Under the pieces are notes generated by a model. It saw only the letters and a program-made list of their open reading frames with translations, made no database searches and was not told where the DNA came from. Positions 1 to 50,554 of a stretch of 50,554 nucleotides of DNA are shown piece after piece. Made by a program: the position numbers and the translations under genes. The stretch's first letter is position 1. Every line of letters starts with the position of its first letter. The DNA is from Ruminococcus sp. (GTDB lineage Bacteria > Bacillota > Clostridia > Oscillospirales > Ruminococcaceae), in NCBI GenBank assembly GCA_017626015.1, contig JAGAJO010000026.1, positions 1-50,554 of the forward strand. The letters run 5' to 3'.

Positions 1-240
1 TATAAAATTATAACACACAGCCCCCTAAAAGTCAACGATTTTACATATATTTGCATAATAAAAATAAATTTTCAGCATTTATAACAATCAAATCAATAGT
101 TTTTAAAATCGATTTATACATAAATAATTGTTAAAATAAAAATTCTGGAAGATCATCTTATTTTTAAGGAAGCGCTGATCAGCTTTTTTAATGATCATTC
201 TGAATTCGCATTTTACTGCGGACTCATCATCATTAAAATA
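1..240. other. AT-rich intergenic edge without a recognisable gene
   Basis: No credible coding region is seen. Positions 1-160 are very AT-rich. At about 163-181 there is a single end, TTAAGGAAGCGCTGATCA, that resembles the terminal repeat of the MITE-like family with full copies at 8343-8461 and 11029-11145. Positions 186-240 contain a loose inverted repeat (TTTTTTAATGAT against ATCATTAAAAT). This may be the remains of a degraded element, or the downstream region of a gene outside the window. Confidence 0.5.
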
Positions 241-277
241 GGGTATGCTCCTGTCATATCGCATACCCTTGTTTTTA
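241..277. terminator. Probable bidirectional terminator next to fcl
   Basis: An 8-bp perfect stem, GGGTATGC against GCATACCC, is followed by TTGTTTTT on the plus strand and a weaker TATTTTAAT on the minus strand. It abuts the fcl stop codon, so it could end the minus-strand manC-gmd-fcl message and any plus-strand transcript entering from the left. Confidence 0.6.
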
Positions 278-1216
278 TCTCTCCGCCCTCATAGGATTAT
301 TCAGAAAATCCTCATATGAAAGCCTTATACCTTCTTCAAGCTCGGTTTTATACTCCCAGCCTAAAGCCTTTGCTTTTGAAACGTCAAGCAGCTTTCTCGG
401 AGTTCCGTTCGGCTTGCTTGCGTCCCAACGGATCTCTCCGCTGTAGCCTATCACCTTCGCTACAAGCCCGGTCAGCTCCTTTATCGTCAGCTCCTTGCCG
501 GTACCTGCATTTACCGTTTCATTTCCGCTGTAATTATTCATCAGGAAAACGCACAGATTTGCAAGATCGTCAACATAAAGAAATTCTCTCAGAGGACTTC
601 CGTCGCCCCAGCAGGTAACATACGGCAGAGCCTGCTCCTTTGCCTCGTGAAAACGTCTTATCAGTGCAGGCAGAACGTGACTGTGAGTCGGATGATAGTT
701 GTCGTTCGGTCCGTACAGATTTGTCGGCATAACGCTTATGTAGTCCGTACCATACTGGCGGTTCAGGAATTCACAGTATTTCAGGCCTGAAATTTTTGCC
801 AGAGCATACGCTTCATTGGTCTTTTCAAGCTCGCTTGTAAGCAGACAGCTTTCCTGCATAGGCTGCGAAGCCATTCTGGGATAAATACATGACGAGCCTA
901 AAAATTCAAGCTTTTTGCAGCCGTTTTTCCATGCGGAATTTATAACGTTCATTTCAAGTATCATATTTTCATACATAAAATCTGCAAGTGCGCTCTGATT
1001 TGCAACTATTCCGCCAACCTTTGCGGCTGCAAGAAAAACATATTCCGGCTTTTCTTCCGCAAAGAATCTCTCAACAGCGTCCTGTCTCGTCAGGTCAAGC
1101 TCCTTGTGGGTGCGTGTTATTATATTTGTATAGCCCTGACGTTCAAGCTCTCTCACAATAGCTGAACCGACCATTCCTCTGTGTCCTGCTACATATATTT
1201 TTGCGTTCTTTTCCAT
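275..1216 (-). CDS. fcl: GDP-L-fucose synthase
   Basis: Epimerase and reductase that converts GDP-4-keto-6-deoxymannose to GDP-L-fucose with NADPH, the last step of de novo GDP-fucose synthesis in the cytoplasm. It is an SDR-extended protein of 313 aa, close to the family's usual length. It shows an N-terminal nucleotide-binding GHRGMVGSAI, the catalytic-serine segment GSSCIYP, and the YALAK (YxxxK) motif. The start is the ATG at 1216, behind GGAGCGAACGGAG; an in-frame upstream extension lies inside gmd and lacks family similarity. It is the last gene of manC-gmd-fcl, 16 bp after gmd. The sugar-nucleotide role is secure. The acceptor glycan is unknown because no fucosyltransferase lies nearby. 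Confidence 0.95.
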   Translation of the reverse strand: MEKNAKIYVAGHRGMVGSAIVRELERQGYTNIITRTHKELDLTRQDAVERFFAEEKPEYVFLAAAKVGGIVANQSALADFMYENMILEMNVINSAWKNGCKKLEFLGSSCIYPRMASQPMQESCLLTSELEKTNEAYALAKISGLKYCEFLNRQYGTDYISVMPTNLYGPNDNYHPTHSHVLPALIRRFHEAKEQALPYVTCWGDGSPLREFLYVDDLANLCVFLMNNYSGNETVNAGTGKELTIKELTGLVAKVIGYSGEIRWDASKPNGTPRKLLDVSKAKALGWEYKTELEEGIRLSYEDFLNNPMRAER

Positions 1217-1232
1217 TTTCTCCGTTCGCTCC

Positions 1233-2282
1233 TTATCTTGCCTGCTGCATTGCCTTTTCTTTCTTTGCCAGCTCCCTGTCATGCTTTGCCATTATCTCTA
1301 CAAGCTGCTCATAGCTGGTTTTCTGGGGATCCCAGCCAAGTACCGTCTTAGCCTTGGTGGGGTCGCCCCACAGGTTATCCACATCGGTAGGTCTGAACCA
1401 TGCAGGATTTACGCATACAAGCATTTTTCCGGTTTTGGCGTCATAGCCCTTTTCGTCAAGTCCCTTGCCCTCCCAGCGGACAGTGATACCGTTTGCCGCA
1501 AACGCCTTTTCGGTAAAATCTCTTACAGTGTGCTGAACTCCCGTTGCGATAACGAAATCGTCGGGCATTTCCTGCTGCATGATAAGCCACATACACTCAA
1601 CATAATCCTTCGCATAGCCCCAGTCACGCAAACTGTCCATATTTCCAAGCTCAAGATGATCCTGAATGCCCTCGGCGATCCTGCCTGCCGCAAGAGTTAT
1701 TTTCCTTGTGACAAAGTTCTCTCCCCTGCGCTCAGATTCGTGATTGAACAGTATACCGTTTACGGCAAACATTCCGTACGCCTCTCTGTACTCCTTTGTT
1801 ATCCAGAATCCGTACTGCTTTGCCACTGCATAAGGACTGTATGGGTGGAACGGCGTAGTTTCTCTCTGGGGAACCTCCTCCACCTTGCCGTAAAGCTCAG
1901 AGGTAGACGCCTGATACACTCTCGTTTTCTTTGTAAGACCAAGAATGCGTACAGCCTCCAGTATTCTCAGAACGCCGATAGCATCAACGTCGCCCGAATA
2001 TTCCGGAACATCAAAGGAGACCTGAACATGGCTCTGCGCCGCAAGGTTGTATATCTCGTCAGGCTGAACAAGGCTGATTATGCGGATAAGGGAAGAGCTG
2101 TCGCTCAGATCCCCGTCATGGAGCGTAACAGCGTTCTTTGCAATAAGATGATCGATCCTTGCCGTGTTCGATATTGACGCACGTCTTGTAATGCCGTGTA
2201 CTTCGTATCCCTTTTCAAGCAGGAATTCTGCGAGGTAGCTTCCGTCCTGTCCTGTGATGCCTGTAATAAGCGCTTTTTTCAT
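1233..2282 (-). CDS. gmd: GDP-mannose 4,6-dehydratase
   Basis: Converts GDP-mannose to GDP-4-dehydro-6-deoxymannose and so feeds fcl directly downstream. The 349-aa protein carries the Rossmann motif [14 protein letters not shown] at its N-terminus, STSELYGK with the catalytic Thr/Ser and Glu, YSPYAVAK (YxxxK), and the Gmd-typical [15 protein letters not shown]. The start has a good AGGAG site (AGGAGAGTATCAAC). It lies 14 bp behind manC and 16 bp ahead of fcl, which supports one transcript. The only caveat is that a 6-deoxytalose or rhamnose branch is possible in related pathways, but the fcl neighbour argues for fucose. Confidence 0.96.
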
Positions 2283-2296
2283 GTTGATACTCTCCT

Positions 2297-3646
2297 CTAC
2301 TTAAAATCTATTTCATTCCATTCAAGTGTTATCCTGTTCAGGTCGTCATCCGCAATAGATTTACCGAACTGTATCTCTATAAACTCAATATCACTGAGCG
2401 CTCTGACTGCGTGCTTTGTACCCGAAGGTATTCTTATAACGTCTCCGGCGCTGATAAGCTGTCTTATTCCGTTGACGATTATTTCGGCATTTCCTTTCAG
2501 CACCGTCCACACCTCGTCACGGCAGTTGTGATAGTGATAGCTTGAATTTAATCCCTCAAATATCTTTATCTTTCTGGTCGTGTTGAGAAATCCGTCCTTT
2601 TCTGTAACGTCAATGACCTTTATGGTACCCCAGCGTCTTTCCTCATACATCGGCGGCTGAACTATTCCGCTTACAACGTCCTTTATCCTCGGCGACTGCG
2701 ACTTGTCGGAAATGAGTATTCCGTCAAACGATGCTACCACCACCATATTTTTTGCACCCACGGCAACTACGGGAATGCCAAGCTCATTTATAATGTGGGT
2801 GTTTTCGCAGGAATCATCAAGGACCGCCTTTCCGACAGCGTTGGCTGACATTTCCTCCGAGAGAGTGTTCCACGTTCCAAGATCCTTCCAGAGTCCGTCA
2901 AACGCAACTGCGGATAGCTTCTGAGATTTTTCAAGCACCTCATAGTCAAAGCTTATCTTCGGCAGCTTTTCATAATTTGAAAACATCTGCTCATAATCTT
3001 TCGGAATGCCGTAAGGCTCGCAGCGTTTAAGAATATTCCCTATTTTAAGGCAGAAAACTCCGCAGTTCCATACCGCACCTTTTTCTATAAGCGACTTTGC
3101 AGTTTCCCTGTCAGGCTTTTCGGTAAAGCTGTCTACATTTATATAGCCGTCCTCTGTGGATCTTGGTACTATATAGCCAAATTTTGATGATGGATGATCC
3201 GGCCTTGCACCCATAAGCGTAACCTCTGCGCCGGATCTTTCAAGCACATCGGGCAGGGTTTTGAGGGTCTCAAAATAAAGCCTTTCGGTGTATGGGTCAA
3301 CGGGAATTATACAGACCACATCATCGTCCCCTGCACCCATTTTACTCTTTAAGTACGCACATGACAGCGCAACAGCGGGAAAGGTGTCCCGTCTGAACGG
3401 CTCGACTGCTATATTGATATTCCCAAGCTGACTGTTGAGTATCTCGACCTGACCCTTTGAAGCACAAATTATGCTTTTATCCGAAAGATCTGCGCTTTCA
3501 AGCTGTTTCCACACACGCTGCACCATTGAGCAGCGTTCGTTGCTTTCCTCTGTACTGAGGAGCTTGATGTACTGCTTGGATCTCAGGCTGTTAGACAACG
3601 GCCACAGCCTTGTGCCGCTGCCTCCGGACAGTAAAACTATAAACAT
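2297..3646 (-). CDS. manC: Mannose-1-phosphate guanylyltransferase with C-terminal mannose-6-phosphate isomerase-type cupin
   Basis: Makes GDP-mannose from mannose-1-phosphate and GTP. The start at 3646 gives 449 aa beginning [18 protein letters not shown], the pyrophosphorylase signature. FTEKPD follows in the middle. The last ~110 residues form a cupin with [11 protein letters not shown] and [12 protein letters not shown], as in type II bifunctional PMI/GMP enzymes (AlgA/XanB type). Whether the isomerase half is active cannot be read from the sequence. The ribosome site is weak (GAAAG). A longer in-frame extension of 26 codons runs through the hairpin element at 3674-3722 and was not used. 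It is the first gene of the manC-gmd-fcl operon, with its own promoter at 3753-3781. Confidence 0.92.
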
Positions 3647-3673
3647 AGTATCACACTTTCTATGTATCTTTAG

Positions 3674-3722
3674 GTCGCCTCTAAAAAGCATATGAGGTGC
3701 TAAGCGTTTTTTTAAAGGCGAC
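3674..3722. repeat. 49-bp inverted repeat in the manC leader
   Basis: The ends are GTCGCCTCTAAAAAGC and, inverted, GCGTTTTTTTAAAGGCGAC, with a ~14-nt loop. It lies between the manC promoter and the manC start, so the RNA would fold into a hairpin in the 5' leader. It is either a tiny mobile palindrome or a leader structure. No second copy was seen in the window. Confidence 0.7.
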
Positions 3723-3752
3723 ATTTATATAAAAACCAAAATCGTCATGATT

Positions 3753-3781
3753 ATTATAAACGTTATTACAAAACAAGTCAA
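3753..3781 (-). promoter_or_regulatory. Sigma-70-type promoter of manC-gmd-fcl
   Basis: Reading the minus strand, TTGACT (3776-3781), a 17-nt spacer, and TATAAT (3753-3758). The predicted transcript starts near 3746, about 100 nt before manC. Confidence 0.75.
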
Positions 3782-3850
3782 TAGACAATCATGCTGGAAA
3801 TTAGCACTATATTGATATATAAAGACAAAACATACTGACCGGATCAATTC

Positions 3851-3891
3851 TTAAGGCAATACCGCACAGCCATTGTGAACAGTATTGCCTT
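3851..3891. repeat. Short palindromic repeat, family with AAGGCA ends
   Basis: TTAAGGCAATACCGCACAG and the inverted AGTATTGCCTT form a hairpin just after fkp. Related copies lie at 11839-11878 and 40426-40538. Here it may also help to end the fkp transcript, although no T-run follows on the minus strand. Confidence 0.65.
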
Positions 3892-3915
3892 GATCAGTCT
3901 GCTGCTTTACAGATA

Positions 3916-6903
3916 TCACACGAACTCACAGTCCCAGACATCAACGCCGCTGTCCTGAAATACCTCTTTAAGCCTGTCGTGTACCTGTTTTTTTGTTACT
4001 CCCTTTTTGAGAATGACCTGCAAAAATCCTCCGCCGCCTGCGCCGCATATCATTTTGCCAACAAGCATATCCTCGATGGAAACAAGTATCTGATCTATGC
4101 AGGTGTTTGTGCAGCCTATGTCAAGTTTTTTGGAAAGCTCCCAGTGTGCGTCCATAAGCCCTGCAAAGGCGTCAATATCGCCCTTTTCAAGCTCATATCG
4201 CATAAGTGCGGCGTTTTCCTGTATCTCGGTCAGCGCCTCGATAGATTCCTTCCTTGCGCCAAGGTATTTTCCTACGACCTCATGCAGAAGATTTCTTGCA
4301 AGTCTGCGCTGACCCGTATAAATTATTGCAAATCTTTCCTGAAGCTCGGCTGTCGTTTGTGCGGACACGTCAAGCGCTGTACATTTTATTTTCTGTACCA
4401 TGCCCGGCTTTGATGTAATAAGCTTTATGCCGTTTGTCAGACCGCCGACCTGATCCTGCCAGCCGCCGCCTGTGGACATAAGCTGCTCCATAACAAGGAC
4501 GGTGGTGTAAAGCTCATCGTCGGTATAGCCGATCCCGAAAAATTCATACAAGGCTTTAACTGCCGCTCCTGCAAGAATAGAGCTTGTGCCAAGCCCGCTG
4601 CCCCTGGGAATATCAAGCACCTTTGTTGAAAGATAAAAGCCGCCGCCTATCTGTTCAAGAATATCGGATAGCTTCCGCTCACCCTCACGGGGGATAAGAC
4701 CAAATGAAATAAGCGCCGCCTTATGCAGAGCAAAGCTGTCGTAAGGATCGTGGCAGGCACGGATCTCAGCAGCATCGCCGAACTCACGGTATGCGCCTAT
4801 ATCCTCGCTTTCAAGAGCTATCACCGGCTTGTCTATCCTATGGATATTTACAACCACAGGCAGCTCTCCGTTCAGCTTTATTGCGGCATTCAGGACCGTT
4901 CCGCCATGCTCGTTGCAGTAGGGCGGAGTATCCGACCAGCCGCCGCCGAAGTTGACACGTACAGGCAGCCTGACGGTAACGTCCTGCTTTGCGATCTTAA
5001 GAGAGTTCTTTTCCTTTATAAGCTCCTTGCAGCTGTCAAAAACAGTATCGCTGATAAGCCTGAAGGCGGTATCCTCAAACTCCTCTCTGCTATGCTCAGC
5101 AAGCTTTGAAAGATAATAATAAGCCCTTATCTTTCTGCTGAAGCTGCTTTTTTCGGCGTCCTCAAGAATATTTCTGATAATTCTGTCATTAAGCCTTGTG
5201 CCTGCCATCTGTGCTACCGGAACAAAATTGTCAATGCTCTTTAAAAATCTCTGCGCAGCGATCTTGTCCTCAAGCTTTGACGCCCACGGTATTATTTCGG
5301 TGACATTGGCTTTGTTAAAGCTTTCACAAAGCGATATGCGATTGGTATTTCTGAACAGCTCTGCGCTGCCGCCGCCGTTTACCATATCGCAGATGTTTAT
5401 TGCAAATGAAACGGTGTCATTTATATTGTTTTCGCATGAATACAGCTTAGCTGTCCATAGATAATGCTCCTCGCCCTCGTCCCAAAGGTCGTTGACGGTA
5501 ATGCCGTTCTTTATCATAAATTCTTCGATAGTGATACCCATGAACATACCGTTCTTTTCAAGCATATCCTTGGGATTGTCGTTTATGCCGTAAGCTCTGC
5601 AAACAAAGCTGTTGTCATTCTGCTTTAAGCAATGGATAACGGTATTATCGGGGATCGTCACAGCATCAAGTGTGGCAGTTGAAACGATGCAGTTATTTCC
5701 TATGACCGTACCGTTCATTATGTAGCTGTCCTCAATATAAATGTTTTCGCCAAGTCTTACATTATGCTGAAGGTAAGAATTATTGGTGGAGCAGTTCTTA
5801 TTCTGATGGACAGTGCTTTTTACTATCGGCTTCCAGTCAAGAAATCTGTATGCATCAAGCTTTTGGGTTATAAGCGCAAGCAGCTCCTTCGTTGTACCGA
5901 AATGAATAAACTCAGCCGGCGAAAGCGACAGCAGCTTTAAGCTGTAGCTGCTGATCGCATTCCAGATCGCCGTTCTTGCCTCATGCAGCTGTTCTGTAAA
6001 GCTGCCCTCCGGGATCTCTTTATAGAACTGTTCAAGCGTCGAATCCTGAGCAAGAGGATAGAGAAAATCCGCATAGAATGAAAGCCTTGCCTCTTCGCTT
6101 ACAAACTTATCGAACTTTTTCTTGTCGTTATCACCGTTTGTTGAAATAAGGGAGAAAAGGCTGTTTAACAATCCGCTTGAAAAAATTACTGCGCCTGTAT
6201 CGATATTAACGTTGCCGTTTTCATTGACTGCGCCTTTTTTTATTAGCTGTTCTACCGACTGCTTATGCAGAAATTCGCTGACGCAGCCATTTTCACCGCC
6301 GAGAAAAACGCCGTGATCCTCGCCTGTCCTTGCAGACTCTTTAAACGAAATACAGGCTGCGCCGCTGCCGGTAAAATCGATTTGCAGAGGATTAAAAAGC
6401 AAAAGCACATCGCCCGAAAGAACAAGCATACCGTCCTGGATCCTTGACGGAACGCCGCTCATACCAATGATAAATTCGTCAAACAACGTTGAACGTCTGC
6501 CGTCCGGCAGCTCATGGGGAACAGGTGCAAAAAGCTTACCGCAGGCAGAATACTGCGGCACACGCTTACTGTCGCCGCCGCTGTGGATAACAAGTATATG
6601 CTTGCCTATAAAGCAGTCGGCTCTGCCTTCCTGCTCACGGATATATTTGAGCACATTAAAAGTAGCGCCGCCCGAGCCGACCCTTTTACCGTCGGGATCG
6701 GGCAGTACGGCGTATCTTGTTTCACGGGGCAGATAACCGTTTTTCACACGGTACTTTATCTGCTCGCTGTAAGCCATAGCCTGACTTTCATTAGACGCAG
6801 TAAGTATAATATAGTCCCACTTGGGGAAACGAGAACGTGTTAAGCTTCTTTCATAATCGGCATGATTGTCCATATAGGACTGCTGTAAAAACATTGATTT
6901 CAT
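3916..6903 (-). CDS. fkp: Bifunctional L-fucokinase / L-fucose-1-phosphate guanylyltransferase
   Basis: Salvages free L-fucose. The C-terminal GHMP kinase makes fucose-1-phosphate and the N-terminal pyrophosphorylase turns it into GDP-fucose. The protein has 995 aa, slightly longer than the characterised Bacteroides Fkp (about 950 aa). The N-terminal half has GSGGATFNVL at residues 76-85, then a left-handed-helix-like stretch (NCSTNNSYLQ, VIGNNCIVS). The C-terminal half has FGGGWSDTPPY near residue 650, the GHMP ATP loop PRGSGLGTSS near 766, and GAGGGGF at 954-960. The start is ATG 6903 behind AAAGGA. It is a single-gene unit upstream of manC-gmd-fcl and separated from it by 269 bp and a promoter. 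Both domains look complete. Confidence 0.93.
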   Translation of the reverse strand: MKSMFLQQSYMDNHADYERSLTRSRFPKWDYIILTASNESQAMAYSEQIKYRVKNGYLPRETRYAVLPDPDGKRVGSGGATFNVLKYIREQEGRADCFIGKHILVIHSGGDSKRVPQYSACGKLFAPVPHELPDGRRSTLFDEFIIGMSGVPSRIQDGMLVLSGDVLLLFNPLQIDFTGSGAACISFKESARTGEDHGVFLGGENGCVSEFLHKQSVEQLIKKGAVNENGNVNIDTGAVIFSSGLLNSLFSLISTNGDNDKKKFDKFVSEEARLSFYADFLYPLAQDSTLEQFYKEIPEGSFTEQLHEARTAIWNAISSYSLKLLSLSPAEFIHFGTTKELLALITQKLDAYRFLDWKPIVKSTVHQNKNCSTNNSYLQHNVRLGENIYIEDSYIMNGTVIGNNCIVSTATLDAVTIPDNTVIHCLKQNDNSFVCRAYGINDNPKDMLEKNGMFMGITIEEFMIKNGITVNDLWDEGEEHYLWTAKLYSCENNINDTVSFAINICDMVNGGGSAELFRNTNRISLCESFNKANVTEIIPWASKLEDKIAAQRFLKSIDNFVPVAQMAGTRLNDRIIRNILEDAEKSSFSRKIRAYYYLSKLAEHSREEFEDTAFRLISDTVFDSCKELIKEKNSLKIAKQDVTVRLPVRVNFGGGWSDTPPYCNEHGGTVLNAAIKLNGELPVVVNIHRIDKPVIALESEDIGAYREFGDAAEIRACHDPYDSFALHKAALISFGLIPREGERKLSDILEQIGGGFYLSTKVLDIPRGSGLGTSSILAGAAVKALYEFFGIGYTDDELYTTVLVMEQLMSTGGGWQDQVGGLTNGIKLITSKPGMVQKIKCTALDVSAQTTAELQERFAIIYTGQRRLARNLLHEVVGKYLGARKESIEALTEIQENAALMRYELEKGDIDAFAGLMDAHWELSKKLDIGCTNTCIDQILVSIEDMLVGKMICGAGGGGFLQVILKKGVTKKQVHDRLKEVFQDSGVDVWDCEFV

Positions 6904-6948
6904 GTTAATACGTTCCTTTGCTTTAAGAATTTTATATAATCGTTTTTC

Positions 6949-6977
6949 ATTATATCATACCGCTGACGACTTTTCAA
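6949..6977 (-). promoter_or_regulatory. Promoter of fkp
   Basis: Minus strand: TTGAAA (6972-6977), a 17-nt spacer, TATAAT (6949-6954). The leader to the fkp ATG is about 40 nt. Confidence 0.7.
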
Positions 6978-7180
6978 GCATTTTCTATAATTTTTCATAT
7001 TTAAGCTATAATTTGTCAATCATAAGCGCTTTATGCTATATATTTGATCGGCGCAAAGGCTGTATAACAAAATATTTCTTCCGGATAACCGCTCTATCCG
7101 GCAGTATTATCATCACAAAAATGACCGCCGATAGCACATCTGTAGTTTTATTTAAAAATTTACTATTTATGTTTTAAATA
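6978..7180. other. Divergent intergenic region between fkp and the GH5 gene
   Basis: Together with the fkp promoter and the AT-rich motif this is a 342-bp gap (6904-7245) without a gene. It is AT-rich and holds one hairpin, CCGGATAACCGCTCTATCCGG reduced to its arms CCGGATA and TATCCGG (about 7081-7101), of unknown role. Confidence 0.4.
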
Positions 7181-7200
7181 TGATATAAATTTTATTTTAT
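7181..7200 (+). promoter_or_regulatory. AT-rich 20-bp motif upstream of the GH5 gene
   Basis: TGATATAAATTTTATTTTAT. The identical 20 bases occur at 8519-8538, and a close variant occurs at 12801-12821 before the GH16 gene. It may include a -10-like TATAAA (7184-7189) or be an operator for the nearby AraC protein; the sequence alone cannot decide. Confidence 0.45.
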
Positions 7201-7245
7201 TTGTCATATCATAAATGTATTCAATAATTCAAGGCGGTGTTTGTC

Positions 7246-8271
7246 ATGAAAAAATTTATCGGATATATGAAAGGCGTTAATATCGGAGGCTGGCTTTCCC
7301 AGTGCGATTACAGCAAGGAGCATCTTGACGGCTTTATCACGGAAAATGACTTCAAGGTACTGAAAAGCTGGGGAATTGACCATGTTCGCATTCCGGTGGA
7401 CTATAATATTTTCCAGGATGAAAACGGCTGTATGACCGGGTGCGGATTTGAATATGCTCAAAAAGCTCTGGACTGGTGCGATAAGCATGGACTTAATATG
7501 ATCCTGGATCTTCACAAGACCTGCGGATTTTTCTTCGATAAGGCTCAGCAGGAAAGCGGCTTCTTTGACAGCGAAGGCTTACAGAATAATTTTTTCAGCT
7601 TATGGGAGGAATTTGCAAAAAGATATTCAAAATACAGCAATAGGCTTTCCTTTGAACTGTTAAATGAAGTTACAGAACCGGAATACAGCAAAAAGTGGAA
7701 TGAGATAGCAAAAAAAGCTGTCGGTATAATAAGAAAATATTCTCCCGATATTAAGATCATAATAGGCAGCTACTGGAACAATTCCGTTGATGCGATTAAA
7801 GATCTGGATATGCCATATGATGAAAATATCGTTTATACATACCATTGCTATGATCCGTTCATCTTTACTCATCAGGGAGCCTACTGGGTTGACAATATGC
7901 CCTCCGATTTCAGGATATCCTACCCAGGAAGTACAGCGGATTACCGTGAGAAGATAGCCAAACTTGGATTTACTTACATTCAGACCTACAAGGAGGTACA
8001 GACCGAGACGTTTACGTCCGATTACTTCGTCAGCAGGTTTAAAAATGCTGTAAAGCTGTGCGAAGAAAGAAATGTTCCTCTTTACTGCGGAGAGTACGGC
8101 GTTATAAACCTTGCTTCCCCCGAATCCGCTCTTAATTGGTATAAGGACATAAACTCAGCCTTTGAGCTTCTCGGCATAGGCAGAGCAGCCTGGAGCTATA
8201 AAGGAGTTGATTACGGTCTTTCCGACGACTATATGCAGCCGGTCATCAATAAGCTTACCCAATTTCTATAA
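7246..8271 (+). CDS. GH5 family beta-glucanase, probably intracellular
   Basis: Retaining glycoside hydrolase of the GH5 fold (clan A), expected to cleave beta-linked gluco-oligosaccharides. The 341 aa contain GVNIGGWLSQ near the N-terminus, DLHKTCG, the acid/base motif LLNE (E141), and the nucleophile in YCGEYG (E283). The size is that of a single catalytic domain. There is no signal peptide or lipobox, so it probably acts in the cytoplasm on imported oligosaccharides. The ATG at 7246 is preceded by AAGGCGG; a GTG three codons upstream overlaps that site and was not chosen. It stands alone between its AT-rich promoter region and a strong terminator. Exact substrate (cellodextrin, mixed-linkage glucan, glucomannan) is not determinable here. 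Confidence 0.88.
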   Translation: MKKFIGYMKGVNIGGWLSQCDYSKEHLDGFITENDFKVLKSWGIDHVRIPVDYNIFQDENGCMTGCGFEYAQKALDWCDKHGLNMILDLHKTCGFFFDKAQQESGFFDSEGLQNNFFSLWEEFAKRYSKYSNRLSFELLNEVTEPEYSKKWNEIAKKAVGIIRKYSPDIKIIIGSYWNNSVDAIKDLDMPYDENIVYTYHCYDPFIFTHQGAYWVDNMPSDFRISYPGSTADYREKIAKLGFTYIQTYKEVQTETFTSDYFVSRFKNAVKLCEERNVPLYCGEYGVINLASPESALNWYKDINSAFELLGIGRAAWSYKGVDYGLSDDYMQPVINKLTQFL

Positions 8272-8290
8272 TCTTAATAACTTCCTTTTT

Positions 8291-8326
8291 TACCGTGCGT
8301 ACAATTCGCACGGTATACTTTTTTTC
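8291..8326 (+). terminator. Terminator after the GH5 gene
   Basis: A 9-bp stem, TACCGTGCG against CGCACGGTA, is followed by a run of seven T. Confidence 0.85.
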
Positions 8327-8342
8327 CGGAGTTTTATTCATC

Positions 8343-8461
8343 TTAGGAAGCAATGATTAAATCGCTGTTTCGATACTCACTGCCTTGCAGATAACGACGT
8401 ATTTAAGTGTATCTCTCCCCCGCCTTCATCGGAGAGAGATACATTGATCGGCATTTCCTTA
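8343..8461 (-). mobile_element. MITE-like element, family 1, full copy
   Basis: A 119-bp non-coding element. Read on the minus strand it begins TAAGGAAATGCCGATCAATG and ends with the imperfect inverse (TTTAATCATTGCTTCCTAA). It shares GTATCTCTC, GGAGAGATAC, GGCAGTGA and AAACAGCGA, in the same order, with the copy at 11029-11145. It carries no coding region, so it would need a transposase supplied in trans. Confidence 0.75.
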
Positions 8462-8518
8462 TACATGATATAAATAAAAAAACAATCGAATACAAAATTT
8501 ATATATATATTAAAATTT

Positions 8519-8550
8519 TGATATAAATTTTATTTTATGCGAATTATAAT
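8519..8550 (+). promoter_or_regulatory. AT-rich motif and -10 box before the secreted protein/solute-binding operon
   Basis: The 20-bp TGATATAAATTTTATTTTAT (8519-8538), identical to 7181-7200, is followed 7 bp later by TATAAT (8545-8550). No good -35 exists at 17 bp, which fits an activator-dependent promoter. The leader is about 50 nt. Confidence 0.55.
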
Positions 8551-8603
8551 AGAAACAGAAGGACAGCACAGAATGCTGTCAATAAATTAATGGAGGAGAT
8601 CTT

Positions 8604-9485
8604 ATGAAAACAAGAAAATTATTTGCAGGATTCGCAGCGGCTGCTCTGGCAGCGTCATGTATGGCAATAAGTGCGTCGGCTACAAAGCTCGGCGACGTCG
8701 CTCGTCCCTCTGAAACTGATGCAGCGATGAACGATGCATTTTACAGCATCGGCGGCATGGCTTTCTTTATGTCTCAGGAGTGGAGCTGGAATCAGAGCGA
8801 GTGGTTCGGAATTTCAGATGACGGCAAAATTGTAATCGAATACAAGATCAGCCCGGTAATTGCAGATAAGTCTATGTCGGGACAGGGTACTCTGGGAGAT
8901 ATGGGTATTATGATAAATAATCTTCCCGATAACTACCCATTTGACGTTACTATTTCCGATGCAAAGTTCGTAGCGGAGGACGGTACCGTTACGGAATTCC
9001 CCGATATCAACTCAATAACTCAGGCAGACGAAGACCCCGAGGGCGGTTTCAGAATACATATCAGACCGACCGATGAGGTAAACGAGGAAACGGGAGAGGT
9101 TACAAAGGCTGCCTGCCCCGAGGTCGCAGGCTGGGAGGTCCCGGGAGCATTTAACGGCGGCACGCTCTCTATGACAGTAGATTTCGGTATCGAGACCGAT
9201 GACAGCAGCAACAGCTCGGCTGCCGACGGAAACAGCTCCAAGAATGATGACAGTTCCAAAAAGGATGAAAGCTCCGATAAAACCGACAGTTCCAAAAATG
9301 GCGACAGCTCTTCCAAGAAGGATACTTCCGCCGGCACATCAAGCAACACTACAAAAACAGTAAGCAGCTCATCTTCCGCCGCTCCGGCTGATAACTCAAA
9401 TGTAAATACAGGCGCAGGCGAATTTGCATTCGCAGGTCTTGCACTTGCCGCAGCAGCTTTGGTAGTTTCTAAGAGAAATAAATAA
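8604..9485 (+). CDS. Secreted, probably wall-anchored protein with a beta-rich domain
   Basis: Not assigned to a named family. The 293 aa begin with a Sec signal peptide (cut after about ISASA), then a ~170-residue domain rich in Trp/Phe and Asp (AFFMSQEWSWNQSEWFG), then a ~60-residue Ser/Asp/Lys linker. The end is NVNTGAGEFAFAGLALAAAA followed by KRNK, that is a TG-containing motif, a hydrophobic stretch and a basic tail, which resembles a variant sortase signal. The domain's pattern recalls the C-terminal module of the GH5 lipoprotein at 31601-33406, so carbohydrate binding is a reasonable guess. The solute-binding lipoprotein follows 18 bp downstream, so both are probably one transcript. 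The start has GGAGGAG. Confidence 0.75.
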   Translation: MKTRKLFAGFAAAALAASCMAISASATKLGDVARPSETDAAMNDAFYSIGGMAFFMSQEWSWNQSEWFGISDDGKIVIEYKISPVIADKSMSGQGTLGDMGIMINNLPDNYPFDVTISDAKFVAEDGTVTEFPDINSITQADEDPEGGFRIHIRPTDEVNEETGEVTKAACPEVAGWEVPGAFNGGTLSMTVDFGIETDDSSNSSAADGNSSKNDDSSKKDESSDKTDSSKNGDSSSKKDTSAGTSSNTTKTVSSSSSAAPADNSNVNTGAGEFAFAGLALAAAALVVSKRNK

Positions 9486-9503
9486 TATGGAGGTAGATCC
9501 TTT

Positions 9504-10928
9504 ATGAAAAAAGCTAAAAGTGTGATCGCTTTGACCCTTGCATTGTGTACGGTATTCGGCACGGTTTCCTGCGGCAGCGTCTCAGATGACAGCAGTTCAA
9601 AGGTAAAGGAAAAAAAGCTTAAGGAATCTCAGCAGGAAATAGTTCAGAGGCTTGCAAACGATATGACCGATGTAAGAGAGCTTGAAAGCAATGAGATAAG
9701 CTGGTTCTCACACTGGGATATCAATCCGACCGAAGCTGAAGATAAGGAGATCGGCGCAGATCTGGCGCTTTTCCAGACAAAATATAACGGAAAGATCAAC
9801 TGGATACAGACAACATGGGAAACAAAATTTGACGATCTGGCGTCACTTGTAATGTCCAACAACTCTCCCGATTTTATCGGTGCGGACGATATGGACGTTT
9901 TCCCTAAGGGCGCTATAAAGCAGATGATCGAACCTATCGACGATTACATTGACCTTTCCAAGCCTCTCTGGACGGATATCAAGCCTGCGGCTGATAAATT
10001 TATGCTTGGTGACAAGCACTATGTCGGCGTTATAAGGACAGATCCCGCATATGTATTCATTTACAACAAAAAAACCATGGAGGATAACGGTTACGATGAT
10101 CCTGCACAGATGTTTGCGGATGGCAAATGGAACTGGGATACATTCAAGGAAATGTGTCTTGATTTCACCGACGCCGAAAGCGATAAGTACGCTCTTGACG
10201 GCTGGTATTATGAAAAAGCTCTGCAGCAGTCGTCAGGCGTTCCGCTTATCGGTATCACAGACGGTAAGCTTGTGAACAACATTTCCGATCCGACCATTGC
10301 AAAGGCTCAGAATATGATGTACGAGCTTCAGAAGAACAGCGTTGTTTATCCTAAGCACGAACACGATTGGAAGCTCAGGGGCGACGCCGAAGGAAGCGGT
10401 ATGGCAACAGGTCTGACATTATTCTATCCTATCGGACTCTGGGCTATTGAAAACGCTCCGTCAACCACTGTAAATTACGGCGACATTTCAAAGGGCGAGG
10501 TAATGTTTGTTCCCGTACCTTGCTCTGCCGACAGTGATAAGCAGTATATCCCGTCAAGGGTCCACGGATTCTGCATTGTTAAAAATGCAGCCAATCCCGA
10601 GGGCGTTGCGGCGTTCCTTGAATGCTGCAGGGCTGCGGAGCTTGATGAAGCCGCTCATCAGATCACACTGGATCAGTATAAGAACGATTACGGCTGGACA
10701 GATGAAATGCTTGAAATGAGGGATACTATTTACGATCTCTCCGCTCAGAATCCCGTATTTGATTTTGAACAGGGCGTTTCGCCGGACCTCAACTCAATTT
10801 GCGACACCGCTATAAGAGGAACTATGAATCCTCAGGAATCAAAAACATGGACATCGGTAGTTCAGGAAAACGAAAAAGCTATCGACTACCTGGTAGACGA
10901 AGCTATCACCTCAATGGAACAGGGTTAA
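9504..10928 (+). CDS. ABC-type sugar-binding lipoprotein (extracellular solute-binding protein family 1)
   Basis: Expected to bind an oligosaccharide at the cell surface. The 474 aa start with a lipoprotein signal (lipobox TVSC) and an acidic/Ser linker. The mature part has solute-binding features (NSPDFIGADD, VHGFCIVKNAANPEGVAAFLE). The start follows GGAGGTAGATCC. No ABC permease or ATPase gene is nearby, so it either uses a transporter encoded elsewhere or works as a surface glycan-binding protein with the wall-type protein 18 bp upstream. Substrate unknown; the surrounding glucanases suggest beta-gluco-oligosaccharides. Confidence 0.88.
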   Translation: MKKAKSVIALTLALCTVFGTVSCGSVSDDSSSKVKEKKLKESQQEIVQRLANDMTDVRELESNEISWFSHWDINPTEAEDKEIGADLALFQTKYNGKINWIQTTWETKFDDLASLVMSNNSPDFIGADDMDVFPKGAIKQMIEPIDDYIDLSKPLWTDIKPAADKFMLGDKHYVGVIRTDPAYVFIYNKKTMEDNGYDDPAQMFADGKWNWDTFKEMCLDFTDAESDKYALDGWYYEKALQQSSGVPLIGITDGKLVNNISDPTIAKAQNMMYELQKNSVVYPKHEHDWKLRGDAEGSGMATGLTLFYPIGLWAIENAPSTTVNYGDISKGEVMFVPVPCSADSDKQYIPSRVHGFCIVKNAANPEGVAAFLECCRAAELDEAAHQITLDQYKNDYGWTDEMLEMRDTIYDLSAQNPVFDFEQGVSPDLNSICDTAIRGTMNPQESKTWTSVVQENEKAIDYLVDEAITSMEQG

Positions 10929-10946
10929 GATCTTCTTCATGATACG

Positions 10947-10983
10947 AAAAGCCGGCTGCGGATTAGTTTGCAGCCGGCTTTTC
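10947..10983 (+). terminator. Terminator after the solute-binding protein gene
   Basis: Stem AAAAGCCGGCTGC against GCAGCCGGCTTTT, ending in TTTTC. Confidence 0.85.
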
Positions 10984-11028
10984 TGATATTGATCCATTGA
11001 AAATTATCACATATAACTCCAAGCAAAC

Positions 11029-11145
11029 TAAGTAAATGCTGATCAACGTATCTCTCCACGCCAAAGTCAGAGGAGAGATACGCCTGAATACGCTTATATG
11101 CGAGGCAGTGAATTTTAAAACAGCGAATTGATCAGTGTTTTCTTA
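11029..11145 (+). mobile_element. MITE-like element, family 1, full copy
   Basis: A 117-bp element starting TAAGTAAATGCTGATCAACG and ending TTGATCAGTGTTTTCTTA, with a central stem GTATCTCTCC/GGAGAGATAC. It aligns along its whole length with the inverse of 8343-8461. No coding capacity. Confidence 0.75.
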
Positions 11146-11278
11146 ATTATAAAATTATCCATAATGCACAAAATAATTTCCTGTTTTTCTCTTATATGCC
11201 AATTGACGTATGGCTGAAGTTATGGTAAAATATAGATATAGCAATGGATCAGCTATCAAAATCAAGGAGGAGATCATT

Positions 11279-11812
11279 ATGAAAAAAGCTTTATTGTTTT
11301 TATCATTCAATTTAGTGTTATGCTTATTATGCTCATGCGGAGATTCAGAAGATGCTTCTTCTGTGAATGCCAATAATGCCGAGCCATCAACTAACGGATC
11401 CGTCGATTCTCACATTGAAAATCAGGATCCCGCCGAAAGCAATGAACAGTCCGATACTGAAAATGACGCATACAAAGTGACCTGTTACAAAACATCAAGC
11501 AGTACGATAGGCGATGCAGGCGGAAATGACAGTGTATGGACGATTGATGATAAACAGTTTTGCATCGATTTTGTGACCTGGGCTGAAAGTATACCCGAAA
11601 ACTTTGAGGAAAAAGATAAACCGGAACCCAACGGGCAGACAGCTGTAGGCGGTTACACACTTGAAGTTCAGTATCATGATGAAAACGGAGAGCTTCACGA
11701 TCTTGGACAGACGAAAGACCCCTCGGCAAATATCAAGCTTGACGGAAAATATTATCACATTTCTTCAGGCGATATGGATTTGTACAATGCTCTGTATGAT
11801 TATCAGGAATAA
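11279..11812 (+). CDS. Small lipoprotein of unknown function
   Basis: Not recognised. The 177 aa start with a lipoprotein signal peptide and lipobox LCSC, then an Asn/Ser/Glu linker of ~45 residues. The remaining ~110-residue domain (CYKTSSSTIG, TVGGYTLEVQY-like strands, DLGQTKDPS, KYYHISSGD) looks like an extracellular beta-rich fold. The ATG is preceded by AAGGAGGAGATCATT; a longer frame starting at 11210 lacks a ribosome site. It has its own terminators. It lies between the sugar-binding protein and the AraC gene, so a role at the surface in glycan use is possible but unproven. Confidence 0.75.
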   Translation: MKKALLFLSFNLVLCLLCSCGDSEDASSVNANNAEPSTNGSVDSHIENQDPAESNEQSDTENDAYKVTCYKTSSSTIGDAGGNDSVWTIDDKQFCIDFVTWAESIPENFEEKDKPEPNGQTAVGGYTLEVQYHDENGELHDLGQTKDPSANIKLDGKYYHISSGDMDLYNALYDYQE

Positions 11813-11838
11813 ATATGAGAGCTTTAAATTGAGAACAT

Positions 11839-11878
11839 AAAGGCAATACATCACAACTATTGTGTACGTATTGCCTTT
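11839..11878 (+). repeat. Palindromic repeat with AAGGCA ends, likely acting as terminator
   Basis: AAAGGCAATAC and the inverted GTATTGCCTTT enclose CACAACTATTGTG. It is followed by a T-rich stretch and lies 27 bp after the lipoprotein stop. Same family as 3851-3891 and 40426-40538. Confidence 0.7.
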
Positions 11879-11883
11879 ATTCT

Positions 11884-11937
11884 TAGTAAACGCTGATTAA
11901 ATCACCGCCTCTCAGATAACGTATTCAGGTGTCCTTA
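11884..11937 (-). mobile_element. Degenerate fragment of MITE-like family 1
   Basis: TTAGTAAACGCTGATTAAATC and then CAGATAACGTATTCAGGTGT match one end and the middle of the element at 8343-8461. The central hairpin and the other end are missing. Confidence 0.55.
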
Positions 11938-11944
11938 TAATTAT

Positions 11945-11989
11945 ACCGGCTGCGGATCTGATCGCAGCCGGTCTGTCTGCCTTTTTTTC
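11945..11989 (+). terminator. Terminator upstream of the AraC gene
   Basis: A 10-bp stem, ACCGGCTGCG against CGCAGCCGGT, then a run of seven T at 11982-11988. It insulates the regulator from the upstream units. Confidence 0.75.
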
Positions 11990-12044
11990 TTTACAAATTA
12001 AAAAAATTGTGATATAATTTATAAAAACCTTAGGGGGGATCATA

Positions 12045-12788
12045 ATGAATATCGCAAAGGAGCTTTCGGACAGGGAATTTTTACAGTGTGAAAACAGCTT
12101 TAAGCATTCGTCATATGAGGCGGAGCTTGAGTTTTATTCCGCCGTAAAAGCGGGAGATACTGAGCTTGTTCAGCAGCTTTATACTCCGCTTGACATAACT
12201 GAACACGGAACGCTGAGCAAGGACAAGCTCAGAAACATAAAATATCATTTCATTGTAACGGCGGCAATGATAACACGATTCTGCATTGAGGGTGGAATGT
12301 CACCCGGAAAGGCATATACCATAAGCGATATATACATAAACAAATGCGACGAATGCACTTCTCCCGAACAGGTCGCCGTCCTGCACAGGGAGGCTATAAT
12401 GTACTATACCAATCAGATGAGAGCCATAGCTTCCAATAGCGCATATTCCAAGCATATCCTCATGTGCATCGATTATATTTATGAAAATATATACAGTGGC
12501 ATTACCGTACAGGACGCTGCTGACAGGCTGGGACTTACTCCCCAGTATCTGTCAAAGCTGTTCAAGCAGGAGGTAGGTATAAAGCTGTCTGATTTTATAA
12601 TGTCCAAAAAGATATCCGCAGCTGAAAATATGCTTAAATTCTCGGAGTACAGCCCGCTGGATATAGGTAATTACCTGTGTTTCAGCTCTCACAGTCATTT
12701 TATTGCATCCTTTAAAAAGAGAACCGGTATGACGCCTAAACAGTACAGGGACAGCTATTTCCGTTCAAACTGGCAAAAGTCCAAATAA
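12045..12788 (+). CDS. AraC-family transcriptional regulator
   Basis: DNA-binding regulator of 247 aa. The C-terminal ~100 residues carry the two AraC helix-turn-helix units (ITVQDAADRLGLTPQYLSKLFK, shown here as ITVQDAADRL then LTPQYLSKLFK) and the closing FKKRTGMTPKQYR. The N-terminal ~140 residues are an all-helical domain of the YesN-associated type (GGMSPGKAYTISDIYINK) without a sugar-binding cupin or receiver. The start has AGGGGGGATCATA. A probable extended -10 (TGTGATATAAT) lies just upstream. It sits inside the glucan locus, so the neighbouring GH5, secreted protein/SBP and GH16 units are plausible targets. Confidence 0.9.
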   Translation: MNIAKELSDREFLQCENSFKHSSYEAELEFYSAVKAGDTELVQQLYTPLDITEHGTLSKDKLRNIKYHFIVTAAMITRFCIEGGMSPGKAYTISDIYINKCDECTSPEQVAVLHREAIMYYTNQMRAIASNSAYSKHILMCIDYIYENIYSGITVQDAADRLGLTPQYLSKLFKQEVGIKLSDFIMSKKISAAENMLKFSEYSPLDIGNYLCFSSHSHFIASFKKRTGMTPKQYRDSYFRSNWQKSK

Positions 12789-12800
12789 TAAGTTGTTTTT

Positions 12801-12852
12801 TGATATGAATATTTATTTTATGATATCCTGTTCTGCTTGTTTGGTTTATAAT
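12801..12852 (+). promoter_or_regulatory. Variant AT-rich motif and -10 box before the GH16 gene
   Basis: TGATATGAATATTTATTTTA (12801-12820) differs from the 20-bp motif at 7181 and 8519 by one substitution and one inserted base. TATAAT follows at 12847-12852, about 37 bp before the ATG. Confidence 0.45.
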
Positions 12853-12888
12853 GATCATATCAGGTTATAATTTGAAAGGATGATCATT

Positions 12889-13662
12889 ATGAAAAAACAA
12901 GCTTTGGTTTCATTACTTATATCGGGTATGCTTTGTTTTTGCTCATGCGGAAATAGTGCAGACAGCTCTTCGGTCCCGGAAGCCGCACCTTCCTCCTCCG
13001 AAACGGAGACTGAGGAATCACCGTACACGGTGGAAGCGGATTTCAGCAAGGGCGCATCTGCGGATTTTTCCATCTCATCGGGCTGGTCCAACGGCGACCC
13101 CTTCAACTGTATGTGGAGCGATAACAATGTGACCTTTAACGACGGGAAAATGCAGCTTATAATAGACAGAATAGGAGACAGCGACGGATACCGAGGCGGA
13201 GAATACCGTTCAAAGGAGAATTACGGCTACGGTCTTTACGAGGTATCTATGAAAGCGATCAAAAATGATGGTGTGGTATCATCTTTCTTTACCTATACGG
13301 GACCTTCGGAAGATAATCCATGGGACGAGATCGACGTTGAGATACTGGGTAAGGACACCACGAAGGTGCAGTTCAACTATTACACCAACGGCGAAGGCGG
13401 TCACGAGTATATGTACGATCTGGGCTTTGACGCCTCAGAGGATTTTCATACCTACGGCTTTGAGTGGAAAGAAAACAGCATAACATGGTACGTTGACGGT
13501 AAGGAAGCATACACGGCAACGGAAAATCTCCCTGTTACGCCGGGAAAAATAATGATGAATGCATGGAACGGTATCGGGGTGGACAGCTGGCTTAAGGCAT
13601 TTGACGGAAACGTACCCTTGACTGCCGAATATCAGTGGACGAGATTTACCGCTGCCGATTAA
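12889..13662 (+). CDS. GH16 beta-1,3-1,4-glucanase (lichenase) lipoprotein
   Basis: Endo-glucanase expected to cut mixed-linkage beta-glucan outside the cell. The 257 aa begin with a lipoprotein signal (lipobox FCSC) and a Ser/Glu-rich linker of ~30 residues. The rest is one GH16 domain with the catalytic motif [12 protein letters not shown]; the catalytic residues are E147 (nucleophile), D149 and E151 (acid/base). [22 protein letters not shown] and MMNAWNG are further lichenase landmarks. ATG 12889 is chosen over the ATG three codons upstream because the GAAAGG site touches the latter. Directly downstream of the AraC gene but with its own promoter. Confidence 0.93.
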
Positions 13663-13712
13663 GATGCCTGAATCGAATCAAGGACTGATAATAATATCCA
13701 GACAATTATATA

Positions 13713-13755
13713 ATACAGCATCCGCAGACGGTTTTCCTGCGGATGCTGTATTTTT
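13713..13755. terminator. Terminator between convergent GH16 and SOD genes
   Basis: Stem ATACAGCATCCGCAG against CTGCGGATGCTGTAT with TTTTT on the plus side. It serves the GH16 gene. Confidence 0.85.
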
Positions 13756-13789
13756 ACTGATCTTTCTCTAAAGCTCGATCGGTATATCT

Positions 13790-14311
13790 TCATGGGCAGC
13801 AGATATGATTGCTGCGAATTATCCCGCAGGCAATTTTCATGCCCGAATTACCCGACGGCTGGGTCGTAAAATCATCAGGGCGGTCGTGAATTATAATAGT
13901 TTTTCCTACAACCTCAGATACCGAAAATCTGTTGCTGAGAAATACGGATAAGGCATAACCGTTATTGGAAAACAGCGGCGGAAGATCTCCCGCATGATAA
14001 GGATGCTCGCAGCTTCCGGGATCATAATGCGACATAGCGTCAGAAAACGGATCGTCCATATTTCCGCTGCATTCGGATCCCTCATGAATGTGGAAGGCAA
14101 ATATCCCGCCGCTGCAGCTTTCCGCTTTTTCAGGCAGTCCCCTGACCTCGGAACATATAACCGTTCCCCACCTTGTCTGATACAGTCTGACTGTACCTTT
14201 TATCTGAGGCTGATCCATGCTTCCGTTTATTTCAGCAATAGCCCTGGGCGTCCCTTTTAAAACCGAAACGATAGGGAATCTTCCCTTATTATATAATGAA
14301 TCGGTATGCAT
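13790..14311 (-). CDS. Cu/Zn superoxide dismutase-like protein without signal peptide
   Basis: SodC/YojM family. In canonical members it dismutates superoxide. The 173 aa show FAFHIHEG (H74, H76), HYDPG (H95), HPYHAGDLPPL (H103, H106, D109) and IIIHDRPDDF (H142), so the full set of copper and zinc ligands appears to be present. The start is ATG 14311 behind GGAGAGTGTT; the longer frame upstream has no ribosome site. No signal peptide is visible, whereas most bacterial SodC proteins are exported, so this one would be cytosolic. Monocistronic and convergent with the GH16 gene. Activity in an anaerobe is unproven. Confidence 0.85.
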   Translation of the reverse strand: MHTDSLYNKGRFPIVSVLKGTPRAIAEINGSMDQPQIKGTVRLYQTRWGTVICSEVRGLPEKAESCSGGIFAFHIHEGSECSGNMDDPFSDAMSHYDPGSCEHPYHAGDLPPLFSNNGYALSVFLSNRFSVSEVVGKTIIIHDRPDDFTTQPSGNSGMKIACGIIRSNHICCP

Positions 14312-14381
14312 AACACTCTCCTGAAAATAATAAATAATATATATCATTTTATGCATATACAAACAAAAATGTTCAGCACAC

Positions 14382-14411
14382 TAAGGAAATGCTGATCAAT
14401 GTATCTCCCCC
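14382..14411 (+). mobile_element. Terminal fragment of MITE-like family 1
   Basis: TAAGGAAATGCTGATCAATG followed by GTATCTCC matches one end of the family and then stops at a C-run. The following stretch to 14550 also has a degenerate AAGGCA-type palindrome end (GTGCGGCGCTGCCTTAA, ending near 14548). Confidence 0.6.
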
Positions 14412-14603
14412 CCTAAAAAAATTTATGATATGTGTTGAAATTATAGTTATAATATGATATAATTAAATCAGCAACGTATTGCCTGTATATGACCTGAGGG
14501 TCTGATTTCCATGATCTCACATACAGCTGCTGTGCGGCGCTGCCTTAAAAGTAAGATCTCAGACTGTTTTAAGGTCCGATATTTTTTGAAAGGAACAATG
14601 ATA

Positions 14604-15695
14604 ATGAAACTTAAAAAAATTGCAGCTGCCCTATGCGCTGCCATCGTAGGTTCGCTTATGCTGTCATCATGCACCGATACTGAGGAGGGATCTTCTGCTC
14701 CCAAGGCTGAAAACAGTTCATCCAAGGTGCAGGAGGCTGAGGAAAGCTCTGCTCCCGAAAGCTCCAAAAGCTCGTCAGTCGAAGGGTCTTCACAGGCGGA
14801 AAGCTCATTTGACAGCTCGTCCCAGTCCGGAGCTGACGAAGAAAAAGCTTCGGATATCACTCCGGCAATGTGGACGATAACCTCAGACAGCGGCGTAAAG
14901 ATCACTATGCTTGGTTCTATGCACGCTCTTAAGGACTCAGACTATCCTTTGCCCTCTCAGATAACAGATGCATTCAACAGCTCCGATATTCTGGCAGTGG
15001 AATGTGATACGGAAAAATCAAATAGCATTGCTTTTCAGTCCGCCCTGCTCAAGGAAATGGTTTTTGATGACGGCGGCAAGCTCAGCGATCATATTTCCGA
15101 GGAGGGTCTGGCAGCGTTGGACGCATATCTCAAGACCTACGGCATGGGAGCCGAGATGATGGAGACCTATAAGCCGTGGGCAGTTTCCAATACGGTAGAT
15201 TCGCTTCCTATTATGTATTCGGAGCTGAAAGCGGATAAGGGAATAGATTTTTATCTTTTAGATCAGGCAAAGAGCGCTGGCAAGGAGGTTTATGAGGTAG
15301 AGTCGGTGGATTTCCAAATGGATCTGCTTATGAATTTCTCCGATGAAATTTATGATCTTATGTTCCGCTCATTGGAAGAAGAAACAAAGGATACCCAGAT
15401 CGAAGCTCTTATGGAGCTACACGATGCATGGGCGTCCGGCGATATTGACGAGATCGACCGTCTCAGCAACGAGGTCGAGGGCGATATTTCAGAAGATGAC
15501 CTTAAGCTTGTCCAGGAATATTCAAAGCTTATGATACTGGACAGAAATATCACCATGGAAAATGCTGTCAAAGAACTGCTTGAGGGCGACAAGGACGTAT
15601 TTTTTGTTGTAGGCGCCGCTCACTACGTAGGCGAGGGCGGTATAATAGATCTTCTTGAAAAGGACGGATATACTGTAGAAAGACTGGAATATTAA
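14604..15695 (+). CDS. TraB/GumN-family lipoprotein
   Basis: Member of the TraB/PrgY/GumN superfamily, whose members are proposed metal-dependent proteases acting on peptides, though the role in most bacteria is unknown. The 363 aa have a lipoprotein signal (lipobox LSSC), a Ser/Glu linker of ~60 residues, and the family's GSMHALKDSDYPLP near the start of the domain. ILAVECD and the closing FFVVGAAHYVGEGGIIDLL are further family marks; both GxxH motifs are intact. ATG 14604 has AAAGGA at 9 bp. Monocistronic, with a terminator shared with the converging GNAT gene. Confidence 0.87.
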   Translation: MKLKKIAAALCAAIVGSLMLSSCTDTEEGSSAPKAENSSSKVQEAEESSAPESSKSSSVEGSSQAESSFDSSSQSGADEEKASDITPAMWTITSDSGVKITMLGSMHALKDSDYPLPSQITDAFNSSDILAVECDTEKSNSIAFQSALLKEMVFDDGGKLSDHISEEGLAALDAYLKTYGMGAEMMETYKPWAVSNTVDSLPIMYSELKADKGIDFYLLDQAKSAGKEVYEVESVDFQMDLLMNFSDEIYDLMFRSLEEETKDTQIEALMELHDAWASGDIDEIDRLSNEVEGDISEDDLKLVQEYSKLMILDRNITMENAVKELLEGDKDVFFVVGAAHYVGEGGIIDLLEKDGYTVERLEY

Positions 15696-15729
15696 GATTT
15701 CGTAGGGACTGCTATAACCAAGCATAACA

Positions 15730-15762
15730 AAAACGGGCGAACACAGCGTTCACCCGTTTTTT
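15730..15762. terminator. Bidirectional terminator between convergent genes
   Basis: Stem AAACGGGCGAAC against GTTCACCCGTTT with T-runs on both strands. It ends the TraB-like gene (+) and the six-gene operon (-). Confidence 0.85.
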
Positions 15763-15773
15763 CATTTGTGACA

Positions 15774-16838
15774 TCAAAGCTCTTTTCCGTACAGTCTGTA
15801 AAGATAGTCAAATTCGGCATAGTCGGAATAGTACTCCCCTGTGATCTTCCCCGTACGTATAAGAGCGCCGATAGAGCTTGCTCCGTTTTTTACAAGCTCC
15901 TGCTCGATCGTCTGCACCAGTGCCTTGCCAAGTCCATGGTGAGCCTCATCGACTCCCATGTAAAGCATAACGTACTCATGGGGACGTTTTTTTATTTGCA
16001 GTATCTTCACAAGCTTTCCGGGAGTAAGTCTGCCTGCGGAAAGATTGCATATATTGGGAACGCTTATGTAAAATCCCACAGCTTGTCCGTCTTTGTACGC
16101 AAGCTTTACCATAGAGTAATCCAGGATAAATTCAAGTGAAGAATAAATGCTGACAAATTCGTCCTCGGTGATGAACTTATATGCGGGAAAGTCGCTGTAA
16201 AGGCTGATAAGCATACGGTAGACCTCCCTGATAGAAGTCCCAAAGCTTTTCGCCGAGGGGCTTTTTATTATATAACCCTCCGAAAGCTTTTCTTCAAGTC
16301 TGCGTGCGAATTTCTCCTCACGGATATTTTCCGTCATCGGCTTAAAGTGCATTGACTTATACTGATGCTCCGCCTTATAACCCGCTTCAAGAAAAAGCCT
16401 TTCATAATATGGCATATTGTAAGGCTCCCCCGTATACGGAGGCCGCTCGAAATGATTTACCTTAAGGCGGTATTTTATCCAGAAGGAAGCGTCCACCGGT
16501 CCGCATATCCTTTTGCAGCCCTTTTCCCGAGCAATACGCTCAGCCTCGTCAAAAACCGCTGCCGCAGCTTTGCGGCTCCTGATGCTCTCAAAAAAGCCGA
16601 AATACGCCGTTTCGTCTCCGTGATAGACCGTGACCGCTCCCCTTGCCGCAGGAGCTTTTCCGCTCAGCGCCAGTATAGGATAAAAATCAAAATATCTGCT
16701 TAAAACGTGTTTACCCTCAAGCAGAGCCTTTTCGTCCGAAATGCTTTGAGTAAGTACGTCCTCAGAGTAAATATGTCTCGGGAGCGCAAGAAATTTTCTG
16801 TTGAGATCCTTTCCGTAAGGGCATAGCGAAATACTCAT
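15774..16838 (-). CDS. GNAT-family acetyltransferase
   Basis: Predicted acyl-CoA-dependent N-acyltransferase of 354 aa with unknown acceptor. The N-terminal half has a conserved-looking block (ICGPVDASFWIKYRL, YNMPYYERLFLEAGY). The C-terminal half has the GNAT acetyl-CoA region (AVGFYISVP, LYMGVDEAHHGLGKALVQ). Its ATG overlaps the stop of the upstream ligase by 4 bp (ATGA), which implies translational coupling. It is the last gene of the six-gene operon and could acylate the operon's product. Confidence 0.75.
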   Translation of the reverse strand: MSISLCPYGKDLNRKFLALPRHIYSEDVLTQSISDEKALLEGKHVLSRYFDFYPILALSGKAPAARGAVTVYHGDETAYFGFFESIRSRKAAAAVFDEAERIAREKGCKRICGPVDASFWIKYRLKVNHFERPPYTGEPYNMPYYERLFLEAGYKAEHQYKSMHFKPMTENIREEKFARRLEEKLSEGYIIKSPSAKSFGTSIREVYRMLISLYSDFPAYKFITEDEFVSIYSSLEFILDYSMVKLAYKDGQAVGFYISVPNICNLSAGRLTPGKLVKILQIKKRPHEYVMLYMGVDEAHHGLGKALVQTIEQELVKNGASSIGALIRTGKITGEYYSDYAEFDYLYRLYGKEL

Positions 16839-18277
16839 TTCATTCGTCCTCCCGGCTTGTCGTCCTTGATGTGCAGACGGCGTATTTTCTTGAATTTAGG
16901 CAGCTTTTCATTTACCGACTCCATAAACGCCCTTATCCCGCTTTCACCTGCTGAGCAAAACTCCGCATATACGGTCGCCGTGATCTCGCCGTTTTCGATA
17001 AACACCTTTGCGGCATGGATATCCGGATTTTCGGTGATAAGCTTTTCTATCTCATCGGCGTAAACATTTTCTCCGTCAGGTGTAATGAGCGTGCGCTTTT
17101 TTCTGCCTGAAACATACAAATGATTTTCGCTGTCCAACCTTCCCAGATCACCCGTGTGATAAAAACCGTTTTCGTCAAAGCAGAAACTGTTTCCCGGGAA
17201 ATCAAGATATCCGCAGCTGACAGAACCACCTCTCACGGCTATCTCTCCCTCTCCGCTGCTGTCGGGATCGAGAATTTTGACAGTAAGATTTTCAAAGACC
17301 GTCATTTCCTTTTCCGCTTTGCCGTCAACGACCTTGGAAAGCGCTATGACCGACGAGCTTTCCGATGTGCCGTAAGCCTCAACGCAGCATACGCCGTTAT
17401 CCGTAAACCAGCTTTTAAGCTCGGGACGTGTAAAGCTTCCTCCCGTATAAAGGAACCTCACGCTGCGCAGAGCCTCCAGCAGCTCGTCAGTCATAAGACT
17501 GTACATTTTCTCCAGCAGTATGGGAACAGTACAGATAACGGTAGGTCGTATCGCAATAATATCTTCGTTTATTTTCCTCATATCGCTGCAAAGATAAAGC
17601 TTCATACCGGAAATTATTGTGTAGAGAAAATTCGCAATGCCCGAATAAACGTGACTCAGCGGCAGAAACACATAGGATCTGTCGCTGTCCGTCATGGGAG
17701 TGCGCCTGTACAGAGTGTCCCAGTTGGTAAACATATTTCGCTGAGAAAGAGGAATAGCCTTTGGCGTTGAGGTCGTCCCCGAGGTAAATATGATCTTTAC
17801 CGTTTTTTCCATATCTCTGCGTGGAATCAGCTGTGTGTCCGGTAAGGTCTCTGAGCTGTTTAACAGCCTGTCAAAATCGTCGGAAAGAGAAAAAAAGCTT
17901 ATATTTTTGTATTTTTCCATAAGCGGAGCAATAAGCTCCTTCCTGCTGTCCGAGTAAAAGAACGCAGCCTTTTCCGTCTGTTTAAGAATATTCTCCAGAT
18001 CAAACGCCGTCCATTCCTTATCCAGCGGTACGCTGACAGCAGAATAACCCATAGCGGCAAGATCGCAGACCATCCATTGATAGCTGTTTTCACCGAATAT
18101 ATAGACCCTTTTCCCTGAAAAGCCCAAATGGCTGAGACTTTTCGCCAGACCTCTGACGTCCCGTACAGTCTCCCCGAAGGTCCTCGGCAGGAAAACTCCT
18201 CCGTTTTTTGTAAAAATATACGGATCTCCGCCCCGTTCAGACAGGCAGTCCTCCAGATATTCATGTATACATTTCAT
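16835..18277 (-). CDS. AMP-forming acyl-CoA synthetase/ligase
   Basis: Adenylate-forming enzyme of the ANL superfamily that activates a carboxylic acid with ATP. The 480 aa contain the P-loop-like FTSGTTSTPKAI, EAYGTSESSS (motif A5), YHTGDLGRLD and the hinge-following SGRKKRTLITPDGENVYADEIE. The end PGGRMK has a lysine where the family's catalytic lysine normally lies. The sequence is shorter than usual acyl-CoA synthetases. Substrate unknown. The start has GGAG. It follows the PEP-synthase-like gene by 15 bp and overlaps the GNAT gene by 4 bp. Confidence 0.85.
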   Translation of the reverse strand: MKCIHEYLEDCLSERGGDPYIFTKNGGVFLPRTFGETVRDVRGLAKSLSHLGFSGKRVYIFGENSYQWMVCDLAAMGYSAVSVPLDKEWTAFDLENILKQTEKAAFFYSDSRKELIAPLMEKYKNISFFSLSDDFDRLLNSSETLPDTQLIPRRDMEKTVKIIFTSGTTSTPKAIPLSQRNMFTNWDTLYRRTPMTDSDRSYVFLPLSHVYSGIANFLYTIISGMKLYLCSDMRKINEDIIAIRPTVICTVPILLEKMYSLMTDELLEALRSVRFLYTGGSFTRPELKSWFTDNGVCCVEAYGTSESSSVIALSKVVDGKAEKEMTVFENLTVKILDPDSSGEGEIAVRGGSVSCGYLDFPGNSFCFDENGFYHTGDLGRLDSENHLYVSGRKKRTLITPDGENVYADEIEKLITENPDIHAAKVFIENGEITATVYAEFCSAGESGIRAFMESVNEKLPKFKKIRRLHIKDDKPGGRMK

Positions 18278-18292
18278 TATGACAATCTCCGA

Positions 18293-20635
18293 TCATGTTT
18301 TCTTCGCAGACGTGTTGATCGTTACCGTACCGTCGAATCCGTTGAGCGTAACTGTGCAGCCGTCCTGAACGGCGTCAAAAAATCCCTGTATGCCCACCGC
18401 CGCAGGCTTTTTAAGCTCTCTGGAAATGATAGCCGTATGAGAAAGCAGAGAGCCCCTTTCACAGATCAGTCCTGCGCTTTTTGCAATGACGGATACCCAG
18501 CCTGGATCCGTCATTTTTGCAGCCACTATCTTACCGACTACGTTTTTGGTCATAAGCTCTGACGGATCCTCCAGCTTTACCACCTCGGCGGTGACGATTC
18601 CGCCCGAGCATGCCGTGCCGTGAAAGATCCCGTCCGCATTCCGATGCGGTACAGAATTTACATTTGCGGGAGAAACGCTTCTGACCTCTCCTGCAAAAAC
18701 AATGCGTCTCGGCGAGGGCATATCGGCGTACATACTGTAAAGAGCTTTTCTTGCGGCGATTTTCCCCCTCAGGTCCGCTCCTCTGTCAAGCGTCACGATC
18801 TCCTTGCATGAAAGATAGAAAATATCATCCGTTTCTTCGAGCTTTCCATCAGCCTTCAGCTGACCTGCCGCCTTGCGTATGATATCTCGCATAACTCCGT
18901 AAAGCCTTGCACGGTCAAGACGGGATCTTTCTCTCTGAGCTACTCCTTTTTTGGCTTTCCCTGCAATAAGCTTTTCGGGGAGCGTAAGCTTCGTATGACG
19001 TTTTGATCTCACGTTTTTCCCGGTGTTTGCGGAAAGTATCATCTTAACCAGTATTTCAGGAGCGGTTCTAGGTGTTTTCGCCTCCAGCTTAAGCTCCTCC
19101 GGCGCTCTGTCTCCGTAAAGCGAAATATATTTATCGAGAAATCTGCCGTAGCTGTCATAGTTTGAATCCCTGAAATTAAAATAATCCTCTCTGCTTCGTA
19201 TGTTTTTTAAGCTTTCGGTAAGTCCGTTTCTTTCAGCACGGAGCTTAAGCCTTCCCAGAGCCTTTACCGGCTTCATGCTTTCAAGCTCTCCCCCGCCGTA
19301 AATACTTTGACTCAAAACCTTTTCGTATTTTTCGTGCAGACGCTTTTTCAGTATTGCCTTTAGCATACCTGTATAAATAAATGTATACATATCGTTTACA
19401 AGGGTTATATCCCACACCGAGCATATCTCACGGCGGATCTTCACATACAGCCTCATAAGATTTTCCGCCCCGTCCGTTCTGTCGATCTCACGGCGGTACA
19501 GAGAGATCTTTCCTCGGAAGAATTTCTTCAGTCTTTTCATTCTGAGGTTGTTTGTGAACAGCAGATCGAAAAACCGCACCGTAACGGTGAGCTTGACAGA
19601 CAGTCCCGCCCTGAATCCCGAGGTTATTTCCCTGTCCTCTATCCCCAGCATATCCTGCCAGACCGGTATTATCTTTTCCGAAAACGGCAGCAGCCGCAGA
19701 ATGTCATACCAACCCGATATACGATAGTAGATACGTCCGTCGGCGCAGTCCGTCATTTTTTTCAGCGATCCGTCAAGCCGTTTTGCAACGTCCTCGCTTC
19801 CGGTAAGGCGTTTCACAACGCTGCGGAAAACTCCGTAATAAACCGCAGAGACGAAATCCTGCGTAAGCGGCAGCGAAACTCCCGGATAGCTTTCGCAGAT
19901 ATTGCTGGAATCGAGAATGATCCTTTCTCCCTCCGGCACGGCTGTGATCCTTCTTACCTGCAAAATGAATATCTCTCCGTTTTCCACGGCAAATTCGATA
20001 TCTGCGGGGAAATTTGCATAATCTGATATTTCCCGGGAAATATCCGTAAGCTCCTGTATAAGCCTTTCGTCTGCGATCGGCGAACCGTCTCCGCTTTCAT
20101 ACCAGCGGGAGCCGTCCGAGCGGTTTATGTAGTAATTTGTGCAGGCACCTCTGCCTGATACTACGCTTTCACCCAGTCCCCGACCGATGCTGATAACCGT
20201 TTCGTTCAGTCTGCCGTTGGGATTGACGGTGAATATCACACCCGAAAGCTGCGGACACAGCATTTTCTGAACTATGCAGAAGACCCTTTCCGAACCTCGG
20301 ATATTTTTTGCCCGTGCGTATTCCTTTCCCCCGTTATATGATACGCACTCCCCGATACGCTTCCTGACATCGGCTTTGGGTACATTCAAAAAGGTCCTGA
20401 ACTGTCCGGCATAGGAGCTTTCTTCTCCGTCCTCGCAGTCTGCGGAGGAGCGCACCGAAAAAAGCTCCCCGCCAAGACTGTCCAGAGCGGCGTCAAGCTC
20501 TGATATACTGAAATTTCCGTCCGTGCAGAAAAAGTCAGGCACATTGAAATCCGCAGACTTCAGAAGGAAAAGATTCTGCGCCTTTGTTCCGCACCGTGAA
20601 TGCTCTTTTACGTTTTTTAAAGTAATAATTCCCAT
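18293..20635 (-). CDS. PEP-synthase/PPDK-like phosphotransferase of unknown substrate
   Basis: The 780 aa combine an N-terminal ATP-grasp PPDK domain (FSVRSSADCEDGEESSYAGQ, DIEFAVENGEIFILQVRR) with a middle region of ~450 residues and a C-terminal swivelling phosphohistidine domain. The latter has ERGSLLSHTAIISREL, with the phospho-accepting His near residue 733. The PEP/pyruvate-binding barrel of true PEP synthase is not visible, so the architecture matches rifampin-phosphotransferase-like proteins: ATP, then enzyme-His-phosphate, then a small-molecule acceptor. The start lies 2 bp after the UbiA stop. In this operon the acceptor may be a lipid or prenyl intermediate; that is inference. Confidence 0.8.
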   Translation of the reverse strand: MGIITLKNVKEHSRCGTKAQNLFLLKSADFNVPDFFCTDGNFSISELDAALDSLGGELFSVRSSADCEDGEESSYAGQFRTFLNVPKADVRKRIGECVSYNGGKEYARAKNIRGSERVFCIVQKMLCPQLSGVIFTVNPNGRLNETVISIGRGLGESVVSGRGACTNYYINRSDGSRWYESGDGSPIADERLIQELTDISREISDYANFPADIEFAVENGEIFILQVRRITAVPEGERIILDSSNICESYPGVSLPLTQDFVSAVYYGVFRSVVKRLTGSEDVAKRLDGSLKKMTDCADGRIYYRISGWYDILRLLPFSEKIIPVWQDMLGIEDREITSGFRAGLSVKLTVTVRFFDLLFTNNLRMKRLKKFFRGKISLYRREIDRTDGAENLMRLYVKIRREICSVWDITLVNDMYTFIYTGMLKAILKKRLHEKYEKVLSQSIYGGGELESMKPVKALGRLKLRAERNGLTESLKNIRSREDYFNFRDSNYDSYGRFLDKYISLYGDRAPEELKLEAKTPRTAPEILVKMILSANTGKNVRSKRHTKLTLPEKLIAGKAKKGVAQRERSRLDRARLYGVMRDIIRKAAGQLKADGKLEETDDIFYLSCKEIVTLDRGADLRGKIAARKALYSMYADMPSPRRIVFAGEVRSVSPANVNSVPHRNADGIFHGTACSGGIVTAEVVKLEDPSELMTKNVVGKIVAAKMTDPGWVSVIAKSAGLICERGSLLSHTAIISRELKKPAAVGIQGFFDAVQDGCTVTLNGFDGTVTINTSAKKT

Positions 20636-20637
20636 GA

Positions 20638-21537
20638 TCAGATCTTCCCGAAAATAAGATATGCAGCAATGGTAATAAGCATCATAGATTCCTGAATATA
20701 GGTATATCTCTCAACCTTGCTCACGATTTTGTACTGAGTCGGATCACGCATAAATGAAATAAATTTCCACGTCATCCAGCAGGTATTCAAAAGCAGCGCC
20801 GCAACCGAAATTTTATTGAGATTCCACACCAGAAGCACGTTGGTAAGGATATCGACAATAGTAAGTATCAGCACGAACATAGTAGCCTTTTTGTAGCCGA
20901 AAAGCTTTGAATAGGTAACATATTCCGTCTCGTCCTTCGGAGCGCGTATCTTCCTTGAAACCTCCCATATAAGCGCAGGAAAATAAAGCGTCCACGCCGC
21001 AAGGAACGTTGTCAGACTCCATGCGTTCAGAGAATATTTTATGCAGGTAAACGAAATGATGTAAACGTTCATTATCATCTGCACCGGATTGTGAGTCACC
21101 AATGCCAGCGGAAGGCTTTTCTGTATCTTTTTCTTACTGAAAAACCATAGCGACATAAGGGTACCGTAAATGTAAAGGAACAGGAAAAATCCTATATTGT
21201 TCATGAAAACAAAGTTAAGTATGCAGGTGACTGCGATAAGCGCCGAAACAAAAATAGCCAGATCCTTTTTATGTACCCGTCCCGACGGCAGCGGTCTGGA
21301 GGAAAAAAGGCGGCAGTCAAGCTCATAATCCTTGAAATCGTCGGCTATCCTTAACCACAGCAAAAAGCTGAAAACGGTAAAGCCTCCGATAAATTCCTGA
21401 TAGTTGATATGAAAATCCGTCACACCGTAGTTGAGAAGAACGATAAAATAGATCTCTCCGAAAACGATAAATCCCAATAGCAGTCTTGGTACTATCGGAT
21501 ACATTTCTCTGAAATAGATTCCGAGCCTTTTAAGCAT
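20638..21537 (-). CDS. UbiA-superfamily prenyltransferase
   Basis: Integral membrane enzyme of 299 aa with about 8-9 predicted hydrophobic segments. The first Asp-rich motif is IADDFKDYELD followed by RPLPSGRV, which is the UbiA-type diphosphate/Mg2+ site; a second loop reads IWEVSRKIRAPKDETEYVTYS. The family transfers prenyl groups from prenyl diphosphate to aromatic rings or, in archaea, to glyceryl phosphates. The start at 21537 follows GGGGGG; a 36-codon extension overlaps the preceding gene and was not used. Lies 14 bp after the CarS-like gene. Acceptor unknown. Confidence 0.85.
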   Translation of the reverse strand: MLKRLGIYFREMYPIVPRLLLGFIVFGEIYFIVLLNYGVTDFHINYQEFIGGFTVFSFLLWLRIADDFKDYELDCRLFSSRPLPSGRVHKKDLAIFVSALIAVTCILNFVFMNNIGFFLFLYIYGTLMSLWFFSKKKIQKSLPLALVTHNPVQMIMNVYIISFTCIKYSLNAWSLTTFLAAWTLYFPALIWEVSRKIRAPKDETEYVTYSKLFGYKKATMFVLILTIVDILTNVLLVWNLNKISVAALLLNTCWMTWKFISFMRDPTQYKIVSKVERYTYIQESMMLITIAAYLIFGKI

Positions 21538-21551
21538 TTTGTTTTTCCCCC

Positions 21552-22142
21552 CTATAAATTTTTTCTTATTTTCAGCAGATACAGCACGGCGTTCACGGCT
21601 ATATGGGTCGCTGCCCCGAGCAGTATATACAGCCAATACTGCCACACCGGCATAGGATAAAAAAAGCTTATGACAAGTATCACTCCCAGCAGCGAATCTA
21701 TCTGATCCACAGCAAAGAACACCGCTCCCTTGATACCACTGACGGTTTTGCCGGAGGGTATATCGAGCCGCCGTTTTATAAAGCTGTTGGGAAGCTCAAA
21801 CAGCACATAGGCAAATCCCGTAAGTCCTCCCAGCAGGAGATTGAAGGCGGGCGTATTCGGGCAGCTTCCGTAAACGTAATTCCTGCTTTCAAGAAATTCC
21901 GAGATACCGCACAGAGATCCCCATAGAAGCTGGGAGATGCAACCGCAGACGATCATTCCGAAAAAGCCGGCAAAGGTCTTGTTGTCCCCGAAGATCCGTC
22001 TGCCGTCCCTGAGCTTTCTGCCCCGGTCGATAGGGGAAGCGCATGACCTGCATACCGAAGTCCTGCACCACAGCATATTGAGTATTCCCGAAAGTATACA
22101 GGGAGCCAGGGTAACGTACATTTTTCCGATCAATAAGCTCAC
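21552..22142 (-). CDS. CDP-archaeol synthase (CarS)-like membrane protein
   Basis: Membrane protein of 196 aa from the CTP-transferase (CdsA/CarS) group. It has DGRRIFGDNKTFAGF, which corresponds to the CarS signature DGRRxFGDxKTxxG, then PNSFIKRRLDIPSG and AVDQIDSLLGVIL, which match the second half of the CarS active region. Known enzymes activate a lipid phosphate with CTP. The preferred start is GTG 22142, whose GTGA overlaps the kinase stop; ATG 22121 is the alternative. It is the second gene of the operon. Real archaeol substrate is unlikely to be assumed; a polyprenyl or diacylglyceryl phosphate is equally possible. Confidence 0.8.
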   Translation of the reverse strand: MSLLIGKMYVTLAPCILSGILNMLWCRTSVCRSCASPIDRGRKLRDGRRIFGDNKTFAGFFGMIVCGCISQLLWGSLCGISEFLESRNYVYGSCPNTPAFNLLLGGLTGFAYVLFELPNSFIKRRLDIPSGKTVSGIKGAVFFAVDQIDSLLGVILVISFFYPMPVWQYWLYILLGAATHIAVNAVLYLLKIRKNL

Positions 22143-22513
22143 CTGCCCGCAATGTTTGAGATAAGCACGATCCCTTCGCATATAAAGAATGCAGCTCCCG
22201 CCGTCAGAACAGCTCCCGCAGAAACGTTTTTGATAAATTCAATATCGGAGCTTTCGTCGTGAGTTCTGCTGTCGCATACCCTTTCCAGCGCCGTGTTTAT
22301 CAGCTCTGCCGAAAACACAGCTGCCGTGCATACGGCAAACAAAGCGTAATCGTACTTTCCCGAACCGGTTATAACGTTAAACAGCAGAAAAGCGGCGGCA
22401 ATAAAAGTATATGTCAGAAAATTTTTTTCACTGCCAAATGCCGCTTTTATTCCCGCCGCCGCATATTTTACACTTGTAAGCAAGCTTTTCGTTATGTACC
22501 TCTGATTCTTCAT
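22139..22513 (-). CDS. DagK-type lipid kinase (diacylglycerol or undecaprenol kinase)
   Basis: Small integral membrane kinase of 124 aa, the length of Gram-positive DgkA/UdpK. It has three hydrophobic segments and the family motif AELINTALERVCD (ExxNTAxE). In Bacillus the homologue phosphorylates undecaprenol rather than diacylglycerol. The start is ATG 22513 behind AGAGGATGCTT; a 36-codon longer frame covers the promoter. It is the first gene of the six-gene operon and would supply a lipid phosphate to the CarS-like enzyme. Confidence 0.9.
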   Translation of the reverse strand: MKNQRYITKSLLTSVKYAAAGIKAAFGSEKNFLTYTFIAAAFLLFNVITGSGKYDYALFAVCTAAVFSAELINTALERVCDSRTHDESSDIEFIKNVSAGAVLTAGAAFFICEGIVLISNIAGR

Positions 22514-22543
22514 AAGCATCCTCTTTTGTTCTTTATTTAAAAC

Positions 22544-22588
22544 ATTATACCATAAACCGATCCGAAATGCAAGTACCCCACCGGGTAC
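22544..22588 (-). promoter_or_regulatory. Promoter and palindromic operator of the six-gene operon
   Basis: Minus strand: TTGCAT (22567-22572), a 17-nt spacer, TATAAT (22544-22549). Touching the -35 box on its upstream side is the perfect palindrome GTACCCCACCGGGTAC (22573-22588). This is a good candidate operator; the regulator is unknown. Confidence 0.7.
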
Positions 22589-22607
22589 ACATACAGATAG
22601 CCGATAC

Positions 22608-22646
22608 AAAAGCGTTACCATTCAGATCCGAACGGTAACGCTTTTA
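22608..22646. terminator. Terminator between the XRE gene and the lipid operon
   Basis: Stem AAAAGCGTTACC against GGTAACGCTTTT. It lies downstream of the minus-strand XRE gene and separates it from the lipid operon promoter. Confidence 0.7.
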
Positions 22647-22683
22647 TTTTGTCATAGCTACGGCGGTTTCCTCTTTGTATGCC

Positions 22684-23223
22684 TTAATCCTCTGTCATTT
22701 TTAATCTTAAGAAACGCTGCTCAACCTTTACGCTGTACTTCAGCTCGTAAGCCGGTATTCCCCTGAAAACAGCGTCCTCTATTTCGGCAATTTCCTTTTC
22801 CAGCTGCTGCTCGTCGGCGTACCACGCCAAAAATGTATTTGATCCTCCCCAAAGTGATTTCTCGTCGCTGCTAACACCAAACAAAGCATATTTCGGGGAT
22901 CTCTTCCCTCCCTTGAATCTCCGGGAAGACATCACCTTGCTGCATCTCGCAACGACGTGTTCATTCGGCGATGTAATTGTAATGATACCTGTCACCTTGT
23001 CAGACTCAGCAGCTTTTTCCTGTTCGTTCCCGGTTTCCATAAGACTGTCCAGCGATATGTTCAGCTTGCGTGACAGGAGCAGCAGCTTTTCTGCCTCCGG
23101 AAAGCCTGTTCCCTGCTCCCATTTTGAAACAGCCTGTCTGCTGACGTCCAGCATTTCTGCCAATTCTTCCTGCGAAAGATGCTTTTCCTTCCTGATTTTC
23201 TGTAGGTTTTCTGCAAAACTCAT
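22684..23223 (-). CDS. XRE-family regulator with a C-terminal domain of unknown type
   Basis: The 179 aa begin with a Cro/CI-type helix-turn-helix (LSQEELAEMLDVSRQAVSKW at about residues 20-39), a common Firmicute arrangement. The C-terminal ~110 residues (TGIITITSPNEHVVARCSKV, FGVSSDEKSLWGGSNTFLAWY) are not recognised and may sense a ligand. The start at 23223 follows GGAGGTAATCAGT; the ATG five codons upstream is part of that ribosome site. Target unknown. It is near the GTACCC operator of the lipid operon, but nothing in the sequence shows that it binds there. Confidence 0.85.
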   Translation of the reverse strand: MSFAENLQKIRKEKHLSQEELAEMLDVSRQAVSKWEQGTGFPEAEKLLLLSRKLNISLDSLMETGNEQEKAAESDKVTGIITITSPNEHVVARCSKVMSSRRFKGGKRSPKYALFGVSSDEKSLWGGSNTFLAWYADEQQLEKEIAEIEDAVFRGIPAYELKYSVKVEQRFLRLKMTED

Positions 23224-23354
23224 ACTGATTACCTCCATTCATAATTCTGGGATAATGGTATTATAAACGCAAACCTCAATAATTACTACCAACCTGTTTT
23301 TGCATTTTCGCAACTTGAATTTGCAGATTCAATTTTACATCTTATATGATCGTA

Positions 23355-23867
23355 TTAATCCATGTCAGGATCAATTTCCGTTCCTTCCCTGAATTGGTTC
23401 TTCAATGGCAGGTAGTATATCAGCAGCATAAACAGCGGCTGCTGCCATGACAAGCTTATAATATACCCGATCAGATTTATGTTCGTAAGCAAAATGTCGG
23501 CTATAAAAGCAAGGACGGAAGAAACAATAATTATCCGCTTGGTAAAGACCACCTCAGATCCCGTAACTATATCCTTCTTTCTGATCGTTGTTACCCTGAG
23601 CAATACTGCGAAAATCAGAATAAATATCGTCGAAAGCAATACCATTGAGCCTACCGCAAATAAAATCAGCAATCCGTTTACTCCCGCAATCGTAAGGTTA
23701 GCTAATGGTGTAAAATCAGCACCGTCAATACTTATATCGTCAACGTATCCGATCAGATTTTCGTCCAGCATTAAATTATATAGCTCTCTTATATATCCTA
23801 CTGAAAATATCCAGTTAAGTATTGATACTGCGACAAGCAGAACACGTCTGACTAAATCCTTCCTCAT
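23355..23867 (-). CDS. Small integral membrane protein of unknown function
   Basis: Not recognised. The 170 aa have four hydrophobic stretches (LVAVSILNWIFSVGYI, GLLILFAVGSMVLLSTIFILI, IIVSSVLAFIADILL, PLFMLLIYYLPL) separated by short polar loops. The protein ends in an acidic tail. The start has GGAGGAATTACA. It lies 131 bp upstream of the XRE gene on the same strand, so a joint transcript is possible but the gap is long. Confidence 0.7.
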   Translation of the reverse strand: MRKDLVRRVLLVAVSILNWIFSVGYIRELYNLMLDENLIGYVDDISIDGADFTPLANLTIAGVNGLLILFAVGSMVLLSTIFILIFAVLLRVTTIRKKDIVTGSEVVFTKRIIIVSSVLAFIADILLTNINLIGYIISLSWQQPLFMLLIYYLPLKNQFREGTEIDPDMD

Positions 23868-24130
23868 TGTAATTCCTCCACCGGATTCTGATCTATCTCT
23901 CCAATAAACTCAATTTTATAGCTAACGTAATTCTACCATAAATCCGGATCAAAGTCAAATTTCCGTTCATCTGAAAAATGTACAATGACCCGGAATACAT
24001 ACGGATCAAACGGCTCTGTTTGCGTTTGTTGTGATATTATTTGATTACCGACGGAATAATCTGTCCATAAATCTAATATAAATTGATTGCAAGACTGCAT
24101 ATAAGGCTGAAAAAATACGGAGATGATAAA

Positions 24131-25402
24131 ATGAAAAAAATAACTATATTGTTTATTCTCTGCGCAGCGCTGTGTTCCTGCAGGGCAAACACGGAGGACA
24201 GCAGCGTTTCGGACAGGCTGAGGAATATGAGATCAGCTTCGGTCATTCCGGTAGACGCAGACACCGAAAATATCCCTCAGGACAACGGATACTCCCCTGT
24301 CAATTACGATATCCAGAAAGGGATCTGGCTTTCATATATCGACCTTGCTCCCATGCTGAACACAGATGATGCCAGCGTCTTCCGGGAACGCTTTGAAACT
24401 GTGTGCGAGAATATTTCCGGCGTGGGATTCAATACCGTCTATATCCATGTCCGGCCTTTCGGAGACGCCCTGTATTCATCGGAGCTTTACCCCGCCTCTG
24501 CCTATGTTCCTCAGACGGACGGAGAGATACTGTTCGACCCTCTTGAGATCATGTGCGATACTGCACATGAATACGGCTTGTCCGTACACGGCTGGATAAA
24601 CCCCCTGAGATGCCAGACTGCCGACGAGCTTGAACATACAGACAGGAAATATCTTACCGCACAGTGGTTTTCTCAGGACAGCGAGATCATACGGCAGGTA
24701 GATGGAGATACTCATCTCTGGCTCAACCCGGCTTACAGCGAGGTCAGAGAACTTATTGCCGGCGGCGCTGCGGAAATTGCGGAAAATTATCCCGTTGACG
24801 GTATACACTATGACGATTACTTCTATCCGACAACGGAGACAAGCTTTGACAGTCAGTGCTACGCCGCAATGTCTCAGGGAGAAAGCCTTGAAAACTTCAG
24901 GACCGAAAATATCTCGTCCATGTGCAGGCAGATCTATTCCGAGGTTAAAAATATAGACAGCAGGATACAGGTCGGTATATCCCCTCAGGGCAATATCGAA
25001 AATAACTACGTTTATATGTATGCCGACGTTAAAGAATGGTGTTCCTCGACAGGGTATGCAGACTGTATTATCCCGCAGATCTATTTCGGCTACAATAACG
25101 CAGTACAGCCGTTTTCACAGGTTCTGAAGGACTGGGCTGAGCTTGCGGAGGACGGAAACGTGAAGCTTATTGCCGGACTTGGCGCATATAAGATCGGAGA
25201 GGAGGATGAGTTTTCCTCGGACACCGGGATCATCGCCAGCCAGATATCAGACGCCGCCGCAGATGGTTTCAGCGGTTCGGCAGTATACTCCTACGGAACT
25301 CTTTTCCCGGAGGACGACAGCGAAAGAATCAGCAATGAGCGTGAATGCATCAGAGCTGCCTTCGGGCTTGCGGACGGTGGTAAGCATGACCGTAAAATGT
25401 AA
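24131..25402 (+). CDS. GHL10-family (YngK-like) glycoside-hydrolase-like lipoprotein
   Basis: Member of the DUF187/GHL10 family, TIM-barrel proteins related to glycosidases and often linked to cell-wall or peptidoglycan turnover. The 423 aa begin with a lipoprotein signal (lipobox LCSC). Family marks are GIWLSYIDLAPML, GFNTVYIHVRPFGDALY, HGWINPLR, HLWLNPAY, DGIHYDDYFYP and GISPQG. The start at 24131 follows GGAGATGATAAA; the frame extends upstream by 16 codons without a ribosome site. Catalytic residues have not been firmly defined for the family, so enzyme activity is an inference. Monocistronic. Confidence 0.88.
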   Translation: MKKITILFILCAALCSCRANTEDSSVSDRLRNMRSASVIPVDADTENIPQDNGYSPVNYDIQKGIWLSYIDLAPMLNTDDASVFRERFETVCENISGVGFNTVYIHVRPFGDALYSSELYPASAYVPQTDGEILFDPLEIMCDTAHEYGLSVHGWINPLRCQTADELEHTDRKYLTAQWFSQDSEIIRQVDGDTHLWLNPAYSEVRELIAGGAAEIAENYPVDGIHYDDYFYPTTETSFDSQCYAAMSQGESLENFRTENISSMCRQIYSEVKNIDSRIQVGISPQGNIENNYVYMYADVKEWCSSTGYADCIIPQIYFGYNNAVQPFSQVLKDWAELAEDGNVKLIAGLGAYKIGEEDEFSSDTGIIASQISDAAADGFSGSAVYSYGTLFPEDDSERISNERECIRAAFGLADGGKHDRKM

Positions 25403-25450
25403 AAAAAATGTGAAATGTTTTGGAATCCTGACATAATTCCCAAAAAGCTC

Positions 25451-25479
25451 TTGTAATTTGAGAATAAATATAGTATACT
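25451..25479 (+). promoter_or_regulatory. Promoter of nfnAB
   Basis: TTGTAA (25451-25456), a 17-nt spacer, TATACT (25474-25479). The leader is about 80 nt before the GTG start. Confidence 0.65.
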
Positions 25480-25567
25480 GTATTTATGACTGCCGTCGCT
25501 GCTTTGATGCTCAGAGAGATCCGAAGACACGCCGGCAGGTACTATATTTATACGGGAGGGATATTCA

Positions 25568-26401
25568 GTGTTTAAAATAGTAACAAGAAAGCAGCTTAAC
25601 GAAAACGTCGTTCTTATGGAAATAGATGCGCCTTTTATTGCCGCAAAGGCAGAGGCAGGTCAGTTTATTATTTACAGAGTGAACGAGCAGGGCGAAAGGG
25701 TGCCTCTTACTATTGCTGATTATGACAGAGAAAAAGGAACTATTACAATTATATTCCAGGTTATCGGAGGCTCTACAATGGAGCTTGCAAAGCTGAACGA
25801 GGGAGACTTTATCCACGATGTAGTCGGTCCTCTCGGCGTTGCCACCGAATATAAAGAGGGTGCAAAAAGGATCGCTGTAGTCGGCGGAGGCGTCGGCTGC
25901 GCTATAGCCTATCCTCAGGCTAAGAAGCTTTTCGGTATGGGCGTAGAGGTAGATCTTATCGCAGGCTTCAGAAGCAAGAACATAGTCATTCTTGAAGATG
26001 AGATGAGCAAGGCTTCCACACACCTTCATATATGTACGGACGACGGCTCATACGGATATCACGGCTTTGTCACCAACAAGCTTCAGGAGCTTATCGACAG
26101 CGGAGCAGAGTTTGACGAGGTAATCGCTATAGGTCCGGTGCCTATGATGAAATTCGTATGTCAGGTCACTAAGCCATATGGTATCAAGACGCTTGTTTCC
26201 CTTAACCCTATAATGATCGACGGAACGGGAATGTGCGGCGGCTGCCGTGTCACCGTAGACGGAAAGATCAGATACGCCTGCGTTGACGGACCTGATTTTG
26301 ACGGTCACAAGGTAGATTTCGACGAGCTTATGAGAAGAAACTCAACCTATAGGGAAGACGAAAAGAAGCACGTTTGCAGACTTACGGGAGGTGTAAGATA
26401 A
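25568..26401 (+). CDS. nfnA: NADH-dependent reduced ferredoxin:NADP+ oxidoreductase, small subunit
   Basis: FAD- and [2Fe-2S]-containing subunit of the electron-bifurcating Nfn complex. The 277 aa show a ferredoxin-reductase FAD domain (VPLTIADYD), the nucleotide-binding AVVGGGVGCAIAYP, and a cysteine cluster MCGGCRVTV with a downstream C in RYACVDGPDFDG. The start is GTG behind GGGAGG. Its stop overlaps the nfnB ATG by one base (TAATG). The complex balances NADH, NADPH and ferredoxin in anaerobes. The alternative name, sulfide dehydrogenase beta subunit, describes the same family. Confidence 0.92.
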   Translation: MFKIVTRKQLNENVVLMEIDAPFIAAKAEAGQFIIYRVNEQGERVPLTIADYDREKGTITIIFQVIGGSTMELAKLNEGDFIHDVVGPLGVATEYKEGAKRIAVVGGGVGCAIAYPQAKKLFGMGVEVDLIAGFRSKNIVILEDEMSKASTHLHICTDDGSYGYHGFVTNKLQELIDSGAEFDEVIAIGPVPMMKFVCQVTKPYGIKTLVSLNPIMIDGTGMCGGCRVTVDGKIRYACVDGPDFDGHKVDFDELMRRNSTYREDEKKHVCRLTGGVR

Positions 26402-27786
26402 TGCCGAATATGAGCTTGACCAAAACTCCCATAGCGGAGCAGGATCCAAAGGTAAGAGCAAGAAATTTTAAAGAGGTAACTCTCGGATATACCCCTGAGG
26501 AGGCTATGGAGGAAGCTAAGAGATGTCTTAACTGCAAGCACAAGCCGTGCATGACCGGATGTCCCGTAAGCGTAAGGATCCCCGAATTTATAGCAAAGGT
26601 CGCAGAGGGCGAATTTGAAGAGGCGTATAAGATAATAAAATCTACAAACGCTCTGCCCGCTGTATGCGGACGTGTATGTCCCCAGGAAAATCAGTGCGAG
26701 GGCAAGTGCGTAAGAGGCATCAAGGGCGAGCCTGTGGCTATCGGACGTCTTGAAAGGTTCTGTGCGGATTACATGGCTGACAAGCCTGTCGCAGCAGAAA
26801 AAGCAGAGCCTAACGGACACAAGGTAGCGGTCGTAGGCGCAGGTCCTTCCAGCCTTACCGTTGCAGGCGATCTGGCAAAGCTTGGCTACGATGTCACAAT
26901 TTTTGAAGCCTTCCACACGGCAGGTGGAGTTCTGATGTACGGTATCCCCGAATTCAGACTTCCGAAAACCATAGTTCAGCACGAGATCGACAATCTCACT
27001 GCTATGGGAGTTAAAATAATGACCAATATGGTCATCGGCAAGGTGCTTTCCATTGACGAGCTTATGGGAATGGGCTATGAGGCTGTTTTTGTCGGCTCAG
27101 GCGCAGGACTTCCCAGATTTATGGGCATAGAGGGCGAAGGACTTGTAGGCGTTTACTCGGCTAACGAGTATCTTACAAGAATAAACCTTATGAAGGCTTA
27201 CAAGGACGAATATGCAACGCCTATCCTCAAATCAAAGAAGGTCGCTGTCGTAGGCGGAGGAAACGTTGCTATGGACGCTGCCCGTTCTGCAATGAGACTC
27301 GGCGCAGAACACGTTTATATTGTATACAGACGTTCTATGGACGAGCTTCCCGCAAGAAAGGAAGAGGTACATCACGCTCAGGAGGAGGGTATCGAATTCC
27401 TCGTACTCAATAATCCCGTTAAGATCCTCGGCGATGAAAACGGTCATGTCAGGGGAATGGAATGTGTAAAAATGGAGCTGGGCGAGCCTGACGAAAGCGG
27501 CAGACGCAGACCCGTTACCATTGAAGGCTCCAACTTTGAGCTGGAGATCGACACGGCTATCATGTCTATCGGAACATCTCCCAATCCTCTTATCAGAAGC
27601 ACGACCCCGGGACTGGAGGCTAACAAGCACGGCTGTCTTATCGTTGACGAGACGGAGTCCACAACCAAGGAAGGCGTATACGCAGGCGGAGACGCAGTTA
27701 CCGGCGCAGCTACCGTTATCCTTGCTATGGGCGCAGGCAAAAAAGCGGCTGCGGCTATAGACGAATACATTAAAAACAAAAAATAA
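26401..27786 (+). CDS. nfnB: NADH-dependent reduced ferredoxin:NADP+ oxidoreductase, large subunit
   Basis: Large Nfn subunit, homologous to the glutamate synthase small chain. The 461 aa begin with an N-terminal iron-sulfur domain (RCLNCKHKPCMTGCPV, CGRVCPQENQCEGKCV), then two Rossmann folds: AVVGAGPSSLTVAGDLA for FAD and AVVGGGNVAMDAARSA for NADP(H). YAGGDAVTGAATVILAMGAG closes the FAD fold. The start follows GGGAGG. The pairing with nfnA rather than a glutamate synthase large subunit supports Nfn. Confidence 0.93.
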   Translation: MPNMSLTKTPIAEQDPKVRARNFKEVTLGYTPEEAMEEAKRCLNCKHKPCMTGCPVSVRIPEFIAKVAEGEFEEAYKIIKSTNALPAVCGRVCPQENQCEGKCVRGIKGEPVAIGRLERFCADYMADKPVAAEKAEPNGHKVAVVGAGPSSLTVAGDLAKLGYDVTIFEAFHTAGGVLMYGIPEFRLPKTIVQHEIDNLTAMGVKIMTNMVIGKVLSIDELMGMGYEAVFVGSGAGLPRFMGIEGEGLVGVYSANEYLTRINLMKAYKDEYATPILKSKKVAVVGGGNVAMDAARSAMRLGAEHVYIVYRRSMDELPARKEEVHHAQEEGIEFLVLNNPVKILGDENGHVRGMECVKMELGEPDESGRRRPVTIEGSNFELEIDTAIMSIGTSPNPLIRSTTPGLEANKHGCLIVDETESTTKEGVYAGGDAVTGAATVILAMGAGKKAAAAIDEYIKNKK

Positions 27787-27820
27787 CGGATAAAAAAGTT
27801 GAAAAAATTTGTTAACGGAC

Positions 27821-27849
27821 TTGCATATTCAATACATATCTGTTATAAT
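27821..27849 (+). promoter_or_regulatory. Promoter of yajC
   Basis: TTGCAT (27821-27826), a 17-nt spacer, TATAAT (27844-27849). The ~108-nt leader that follows has an 8-bp inverted repeat (CAGAATTT at 27866 against AAATTCTG at 27934) around the palindrome GAGAAGCTTCTC (27908-27919). Confidence 0.7.
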
Positions 27850-27964
27850 GGTATAAGGTGACTTTCAGAATTTTCTGCCGTGTAAACAGGTCATAGATCA
27901 TGTATCGGAGAAGCTTCTCTGGCAGTCTGCCGCAAATTCTGTATTTTATTTGGAGGTCAGTAAA

Positions 27965-28297
27965 ATGAATTTATCAGCTTACGCTGCTGTTCTTACAGCT
28001 TCAGGCTCGACGCCTACCGCTGCGGGCTATGCGGCTACATTCCTTCCCTTGATCTTAGTTGTTGTCTTTTTCTACTTCTTTATCATGCGTCCTCAGAAAA
28101 AGCAGGAAAAGAAAGACGCAGAAATGAGAGACAGCCTTGAAATAGGCGATGAAGTAGTAACAAACGGAGGTATTGTCGGCATTGTATGCCAGATAAAGGA
28201 GGATACCGTCGTTATCGAGACCGGAGGAGACAGAAGCAAGATCCGTATCAAGAAATGGGCGATCGCCAAAAACGAGACGATTCACGACGATCAGTAA
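27965..28297 (+). CDS. yajC: Sec translocase accessory subunit YajC
   Basis: Single-span membrane protein of the SecDF-YajC complex, which assists protein export. The 110 aa have one hydrophobic segment (FLPLILVVVFFYFFIMRP) followed by the YajC hallmark RPQKKQEKK, then the soluble part SLEIGDEVVTNGGIVGIV. ATG 27965 is preceded by GGAGGTCAGTAAA. secD and secF are not in the window. It has its own promoter and terminator and is followed by the TIGR04086-like gene, scfA and scfB. Confidence 0.95.
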   Translation: MNLSAYAAVLTASGSTPTAAGYAATFLPLILVVVFFYFFIMRPQKKQEKKDAEMRDSLEIGDEVVTNGGIVGIVCQIKEDTVVIETGGDRSKIRIKKWAIAKNETIHDDQ

Positions 28298-28309
28298 ATA
28301 GAGATCCGG

Positions 28310-28339
28310 GACCTGTCGGCTGCCGACAGGTCTTTTTTT
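28310..28339 (+). terminator. Terminator after yajC
   Basis: An 11-bp stem, GACCTGTCGGC against GCCGACAGGTC, followed by seven T. Confidence 0.9.
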
Positions 28340-28392
28340 CTCTGCGGACGAATATATATAGGATAAAATATTTATCTGTGGAGGAATATGCT

Positions 28393-28791
28393 ATGAAGAT
28401 GCGAAGCTCAGGTAGGCTGAAAAAGCTTGCTTATCTGTACGAACCTCTTATCTCCGCTGCCGCTGCGTTCTGCATAATGCTCGCCGTGATCGGCGGATTC
28501 GCCTTTATCCTGACCAAGATCGACGTCAAGGATACGGCGATTTCAGTCATGTCCACCGCCGCATTGGGTATCGGCGCATACTGCGGAGGCTACATAAGTG
28601 GAAAGCGCAGACGCAAAAACGGTCTGCTAATGGGCGTCCTTTGCGGAGTTTTTATTTTTCTCATTGTACTTATACTGGGAGCGCTGTTTTCAAAAGCGGC
28701 GCAAAGCTTCCCGCTGTCAGCAAAGCTTGCTGTGACCCTAGTCTGCGCCGCCGCCGGAGGTGTAGTGGGAGTAAATTCCAGGAACGTATAG
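28393..28791 (+). CDS. TIGR04086-like small membrane protein
   Basis: Strongly hydrophobic protein of 132 aa with four predicted spans (PLISAAAAFCIMLAVIGGFAF, AISVMSTAALGIGAYCGGYI, GLLMGVLCGVFIFLIVLILGA, LAVTLVCAAAGGVVGV) and the short basic loop SGKRRRKNG. The length and its place between yajC and the SCIFF genes fit the TIGR04086 family as I remember it. The function is unknown. The start has GGAGG at 9 bp. It ends 97 bp before scfA, which has its own -10 element. Confidence 0.75.
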   Translation: MKMRSSGRLKKLAYLYEPLISAAAAFCIMLAVIGGFAFILTKIDVKDTAISVMSTAALGIGAYCGGYISGKRRRKNGLLMGVLCGVFIFLIVLILGALFSKAAQSFPLSAKLAVTLVCAAAGGVVGVNSRNV

Positions 28792-28851
28792 AGCATATAA
28801 ATATTTATATCAAGTTCATTATTCATTCATAAAAGGGCCGACAAAATATGA

Positions 28852-28857
28852 TATAAT
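28852..28857 (+). promoter_or_regulatory. Extended -10 element of scfA
   Basis: TGATATAAT, an extended -10 (TATAAT at 28852-28857) without a clear -35, about 30 bp before the scfA ATG. Confidence 0.5.
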
Positions 28858-28888
28858 ATATGTAACTTATTAATCGGAGGTATTTGTT

Positions 28889-29032
28889 ATGAACCATATC
28901 AAGACAATTAACAAGGCTAATCTCAAGAAAACTGCCGCAAAGGGCGGCTGCGGTAAGTGCCAGGCTTCATGTCAGTCTGCCTGCAAAACTTCCTGCACGG
29001 TTGCCAACCAGAAGTGCGAGAGAGAAGCTTAA
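28889..29032 (+). CDS. scfA: SCIFF peptide (six cysteines in forty-five residues), ribosomal peptide precursor
   Basis: Peptide precursor of 47 aa. It starts MNHIKTINKANLKKT, followed by the cysteine-rich core with C21, C24, C28, C32, C36 and C43, matching the near-universal clostridial SCIFF pattern. In studied cases the downstream radical-SAM enzyme forms a thioether crosslink on this precursor; the mature function is still unknown. The start has CGGAGG 8 bp upstream. A terminator-like hairpin separates it from scfB, which probably lets the peptide be made in excess. Confidence 0.96.
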   Translation: MNHIKTINKANLKKTAAKGGCGKCQASCQSACKTSCTVANQKCEREA

Positions 29033-29047
29033 TTTTTGCTTTTGCAT

Positions 29048-29080
29048 AAAAAGGGGCATTTTTATGTCCCTTTATTTTTT
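29048..29080 (+). terminator. Leaky terminator between scfA and scfB
   Basis: AAAAAGGGGCAT against ATGTCCCTTT, then TATTTTTT. No separate promoter for scfB is obvious, so partial read-through would set the peptide-to-enzyme ratio. Confidence 0.7.
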
Positions 29081-29103
29081 ATAATTTTATGAAGGTGAAA
29101 TAA

Positions 29104-30477
29104 ATGATACATAAGTACAAGCTTGGCGGATACAACGTTCTTCTGGACGTCAACAGCGGAGGAGTCCACTTGGTGGACGATCTTACATACGATCTGCTGG
29201 ACAACGTTGAACCGCCTTTTCAGAAGGAATGTCCCGGCGAGGTCGTAAAAAAGCTTTCAAAATCCTATAAAGACGACGATATACGGGAATGCTATGAGGA
29301 GATCGTTTCTCTGTACAACGACGGGATACTTTTCTCGGAGGATGATTACGAAAAATTTGCGCTGTCTGCCGTTGCGTCTCCCGTAAAAGCAATGTGTCTG
29401 CATATCTCACATGACTGTAACCTTAGATGCAAATACTGTTTCGCCTCTACCGGAGATTTCGGTCAGGGAAGAAAGCTTATGGACTTTGAGACAGGAAAAA
29501 GAGCCATTGATTTTCTCATAGAAAAATCAGCTGACAGATATTTTCTGGAGCTTGATTTCTTCGGCGGAGAGCCTTCAATGAATTTTGACGCCGTAAAACA
29601 GATCGTTGAGTACGCCCGTTCTCAGGAGGGACCGCACAACAAAAAATTCCGGTTTACAATTACCACAAACGGCATACACCTCACCGATGACATGATAGAT
29701 TTTATCAACAAGGAAATGTACAACGTCGTTCTGTCTATTGACGGCAGAAAGGAAGTCAATGACAGAATGAGAGTAAGAGCTGACGGCAGCGGCAGCTACG
29801 ATACCATCACAAAAAACTTCAAACGCCTTGTGGACAAGCGTCCAAAGGACAGAGACTGGTATGTACGGGGAACATACACCAAATACAATCTTGATTTTTC
29901 CAACGATGTTATGCACCTCTACGATCTGGGCTTTGACCAGATATCCGTAGAACCCGTTATGGCTGACGCTTCGGAGCCTTACGCTATAACCGAAGCGGAG
30001 CTTCCCGCAATTTTCAGCGAATATGAGGTCCTCTCGCAGAAGATCGCCAAGATCCGGAAGGAAGGAAAGTTTATTAATTTCTTCCACTTTATGCTTGACC
30101 TGGATCAGGGTCCCTGCGCAATAAAGAGACTCAGAGGCTGCGGCTGCGGCAACGAGTATGTGGCTGTCACTCCCGACGGAGATATTTACCCCTGTCATCA
30201 GTTTGTAGGTATCAAGGACTACAAAATGGGCAATCTTTACGAGGGAACGTTCGATCTTGATATGAAGAACGATTTTGCTCACGCACACGTTTATACCAAG
30301 CCAGAATGCAAAAAGTGCTGGGCGAAGTTCTATTGCAGCGGAGGCTGCAACGCAAACAACTATATGTATGCCGGCGATATCCACAACGCACACAAGCTTT
30401 CCTGCCAGATACAGAAGAAACGTCTTGAATGCGCTATTCTGATGAAGGCTGTCGAGCTTATGGACACGGCGGAATAG
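29104..30477 (+). CDS. scfB: SCIFF maturase, radical-SAM/SPASM protein
   Basis: Thioether-forming maturase of the SCIFF peptide. The 457 aa start with a RiPP-recognition-like domain (MIHKYKLGGYNVLLDVNSGG). The radical-SAM cluster motif CNLRCKYC follows at about residues 104-111. The SPASM region has GPCAIKRLRGCGCGNEY, YPCHQFVG and CKKCWAKFYCSGGCNANNY, supplying the auxiliary Fe-S cluster cysteines. The length is that of characterised homologues. The start has GAAGGTGAAATAA. It lies 71 bp after scfA. Confidence 0.96.
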   Translation: MIHKYKLGGYNVLLDVNSGGVHLVDDLTYDLLDNVEPPFQKECPGEVVKKLSKSYKDDDIRECYEEIVSLYNDGILFSEDDYEKFALSAVASPVKAMCLHISHDCNLRCKYCFASTGDFGQGRKLMDFETGKRAIDFLIEKSADRYFLELDFFGGEPSMNFDAVKQIVEYARSQEGPHNKKFRFTITTNGIHLTDDMIDFINKEMYNVVLSIDGRKEVNDRMRVRADGSGSYDTITKNFKRLVDKRPKDRDWYVRGTYTKYNLDFSNDVMHLYDLGFDQISVEPVMADASEPYAITEAELPAIFSEYEVLSQKIAKIRKEGKFINFFHFMLDLDQGPCAIKRLRGCGCGNEYVAVTPDGDIYPCHQFVGIKDYKMGNLYEGTFDLDMKNDFAHAHVYTKPECKKCWAKFYCSGGCNANNYMYAGDIHNAHKLSCQIQKKRLECAILMKAVELMDTAE

Positions 30478-30546
30478 CTCCGGCGGCAAAACAAAATCAG
30501 CTAAAAATAAGATGGTATACTTAAAATCCGAAAAGAGATATACATC

Positions 30547-31518
30547 ATGACTGTTAAAGAAAAAATCACAGAGCTTTTTGAGCTTAACAGAGGAAAATAC
30601 CTGTCAGGCGCAGAGATTGCCCGGAAGCTTGAATGTACCAGAGGCGCAGTGTGGAAAGCCGTAAAAGCCTTGCAGGACGAGGGTTATGAGATAACCGCTT
30701 CCACCAATAAGGGCTACCGACTGGAGGAAAACACAGACGTTATCACCGCCGAAGGGATAAAAAAATATCTGGACGCCCCTGAGAAATTCGATCTGCACAT
30801 TTTTAAAACGGTGGATTCTACCAATACAAGACTAAAGGAAATCGCCGTCTCGGGAGCGGCAGAGGGAACGGTGGTCATCTCGGGGGAACAGACAGGCGGC
30901 AAGGGCAGGCTCGGCAGAAGCTTCTTTTCACCTTCCGATACCGGACTGTATATGAGCGTTCTTCTTCGTCCCCGTATGTCCGCTTCGGAAGCGATAAAAA
31001 TAACCACCGCCGCCGCTGTAGCCGTTGCTGAAACGATAGAAAGATTAAGCGGAAAGCAGACCCGCATAAAATGGGTGAACGATGTTTATCTCGAAAACAA
31101 AAAGATCTGCGGTATACTCACCGAGGCCTCCTTTGGTCTGGAAAACGGAGGGCTTGAATATGCCGTGCTTGGCATAGGAGTAAATGCCTATGAACCGGAC
31201 GGAGGATTCCCGGAGAATGTCAGGGATATAGCAGGATCGGTCTTTCCGCAGCGCATACGGGATATGCGTAGCAGGCTTGCCGCCGGTATCCTGAACGGCT
31301 TTATGAAACGGTACCTTGATCTGAGCGATCCCGCCTGCTGCGAGGATTACCGTAACAGACTTATGTGGCGGGGGGAAAGGATCAGCATAATCTCAGGAGC
31401 CGGAGCTGTTCCTGCCGTTTTAAAGGACACAGACACGGATTACCGTCTGATCGTTGAATATCCCGACGGAAGTATCGGAAAAATATCCAGCGGTGAGATC
31501 AGTATAAGAAAGGCTTAG
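30547..31518 (+). CDS. birA: Bifunctional biotin ligase/biotin operon repressor
   Basis: Attaches biotin to carboxylase carrier proteins via biotinyl-AMP and probably represses biotin genes. The 323 aa have an N-terminal winged helix (LSGAEIARKLECTRGAVWKAVK), then the ligase domain with VDSTNTRLKE, GEQTGGKGRLGRSFFSP (biotin/ATP loop) and IKWVNDVYLENKKICGIL. The C-terminal SH3-like domain is present. In the loop the usual GRGRRGR reads GKGRLGR, a mild change. No biotin synthesis gene is near. Followed by a bidirectional terminator. Confidence 0.93.
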   Translation: MTVKEKITELFELNRGKYLSGAEIARKLECTRGAVWKAVKALQDEGYEITASTNKGYRLEENTDVITAEGIKKYLDAPEKFDLHIFKTVDSTNTRLKEIAVSGAAEGTVVISGEQTGGKGRLGRSFFSPSDTGLYMSVLLRPRMSASEAIKITTAAAVAVAETIERLSGKQTRIKWVNDVYLENKKICGILTEASFGLENGGLEYAVLGIGVNAYEPDGGFPENVRDIAGSVFPQRIRDMRSRLAAGILNGFMKRYLDLSDPACCEDYRNRLMWRGERISIISGAGAVPAVLKDTDTDYRLIVEYPDGSIGKISSGEISIRKA

Positions 31519-31545
31519 CAGAGATCCTCATCTGCAAAAAAACAT

Positions 31546-31577
31546 AAACGGGCGTACTCGCTTGAGTGCGCCCGTTT
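31546..31577. terminator. Bidirectional terminator between birA and the GH5 gene
   Basis: Stem AAACGGGCGTACTC against GAGTGCGCCCGTTT with an A-run before it. It is best placed to end the minus-strand GH43-GH5 transcript as well as birA. Confidence 0.75.
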
Positions 31578-31600
31578 ACTGCTTAAATGACAGGATAATT

Positions 31601-33406
31601 TTACTGCTCTCCCTTTGAATATGTAAATTTCACCGTTAGGTTTGTTACCGATGTTGTCGGCGGTATATCCATAATAGTCGGCGAACACTCAGAAGCGTCC
31701 CCCTCTGCAACTCTTGCGTCCTCCGGCGGAGAAGATACCCAGCCGTTATACAGATTTACCCTTGTGCAAAGCCCGTCGTCCGAACATGTATATTCCTCTC
31801 CGCTCAGTTCAAACGGCTCTCCGTTTACAAGCACCTCGTCAATGGTAACGATATATCCCGGGAAAAGCTTTTCGCCGTTGGCTATGCCCAGCGCTGAAAA
31901 TGCAACGCCCTTCGGTATCTTGGAATCAGTGAAGTCAAGACTCACCGTATACGTTCCCTCGCCCTCTATCTTCACGTTTTCCGCCGCTACTCCGTCGGTC
32001 TTGGAGGCAGGATCGTATTCGTCTCCCACGCTGTAGGAAACTCCGAAATCCTCGCTCTGATACATTATCCACGCTACAGCGGTGTTTTCATCCGCCTGTA
32101 TAGCCGTATCGTCAGTAAACTTTTCGGGAGCGGCGGCAAAGGTCTCGTCTATCCTCTTTTTTGCGCTCTCCGCTATCTCGTCCTCCGTCATGGAGGACTG
32201 CGCCGAAAAGCTCCTTCCGGCAAAGATCTCAGCAATATTTTCGTCCCTCATCTGCAAGGTCGTCCGCTGGAAGAAATCGCTGCAATCCCACAGCATCGGA
32301 CAGTAGTTGTACAGGTCGCAGTTGTCCAGAAAATTATTGAAGAACTTATCCGTATCGCCCTTGACGGCTCCGCCGTTTGTCAGCACGGCATATTCTCCGA
32401 TTATGATACCGTACCCCTGCTCGGAATACTTTGTCATCATCTTCATGAGCCTGTTCTGCTCCTCATAATCCTTTATATTTCCCCAGCGGGAACGGCTCGT
32501 CGTTCCGCAGTAATCCCACGGTGTATAATAATGTACAGACAGCAGAAGCTTGTTCTTTGCGGTGTCCTCAGGCATTTTAAAGCGATCGTCGCAGGTACAG
32601 GTGATATCGGTGTTATACCCGGCAATAAGCAGGAATCTCTGCTCGTTATTACCGCCCGTTCCTCTGACGGTATCCACAAACCTCTGATTTATAGCAGCTG
32701 CCGTTTCATAGCACTGATCCTTTGTCAGCGTACCCGAATCCGTAGCCACGTCCTTATCGTTGAGCCTGTCTCCAAGCTCCTCGTTTGCCGACTCGAAGAT
32801 CAGACGGTCGGAATAATCACGGAATCTCTCAGCGATCTGCGTCCACATGGAAACGTACATATCCATAGCCTTGTTCCGTGTCTCCTCGGAGGCAGAGCCG
32901 AACATTCCCCACCAGCTGCCGTCCCAGTGGTCGTTTATGATAACGTACATATCGGCATTAAGACCGTAGCCCACTACCTCCTCCACCCTGTCGAGGTACG
33001 CCTCGTTTATGGTGTAGTCGCCGCTTTCATAGTCCATAGCATTTGTCCATGCCACCGGGATCCTCAGCGAATCAAATCCCGAAGCCTTCATGCCGTCGAT
33101 CATTTCCTGCGTTGTCACAGGCTGACCCCATAAGGTCTCAAAGCTTGTGGGATCTGTATCGGGCGAATAGCTATTGTGTCCATATGCCTCAAGAGTGTTT
33201 CCAAGATTTATTCCGTTGCCCATAAGATGCACCAGCTCGGCAGCGGTCAGATCCTTGTTTATACTTCCGTCGTCGGAGGTACTGACTGATTTCCCAGAAG
33301 ACGTGCTGCCCGAACTGTTCTCCTGCTGCTTTCCGCAGCCTGCAAGCTGTGTTGAAAAACAGACTCCCATTGCCGTAAGCAATGCCAGATATGATGCTTT
33401 TCTCAT
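31601..33406 (-). CDS. GH5 cellulase lipoprotein with C-terminal beta-rich module
   Basis: Extracellular endo-beta-glucanase of clan A. The 601 aa begin with a lipoprotein signal (lipobox LAGC, C24) and a Ser/Gly linker. The GH5 domain has NGINLGNTLEAYG, VIINDHWDGSWW, the acid/base ESANEE (E209) and the nucleophile-bearing IIIGEYAVL. From about residue 440 a module of ~150 residues (AWIMYQSEDFGVSYSVGD, VSLDFTDSKIPKGVAFSALG) follows, probably carbohydrate-binding. No dockerin or LPXTG is visible. ATG 33406 follows GGAGGTAATT; an ATG six codons upstream covers that site. It lies 14 bp after the GH43 gene in one transcript. Confidence 0.9.
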   Translation of the reverse strand: MRKASYLALLTAMGVCFSTQLAGCGKQQENSSGSTSSGKSVSTSDDGSINKDLTAAELVHLMGNGINLGNTLEAYGHNSYSPDTDPTSFETLWGQPVTTQEMIDGMKASGFDSLRIPVAWTNAMDYESGDYTINEAYLDRVEEVVGYGLNADMYVIINDHWDGSWWGMFGSASEETRNKAMDMYVSMWTQIAERFRDYSDRLIFESANEELGDRLNDKDVATDSGTLTKDQCYETAAAINQRFVDTVRGTGGNNEQRFLLIAGYNTDITCTCDDRFKMPEDTAKNKLLLSVHYYTPWDYCGTTSRSRWGNIKDYEEQNRLMKMMTKYSEQGYGIIIGEYAVLTNGGAVKGDTDKFFNNFLDNCDLYNYCPMLWDCSDFFQRTTLQMRDENIAEIFAGRSFSAQSSMTEDEIAESAKKRIDETFAAAPEKFTDDTAIQADENTAVAWIMYQSEDFGVSYSVGDEYDPASKTDGVAAENVKIEGEGTYTVSLDFTDSKIPKGVAFSALGIANGEKLFPGYIVTIDEVLVNGEPFELSGEEYTCSDDGLCTRVNLYNGWVSSPPEDARVAEGDASECSPTIMDIPPTTSVTNLTVKFTYSKGEQ

Positions 33407-33420
33407 AATTACCTCCGGTT

Positions 33421-34752
33421 TCATTTCAAAAACACAAATTTCTCAAGCTCGAACAACGGTTTCGGATCGAAATACGGCTTTGCCCAATCGTCAACGCCGT
33501 GAGATGCGATAAAAAATACCGAATGTCTGCCGGTTACGCACTTTACTCTTGTACGGTAGATACCGTCGCCGGTGCCTATTTCGCACACGCCTATCTCCTC
33601 GCCGTCCTCATAGCTGTCTGTCAGTATCCTTACACGGCACCTGACACCCGCTCCCCTTACCTTAAAGCAAAGCTCCATAGTTTTTGTGGATAGATCGTCT
33701 CCGAAATCAAAATATTTATAGCCTATGATATTTCCGTCGGTGATATTTACCACGTTCCTTGTAAACAGATCCTTTTCCGTGATGTAGCAGCCGCCCTTAA
33801 GCACGCAGGCGATCTCCGCAGGAGTAGGCTTATAGGGATCAAGAGAGCTTTCAAAACCCAGCGACGTCATCTCCACAGGGGGGATCGTACCGTCAGGAAG
33901 GATCTCTATGCGCTCTGCACAGGCTCTTCTGGACATAATGGTATTGTTTGTCATACGATGATAAAAAATATACCATTGTCCGTTTATGCAGCAAACAGAT
34001 CCGTGATCGTTTCCTCCGGGATAATCCTCGGAGTTATCGATTATGTACCCTCTGTAGGTAAATGGTCCCGTAGGGCTGTCGGAGGTTGCATAAGCAAGAC
34101 GGCTGCCCTTTATGGGCGAATATATAAGATAATAGGTATCCCCTATTTTTCTGGGAGAGCTTGCTTCAAAAAATCTCCGCTCCTCCGGGACGCTGTCGGT
34201 ATCGTCTATAACGTGCTTTCTTAGACTGCCGTCAATGATACCGTACATATTTTCCGGGTCAATTTCATTCATGTACGACTCGGTAAAGCCGTAATAAATA
34301 TAGACCCTGCCATCATCGTCCGCAAGCACGCCGGCGTCGTTGTAAATTCCCCCGTCGCCTTCATTGCCCTCAGTATACTTGTAGCGTGAAAGCAGCCTGA
34401 AGGGACCCTCCGGCTTGTCCGAGACTCCGACACAGCCCTTTGAACCCACTATATAGGCATAAAGATAATATTTTCCGTCCTTTTCAATAACATCGGGAGC
34501 ATAAAGCTCTCTGTCCGTCCACCCTGCGGTGTCCGAGCTGTGATCGCTGTCGTCCCCGGTATGAAAGCTGTGACCGTGGCACTGCCAGTTATTCAGATCG
34601 TCAAGGGGCGCAGACCACACCTTAAGCTTGAAATCGCAGAAATTATTGCTTCCCACACGGTCATGGGAACCGTAAAGATAAACTCTGTCCCCGAAAACTC
34701 TCGGCTCTCCGTCGGGAATATATTCCCACAGCGGCAAAATCGGATTTGGCAT
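33421..34752 (-). CDS. GH43-family glycoside hydrolase
   Basis: Five-bladed beta-propeller glycosidase, probably a beta-xylosidase or alpha-L-arabinofuranosidase. The 443 aa begin MPNPILPLWEYIPDGEPRVF, the usual GH43 entry. LYAPDVIEKDGKYYLYAYI, FFEASSPRKIGDTYYLIYSP (catalytic Glu region) and PGGNDHGSVCCINGQWYIFYH are propeller-blade landmarks. The C-terminal ~120 residues form an accessory beta-sandwich. No signal peptide is seen, so the enzyme is cytosolic and would act on imported oligosaccharides, while the co-transcribed GH5 lipoprotein works outside. The start is behind AAGGAG. Confidence 0.88.
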   Translation of the reverse strand: MPNPILPLWEYIPDGEPRVFGDRVYLYGSHDRVGSNNFCDFKLKVWSAPLDDLNNWQCHGHSFHTGDDSDHSSDTAGWTDRELYAPDVIEKDGKYYLYAYIVGSKGCVGVSDKPEGPFRLLSRYKYTEGNEGDGGIYNDAGVLADDDGRVYIYYGFTESYMNEIDPENMYGIIDGSLRKHVIDDTDSVPEERRFFEASSPRKIGDTYYLIYSPIKGSRLAYATSDSPTGPFTYRGYIIDNSEDYPGGNDHGSVCCINGQWYIFYHRMTNNTIMSRRACAERIEILPDGTIPPVEMTSLGFESSLDPYKPTPAEIACVLKGGCYITEKDLFTRNVVNITDGNIIGYKYFDFGDDLSTKTMELCFKVRGAGVRCRVRILTDSYEDGEEIGVCEIGTGDGIYRTRVKCVTGRHSVFFIASHGVDDWAKPYFDPKPLFELEKFVFLK

Positions 34753-34786
34753 ATAAACAGCTCCTTATTATTGTACTTTGTTTAGA

Positions 34787-34815
34787 ATTATACCATATCT
34801 GCCCATTGTTTTCAA
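34787..34815 (-). promoter_or_regulatory. Promoter of the GH43-GH5 operon
   Basis: Minus strand: TTGAAA (34810-34815), a 17-nt spacer, TATAAT (34787-34792). The leader is about 30 nt. Confidence 0.7.
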
Positions 34816-34835
34816 GAGGTAATTCCCAGAAAAAC

Positions 34836-34876
34836 ACGTTCCCCTGAAAATCTTTTTGAGATCCTCAGGGGAACGT
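34836..34876 (-). terminator. Terminator of the Zn/Cd exporter operon
   Basis: A 12-bp stem, ACGTTCCCCTGA against TCAGGGGAACGT, followed on the minus strand by GTTTTTCT. It lies just past the ATPase stop. Confidence 0.8.
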
Positions 34877-34884
34877 TTCAATTT

Positions 34885-36729
34885 CTATTTTACCCTCATC
34901 GCACGCATTGCGTTCAGTATTGCCAGTACGGAAACTCCAACGTCGGCAAAAACTGCCGCCCACATATTTGCGATCCCCAGTGCGCCGAGAAGCAGAACTA
35001 TCAGCTTTACTCCCAGCGCAAAAACGATATTCTGCCTTACGATCCTTACTGTCTTTACCGAAATGTCTATTGCATCGGCGATCTTTACAGGATCATCGTC
35101 CATAAGGACAATATCCGCCGCTTCTATGGCGGCGTCCGAACCCATTGCACCCATAGCTATGCCTATATCTGCTCTTGACAAAACGGGAGCGTCGTTTATG
35201 CCGTCTCCCACAAATACAAGCTTTCCTTTGGGGGATTTACTTTCAAGCAGCTTTTCCACCTTTTCGACCTTACCGGCAGGCAAAAGCTCCGTATAGACCT
35301 CGTCCAGACCAAGACGCCTTGCGGCGTCCTCTCCTACCGTTGCGGAATCTCCCGTAAGCATTACAGTCCTCTTCACGCCCTTCTCCTTAAGAGATTTTAC
35401 AGCATCTGCGGAGGTTTCCTTTATCTCGTCGGAAATGACCATATGTCCTGCGTATTTTCCGTTGACTGCAACGTGTACCGTCGTTCCCACATGGTGACAC
35501 GGACGCCAGCCGACTCCCAGCTGCTCCATAAGCTTATCGTTTCCCACGCAGACCTCAAGACCGTCGATAACAGCCTTGACTCCCTTGCCGGAAAGCTCCT
35601 CGCAGGAGGTTATACGGTTCTGGTCGGTATCCTTTGCATACGCCTCGAGGATCGACTTTGCGATCGGGTGTACCGAGTAGCTCTCGGCATACGCAGCAAG
35701 CTCGATAAGCCTTTGCTCTGAAATTTCCTCCGGGTGGACCGCCGTTACGTTGAAAACGCCCTTTGTAAGCGTTCCGGTCTTGTCGAAAACAACGATCTCA
35801 GAGTCCGCAAGGATCTCCAGATAATTTCCTCCCTTGACAAGAATGCCCTTTCTGCTTGCTCCTCCGATACCTCCGAAAAAGCTGAGGGGAACTGAAATGA
35901 CCAGCGCACACGGGCAGGAAATAACAAGGAAAATAAGCGCTCTGTGCAGCCAGCCCGTCCAGCCGCCGCCGAGAACGATAGGAGGGATCACGGCAAGGAG
36001 AACAGCGGCAATTACAACCACAGGAGTGTAGTATCTTGCAAAACGGGTAATGAAATTTTCCGCCTTTGCCTTTTTTGAAGATGAATTTTCCACAAGATCG
36101 AGTATCTTAGCAACGGTAGACTCTCCGAATTTCTTATTGACCCTGACCTTGATAAGTCCGCTGCGGTTTATACAGCCGCTGATAACATCCTCTCCCGCTC
36201 TTACAGTCCTTGGCAGACTTTCTCCCGTGAGAGCGGCGGTGTCTACAGAGGATTCGCCTTCTGTAACAGTTCCGTCTAAGGGGATCCTTTCTCCCGGCTT
36301 GACAACGATGATATCGCCTATGCCGACCTCGTCGGGATCGATCCTGACCAACTGACCGTCACGCTGGATATTGGCATAATCCGGACGGATATCCATAAGC
36401 GAAGCAATAGATCTCCGTGACTTTCCAACAGCGCAGCTCTGAAAAAGCTCACCGATCTGATAAAAAAGCATTACCGATGCGGCTTCAGCATATTCTCCGG
36501 TACCGAAAGCCCCCAATGTTGCGATCGCCATAAGAAAATTCTCATCAAATACCTGTCCGTGACAGATATTCCTTACCGCTTTCCATAAAACGTCCCAGCC
36601 GATAACAGCGTAAGGGACCGCATAGACCGCAAGCCTTACGACTCCCTTTACCGGCACAAATGCCGCAGCCGCAAGCAGCACACCGCTTACAATTATTCTT
36701 ATAAGCGTTTTTTTCTGCTTTCGTGTCAT
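34885..36729 (-). CDS. Zn2+/Cd2+-type P1B ATPase exporter
   Basis: Exports divalent heavy metals from the cytoplasm. The 614 aa lack an N-terminal metal-binding domain. They contain the TGES actuator motif (TALTGESLPR), the transmembrane metal motif SCPCALVISVPL near residue 273, the phosphorylated Asp in DKTGTLT near 315, HP in SYSVHPIAKS, and GDGINDAPVL. The CPC with these flanks points to ZntA/CadA rather than a copper pump. ATG 36729 follows GAAGG; an in-frame extension of 79 codons runs through the repeat element at 36757-36919 and is not credible. Third gene of a repressor-HMA-ATPase set, which predicts zinc-induced expression. Confidence 0.92.
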   Translation of the reverse strand: MTRKQKKTLIRIIVSGVLLAAAAFVPVKGVVRLAVYAVPYAVIGWDVLWKAVRNICHGQVFDENFLMAIATLGAFGTGEYAEAASVMLFYQIGELFQSCAVGKSRRSIASLMDIRPDYANIQRDGQLVRIDPDEVGIGDIIVVKPGERIPLDGTVTEGESSVDTAALTGESLPRTVRAGEDVISGCINRSGLIKVRVNKKFGESTVAKILDLVENSSSKKAKAENFITRFARYYTPVVVIAAVLLAVIPPIVLGGGWTGWLHRALIFLVISCPCALVISVPLSFFGGIGGASRKGILVKGGNYLEILADSEIVVFDKTGTLTKGVFNVTAVHPEEISEQRLIELAAYAESYSVHPIAKSILEAYAKDTDQNRITSCEELSGKGVKAVIDGLEVCVGNDKLMEQLGVGWRPCHHVGTTVHVAVNGKYAGHMVISDEIKETSADAVKSLKEKGVKRTVMLTGDSATVGEDAARRLGLDEVYTELLPAGKVEKVEKLLESKSPKGKLVFVGDGINDAPVLSRADIGIAMGAMGSDAAIEAADIVLMDDDPVKIADAIDISVKTVRIVRQNIVFALGVKLIVLLLGALGIANMWAAVFADVGVSVLAILNAMRAMRVK

Positions 36730-36756
36730 AACATTACCTTCTTTCCTTACTGTCTG

Positions 36757-36919
36757 AGAACCTGTCTTCATAAGATTTGTGTGCGGATTTTCGAGCAAAT
36801 TTTGTCTGCGGACAAGACGCAAAGCCGCAGGCTTACTGACGTAAGTCAAGGTTTTGCAACGCAGTCCCCGACAAAATCTGCCGAAAAGACGTGCGCTATA
36901 TCTTGTTAAGACAGGTTCT
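36757..36919. mobile_element. 163-bp palindromic element with AGAACCTGTCTT ends
   Basis: Terminal inverted repeats AGAACCTGTCTTCATAAGAT and ATCTTGTTAAGACAGGTTCT (about 18 of 20 positions match). The interior is also a long imperfect palindrome around TTACTGACGTAAG. MITE-like and without coding capacity. It lies inside the operon between the HMA gene and the ATPase gene, so the message would carry a long hairpin there. Confidence 0.8.
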
Positions 36920-36926
36920 GAAATAT

Positions 36927-37148
36927 TTACATAATGATCTCGCAGTCCGGCTCGATCTTCCTGCAAAGCTTTACTACCTTTTTCATGAGCTTATCAATAT
37001 CTGTGCCGTCCTCGGTCTCAATGGTCATCTTCTGAGACATAAAGCTTACGGTGCAATCACTGACGCCCTCCAGCTCCTTTATGCCGTTTTCCATTTTTGC
37101 AGCGCAGTTTGCACAGTCAAGATCCTCAAGTCTGAAAGTTTTTCTCAT
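36927..37148 (-). CDS. Free-standing heavy-metal-associated (HMA) domain protein
   Basis: Metal-binding ferredoxin-like domain of 73 aa with the CxxC site in DLDCANCAAKMENGI and the HMA ending KKVVKLCRKIEPDC. Such domains usually form the N-terminus of the P1B ATPase; here it is a separate gene, and the downstream ATPase lacks it. It could act as a chaperone or metal donor to the pump. The start follows AGGAAAGGATATGTTATT. It is 29 bp after the repressor gene. Confidence 0.88.
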   Translation of the reverse strand: MRKTFRLEDLDCANCAAKMENGIKELEGVSDCTVSFMSQKMTIETEDGTDIDKLMKKVVKLCRKIEPDCEIIM

Positions 37149-37177
37149 AATAACATATCCTTTCCTAAATATAAAAA

Positions 37178-37528
37178 TTATTCCTCAACGTGTTCCATAC
37201 CCATTTCAAGGATCGATCTGACGTGATCGTCCGAAAGCGAATAGAACACGATCTTGCCCTCTCGTCTGAATCGCACAAGCTTGTTATTTTTCAGCACCCG
37301 CAGCTGGTGAGAGCAGGCTGTGGGAGTAAGCCCCAGCAGCTGCGCAAGATCGCCCACGCAAAGCTCCGATTCAAAAAGCGCATACAGTATCCTTATCCTG
37401 GTGGAATCTCCAAACACCTTAAAAAGCTCCGCCAGATCGTAAAGCTGCTCGTCAGGGGGCATCAAGGCAGTAAGCTTTTCCACTGCCTCACTGTTAGCAC
37501 AAAGCAATTCCATTTTTTCAGCCGGCAT
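37178..37528 (-). CDS. ArsR/SmtB-family zinc-responsive repressor
   Basis: Winged-helix metal sensor of 116 aa. The DNA-binding helix is in LLGLTPTACSHQLRVLKNNKL. The alpha-3 site is degenerate (ELCVGDL, one Cys instead of CxC). The alpha-5 end DDHVRSILEMGMEHVEE keeps DxH-x10-HxxE, exactly the spacing of the SmtB/CzrA zinc ligands, so zinc sensing through alpha-5 is predicted. The start follows AAAGGAGGTCG. It is the first gene of the operon and should repress it at 37585-37606 until zinc (or cobalt, cadmium) rises. Confidence 0.9.
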   Translation of the reverse strand: MPAEKMELLCANSEAVEKLTALMPPDEQLYDLAELFKVFGDSTRIRILYALFESELCVGDLAQLLGLTPTACSHQLRVLKNNKLVRFRREGKIVFYSLSDDHVRSILEMGMEHVEE

Positions 37529-37584
37529 AAATACGACCTCCTTTACATTGTATATGCGTCAAAATGTCCATGTGTTCATTACTT

Positions 37585-37632
37585 CATCTGAACATCTATT
37601 CATATATTAACACATAAATCATCACTTGTCAA
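37585..37632 (-). promoter_or_regulatory. Promoter with overlapping SmtB/CzrA-type operator
   Basis: Minus strand: TTGACA (37627-37632), a 17-nt spacer, TAATAT (37604-37609). Overlapping the -10 is the imperfect palindrome at 37585-37606, with half sites TATATGAATA and TGTTCAGATG separated by GA. It matches the ArsR/SmtB 12-2-12 operator type (ATATGAACA-N2-TGTTCATAT). Repressor binding would block the -10. Confidence 0.8.
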
Positions 37633-37668
37633 GAGGAAAATCAAAATTTTTTTTCAGACATATAAAAA

Positions 37669-37701
37669 AGCGTTTGAACGGCAAAATACCGTTCAAACGC
37701 T
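37669..37701 (-). terminator. Terminator of the Ca/Mn-type ATPase gene
   Basis: A 13-bp perfect stem, AGCGTTTGAACGG against CCGTTCAAACGCT, followed on the minus strand by seven T. Confidence 0.9.
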
Positions 37702-37732
37702 AATGGTCTGCACTTTATCTTTAAAATAATAC

Positions 37733-40333
37733 TTACTTTTTACCGCTGTTTCTGACAGCATTTATCGCCTGAACTAACAGCATTGAGCCGAAGCTAAGCG
37801 CATATATCCATACATACTGCATTCCGGTAAGTGTTTCGACCTTGAAAAGACCTTGAAGCGGCTGGACGAAAAGCACAATGTTTAACAGCAGCATTCCCGC
37901 AGCAAAAGCAAGAAGTCCGAATTTATTGTTAAACATATCCTTGCTGAAAATGACCGCTCCGTCTCTCTTGCAGGAAAAGCCGTGGAAAAGACGTGCTGAA
38001 CACAAAGTTGCAAATGCCATTGTCATAGCAGCTTCGGGACTCGTTTTATTTCCGATAAGGAACGAGCATATAGTGACTGCTCCGATAACAAGACCATAAA
38101 TACCGATCCTGCCGAGAAAGCTTTTGGTGAGGATAGACTCGTTTGCGTTTCTGGGCTTATTTTTCATGACCTCGTCTGTGTGAGGCTCAAGGCCAAGACC
38201 GATAGCGGGCAGCGAGTCGGTAAGGAGATTTATAAACAGCAAATGGATAGCGGCAAAGGGCACAGGCAGTCCCAGCAGCGAATTGAACAGAACCACCAGT
38301 ATTCCGGCAAAATTGCCCGACAGCAGGAACATGATCGACTTCTTTATGTTCTCATAAATATTACGTCCGTTTTTGATCGCCTTTACAATGGTAGCGAAAT
38401 TGTCGTCTGCAAGCACCATTGAGGCTGCGTCCTTTGAGACCTCCGTTCCGGTAATGCCCATTGCAACGCCCACGTCTGCCTGCTTAAGGGCGGGAGCGTC
38501 GTTTACACCGTCGCCGGTCATGGAAACTATGCAGCCGTTGGACTGCCATGCCTTGACGATCCTGATCTTATGCTCAGGGGTAACTCTTGCATATACCGCC
38601 TTGTCCTTTACAAATTCCGTAAGCTCTTCATCCGAATATTTATCAAGCTCTGCACCCTCAACAGCCTTGGAGCTTTCGTCGAGAATACCTATCTCCTTTG
38701 CTATAGCCGAAGCGGTAACAATGTGATCTCCCGTTATCATCACAGGCTTTATTCCCGCTAGTCTGCACTCGTGGACAGCCGCCTTGCTCTCGGGTCTCGG
38801 AGGATCCATCATTGCAATAAGTCCTAAGAACTCAAAGCCGTCCTCGTCCGAAACAGACAGCGACTCTCCGCCGAACTTCTTATACGCAAAGGCAAGCACT
38901 CTCAGTCCGTTGCCTGAAAGCTCCTCGACCTGCTTTGCGATCTGAGCCTTTTCTGCATCTGAGCAGTTTATCCTGTCAGACAGCACATCGACTGCGCCCT
39001 TGGTATACATGATATTCTCACCGCCAATATTATGCAGCGTGGACATAAGCTTTCTGTCGGAATCGAAGGGCAGCTCGGAGATCCTTGGCAGATCGCTTCT
39101 TATCTTATCGGGATCAAGTCCCAGCTTGGCACCGAAGTTGATAAGTGCGGTCTCAGTAGGATCGCCTATTTCAACTCCGTCCTTGCAGGAGGAATCGTTG
39201 CAGAGTATCATTGCTCTGGTTATGGTCCTTATCCTTTCGCCGTCCTCTCCGTCAAGATCTACGGCGTCGGTATCGATTATACGTCCGTTTACCATGATCT
39301 TTCTCACGGTCATTTTGTTCTGGGTAAGAGTACCTGTTTTATCCGAGCATATAACCGATACACTGCCAAGTCCCTCGACAGCCTGAAGCTTTCGCATGAT
39401 CGCATTTTCCTTAGCCATTTTCTGCGTACCAAAGGAAAGCACGATGGTTACGATGGAGCTTAAAGCCTCTGGAATAGCCGCTACTGCAAGGGCAATAGCA
39501 AACATAAAGGAATTCATTATACTGTCCTTATCGATAACGTCCACATTGACCAGTCCCAGTACGAAAACCACTGCGCATATGAACAGAATAGCTATGGAAA
39601 GCTTTTTACCGAACTCGTCCAACGTATTTTGCAGGGGCGTTTTGCGCTCCGAAGCGTTCTGAATAAGAGATGCGATCTTGCCTACCTCGGTATTCATTCC
39701 CGTTTCGGTAACAATGAGCTTTCCTCTTCCGTAGGTCACAAAGCTGCCTGAGTAAACCATATTGCTTCTCTCAGCCAAAGGCTTTTCACCGACGATCTGA
39801 TCCATATTTTTATCGATGTTCACGCTCTCTCCCGTAAGAGCCGATTCGTTCACCTGCACAGACGCACACTCCACAAGCCTTCCGTCTCCGCAAACCTGAT
39901 CTCCCGCCTCGATAATAAGGATATCTCCCACAACGACATCCTCCGAAGGGATAACGACCTTTTCACCGTCACGCAAAACCTTTGCCGTCGGGGCTGACAG
40001 CTGTTTGAGATTACTCAGGGATCTTTCAGCCTTTATCGTCTGCACCGTACCAAGCACAGCATTCATCGTAATTACAAACAGGATCACAGCGCAGCTTTCA
40101 ACGTCCTTCATAAACGCCGAGACCACTGCGGCGACTATAAGTATTATCACCAGAAAATCCTTGAACTGCTCCAGAAAGATAAGCCACACAGGTCTTTTCT
40201 TTCCCTCTGTGATAATGTTCTTTCCGTACTTTTCGCAGTTTTTGCTCACCTGAGCCGCTGTCAGACCGTTCTCACCTGATGACAGCTCCTCATAAATTTC
40301 TCCGATCGTTTTCTGATACTGATTTTTTACCAT
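37733..40333 (-). CDS. P2A-type cation ATPase (Ca2+/Mn2+ exporter class)
   Basis: The 866 aa have the architecture of PMR1/SERCA-like bacterial pumps: N-terminal cation-ATPase domain, TGES in SALTGESVNI, transmembrane motif IPEALSSIVTIVLSFG, the phospho-Asp in CSDKTGTLTQNKM near residue 331, TGDGVNDAPAL, and six further C-terminal spans. Homologues pump Ca2+ or Mn2+. The manganese riboswitch 250 bp upstream argues for Mn2+ export here. The start chosen is ATG 40333 (MVKNQYQKT); ATG 40357 is the alternative. It is a single-gene unit with its own terminator. Confidence 0.9.
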   Translation of the reverse strand: MVKNQYQKTIGEIYEELSSGENGLTAAQVSKNCEKYGKNIITEGKKRPVWLIFLEQFKDFLVIILIVAAVVSAFMKDVESCAVILFVITMNAVLGTVQTIKAERSLSNLKQLSAPTAKVLRDGEKVVIPSEDVVVGDILIIEAGDQVCGDGRLVECASVQVNESALTGESVNIDKNMDQIVGEKPLAERSNMVYSGSFVTYGRGKLIVTETGMNTEVGKIASLIQNASERKTPLQNTLDEFGKKLSIAILFICAVVFVLGLVNVDVIDKDSIMNSFMFAIALAVAAIPEALSSIVTIVLSFGTQKMAKENAIMRKLQAVEGLGSVSVICSDKTGTLTQNKMTVRKIMVNGRIIDTDAVDLDGEDGERIRTITRAMILCNDSSCKDGVEIGDPTETALINFGAKLGLDPDKIRSDLPRISELPFDSDRKLMSTLHNIGGENIMYTKGAVDVLSDRINCSDAEKAQIAKQVEELSGNGLRVLAFAYKKFGGESLSVSDEDGFEFLGLIAMMDPPRPESKAAVHECRLAGIKPVMITGDHIVTASAIAKEIGILDESSKAVEGAELDKYSDEELTEFVKDKAVYARVTPEHKIRIVKAWQSNGCIVSMTGDGVNDAPALKQADVGVAMGITGTEVSKDAASMVLADDNFATIVKAIKNGRNIYENIKKSIMFLLSGNFAGILVVLFNSLLGLPVPFAAIHLLFINLLTDSLPAIGLGLEPHTDEVMKNKPRNANESILTKSFLGRIGIYGLVIGAVTICSFLIGNKTSPEAAMTMAFATLCSARLFHGFSCKRDGAVIFSKDMFNNKFGLLAFAAGMLLLNIVLFVQPLQGLFKVETLTGMQYVWIYALSFGSMLLVQAINAVRNSGKK

Positions 40334-40425
40334 AATTTCACCAAATCCTTTACCCATATTTATCAAATACGTCCCGTAATAAGCCTATCCGCCGAAATTC
40401 ACCCTCCCATTCGTCAAGTGTGAAT

Positions 40426-40538
40426 CTTAAGGCAGCACCACACAACTACCGCCTAACGGCTTTGTATACGTCTTGCGGCGCTTAATCTTGATTAAGCGCT
40501 GCAATCCGTACACAATAGTTGTGCGGTGCTGCCTTAAG
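40426..40538. repeat. 113-bp palindromic repeat between riboswitch and ATPase gene
   Basis: Ends CTTAAGGCAGCACC and GGTGCTGCCTTAAG are perfect inverses. Further inside are ACACAACTA/TAGTTGTG and GCGCTTAATC/GATTAAGCGC around the centre. It is the largest copy of the AAGGCA-ended family (3851-3891, 11839-11878). Transcripts passing the riboswitch would carry this long hairpin in their 5' UTR. Confidence 0.8.
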
Positions 40539-40541
40539 CAA

Positions 40542-40605
40542 TAAAAAAAGAGACCTTTATTGGGTAAACTGCACACTTGTAAGCAATTTATTCAATAAAA
40601 GTCTC
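40542..40605 (-). terminator. Expression-platform terminator of the Mn2+ riboswitch
   Basis: Minus strand: arm GAGACTTTTATTGAATAAAT (from 40605) pairs with the arm ending CCAATAAAGGTCTC (40550-40572) and is followed by TTTTTTT. The first arm overlaps the 3' strand of the aptamer's P1 helix, so the two structures are mutually exclusive. Confidence 0.8.
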
Positions 40606-40738
40606 GCCGTTTAGATATGAAGCGGGTCATCAAGGATCCTGCGGACCGGTCAAACCGTATTGACGCAAGCATAAACGTGATACCGTAATATATTACAGGG
40701 AACATATCCCGGTATTTTCGCCGGCTACTCTCTTTTAT
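40592..40738 (-). ncRNA. yybP-ykoY manganese riboswitch
   Basis: On the minus strand the RNA begins UAUAAAAGAGAGUAGCCGG and ends GGCGAGACUUUUAUUG, the two conserved borders of the yybP-ykoY class (GGGGAGUAGC... and ...GAGACCUUU). It contains GCGUCAAUACGG, equivalent to the conserved CGUCAACAUAC loop that binds Mn2+. UAUAAAAG and CUUUUAU form P1. Mn2+ should stabilise P1, free the downstream arm from the terminator and turn the ATPase gene on. This class commonly precedes exporters and P-type ATPases. Recognised by eye; a covariance search would be the formal proof. Confidence 0.82.
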
Positions 40739-40745
40739 ATTCATC

Positions 40746-40774
40746 ATTATAGACTGTTTACAGGAATTTGTCAA
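40746..40774 (-). promoter_or_regulatory. Consensus promoter of the riboswitch-ATPase unit
   Basis: Minus strand: TTGACA (40769-40774), a 17-nt spacer, TATAAT (40746-40751), a perfect sigma-70-type match. The start falls near 40739, exactly at the aptamer's 5' end. Confidence 0.88.
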
Positions 40775-40787
40775 TAGTTTTTTAAAT

Positions 40788-40806
40788 TTTTTACTTAAAC
40801 TTTACA
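40788..40806 (-). promoter_or_regulatory. 19-bp site upstream of the Mn-exporter promoter
   Basis: Minus strand: TGTAAAGTTTAAGTAAAAA. The same 19 bases occur at 43371-43389 on the plus strand. It contains GTAAA twice, 11 bp apart, the direct-repeat spacing favoured by OmpR-family regulators. It lies 13 bp upstream of the -35 box. Confidence 0.5.
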
Positions 40807-40849
40807 TAAAATATCCCGCAGCAAAGTCTTACTGCGGGACGATAAAATG

Positions 40850-42547
40850 CTATTTCCCAGGCAGGGGAAGTATGACCGTTATCTCGGTACCCTCGCCCTG
40901 TCTGCTTTTTACTGTGATCTCTCCGTTGTGACAAGCAACGATATGCTTGACGATGGAAAGACCGAGACCCGTGCCTCCTGTACGCTTGGAACGGCTCTTG
41001 TCAACTCTGTAAAAGCGCTCAAATATACGGCGGCAGTTTTCCTCAGAAATGCCTATACCGTTGTCCTTTACGGAGACCCTTGCAAAATTCCCGCTGCTGC
41101 CAACAGTTATCCAAACCGAACCGCCCTCGTTATTATACTTGACGGCATTGTCCATGAGGTTTAAAAGCACCTCGGAAATATAGCTTGCGTTTCCCTTTAT
41201 CCATACGCTTTCACCGGAAATATCAATGGACACTGAGCTGCGGTCAGCCTTATATCTCAGTATCTCCGCAGCGTCCTCAGCCGTTTTCAGAAGATCGATG
41301 TCATCGTTCAGAAGGCTGTCGCCCTCCTCGATCTCAGACAGCTTGATAATGTCGTTTATCAGCGCCAGCAGACGTTCGCTTTCACGGTATATCATGGAGC
41401 CGTACTTTTTTACGTCCTCCTGTCTGTTGAAAATACCGTTGTCAAGCAGTTCTCCGAAGCCCTTTATAGTGGTAAGCGGAGTTTTCAGCTCGTGGGAAAC
41501 GTTGGCTGAAAAATCCCGCCTTATCTGCTCCGCCTTTACGGATTCGGTGACGTCCATAAGGAATGCAATATAGCCGAAGCCATACCCGCCGGATTCGCTT
41601 TCCGCCCTGTTTACAAAGATATTGTAAAAACGGTCATTTATAAGCAGCGTCCGGGCAGACGAACCGTTTTCCCTTGCAGCATAAAAAAGCTCCAGCAGAT
41701 CTTCATTGTCCGTCAGGCTGCCGATAGGCTTTTTCTCCGAGCGGTCGTAGTCGCTTCCAAGGATCTTCAGCGCACTCTTATTTACCGAAAGTATTATCAT
41801 ATCACAGTCCAGGAGTATCATACCCTCAACCATATTTTCGGTTATAAGGGATATTTTTTCCTTTTCTCTTTTGACCTTTGCCACGCTTCTGCGGATCCTC
41901 GTCATAAGCACGTCGGCGTTTTTTATTATCGGCTCAAGCTCTTCGTATGGAGTTTCCAGCTCGCCGATATTGTCGTTTCTGAGATCCAGCTGCTTGACAA
42001 GGTCGTTTATCGGACGTATAAGGCCCTCTGAAAGCTTTATGGAAATTACCGTGGTGACAAGAATGATGACCCCCGCCAGGACCACCAGCAGCGGAAAAGC
42101 CGTAAGGAACACGCCCGCAAGATTACTTCTGTCCGCAGCAAAGCGAAGCACTCCCCCATTATAGGAAACTGCGTAATAATATGTGGAATATCCCAGCGTC
42201 TCAGACGTCCTGGTATCCTCTCCGCTTCCGTTTTTAATCGCCTGCCTTACCTCCGGACGGTCGTTGTGATCCTCCATCTGAGTAACGTCCGCCTCGGAAT
42301 CGTACACTGCCTTTCCCTGAGCGTCTATAAAGGTTATCCGTATATCAAAATCGGTTATTCCGCGCGTAAGCTCAGTGATCTCCTCGAAAGTGCGGTCTGC
42401 CTGAACAATGCTCTCAGCGGCAGATCTTATCCTTTTGCCTACGTCTTCACGGTAGTTGGTATAGCTTATGCTTCCTGTAAATATCAGAAATATCAGCAAT
42501 GTGCATGACACAAGCAGCGTCATTACCCGGAATATTTTTTTCTGCAT
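40850..42547 (-). CDS. Sensor histidine kinase (PhoR/WalK-like)
   Basis: Membrane kinase of 565 aa. Order: TM1 (VMTLLVSCTLLIFLIFTGSI), an extracellular sensor region of ~110 residues, TM2 (FPLLVVLAGVIILVTTVISI), HAMP (EGLIRPINDLVKQL), a PAS domain with GSLTDNEDL and a C-terminal FGYIAFLMDVT, HisKA with the phospho-accepting His in FSANVSHELKTPL near residue 351, and HATPase (NLMDNAVKYNNEGG, DNGIGISEENC, GGTGLGLSIVKHI). Stop and start of the pair are 10 bp apart, with the regulator gene upstream. The signal is unknown; phosphate is typical for PhoR-like proteins but no pst genes are near. Confidence 0.92.
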   Translation of the reverse strand: MQKKIFRVMTLLVSCTLLIFLIFTGSISYTNYREDVGKRIRSAAESIVQADRTFEEITELTRGITDFDIRITFIDAQGKAVYDSEADVTQMEDHNDRPEVRQAIKNGSGEDTRTSETLGYSTYYYAVSYNGGVLRFAADRSNLAGVFLTAFPLLVVLAGVIILVTTVISIKLSEGLIRPINDLVKQLDLRNDNIGELETPYEELEPIIKNADVLMTRIRRSVAKVKREKEKISLITENMVEGMILLDCDMIILSVNKSALKILGSDYDRSEKKPIGSLTDNEDLLELFYAARENGSSARTLLINDRFYNIFVNRAESESGGYGFGYIAFLMDVTESVKAEQIRRDFSANVSHELKTPLTTIKGFGELLDNGIFNRQEDVKKYGSMIYRESERLLALINDIIKLSEIEEGDSLLNDDIDLLKTAEDAAEILRYKADRSSVSIDISGESVWIKGNASYISEVLLNLMDNAVKYNNEGGSVWITVGSSGNFARVSVKDNGIGISEENCRRIFERFYRVDKSRSKRTGGTGLGLSIVKHIVACHNGEITVKSRQGEGTEITVILPLPGK

Positions 42548-42557
42548 ACAATGCTCC

Positions 42558-43235
42558 TCAAATTTTGTAGCCTACACCTCTCACCGTTTTTATAAGCTCC
42601 GTACAGCCTGCCGCTTCCAGCTTCTGCCGGAGCGTTTTTATATGCATATCCACCGTTCTGGTCTCACCGGCAAAGTCGTAGCCCCAAACCGTTTCCATAA
42701 GCCTGTCACGGCTCACAGCTATGGATTTATGCCGCATAAGATACATCAGCAGCTCAAATTCCTTATAGGTAAGACTTATCTCCGTTCCGTTCACTGTGCA
42801 TATCCTTCTTGCGTAATCTATGGAAACGCCTTTGAACTCTACAACATCGCTTTCGGTCTCGGCTTTGGCTGAACGCCGCAGCACCGCTTTTATCCTTGAA
42901 AGCAGTTCCATTACCCCGAAGGGCTTGGTAATATAATCGTCCGCTCCCATTTCCAGACCTGAGACCTTATCCAACTCGCCAGATTTTGCCGTAAGCATTA
43001 TCACCGGGATATCCCTGGTGGCAGAAGAGCTTTTAAGCTTTGAGAGTATCTGATAGCCGTCCTCGTCAGGCAGCATGATATCCAGCAGAAAAAGAGACGG
43101 CAAAACGGTCTTTATTTCCTCATAGCATGGCTTGGCCTTGGGAAAGGTCTTAACGTCGTAACCGCCAGACTTGAGCGCACATGAGATAAGCTCCCTTATT
43201 CCCTCGTCGTCCTCAACACAGTATATAAGCGACAT
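42558..43235 (-). CDS. OmpR/PhoB-family response regulator
   Basis: Receiver plus winged-helix regulator of 225 aa, partner of the kinase immediately downstream. Receiver marks are YCVEDDEGI, the phospho-Asp in LLDIMLPDEDGY, the T in VIMLTAKSGE and the K in DYITKPFG. The C-terminal domain has LTYKEFELLMYLM and RTVDMHIKTLRQKLE. The start is ATG 43235 behind GGAGATGATGCTA; a 25-codon extension has no ribosome site. A -10 box (TATAAT, 43333-43338) with a poor -35 lies upstream, and the 19-bp site at 43371-43389 lies ~33 bp further, which fits autoregulation. Confidence 0.93.
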   Translation of the reverse strand: MSLIYCVEDDEGIRELISCALKSGGYDVKTFPKAKPCYEEIKTVLPSLFLLDIMLPDEDGYQILSKLKSSSATRDIPVIMLTAKSGELDKVSGLEMGADDYITKPFGVMELLSRIKAVLRRSAKAETESDVVEFKGVSIDYARRICTVNGTEISLTYKEFELLMYLMRHKSIAVSRDRLMETVWGYDFAGETRTVDMHIKTLRQKLEAAGCTELIKTVRGVGYKI

Positions 43236-43370
43236 TAGCATCATCTCCGTATTATTTGTCAGAACCGTATTCATCGGCAGTATCTTCCGAAACCGCATGA
43301 AAAATATCATTTATACTCAGGTTCCTGCAATATATTATAGCATATCATTGTAAAAAAGGGAATCCCCAAT

Positions 43371-43389
43371 TGTAAAGTTTAAGTAAAAA
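43371..43389 (+). promoter_or_regulatory. 19-bp site between the regulator gene and hpt
   Basis: TGTAAAGTTTAAGTAAAAA, an exact inverted copy of 40788-40806. It lies between the divergent regulator and hpt promoters and may be bound by the PhoB-type regulator. Confidence 0.5.
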
Positions 43390-43418
43390 GCCGATTTGAA
43401 AAATACGTTTTTCCCCTA

Positions 43419-43447
43419 TTGATTAGTTTGCCGCAATGTAGTATAAT
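43419..43447 (+). promoter_or_regulatory. Promoter of hpt
   Basis: TTGATT (43419-43424), a 17-nt spacer, TATAAT (43442-43447). The leader is about 60 nt. Confidence 0.65.
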
Positions 43448-43512
43448 TATTTTATAGTATTATACGCTTCGGCTTTGAAGCCGGCAAAATAAAAAACTGG
43501 AGGGATCAGCAA

Positions 43513-44058
43513 ATGCTTTGCAGCAAAAAGGAATTTGACGAAAGGATCGGCAGCATTTTAATAACTGCCGAGGAGATAAAGGAAAAAATCAAAAAGGCAG
43601 GCGAGTACATAAGCCGTGAATACGAGGGCAAGCCGCTGCTGCTTTTAAGCATATTGAACGGTTCGTTCGTCTTTGCGGCGGATCTTTGCAGAGAGGTGAC
43701 GATACCGTGCGAAATAGGATTTATGCGTGTTAGCAGCTACCTTAACGGTACCTCGTCATCGGGAGACGTAAATATAATCATGGACGTTTCTCAGGACATA
43801 AGCGGCTATCATGTCGTTATAGCAGAGGACATAATCGACACCGGCAGAACGCTGTCGGTCATAACGGAAAAGCTAAGGCGGAGAAATCCCCTTTCTCTGA
43901 AGGTCGTGACGCTTCTCGACAAGCCCGAACGCCGGGAGGTAGATTTCAAGGCGGATATTTCCCTGTTCACCATACCTGATCTCTTCGTGGCGGGATACGG
44001 TCTTGACTGTGCGGAATATTACCGCAACCTGCCTTATATAGCCGTCTGCAATGTGTAA
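43513..44058 (+). CDS. hpt: Hypoxanthine (guanine) phosphoribosyltransferase
   Basis: Purine salvage enzyme making IMP/GMP from base and PRPP. The 181 aa have SILNGSFVFAADL, the PRPP-binding VIAEDIIDTGRTLS, and VVTLLDKPERREV; FVAGYGLDCAEYYRNLPYI closes the fold. The start follows GGAGGG. It is a lone gene between two two-component systems, and its 3' end overlaps the convergent kinase gene by 25 bp without a terminator between them. Confidence 0.95.
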   Translation: MLCSKKEFDERIGSILITAEEIKEKIKKAGEYISREYEGKPLLLLSILNGSFVFAADLCREVTIPCEIGFMRVSSYLNGTSSSGDVNIIMDVSQDISGYHVVIAEDIIDTGRTLSVITEKLRRRNPLSLKVVTLLDKPERREVDFKADISLFTIPDLFVAGYGLDCAEYYRNLPYIAVCNV

Positions 44059-45095
44059 ACAGCTCCTCCGAGCGGCAGCACTAACGAAAACGTATTTCCG
44101 TTACCAGAACATTTAAGCTTCACATATCCGCCCTGACGCAGTGCGATCTCTCTGACAAGATAAAGTCCTATCCCGATTCCCTCCTTGCCTGCGCTGCTCT
44201 TTCCTCTGAAAAACCTTGAAAACACCTCCGCCCGTTCGCTTTCGGGAATGGGGGCGTTTTCGTCTCTTACCTCCACCGAGACGAAATGGTCGTAGGCTTT
44301 TACCGAAAGATAGATCTTCGCTCCCCGGCGGGAATATTTCACGGCATTGTCAAGCAGATTGAATACCGCCTCTGCCGTCCAGTTTCGGTCATGACAGACC
44401 GTTATATCCTCATCTGCGCTGTAAACTATCTCCGTATCCGCCGACTTAGCTTTTGAATAGACGTCCTTTACGGCTTTCAGAACAGTCTCGTTTATGCTCC
44501 GGCTTTTCATGTTCATGCGGATGATCCCGCTTTCAAGCCTTGAAATTTTTATCATGCTTTCCGAAAGAAAATTCAACCTGTTCACCGAACGCTTCAGCTC
44601 GGCAATATATTCTCTGCGCTGCTGCGGAGCAACAGCTTCGTTTTCAAGAAATTCGCTGTACATAAGTATATTGGAGATCGGCGTTTTCAGCTGATGGGAA
44701 ATATCAGACACAAGAGACTTTACGTTTTCACTCTCCTGCTCCGCCATAAGGTTTTTTCTTTTGAGTATCCTCACAAGCTTTATCACCTTGGACTGCAGCT
44801 TTGATACTACGCTGTCCTCGTTTTCCGGGAAAATATCCTTTTCCTCCAGCTCGGTCAGACAGTCTGTAAGATCGGACAGCTCGGAAACGATCTCCGTAAT
44901 ATAGCTGTTCTCTGCGCCGTGAAGGACCGCTGTAAGAACTATCATCATCGCCGACGACAAAAAACAGCATACGGCAGCAGTACCGCTCCCCGAAAGGATA
45001 TAAGCCGCTGCCGTGAAAACCGCCGCCGACACAAATTCCGCAATAAATATCGCCCGTATTTTAAGCTCGGTATTTCTTCTTTTCATATCTTTCAC
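44034..45095 (-). CDS. Intramembrane-sensing histidine kinase
   Basis: Kinase of 353 aa with two adjacent TM segments at the N-terminus (IFIAEFVSAAVFTAAAYIL, AVCCFLSSAMMIVLTAVL) and almost no extracellular loop, the layout of kinases that sense through a partner ABC transporter. The phospho-accepting His is in DISHQLKTPI near residue 135; HATPase marks are LLDNAVKYSRRG and GIGIGLYLVREIA. Its start overlaps the regulator stop by 4 bp. The divergent ABC transporter next door is the likely sensing partner and target. Confidence 0.9.
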   Translation of the reverse strand: MKDMKRRNTELKIRAIFIAEFVSAAVFTAAAYILSGSGTAAVCCFLSSAMMIVLTAVLHGAENSYITEIVSELSDLTDCLTELEEKDIFPENEDSVVSKLQSKVIKLVRILKRKNLMAEQESENVKSLVSDISHQLKTPISNILMYSEFLENEAVAPQQRREYIAELKRSVNRLNFLSESMIKISRLESGIIRMNMKSRSINETVLKAVKDVYSKAKSADTEIVYSADEDITVCHDRNWTAEAVFNLLDNAVKYSRRGAKIYLSVKAYDHFVSVEVRDENAPIPESERAEVFSRFFRGKSSAGKEGIGIGLYLVREIALRQGGYVKLKCSGNGNTFSLVLPLGGAVYTLQTAI

Positions 45096-45766
45096 TCACC
45101 AAAGGTATAGCCGATCCCGAAAACCGTCACGATCATCTCAGGATCATTGGGGTCTGCTTCTATTTTCTGCCTGAGCCTGCGTATATGGACACTTAGCGTG
45201 TTTTCATCTATAAAATTCCCATCGCAGTCCCATATCCTTTCAAGTATCTGTCCTCTGGTCAGTACCTGTCCCTTATTCCTTATAAGCAGCTCCAGCAGCT
45301 TGTATTCCGTTGCCGAAAGCTTGACGGGTCTGCCGGAAATCTTCGCCTGCATTCTGGCAAAATCCACAGTAAGATCATTATAAGAAAAGACCTCCTTTTG
45401 CTGATGCGAGCCCGACCGTCTCAGCACCGCTGCAATTCTGCGGTAAAGCAGCTCCACCGAAAAGGGCTTTGAGATATAGTCGTCACAGCCGCAGCGGAAG
45501 CCCTCTATCATATCGTCCTCGGCGTCCTTGGCGGTAAGAAAGACAATAGGGACAGCGCTTTTCCTTCGTATCTCGCCGCACAATTCCAGTCCGCTGCCGT
45601 CGGGAAGATTTATATCCAGCAGTATCAGGCTGAACGCCTCCGAAAGCTTACGTCGTGCCTCGGCGACATCCGCCGCAAGACTTACCGAATACCCCTTGCT
45701 TTCAAGAAAATGCTTCACTCCCCCGCCGATTATCACATCGTCCTCAACTATAAGTATCTTTTCCAC
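45092..45766 (-). CDS. OmpR-family response regulator of the ABC-transporter module
   Basis: Regulator of 224 aa. Receiver: LIVEDDVIIGGG, phospho-Asp in LILLDINLPDGSG, FLTAKDAEDD, DYISKPFS. Effector: LSATEYKLLELLIRNKGQVL and ENTLSVHIRRLRQKIE. The start is GTG 45766 behind GGAGG; a longer frame of 11 codons lacks a ribosome site. It is divergent from the ABC genes across a 130-bp region that has a TAAGATCTTA palindrome (45838-45847) and only a weak -35/-10, as expected for an activated promoter. Confidence 0.9.
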   Translation of the reverse strand: MEKILIVEDDVIIGGGVKHFLESKGYSVSLAADVAEARRKLSEAFSLILLDINLPDGSGLELCGEIRRKSAVPIVFLTAKDAEDDMIEGFRCGCDDYISKPFSVELLYRRIAAVLRRSGSHQQKEVFSYNDLTVDFARMQAKISGRPVKLSATEYKLLELLIRNKGQVLTRGQILERIWDCDGNFIDENTLSVHIRRLRQKIEADPNDPEMIVTVFGIGYTFGE

Positions 45767-45896
45767 CCGTCTCGCCTCCCGATACAGTAAGTATAACACA
45801 AAGCTGCGTATTATTCAACAAATTAAGCAAAACCGTAATAAGATCTTAAGAAGTTGAGTGTAAAATAAGAATTACAAAAGAAAGGAGACATCAAAA

Positions 45897-46571
45897 ATGA
45901 CAATACTTAAATCGGAAAACCTGTGTAAGGTATACGGCTCCGGGGACAGCGAGGTAAGGGCGCTTGACGGCGTAAGCGTCAGCGTGGAGGACGGAGAGTT
46001 CGTGTCGGTCATCGGCACGTCCGGCAGCGGAAAATCAACGCTGCTCAATATGCTGGGCGGACTTGACAGACCCACCTCCGGCAGCGTAACGGTTTCGGGA
46101 AAAAAGCTCTTTGAAATGAACGACGAGGAGCTTACCGTATTCCGCAGGCGGAATATCGGCTTTGTTTTTCAGAATTACAACCTTGTGCCAGTGCTTAACG
46201 TATACGAAAATATAGTCCTTCCCATAGAGCTTGACGGCTCCAGGATAGACAAGGACTATGTTAAGCTTATAGTCAGAACGCTGGGACTGGACAGCAGGCT
46301 GGGCGCAATGCCGAATCAGCTTTCAGGCGGTCAGCAGCAGCGTGTGGCTATAGCGAGAGCGTTATCAGCCAAGCCCGCTATAATCCTTGCGGACGAGCCT
46401 ACCGGAAACCTGGACAGCAAAACGGGTATGGACGTTATTTCTCTCTTAAAGGTCACAAGCCGTGAATTCAACCAGACTATCGTTATGATAACACATAACG
46501 AGGATATCGCTCTTATGGCAGACCGTATGATAAGGATCGAGGACGGCAGGGTGGTGAGCGGCAATGCTTAA
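45897..46571 (+). CDS. ABC transporter ATP-binding protein (MacB/BceA type)
   Basis: Energises the FtsX-like permease encoded downstream. The 224 aa show Walker A GTSGSGKSTLLN, the Q-loop FVFQNYNLVPVL, the signature LSGGQQQRVAIARAL, Walker B IILADEPTGNLDS and the switch His in VMITHNED. It is of the size and type of BceA, MacB-NBD and LolD. The start follows AAAGGAGACATC. It overlaps the permease gene by 8 bp. Together with the divergent kinase-regulator pair it probably forms a peptide-antibiotic sensing and resistance module. Confidence 0.94.
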   Translation: MTILKSENLCKVYGSGDSEVRALDGVSVSVEDGEFVSVIGTSGSGKSTLLNMLGGLDRPTSGSVTVSGKKLFEMNDEELTVFRRRNIGFVFQNYNLVPVLNVYENIVLPIELDGSRIDKDYVKLIVRTLGLDSRLGAMPNQLSGGQQQRVAIARALSAKPAIILADEPTGNLDSKTGMDVISLLKVTSREFNQTIVMITHNEDIALMADRMIRIEDGRVVSGNA

Positions 46572-49083
46572 AAACAACAATCAGACGGCTGTAAAGCGTA
46601 TAAGCGCACGGTCGCTGAAGCACAACCGCATTCGCAATATGTTTGCCGTGCTTGCGATTATACTTACTACCTTTATGTTCACAACGGTTTTCAGCATCGG
46701 TTTTTCACTTGGAAAAAATCTCAACATTATGATGCTCAGGGAGCAGGGTACGAGATCTACCGTTTATCTTGCCAACCCTTCGGAGGAGCAGATCTCTCAG
46801 GCGGAAAAATGCGATCACCTTAACGCCGCAGGTATTCAGATATATACCGGATCGGCTCAGAGCCCTGAAAATTCCGAGAGCGTTGTTTCTCTCGATTATT
46901 ATGACAAGACGGAATTTGAAAAGAATTTTCTTCCCGCTGTCAGCGACGTAAACGGCTCTTACCCCGAGGCGGAGAACGAAATAATGCTGTCAAAGGCTGC
47001 GCTGGACGCATTAAAGATCAAAAAGCCCGTTAAGGATATGGACATTACCTTAATGCTCGACGGTGCGGAAAAAACATTCAGGCTTTCGGGCTGGTTTACC
47101 GATTACGGCTTTACGGCGGGAGGCTTTCACGGTTTTGTATCTAAGAGCTATTCCGACGCTCTGGGTCTGACTGCCGAAAAGGACGGTATGCTTTCTATAT
47201 CGGCAAAAGCAGGATCTCAGTCGTCACTAATTGAAGAACTGGAGAACAGCGTCAAGCTGAAAGACGATCAGGAAATACAGTCGTCGTACGACGTGCAGGA
47301 CGAAAATTCTTCAAATGCCATAGTTGTTGCCGTCGCAGTAATATTTATAGGTCTTATTATAGTATTCAGCGGTTATCTGCTTATATACAACGTAATGTAT
47401 ATTTCCGTCACGAAGGATATCCGCTTTTACGGAATGCTCAAGACTATCGGAACGTCTCCTAAACAGATCAAAAAAATAGTTAAAATGCAGGCTTTCAGAC
47501 TGTCGGTAATAGGTATCCCCATCGGGATCGTTCTTGGAACGCTTATCTCATTTGTTGCGGTACCCTATGCGCTGCAAATGTTCGGTTCGGGCAGAAACGG
47601 AGCAATGCCGGACGATATAAGCTTTAATCCGTTTATTTATGCGGGAACTGTCTTATTCGGAATCTTTACCGTTGCGGTAAGCTGCCGCAAGCCCTCCAAG
47701 CTGGCGTCAAAGGTATCGCCCGTTGAGGCTCTTAAATACAACGGACAGAATTCCAATAAAATAAAACCCCACAGATCCACAAGCGGCGGAAAGCTGCACA
47801 AAATGGCGCTGCGTAATGTTTTCAGAGAGAAGAAACGTGCGATACTGGTTTTCGCCTCGCTGTTTATGGGAACTATGGCTTTTCTTGCGACCAACGCTTT
47901 TCTGGGAAGCATGAAGCTGGAAAATTATGTGGACTATTATCTTCCCGACGACTACACGATCTATACCAATTCAGGCTCAGAGGAAAATACCGATGAGGAC
48001 GAAAAAAACTTTATAGAGGCGGCTTATAGGCTGGCAGAGGATATTTCTGAAATTGACGGCGTTACAAACGTCAGCGTAAGCAGTTCCGTAGATGCGGAAA
48101 TTGAATTTGACGAGGACATTTTCAGACCCTTCATTGAAAACGATACTTCGGACAAAGACGCTATACAGGATATGATTGATGGTTACAAAAAGAAAGGCGG
48201 ATATTCTGCGCCCGTAATCGCCGTAAGCTCAGAGATGATGAAGAAGTACAACGAAAAGGCACATCAGAAAATAGATATTGACCGTTTTGAAAAGGGTGAG
48301 ATATGCTTTGTAGGTTATGTTCGGACAGAAGAGCAGTCAGAACAGGTCAAGGGCAAAAATATAACGCTTACCGATATGGATACGGGAAATTCCGTTTCTC
48401 TTGAAGTGGGAGCTTGTCCGACGAACGATGATCGTCACGGCATTAATATCGGATATTACTGGCGGATGGGAGGCGCTCCCGACTGTATCCTGGTAAGTCA
48501 GAACGTAATGAATAAACTGAACAGCGCTCCGGCAATAGACAATATCATAGCAGACTGCGATCCCAAGGCGGAAAGCATTATCACTCCCCGGATAAAGGAG
48601 CTTACAAAAACCAATCCCTCTGTACTGGCAATGGAGATAAAGTCTGAAGTGTGCGAGGATTTTATGTCCTCGATGATGGCTATGAATATTCTTACGGCGG
48701 GAATTTCCATAGTGCTTATACTTATCGGTATCATCAACTTTATAAACGTAATGCTGACTGGAGTATTCACAAGACGTAAAGAGCTTGCCGTTATGGAGAG
48801 CGTAGGCATGACCAAAAAACAGGTAAGAAAAATGCTTATGTTCGAGGGTATGTACTATGGAATAATCACAATGGCGCTTATCCTTACTGTGGGCAGCTCT
48901 ATAGTTTATGCCGTTGCAAAGCTTGCTGAGATGACTGCGGATTATGCGGTATTCAACTATCCGTGGCAGTTAATGATCGCAATAGCTGCTGTTATAATGC
49001 TTATCTGCGTAGTTGTTCCTTCAGCGGTATACAGAACGCTGTCAAAGGAAAGCGTTACTGAGCGTCTGCGGAGCGGCGAATAA
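46564..49083 (+). CDS. FtsX-like ABC permease
   Basis: Membrane protein of 839 aa. About eight TM segments: one near residues 25-45, three at about 250-370, one near 430, three at about 710-820. Two large extracytoplasmic domains of about 200 and 270 residues lie between. This duplicated FtsX layout differs from the ten-TM BceB permease with a single extracellular domain. The soluble domain between TM5 and TM6 is Asp/Glu-rich. It may remove a membrane-active peptide or a lipoprotein, which is inference from the kinase partner. It ends with a short plain tail (LSKESVTERLRSGE). Confidence 0.88.
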   Translation: MLKNNNQTAVKRISARSLKHNRIRNMFAVLAIILTTFMFTTVFSIGFSLGKNLNIMMLREQGTRSTVYLANPSEEQISQAEKCDHLNAAGIQIYTGSAQSPENSESVVSLDYYDKTEFEKNFLPAVSDVNGSYPEAENEIMLSKAALDALKIKKPVKDMDITLMLDGAEKTFRLSGWFTDYGFTAGGFHGFVSKSYSDALGLTAEKDGMLSISAKAGSQSSLIEELENSVKLKDDQEIQSSYDVQDENSSNAIVVAVAVIFIGLIIVFSGYLLIYNVMYISVTKDIRFYGMLKTIGTSPKQIKKIVKMQAFRLSVIGIPIGIVLGTLISFVAVPYALQMFGSGRNGAMPDDISFNPFIYAGTVLFGIFTVAVSCRKPSKLASKVSPVEALKYNGQNSNKIKPHRSTSGGKLHKMALRNVFREKKRAILVFASLFMGTMAFLATNAFLGSMKLENYVDYYLPDDYTIYTNSGSEENTDEDEKNFIEAAYRLAEDISEIDGVTNVSVSSSVDAEIEFDEDIFRPFIENDTSDKDAIQDMIDGYKKKGGYSAPVIAVSSEMMKKYNEKAHQKIDIDRFEKGEICFVGYVRTEEQSEQVKGKNITLTDMDTGNSVSLEVGACPTNDDRHGINIGYYWRMGGAPDCILVSQNVMNKLNSAPAIDNIIADCDPKAESIITPRIKELTKTNPSVLAMEIKSEVCEDFMSSMMAMNILTAGISIVLILIGIINFINVMLTGVFTRRKELAVMESVGMTKKQVRKMLMFEGMYYGIITMALILTVGSSIVYAVAKLAEMTADYAVFNYPWQLMIAIAAVIMLICVVVPSAVYRTLSKESVTERLRSGE

Positions 49084-49223
49084 CAGATATACTATCAAAA
49101 ACAATATTTTTACAGGTATCTTCCTCCGTCTGATACGGGGGAAGATCTTTTTACAGAAAAAAGGCTTATAAAACTTATAAGATAAGCAATCTCAGGAAAA
49201 ACAAAAAAATTCTCAAAAAAGCA

Positions 49224-49252
49224 TTGACAAAATAAAATAAATGAGTTATAAT
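49224..49252 (+). promoter_or_regulatory. Consensus promoter of tRNA-Pro
   Basis: TTGACA (49224-49229), a 17-nt spacer, TATAAT (49247-49252), 15 bp before the tRNA. Confidence 0.88.
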
Positions 49253-49266
49253 ATACTAGTGATTTT

Positions 49267-49343
49267 CGAGGTGTGGCTCAGTTTGGTAGAGCGCTTCGTT
49301 CGGGACGAAGAGGCCGTGGGTTCGAATCCCGTCACCTCGACCA
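49267..49343 (+). tRNA. tRNA-Pro (anticodon CGG)
   Basis: The acceptor stem CGAGGTG pairs with CACCTCG, followed by A and an encoded CCA. The D loop has GGCTCAGTTTGGTAGAGC, the anticodon arm CTTCG-TTCGGGA-CGAAG gives CGG, and the T arm has GGTTCGAATCC-type bases. The 5' C is usual for proline tRNA. Confidence 0.95.
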
Positions 49344-49354
49344 CATATAAAATC

Positions 49355-49379
49355 AGCCGCCGATTTAAGCGGCTTTTTT
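49355..49379 (+). terminator. Terminator of tRNA-Pro
   Basis: Stem AGCCGC against GCGGCT followed by TTTTT. Confidence 0.8.
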
Positions 49380-49735
49380 ATTTTATACACGGAAATCCAC
49401 TTCTTGCAGTAAAAAATGTATATATCTGCTTTTATATAAATATGCTGTTTTGTTCAGTCTGAAATCTGATCCCCCGTGCGTCATAACAACGGAATACAGG
49501 ATATATTGTTTCTCAGGATCTTCCCTTGCGACTTTTAGCTGATACGCCGTATCTGAATAACATAAAACGACTTCATTTCAATAAAACATATACGATTTTT
49601 CGTAATATGAAATTTTTTTCAAAAAAACTATTGACAGGATCAAGAATAAGTGTTATAATATTAAAGCTGTTTAAAAATGTGCAACGTTTATGCTGTTCCA
49701 ATTTATGAATATTTTGAAAACATTGATTACCGCTA
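49380..49735 (+). promoter_or_regulatory. Gap between tRNA units with an upstream promoter
   Basis: No gene is seen. At 49631-49659 there is a complete promoter, TTGACA, 17-nt spacer, TATAAT. It starts a transcript ~95 bp ahead of the tRNA-Thr promoter and may be its distal promoter. The rest is AT-rich. Confidence 0.55.
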
Positions 49736-49764
49736 TTGACAAGCTGTGTCAAATGTGATATAAT
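49736..49764 (+). promoter_or_regulatory. Promoter of the tRNA-Thr/tRNA-Tyr pair
   Basis: TTGACA (49736-49741), a 17-nt spacer, TATAAT (49759-49764), 45 bp before tRNA-Thr. Confidence 0.88.
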
Positions 49765-49808
49765 AGATTTTGTTACGGAGCGGGTTGCTCAATAACAGCT
49801 AACAATTA

Positions 49809-49884
49809 GCTGGTGTAGCTCAGTTGGTAGAGCAGCTGATTTGTAATCAGCAGGTCGGGGGTTCAAGTCCGTCCACCAGCTCCA
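49809..49884 (+). tRNA. tRNA-Thr (anticodon UGU)
   Basis: The acceptor stem GCTGGTG pairs with CACCAGC, then T and an encoded CCA. The anticodon arm GCTGA-TTTGTAA-TCAGC gives TGT. The D and T arms are standard (AGCTCAGTTGGTAGAGC, GGTTCAAGTCC). Confidence 0.95.
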
Positions 49885-49919
49885 GAATTCATTTGGGAAA
49901 TATTCCGGGTGAATTTCAT

Positions 49920-50004
49920 GGGAGAATTCCCGAGCGGCCAAAGGGGGCAGACTGTAAATCTGTTGCTTCTAGCTTCGATGGTTCGAATCCATCTTCTCCC
50001 ACCA
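49920..50004 (+). tRNA. tRNA-Tyr (anticodon GUA)
   Basis: The acceptor stem GGGAGAA pairs with TTCTCCC, then A and an encoded CCA. The anticodon loop CTGTAAA gives GTA. A long variable arm (TGCTTCTAGCTTCG) marks it as class II, as expected for tyrosine. It lies 35 bp after tRNA-Thr on one transcript. Confidence 0.95.
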
Positions 50005-50036
50005 TATTGGTGCAATAAAATAGATGCACACAAAGA

Positions 50037-50062
50037 AAGTCGCATGATTATGCGGCTTTTTT
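50037..50062 (+). terminator. Terminator of the tRNA-Thr/Tyr transcript
   Basis: Stem AGTCGCAT against ATGCGGCT (one G-T pair) followed by TTTTTT. Confidence 0.75.
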
Positions 50063-50514
50063 ACGTTTAAGAGACGAAATTTTCAAAGTAAAAACCGTAG
50101 ATTCTTTTTGCTAAAAAGAGATTTAAACTCTCGACAAATGAATTTTATCAAACAAATCGGTAAGTTTTGAGCGGATTCAGCTTTTAACTTGCCGATTTTC
50201 GTTTATCACATTTCGTGATAACTATAATCCTATAATAACATATTCTGATAGGCTTTCAGGATAAGATGCTTAAATTTATATTTTCTGTGCGAAGTACAAC
50301 ATCTTGACAAAAAGCATATAAATTGCTATAATATATCATATAATACACATAGGTATTATATGATATTGAAAACTCATTAACTTATATACTAAGCAATTTC
50401 AGAATAAATATAAAATATGACTATCACTTTTACTCAGCAAGCCAAAAGTCCAGACAAACGGACAGATAGTGTGATATAATAAAGACATAACAACGAAAAG
50501 AGAGGGAAAGCGTT
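50063..50514. other. AT-rich region without a gene, with hairpins and promoters
   Basis: Seen here: a hairpin of AATCGGTAAGTT and AACTTGCCGATTTT (about 50155-50202), a palindrome TTATCAC/GTGATAA (about 50204-50222), and a perfect promoter TTGACA-17-TATAAT (50304-50332). The promoter runs directly into a 14-bp inverted repeat, ATATCATATAATAC/GTATTATATGATAT (about 50333-50366). CTATCACTTTTACTC (about 50412) and the partly inverse GATAGTGTGATA (about 50466) precede the last gene and could be an insertion-element end. No coding region supported. Confidence 0.45.
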
Positions 50515-50554
50515 ATGTCTGCAAGAAAAAATCACAAAAGTAAGCTGAGTATCA
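50515..50554 (+). CDS. Start of a gene cut by the window edge, unidentified
   Basis: Thirteen codons only (MSARKNHKSKLSI), with a good AGAGAGGG ribosome site and a TATAAT at 50475-50480. The basic N-terminus and nearby inverted repeats would suit a transposase, but this cannot be decided from 13 residues. Confidence 0.5.
   Translation, partial: MSARKNHKSKLSI

Follow-up and report, generated by a model that had tools for sequence, protein, structure and literature searches.

A UbiA, PEP-synthase-like and acyltransferase operon of gut and rumen Clostridia as a candidate second phospholipid pathway

The sphingolipid cluster of E. coli comprises yghO, a fatty acyl-AMP ligase, an epimerase, an ACP and spt. 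Passages of PMC9386255 place yghO among the genes for the acyl-CoA N-acyltransferase of dihydroceramide synthesis and word its E. coli product as one that 'might be' such an acyltransferase. Archaeal glycerophospholipid synthesis, the Rph/PigC/RedH enzymes of the PEP synthase family and the bacterial phosphatidylethanolamine branch (CdsA, PssA and PSD) are further systems to which we compare a six-gene operon of Ruminococcus sp. that looks, from its protein families, as if it joined enzyme types of archaeal lipid synthesis, sphingolipid-type acylation and antibiotic phosphorylation. All parts of the operon fall in known superfamilies, and what we put forward is a variant of phospholipid biosynthesis, not a wholly new kind.

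A preliminary description of this DNA read the operon as one unit around a trio of lipid kinase, CarS-like and UbiA enzymes resembling those of archaeal lipid synthesis. The unit and the archaeal-like look of the trio are both upheld; the description had omitted the two enzymes that round off the head-group branch, a serine transferase and a serine decarboxylase, as well as the kinship of the acyltransferase with YghO, and the alternation of the lipid kinase with a second PEP-synthase-like protein. Its statement that no characterised pathway has this gene set agrees with the open-licence PMC literature searched, where, judged by titles, abstract openings and passages among the matches listed, we found no description of the cluster; none is present either in the passages seen of PMC11087976, PMC9385802, PMC11334938 and PMC6431249. 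No paper naming the NCBIfam model NF010118/PRK13592, to which the operon's UbiA belongs, was found in the open-licence PMC literature; a C. difficile ubiA (CD0982) is named in a passage of PMC3789822.

Organization and protein families of the operon

Within the window (the whole stretch of DNA analysed, 50,554 nucleotides), six tightly packed genes occupy the minus strand from 22513 to 15774, and Pfam and NCBIfam scans confirm for each the family given in the preliminary description. The features are as follows:

22544..22572, minus strand: promoter-like site read by eye, TTGCAT-17-TATAAT, with TG one base 5' of the -10
22139..22513, minus strand: DagK, small membrane lipid kinase of the DgkA family; start probably 22513, or 22519
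21552..22133, minus strand: CarS-like CTP:lipid-phosphate cytidylyltransferase; start probably 22133 (TTG) or 22121 (ATG)
20638..21537, minus strand: UbiA-superfamily prenyltransferase (PRK13592 family); start corrected, probably to 21537
18293..20635, minus strand: PPS, PEP-synthase-like ATP-dependent phosphotransferase (PPDK_N and PEP-utilizers domains)
16835..18277, minus strand: AMP-forming acyl (or other acid) ligase (AMP-binding domain)
15774..16838, minus strand: GNAT, tandem-GNAT acyltransferase of the YghO superfamily (Acetyltransf_1 domain)
15729..15761, minus strand: intrinsic terminator-like site 3' of the operon from a signal scan, with a 15-pair stem, a loop of 3 and a T-rich tail

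Starts were corrected using homologue starts and Shine-Dalgarno-like sequences read by eye. The resulting intergenic spacings (5-17, 14, 2, 15 and -4 bp) largely uphold the overlaps or gaps of 2-15 bp reported earlier. The single promoter proposed there has a candidate at 22572-22544 from eye reading only, and this site is absent from the consensus scanner's list. A helix-turn-helix gene lies upstream of the operon (22684-23238); an apparent hairpin belonging to that gene, seen by eye and not listed by the consensus scanner, separates the two.

The UbiA protein scores just above the curated cut-off of NF010118/PRK13592 (445.3 against 443 bits) and below that of Pfam UbiA (33.2 against 34.2), and it is the single UbiA match in the window's genome. 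Of the chains with which its fold was compared, Foldseek's best 1000 only, the nearest is archaeal DGGGP synthase. The second Asp motif is altered, by a comparison that uses what we take to be the Asp numbering of E. coli UbiA, so the standard prenyl-diphosphate reaction is not assured. Neither the UbiA nor the GNAT profile has a match in PDB sequence searches.

PPS matches PPDK_N (4.5e-28) and PEP-utilizers (7.6e-18), and thus carries the ATP-grasp domain and the phosphohistidine domain with catalytic His of the Rph-type/PEP synthase superfamily. His733 and other residues of ATP-site type are invariant in 31 of 31 rows, the catalytic residues being our assignment. The closest solved structures, 5fbs and 5hv2, are both titled 'Phosphoenolpyruvate synthase', and we take them to be rifampin phosphotransferases. 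PPS is not PEP synthase proper (best equivalog 612.7 of 850 bits; TIGR01418 123.5 of 739.75); it lies under the cut-off of every model among 25 of the 26 matched in NCBIfam, and the models it resembles at that level include the prodigiosin and undecylprodigiosin ligases. The AMP ligase (Pfam AMP-binding, 1.6e-52) is likewise under the cut-offs of acyl-CoA-ligase-type models in the best 25 of 99 matched, and it misses that of MenE by a wide margin (173.9 of 330.15 bits). Given this MenE score and a genome with a single UbiA match, menaquinone or ubiquinone synthesis was rejected as an explanation, as the preliminary description had done for menaquinone.

The GNAT (Acetyltransf_1, 2.5e-7) is homologous to YghO over its full length. 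DagK (DAGK_prokar, 4.7e-20) belongs to an alignment of 55 rows in which E71, N74, E78 and K96 (counting from codon 22516) are kept in all and D97 in 54, the exception being the window's own copy, which has N; these five are presumably the catalytic positions. A second DgkA gene lies on contig C14 of the window's genome. CarS matches Pfam PF01864 (4.6e-18; 66.3 bits against a cut-off of 22) and, more weakly, PF01148; its match to the NCBIfam CDP-archaeol synthase has an E-value of 1.5e-21 but reaches only 77.1 of 148 bits, under the equivalog cut-off. The KRR and D159-x2-D162-S residues of CarS, to which we assign catalytic roles, are kept in 65-66 of 66 rows.

Distribution and gene content among relatives

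A pattern scan of 84,980 species genomes with the UbiA profile yielded 165 stretches encoding a relative, and the best 80 of these made the loci; by record title they belong to Ruminococcus, Lachnospiraceae, Oribacterium, Pseudobacteroides, Eubacterium yurii and others. In Clostridia of gut and rumen the cluster is both infrequent and patchy. A phylum-wide sample of 398 genomes gave UbiA matches in 3, the window's own at full length and two partial and weak (1.6e-5 and 9.8e-4), and such matches occur in 7 of 100 relatives, own genome included, six strong (<=2.5e-115) and one a weak fragment (5.2e-4). This scatter suggests horizontal movement; carriage on plasmids was rejected, with no UbiA match among 72,556 plasmid records.

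The genes recur together in these best 80 loci, mostly in the same order, so the operon is not a chance assembly and its genes appear to act as one unit, as had been proposed. Conserved synteny had been named beforehand as a point on which that proposal could fail, and it came out in its favour. For a tblastn re-scan of 81 loci, L009, L010, L011 and L013 were left out (their contigs are equal in length to those of L065, L040, L084 and L090) and L012 was added. The re-scan found UbiA in 81 loci, PPS in 79, GNAT in 72, CarS in 65, DagK in 54, PSD in 40, PssA in 38, the AMP ligase in 26 and a second PEP-synthase-like gene (PPS2) in 13, gene absences being lower bounds given short contigs. The commonest order is DagK-CarS-UbiA-PPS-GNAT (22 loci), followed by DagK-CarS-PssA-PSD-UbiA-PPS-GNAT (17) and UbiA-PPS-AMPL-GNAT (10); rearranged loci are few (e.g. 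L012, L052, L068, L070 and L074). UbiA, PPS and GNAT are the core of the cluster, and the AMP ligase (26 of 81) is an optional member. DagK and CarS are dispensable, a point missing from the preliminary description.

The other eight gene families follow UbiA in their pairwise identities (r 0.71-0.95). Among the 100 relatives, strong GNAT matches (1.4e-124 to 2.0e-154) single out precisely the six genomes that have strong UbiA matches; by hand calculation two such sets would coincide by chance about once in 1.2 billion draws, an overstatement because the genomes are related, five of the six belonging to one genus. Four further genomes hold weak YghO-like GNAT matches (1.8e-16 to 2.0e-25), around which searches with the cluster's own profiles at 1e-4 found no cluster genes (gene calling at L147 missed the GNAT). 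The one at L146, in another gene context, fits the profile no less well than YghO (99.3). Since such proteins also occur outside the cluster, membership in the YghO-like family is no proof of N-acylation of a lipid base.

Presence and absence were further scored in 20 hand-chosen genomes, all with the cluster, several of them MAGs, and with completeness given for only five. GNAT is present in all 20, though in E. yurii (G496) it stands apart from UbiA with no other cluster gene adjoining. CarS occurs in 16, each time within about 9 kb of GNAT; two more weak CarS matches, in G494 and G499, correspond to CdsA. Separate CdsA-type genes are found in 19 of the 20, including 15 of the 16 with CarS (the exception is G504, a MAG). 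A CarS that occurs only beside the cluster, next to a separate CdsA, suggests a distinct CDP-lipid. The four genomes without CarS (G496, G498, G506 and G507) gave no DagK match in a profile search either, which indicates that kinase and cytidylyltransferase travel together; two of the four also lack a PSD match.

Beside the 65 CarS genes stands either DagK (54 loci) or PPS2 (11), never both and never neither, and a PEP-synthase/Rph-like protein occupies the lipid kinase's place in some loci. On a quick, unrooted tree of UbiA and PPS, with long-branch warnings, the alternation is a single change, so the perfect pattern reflects one replacement event, in either direction, and not repeated evidence.

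The two extra genes found in many clusters (about 202 and 290 aa) had been candidates for an operon-local polyprenyl synthase, which was rejected: they encode a CDP-alcohol transferase (PssA) and a PS decarboxylase (PSD). In the two clusters scanned, both meet Pfam cut-offs and miss the NCBIfam equivalog ones, and the best model for the two transferases is archaetidylserine synthase, under its cut-off. The PssA motif DG-x2-AR, G-x3-D-x3-D is kept in 38 of 38 rows and the Ser of PSD's GGST in 40 of 40; we take these to be the catalytic residues of both enzymes and the Ser to mark the PSD cleavage site. In the window's genome, a profile search places the PssA/PSD pair away from the operon, on contig C5, and finds no other PSD.

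A candidate pathway and its alternatives

Our preferred reading, held tentatively and at somewhat less than an even chance, is that the operon is a dedicated second phospholipid pathway in which UbiA, PPS and GNAT would build a backbone, DagK and CarS would activate it and PssA and PSD would provide the head group. In this scheme, whose individual reactions, their order and both prenyl donor and acceptor are inferred, UbiA would transfer a prenyl chain (FPP or GGPP) to a small polar acceptor, PPS would probably phosphorylate or otherwise activate the acceptor, and GNAT would add an acyl chain, most likely by N-acylation, to give a two-chain, ceramide-like lipid alcohol, with the AMP ligase, where present, supplying the acyl group. 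The lipid alcohol would then be phosphorylated by DagK, or by PPS2 in some lineages, the lipid phosphate converted by CarS to a CDP-lipid, and a phosphoserine and then a phosphoethanolamine head formed by the serine transferase and decarboxylase. Drawing the prenyl donor from central metabolism is suggested by a polyprenyl synthase with a single match in 17 of the 20 genomes (three in G493, two in G496, none in G504) and by the lack of a full-length GGGP synthase. Support for the model is strongest in the head-group branch and weakest in the backbone chemistry; the preliminary description's suggestion that the product may be further phosphorylated and acylated is plausible. Counting against the phospholipid model are the single change behind the DagK/PPS2 alternation, the four of 20 genomes matched by neither DagK nor CarS, the YghO-like GNATs outside the cluster, the altered UbiA motif and the N at a near-invariant D in the window's DagK.

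The main rival holds that the core (UbiA, PPS, AMP ligase and GNAT) makes a prenylated, acylated non-phospholipid, such as a signal or secreted metabolite, and that DagK, CarS, PssA and PSD are merely neighbouring phosphatidylethanolamine genes. It owes this standing to the 14 of 81 loci that carry UbiA and PPS without DagK, PPS2 or CarS (one of them, L029, cut at a contig end) and to the four genomes of 20 in which, with neither DagK nor CarS matched, the core's product is not activated by those enzymes; the likeness of PPS, under the cut-offs, to prodigiosin-type ligases points the same way. Against it, CarS is found only near the core in its 16 genomes, 15 of which have a separate CdsA, so that a housekeeping role for CarS is unlikely, and the order DagK-CarS-(PssA-PSD)-UbiA-PPS-(AMPL)-GNAT is kept in most CarS loci; we consider this reading unlikely. 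The absence of the kinase and CarS from the same 14 loci tells against a salvage of isoprenols, in which two phosphorylations, by DagK and then CarS, would provide UbiA with its prenyl diphosphate. Phytol kinases supply tocopherol synthesis in this way in plants, and CTP-dependent prenol kinases are akin to CTP transferases, a kinship echoed by the weak PF01148 match of CarS; but in many clusters PssA and PSD, needless for salvage, separate CarS from UbiA, and salvage appears very improbable.

A prenyl-ether route of archaeal type, with UbiA as DGGGP synthase and an unrecognised, perhaps PPS-dependent, enzyme replacing GGGP synthase, would suit the UbiA fold, the presence of CarS and the archaetidylserine synthase-like fit of the two scanned transferases. 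It is at odds with the lack of a full-length GGGP synthase in the 20 genomes and with the altered UbiA motif 2, leaves GNAT, a near-universal member, without a place, and seems to us distinctly improbable. A route based on GGGP synthase itself was rejected: the preliminary description had noted its absence from the window, whose genome as a whole proved to lack any match, and no full-length copy was found in the 20 genomes. Three of these have weak matches that cover only 46-52 of 226 positions (E 1.5e-4 to 5.8e-4); the one in G494, taken with its neighbours, reaches 24.2 bits, just above the 23.9 required for the family. The ordinary sphingolipid pathway was rejected as well, serine palmitoyltransferase being unmatched in 18 of the 20 genomes, the window's included, and partially matched in two (1.6e-6 and 3.4e-6, 30% identity).

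Should the phospholipid reading be right, rumen and gut Clostridia would produce a membrane lipid not yet characterised, by a route spanning the divide between archaeal and bacterial lipids, and phosphorylation of lipids would join the roles of the PEP-synthase-like superfamily. A more specific claim, which we regard as doubtful, is that of a hybrid prenyl-acyl lipid class, an isoprenoid 'ceramide-phosphoethanolamine' formed without serine palmitoyltransferase or GGGP synthase and with PEP-synthase-like enzymes as lipid phosphotransferases. Judged by record titles, carriers of the cluster include isolates, among them Pseudobacteroides cellulosolvens ATCC 35603, Ruminococcus flavefaciens YRD2003 and Lachnospiraceae bacterium NK4A144.

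Comparison with known systems

The archaeal glycerophospholipid pathway consists of GGGPS, DGGGPS/UbiA, CarS, and archaetidylserine synthase and decarboxylase. The operon shares with it a UbiA of DGGGPS-like fold, the CarS family at the level of Pfam and, in relatives, a serine transferase akin to archaetidylserine synthase and a decarboxylase, but it differs in lacking a full-length GGGP synthase, in the altered second UbiA motif and in adding a PEP-synthase-like enzyme, a lipid kinase, an acyltransferase and a ligase. With the bacterial sphingolipid cluster it has in common an acyltransferase of the YghO superfamily and, in 26 of 81 loci, an AMP-forming ligase, whereas no strong serine palmitoyltransferase match exists in the 20 operon genomes and UbiA and PPS would stand at the long-chain-base step. 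PPS resembles Rph, PigC and RedH in its PPDK_N and phosphohistidine domains, invariant His and similarity to 5fbs and 5hv2, yet it falls under the cut-offs of the models shown and lies in a lipid operon, where its paralogue alternates with a lipid kinase. The bacterial phosphatidylethanolamine branch is matched by the PssA and PSD members, in or outside the cluster, and to it the operon brings a kinase and a second, non-CdsA cytidylyltransferase.

Divergence and conservation within the cluster

Among the 55 DagK sequences aligned, the near-invariant Asp97 is present in 54, and the window's copy carries Asn:
22139-22513, minus strand, DagK, Asn at the position of Asp97.
Given this substitution, and with a second DgkA encoded on contig C14 of the genome, the DagK of the cluster may have lost some of its activity or taken on a different, specialised role. 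Mean pairwise identity reaches 0.72 for UbiA (window 20638-21537 plus loci drawn from the best 80 of 165 relatives) as against 0.44-0.59 for the other cluster genes, a conservation far above theirs and unusual for a membrane enzyme.

Neighbouring and unlinked genes in the same genome

The PssA-PSD pair (CDP-alcohol serine transferase and phosphatidylserine decarboxylase) lies on contig C5:
Locus L133, 3944-6565, PssA-PSD pair and preceding gene.
The preceding gene encodes a 361-aa protein, membrane-protein-like by eye, that may be a lipid flippase.

The window also contains:
3916-6903, fucose pyrophosphorylase/GHMP-kinase fusion protein, 995 aa
2297-3724, sugar nucleotidyltransferase adjoining the fusion and carrying a mannose-6-phosphate-isomerase-type domain
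31601-40366, minus strand, GH5 cellulase, GH43 enzyme and two P-type ATPases, consecutive

YghO-like GNATs beyond the cluster

A second group of YghO-like GNATs is present in other genomes of the same order:
L145, 6809-7945
L146, 7121-8239
L148, 7218-8432
Near the GNAT in L145 and L146 lies a putative ribosomal protein L19 gene, judged by eye.

The E. coli homologue of the cluster GNAT is:
L127, 3044-4216, yghO, E. coli K-12.
Its start merges into IS5; among the matches listed, many from E. coli align only from base 71 onward, without the IS5 part, and in one strain whose match begins there yghO is adjoined by spt, ACP and an acyl-AMP ligase.
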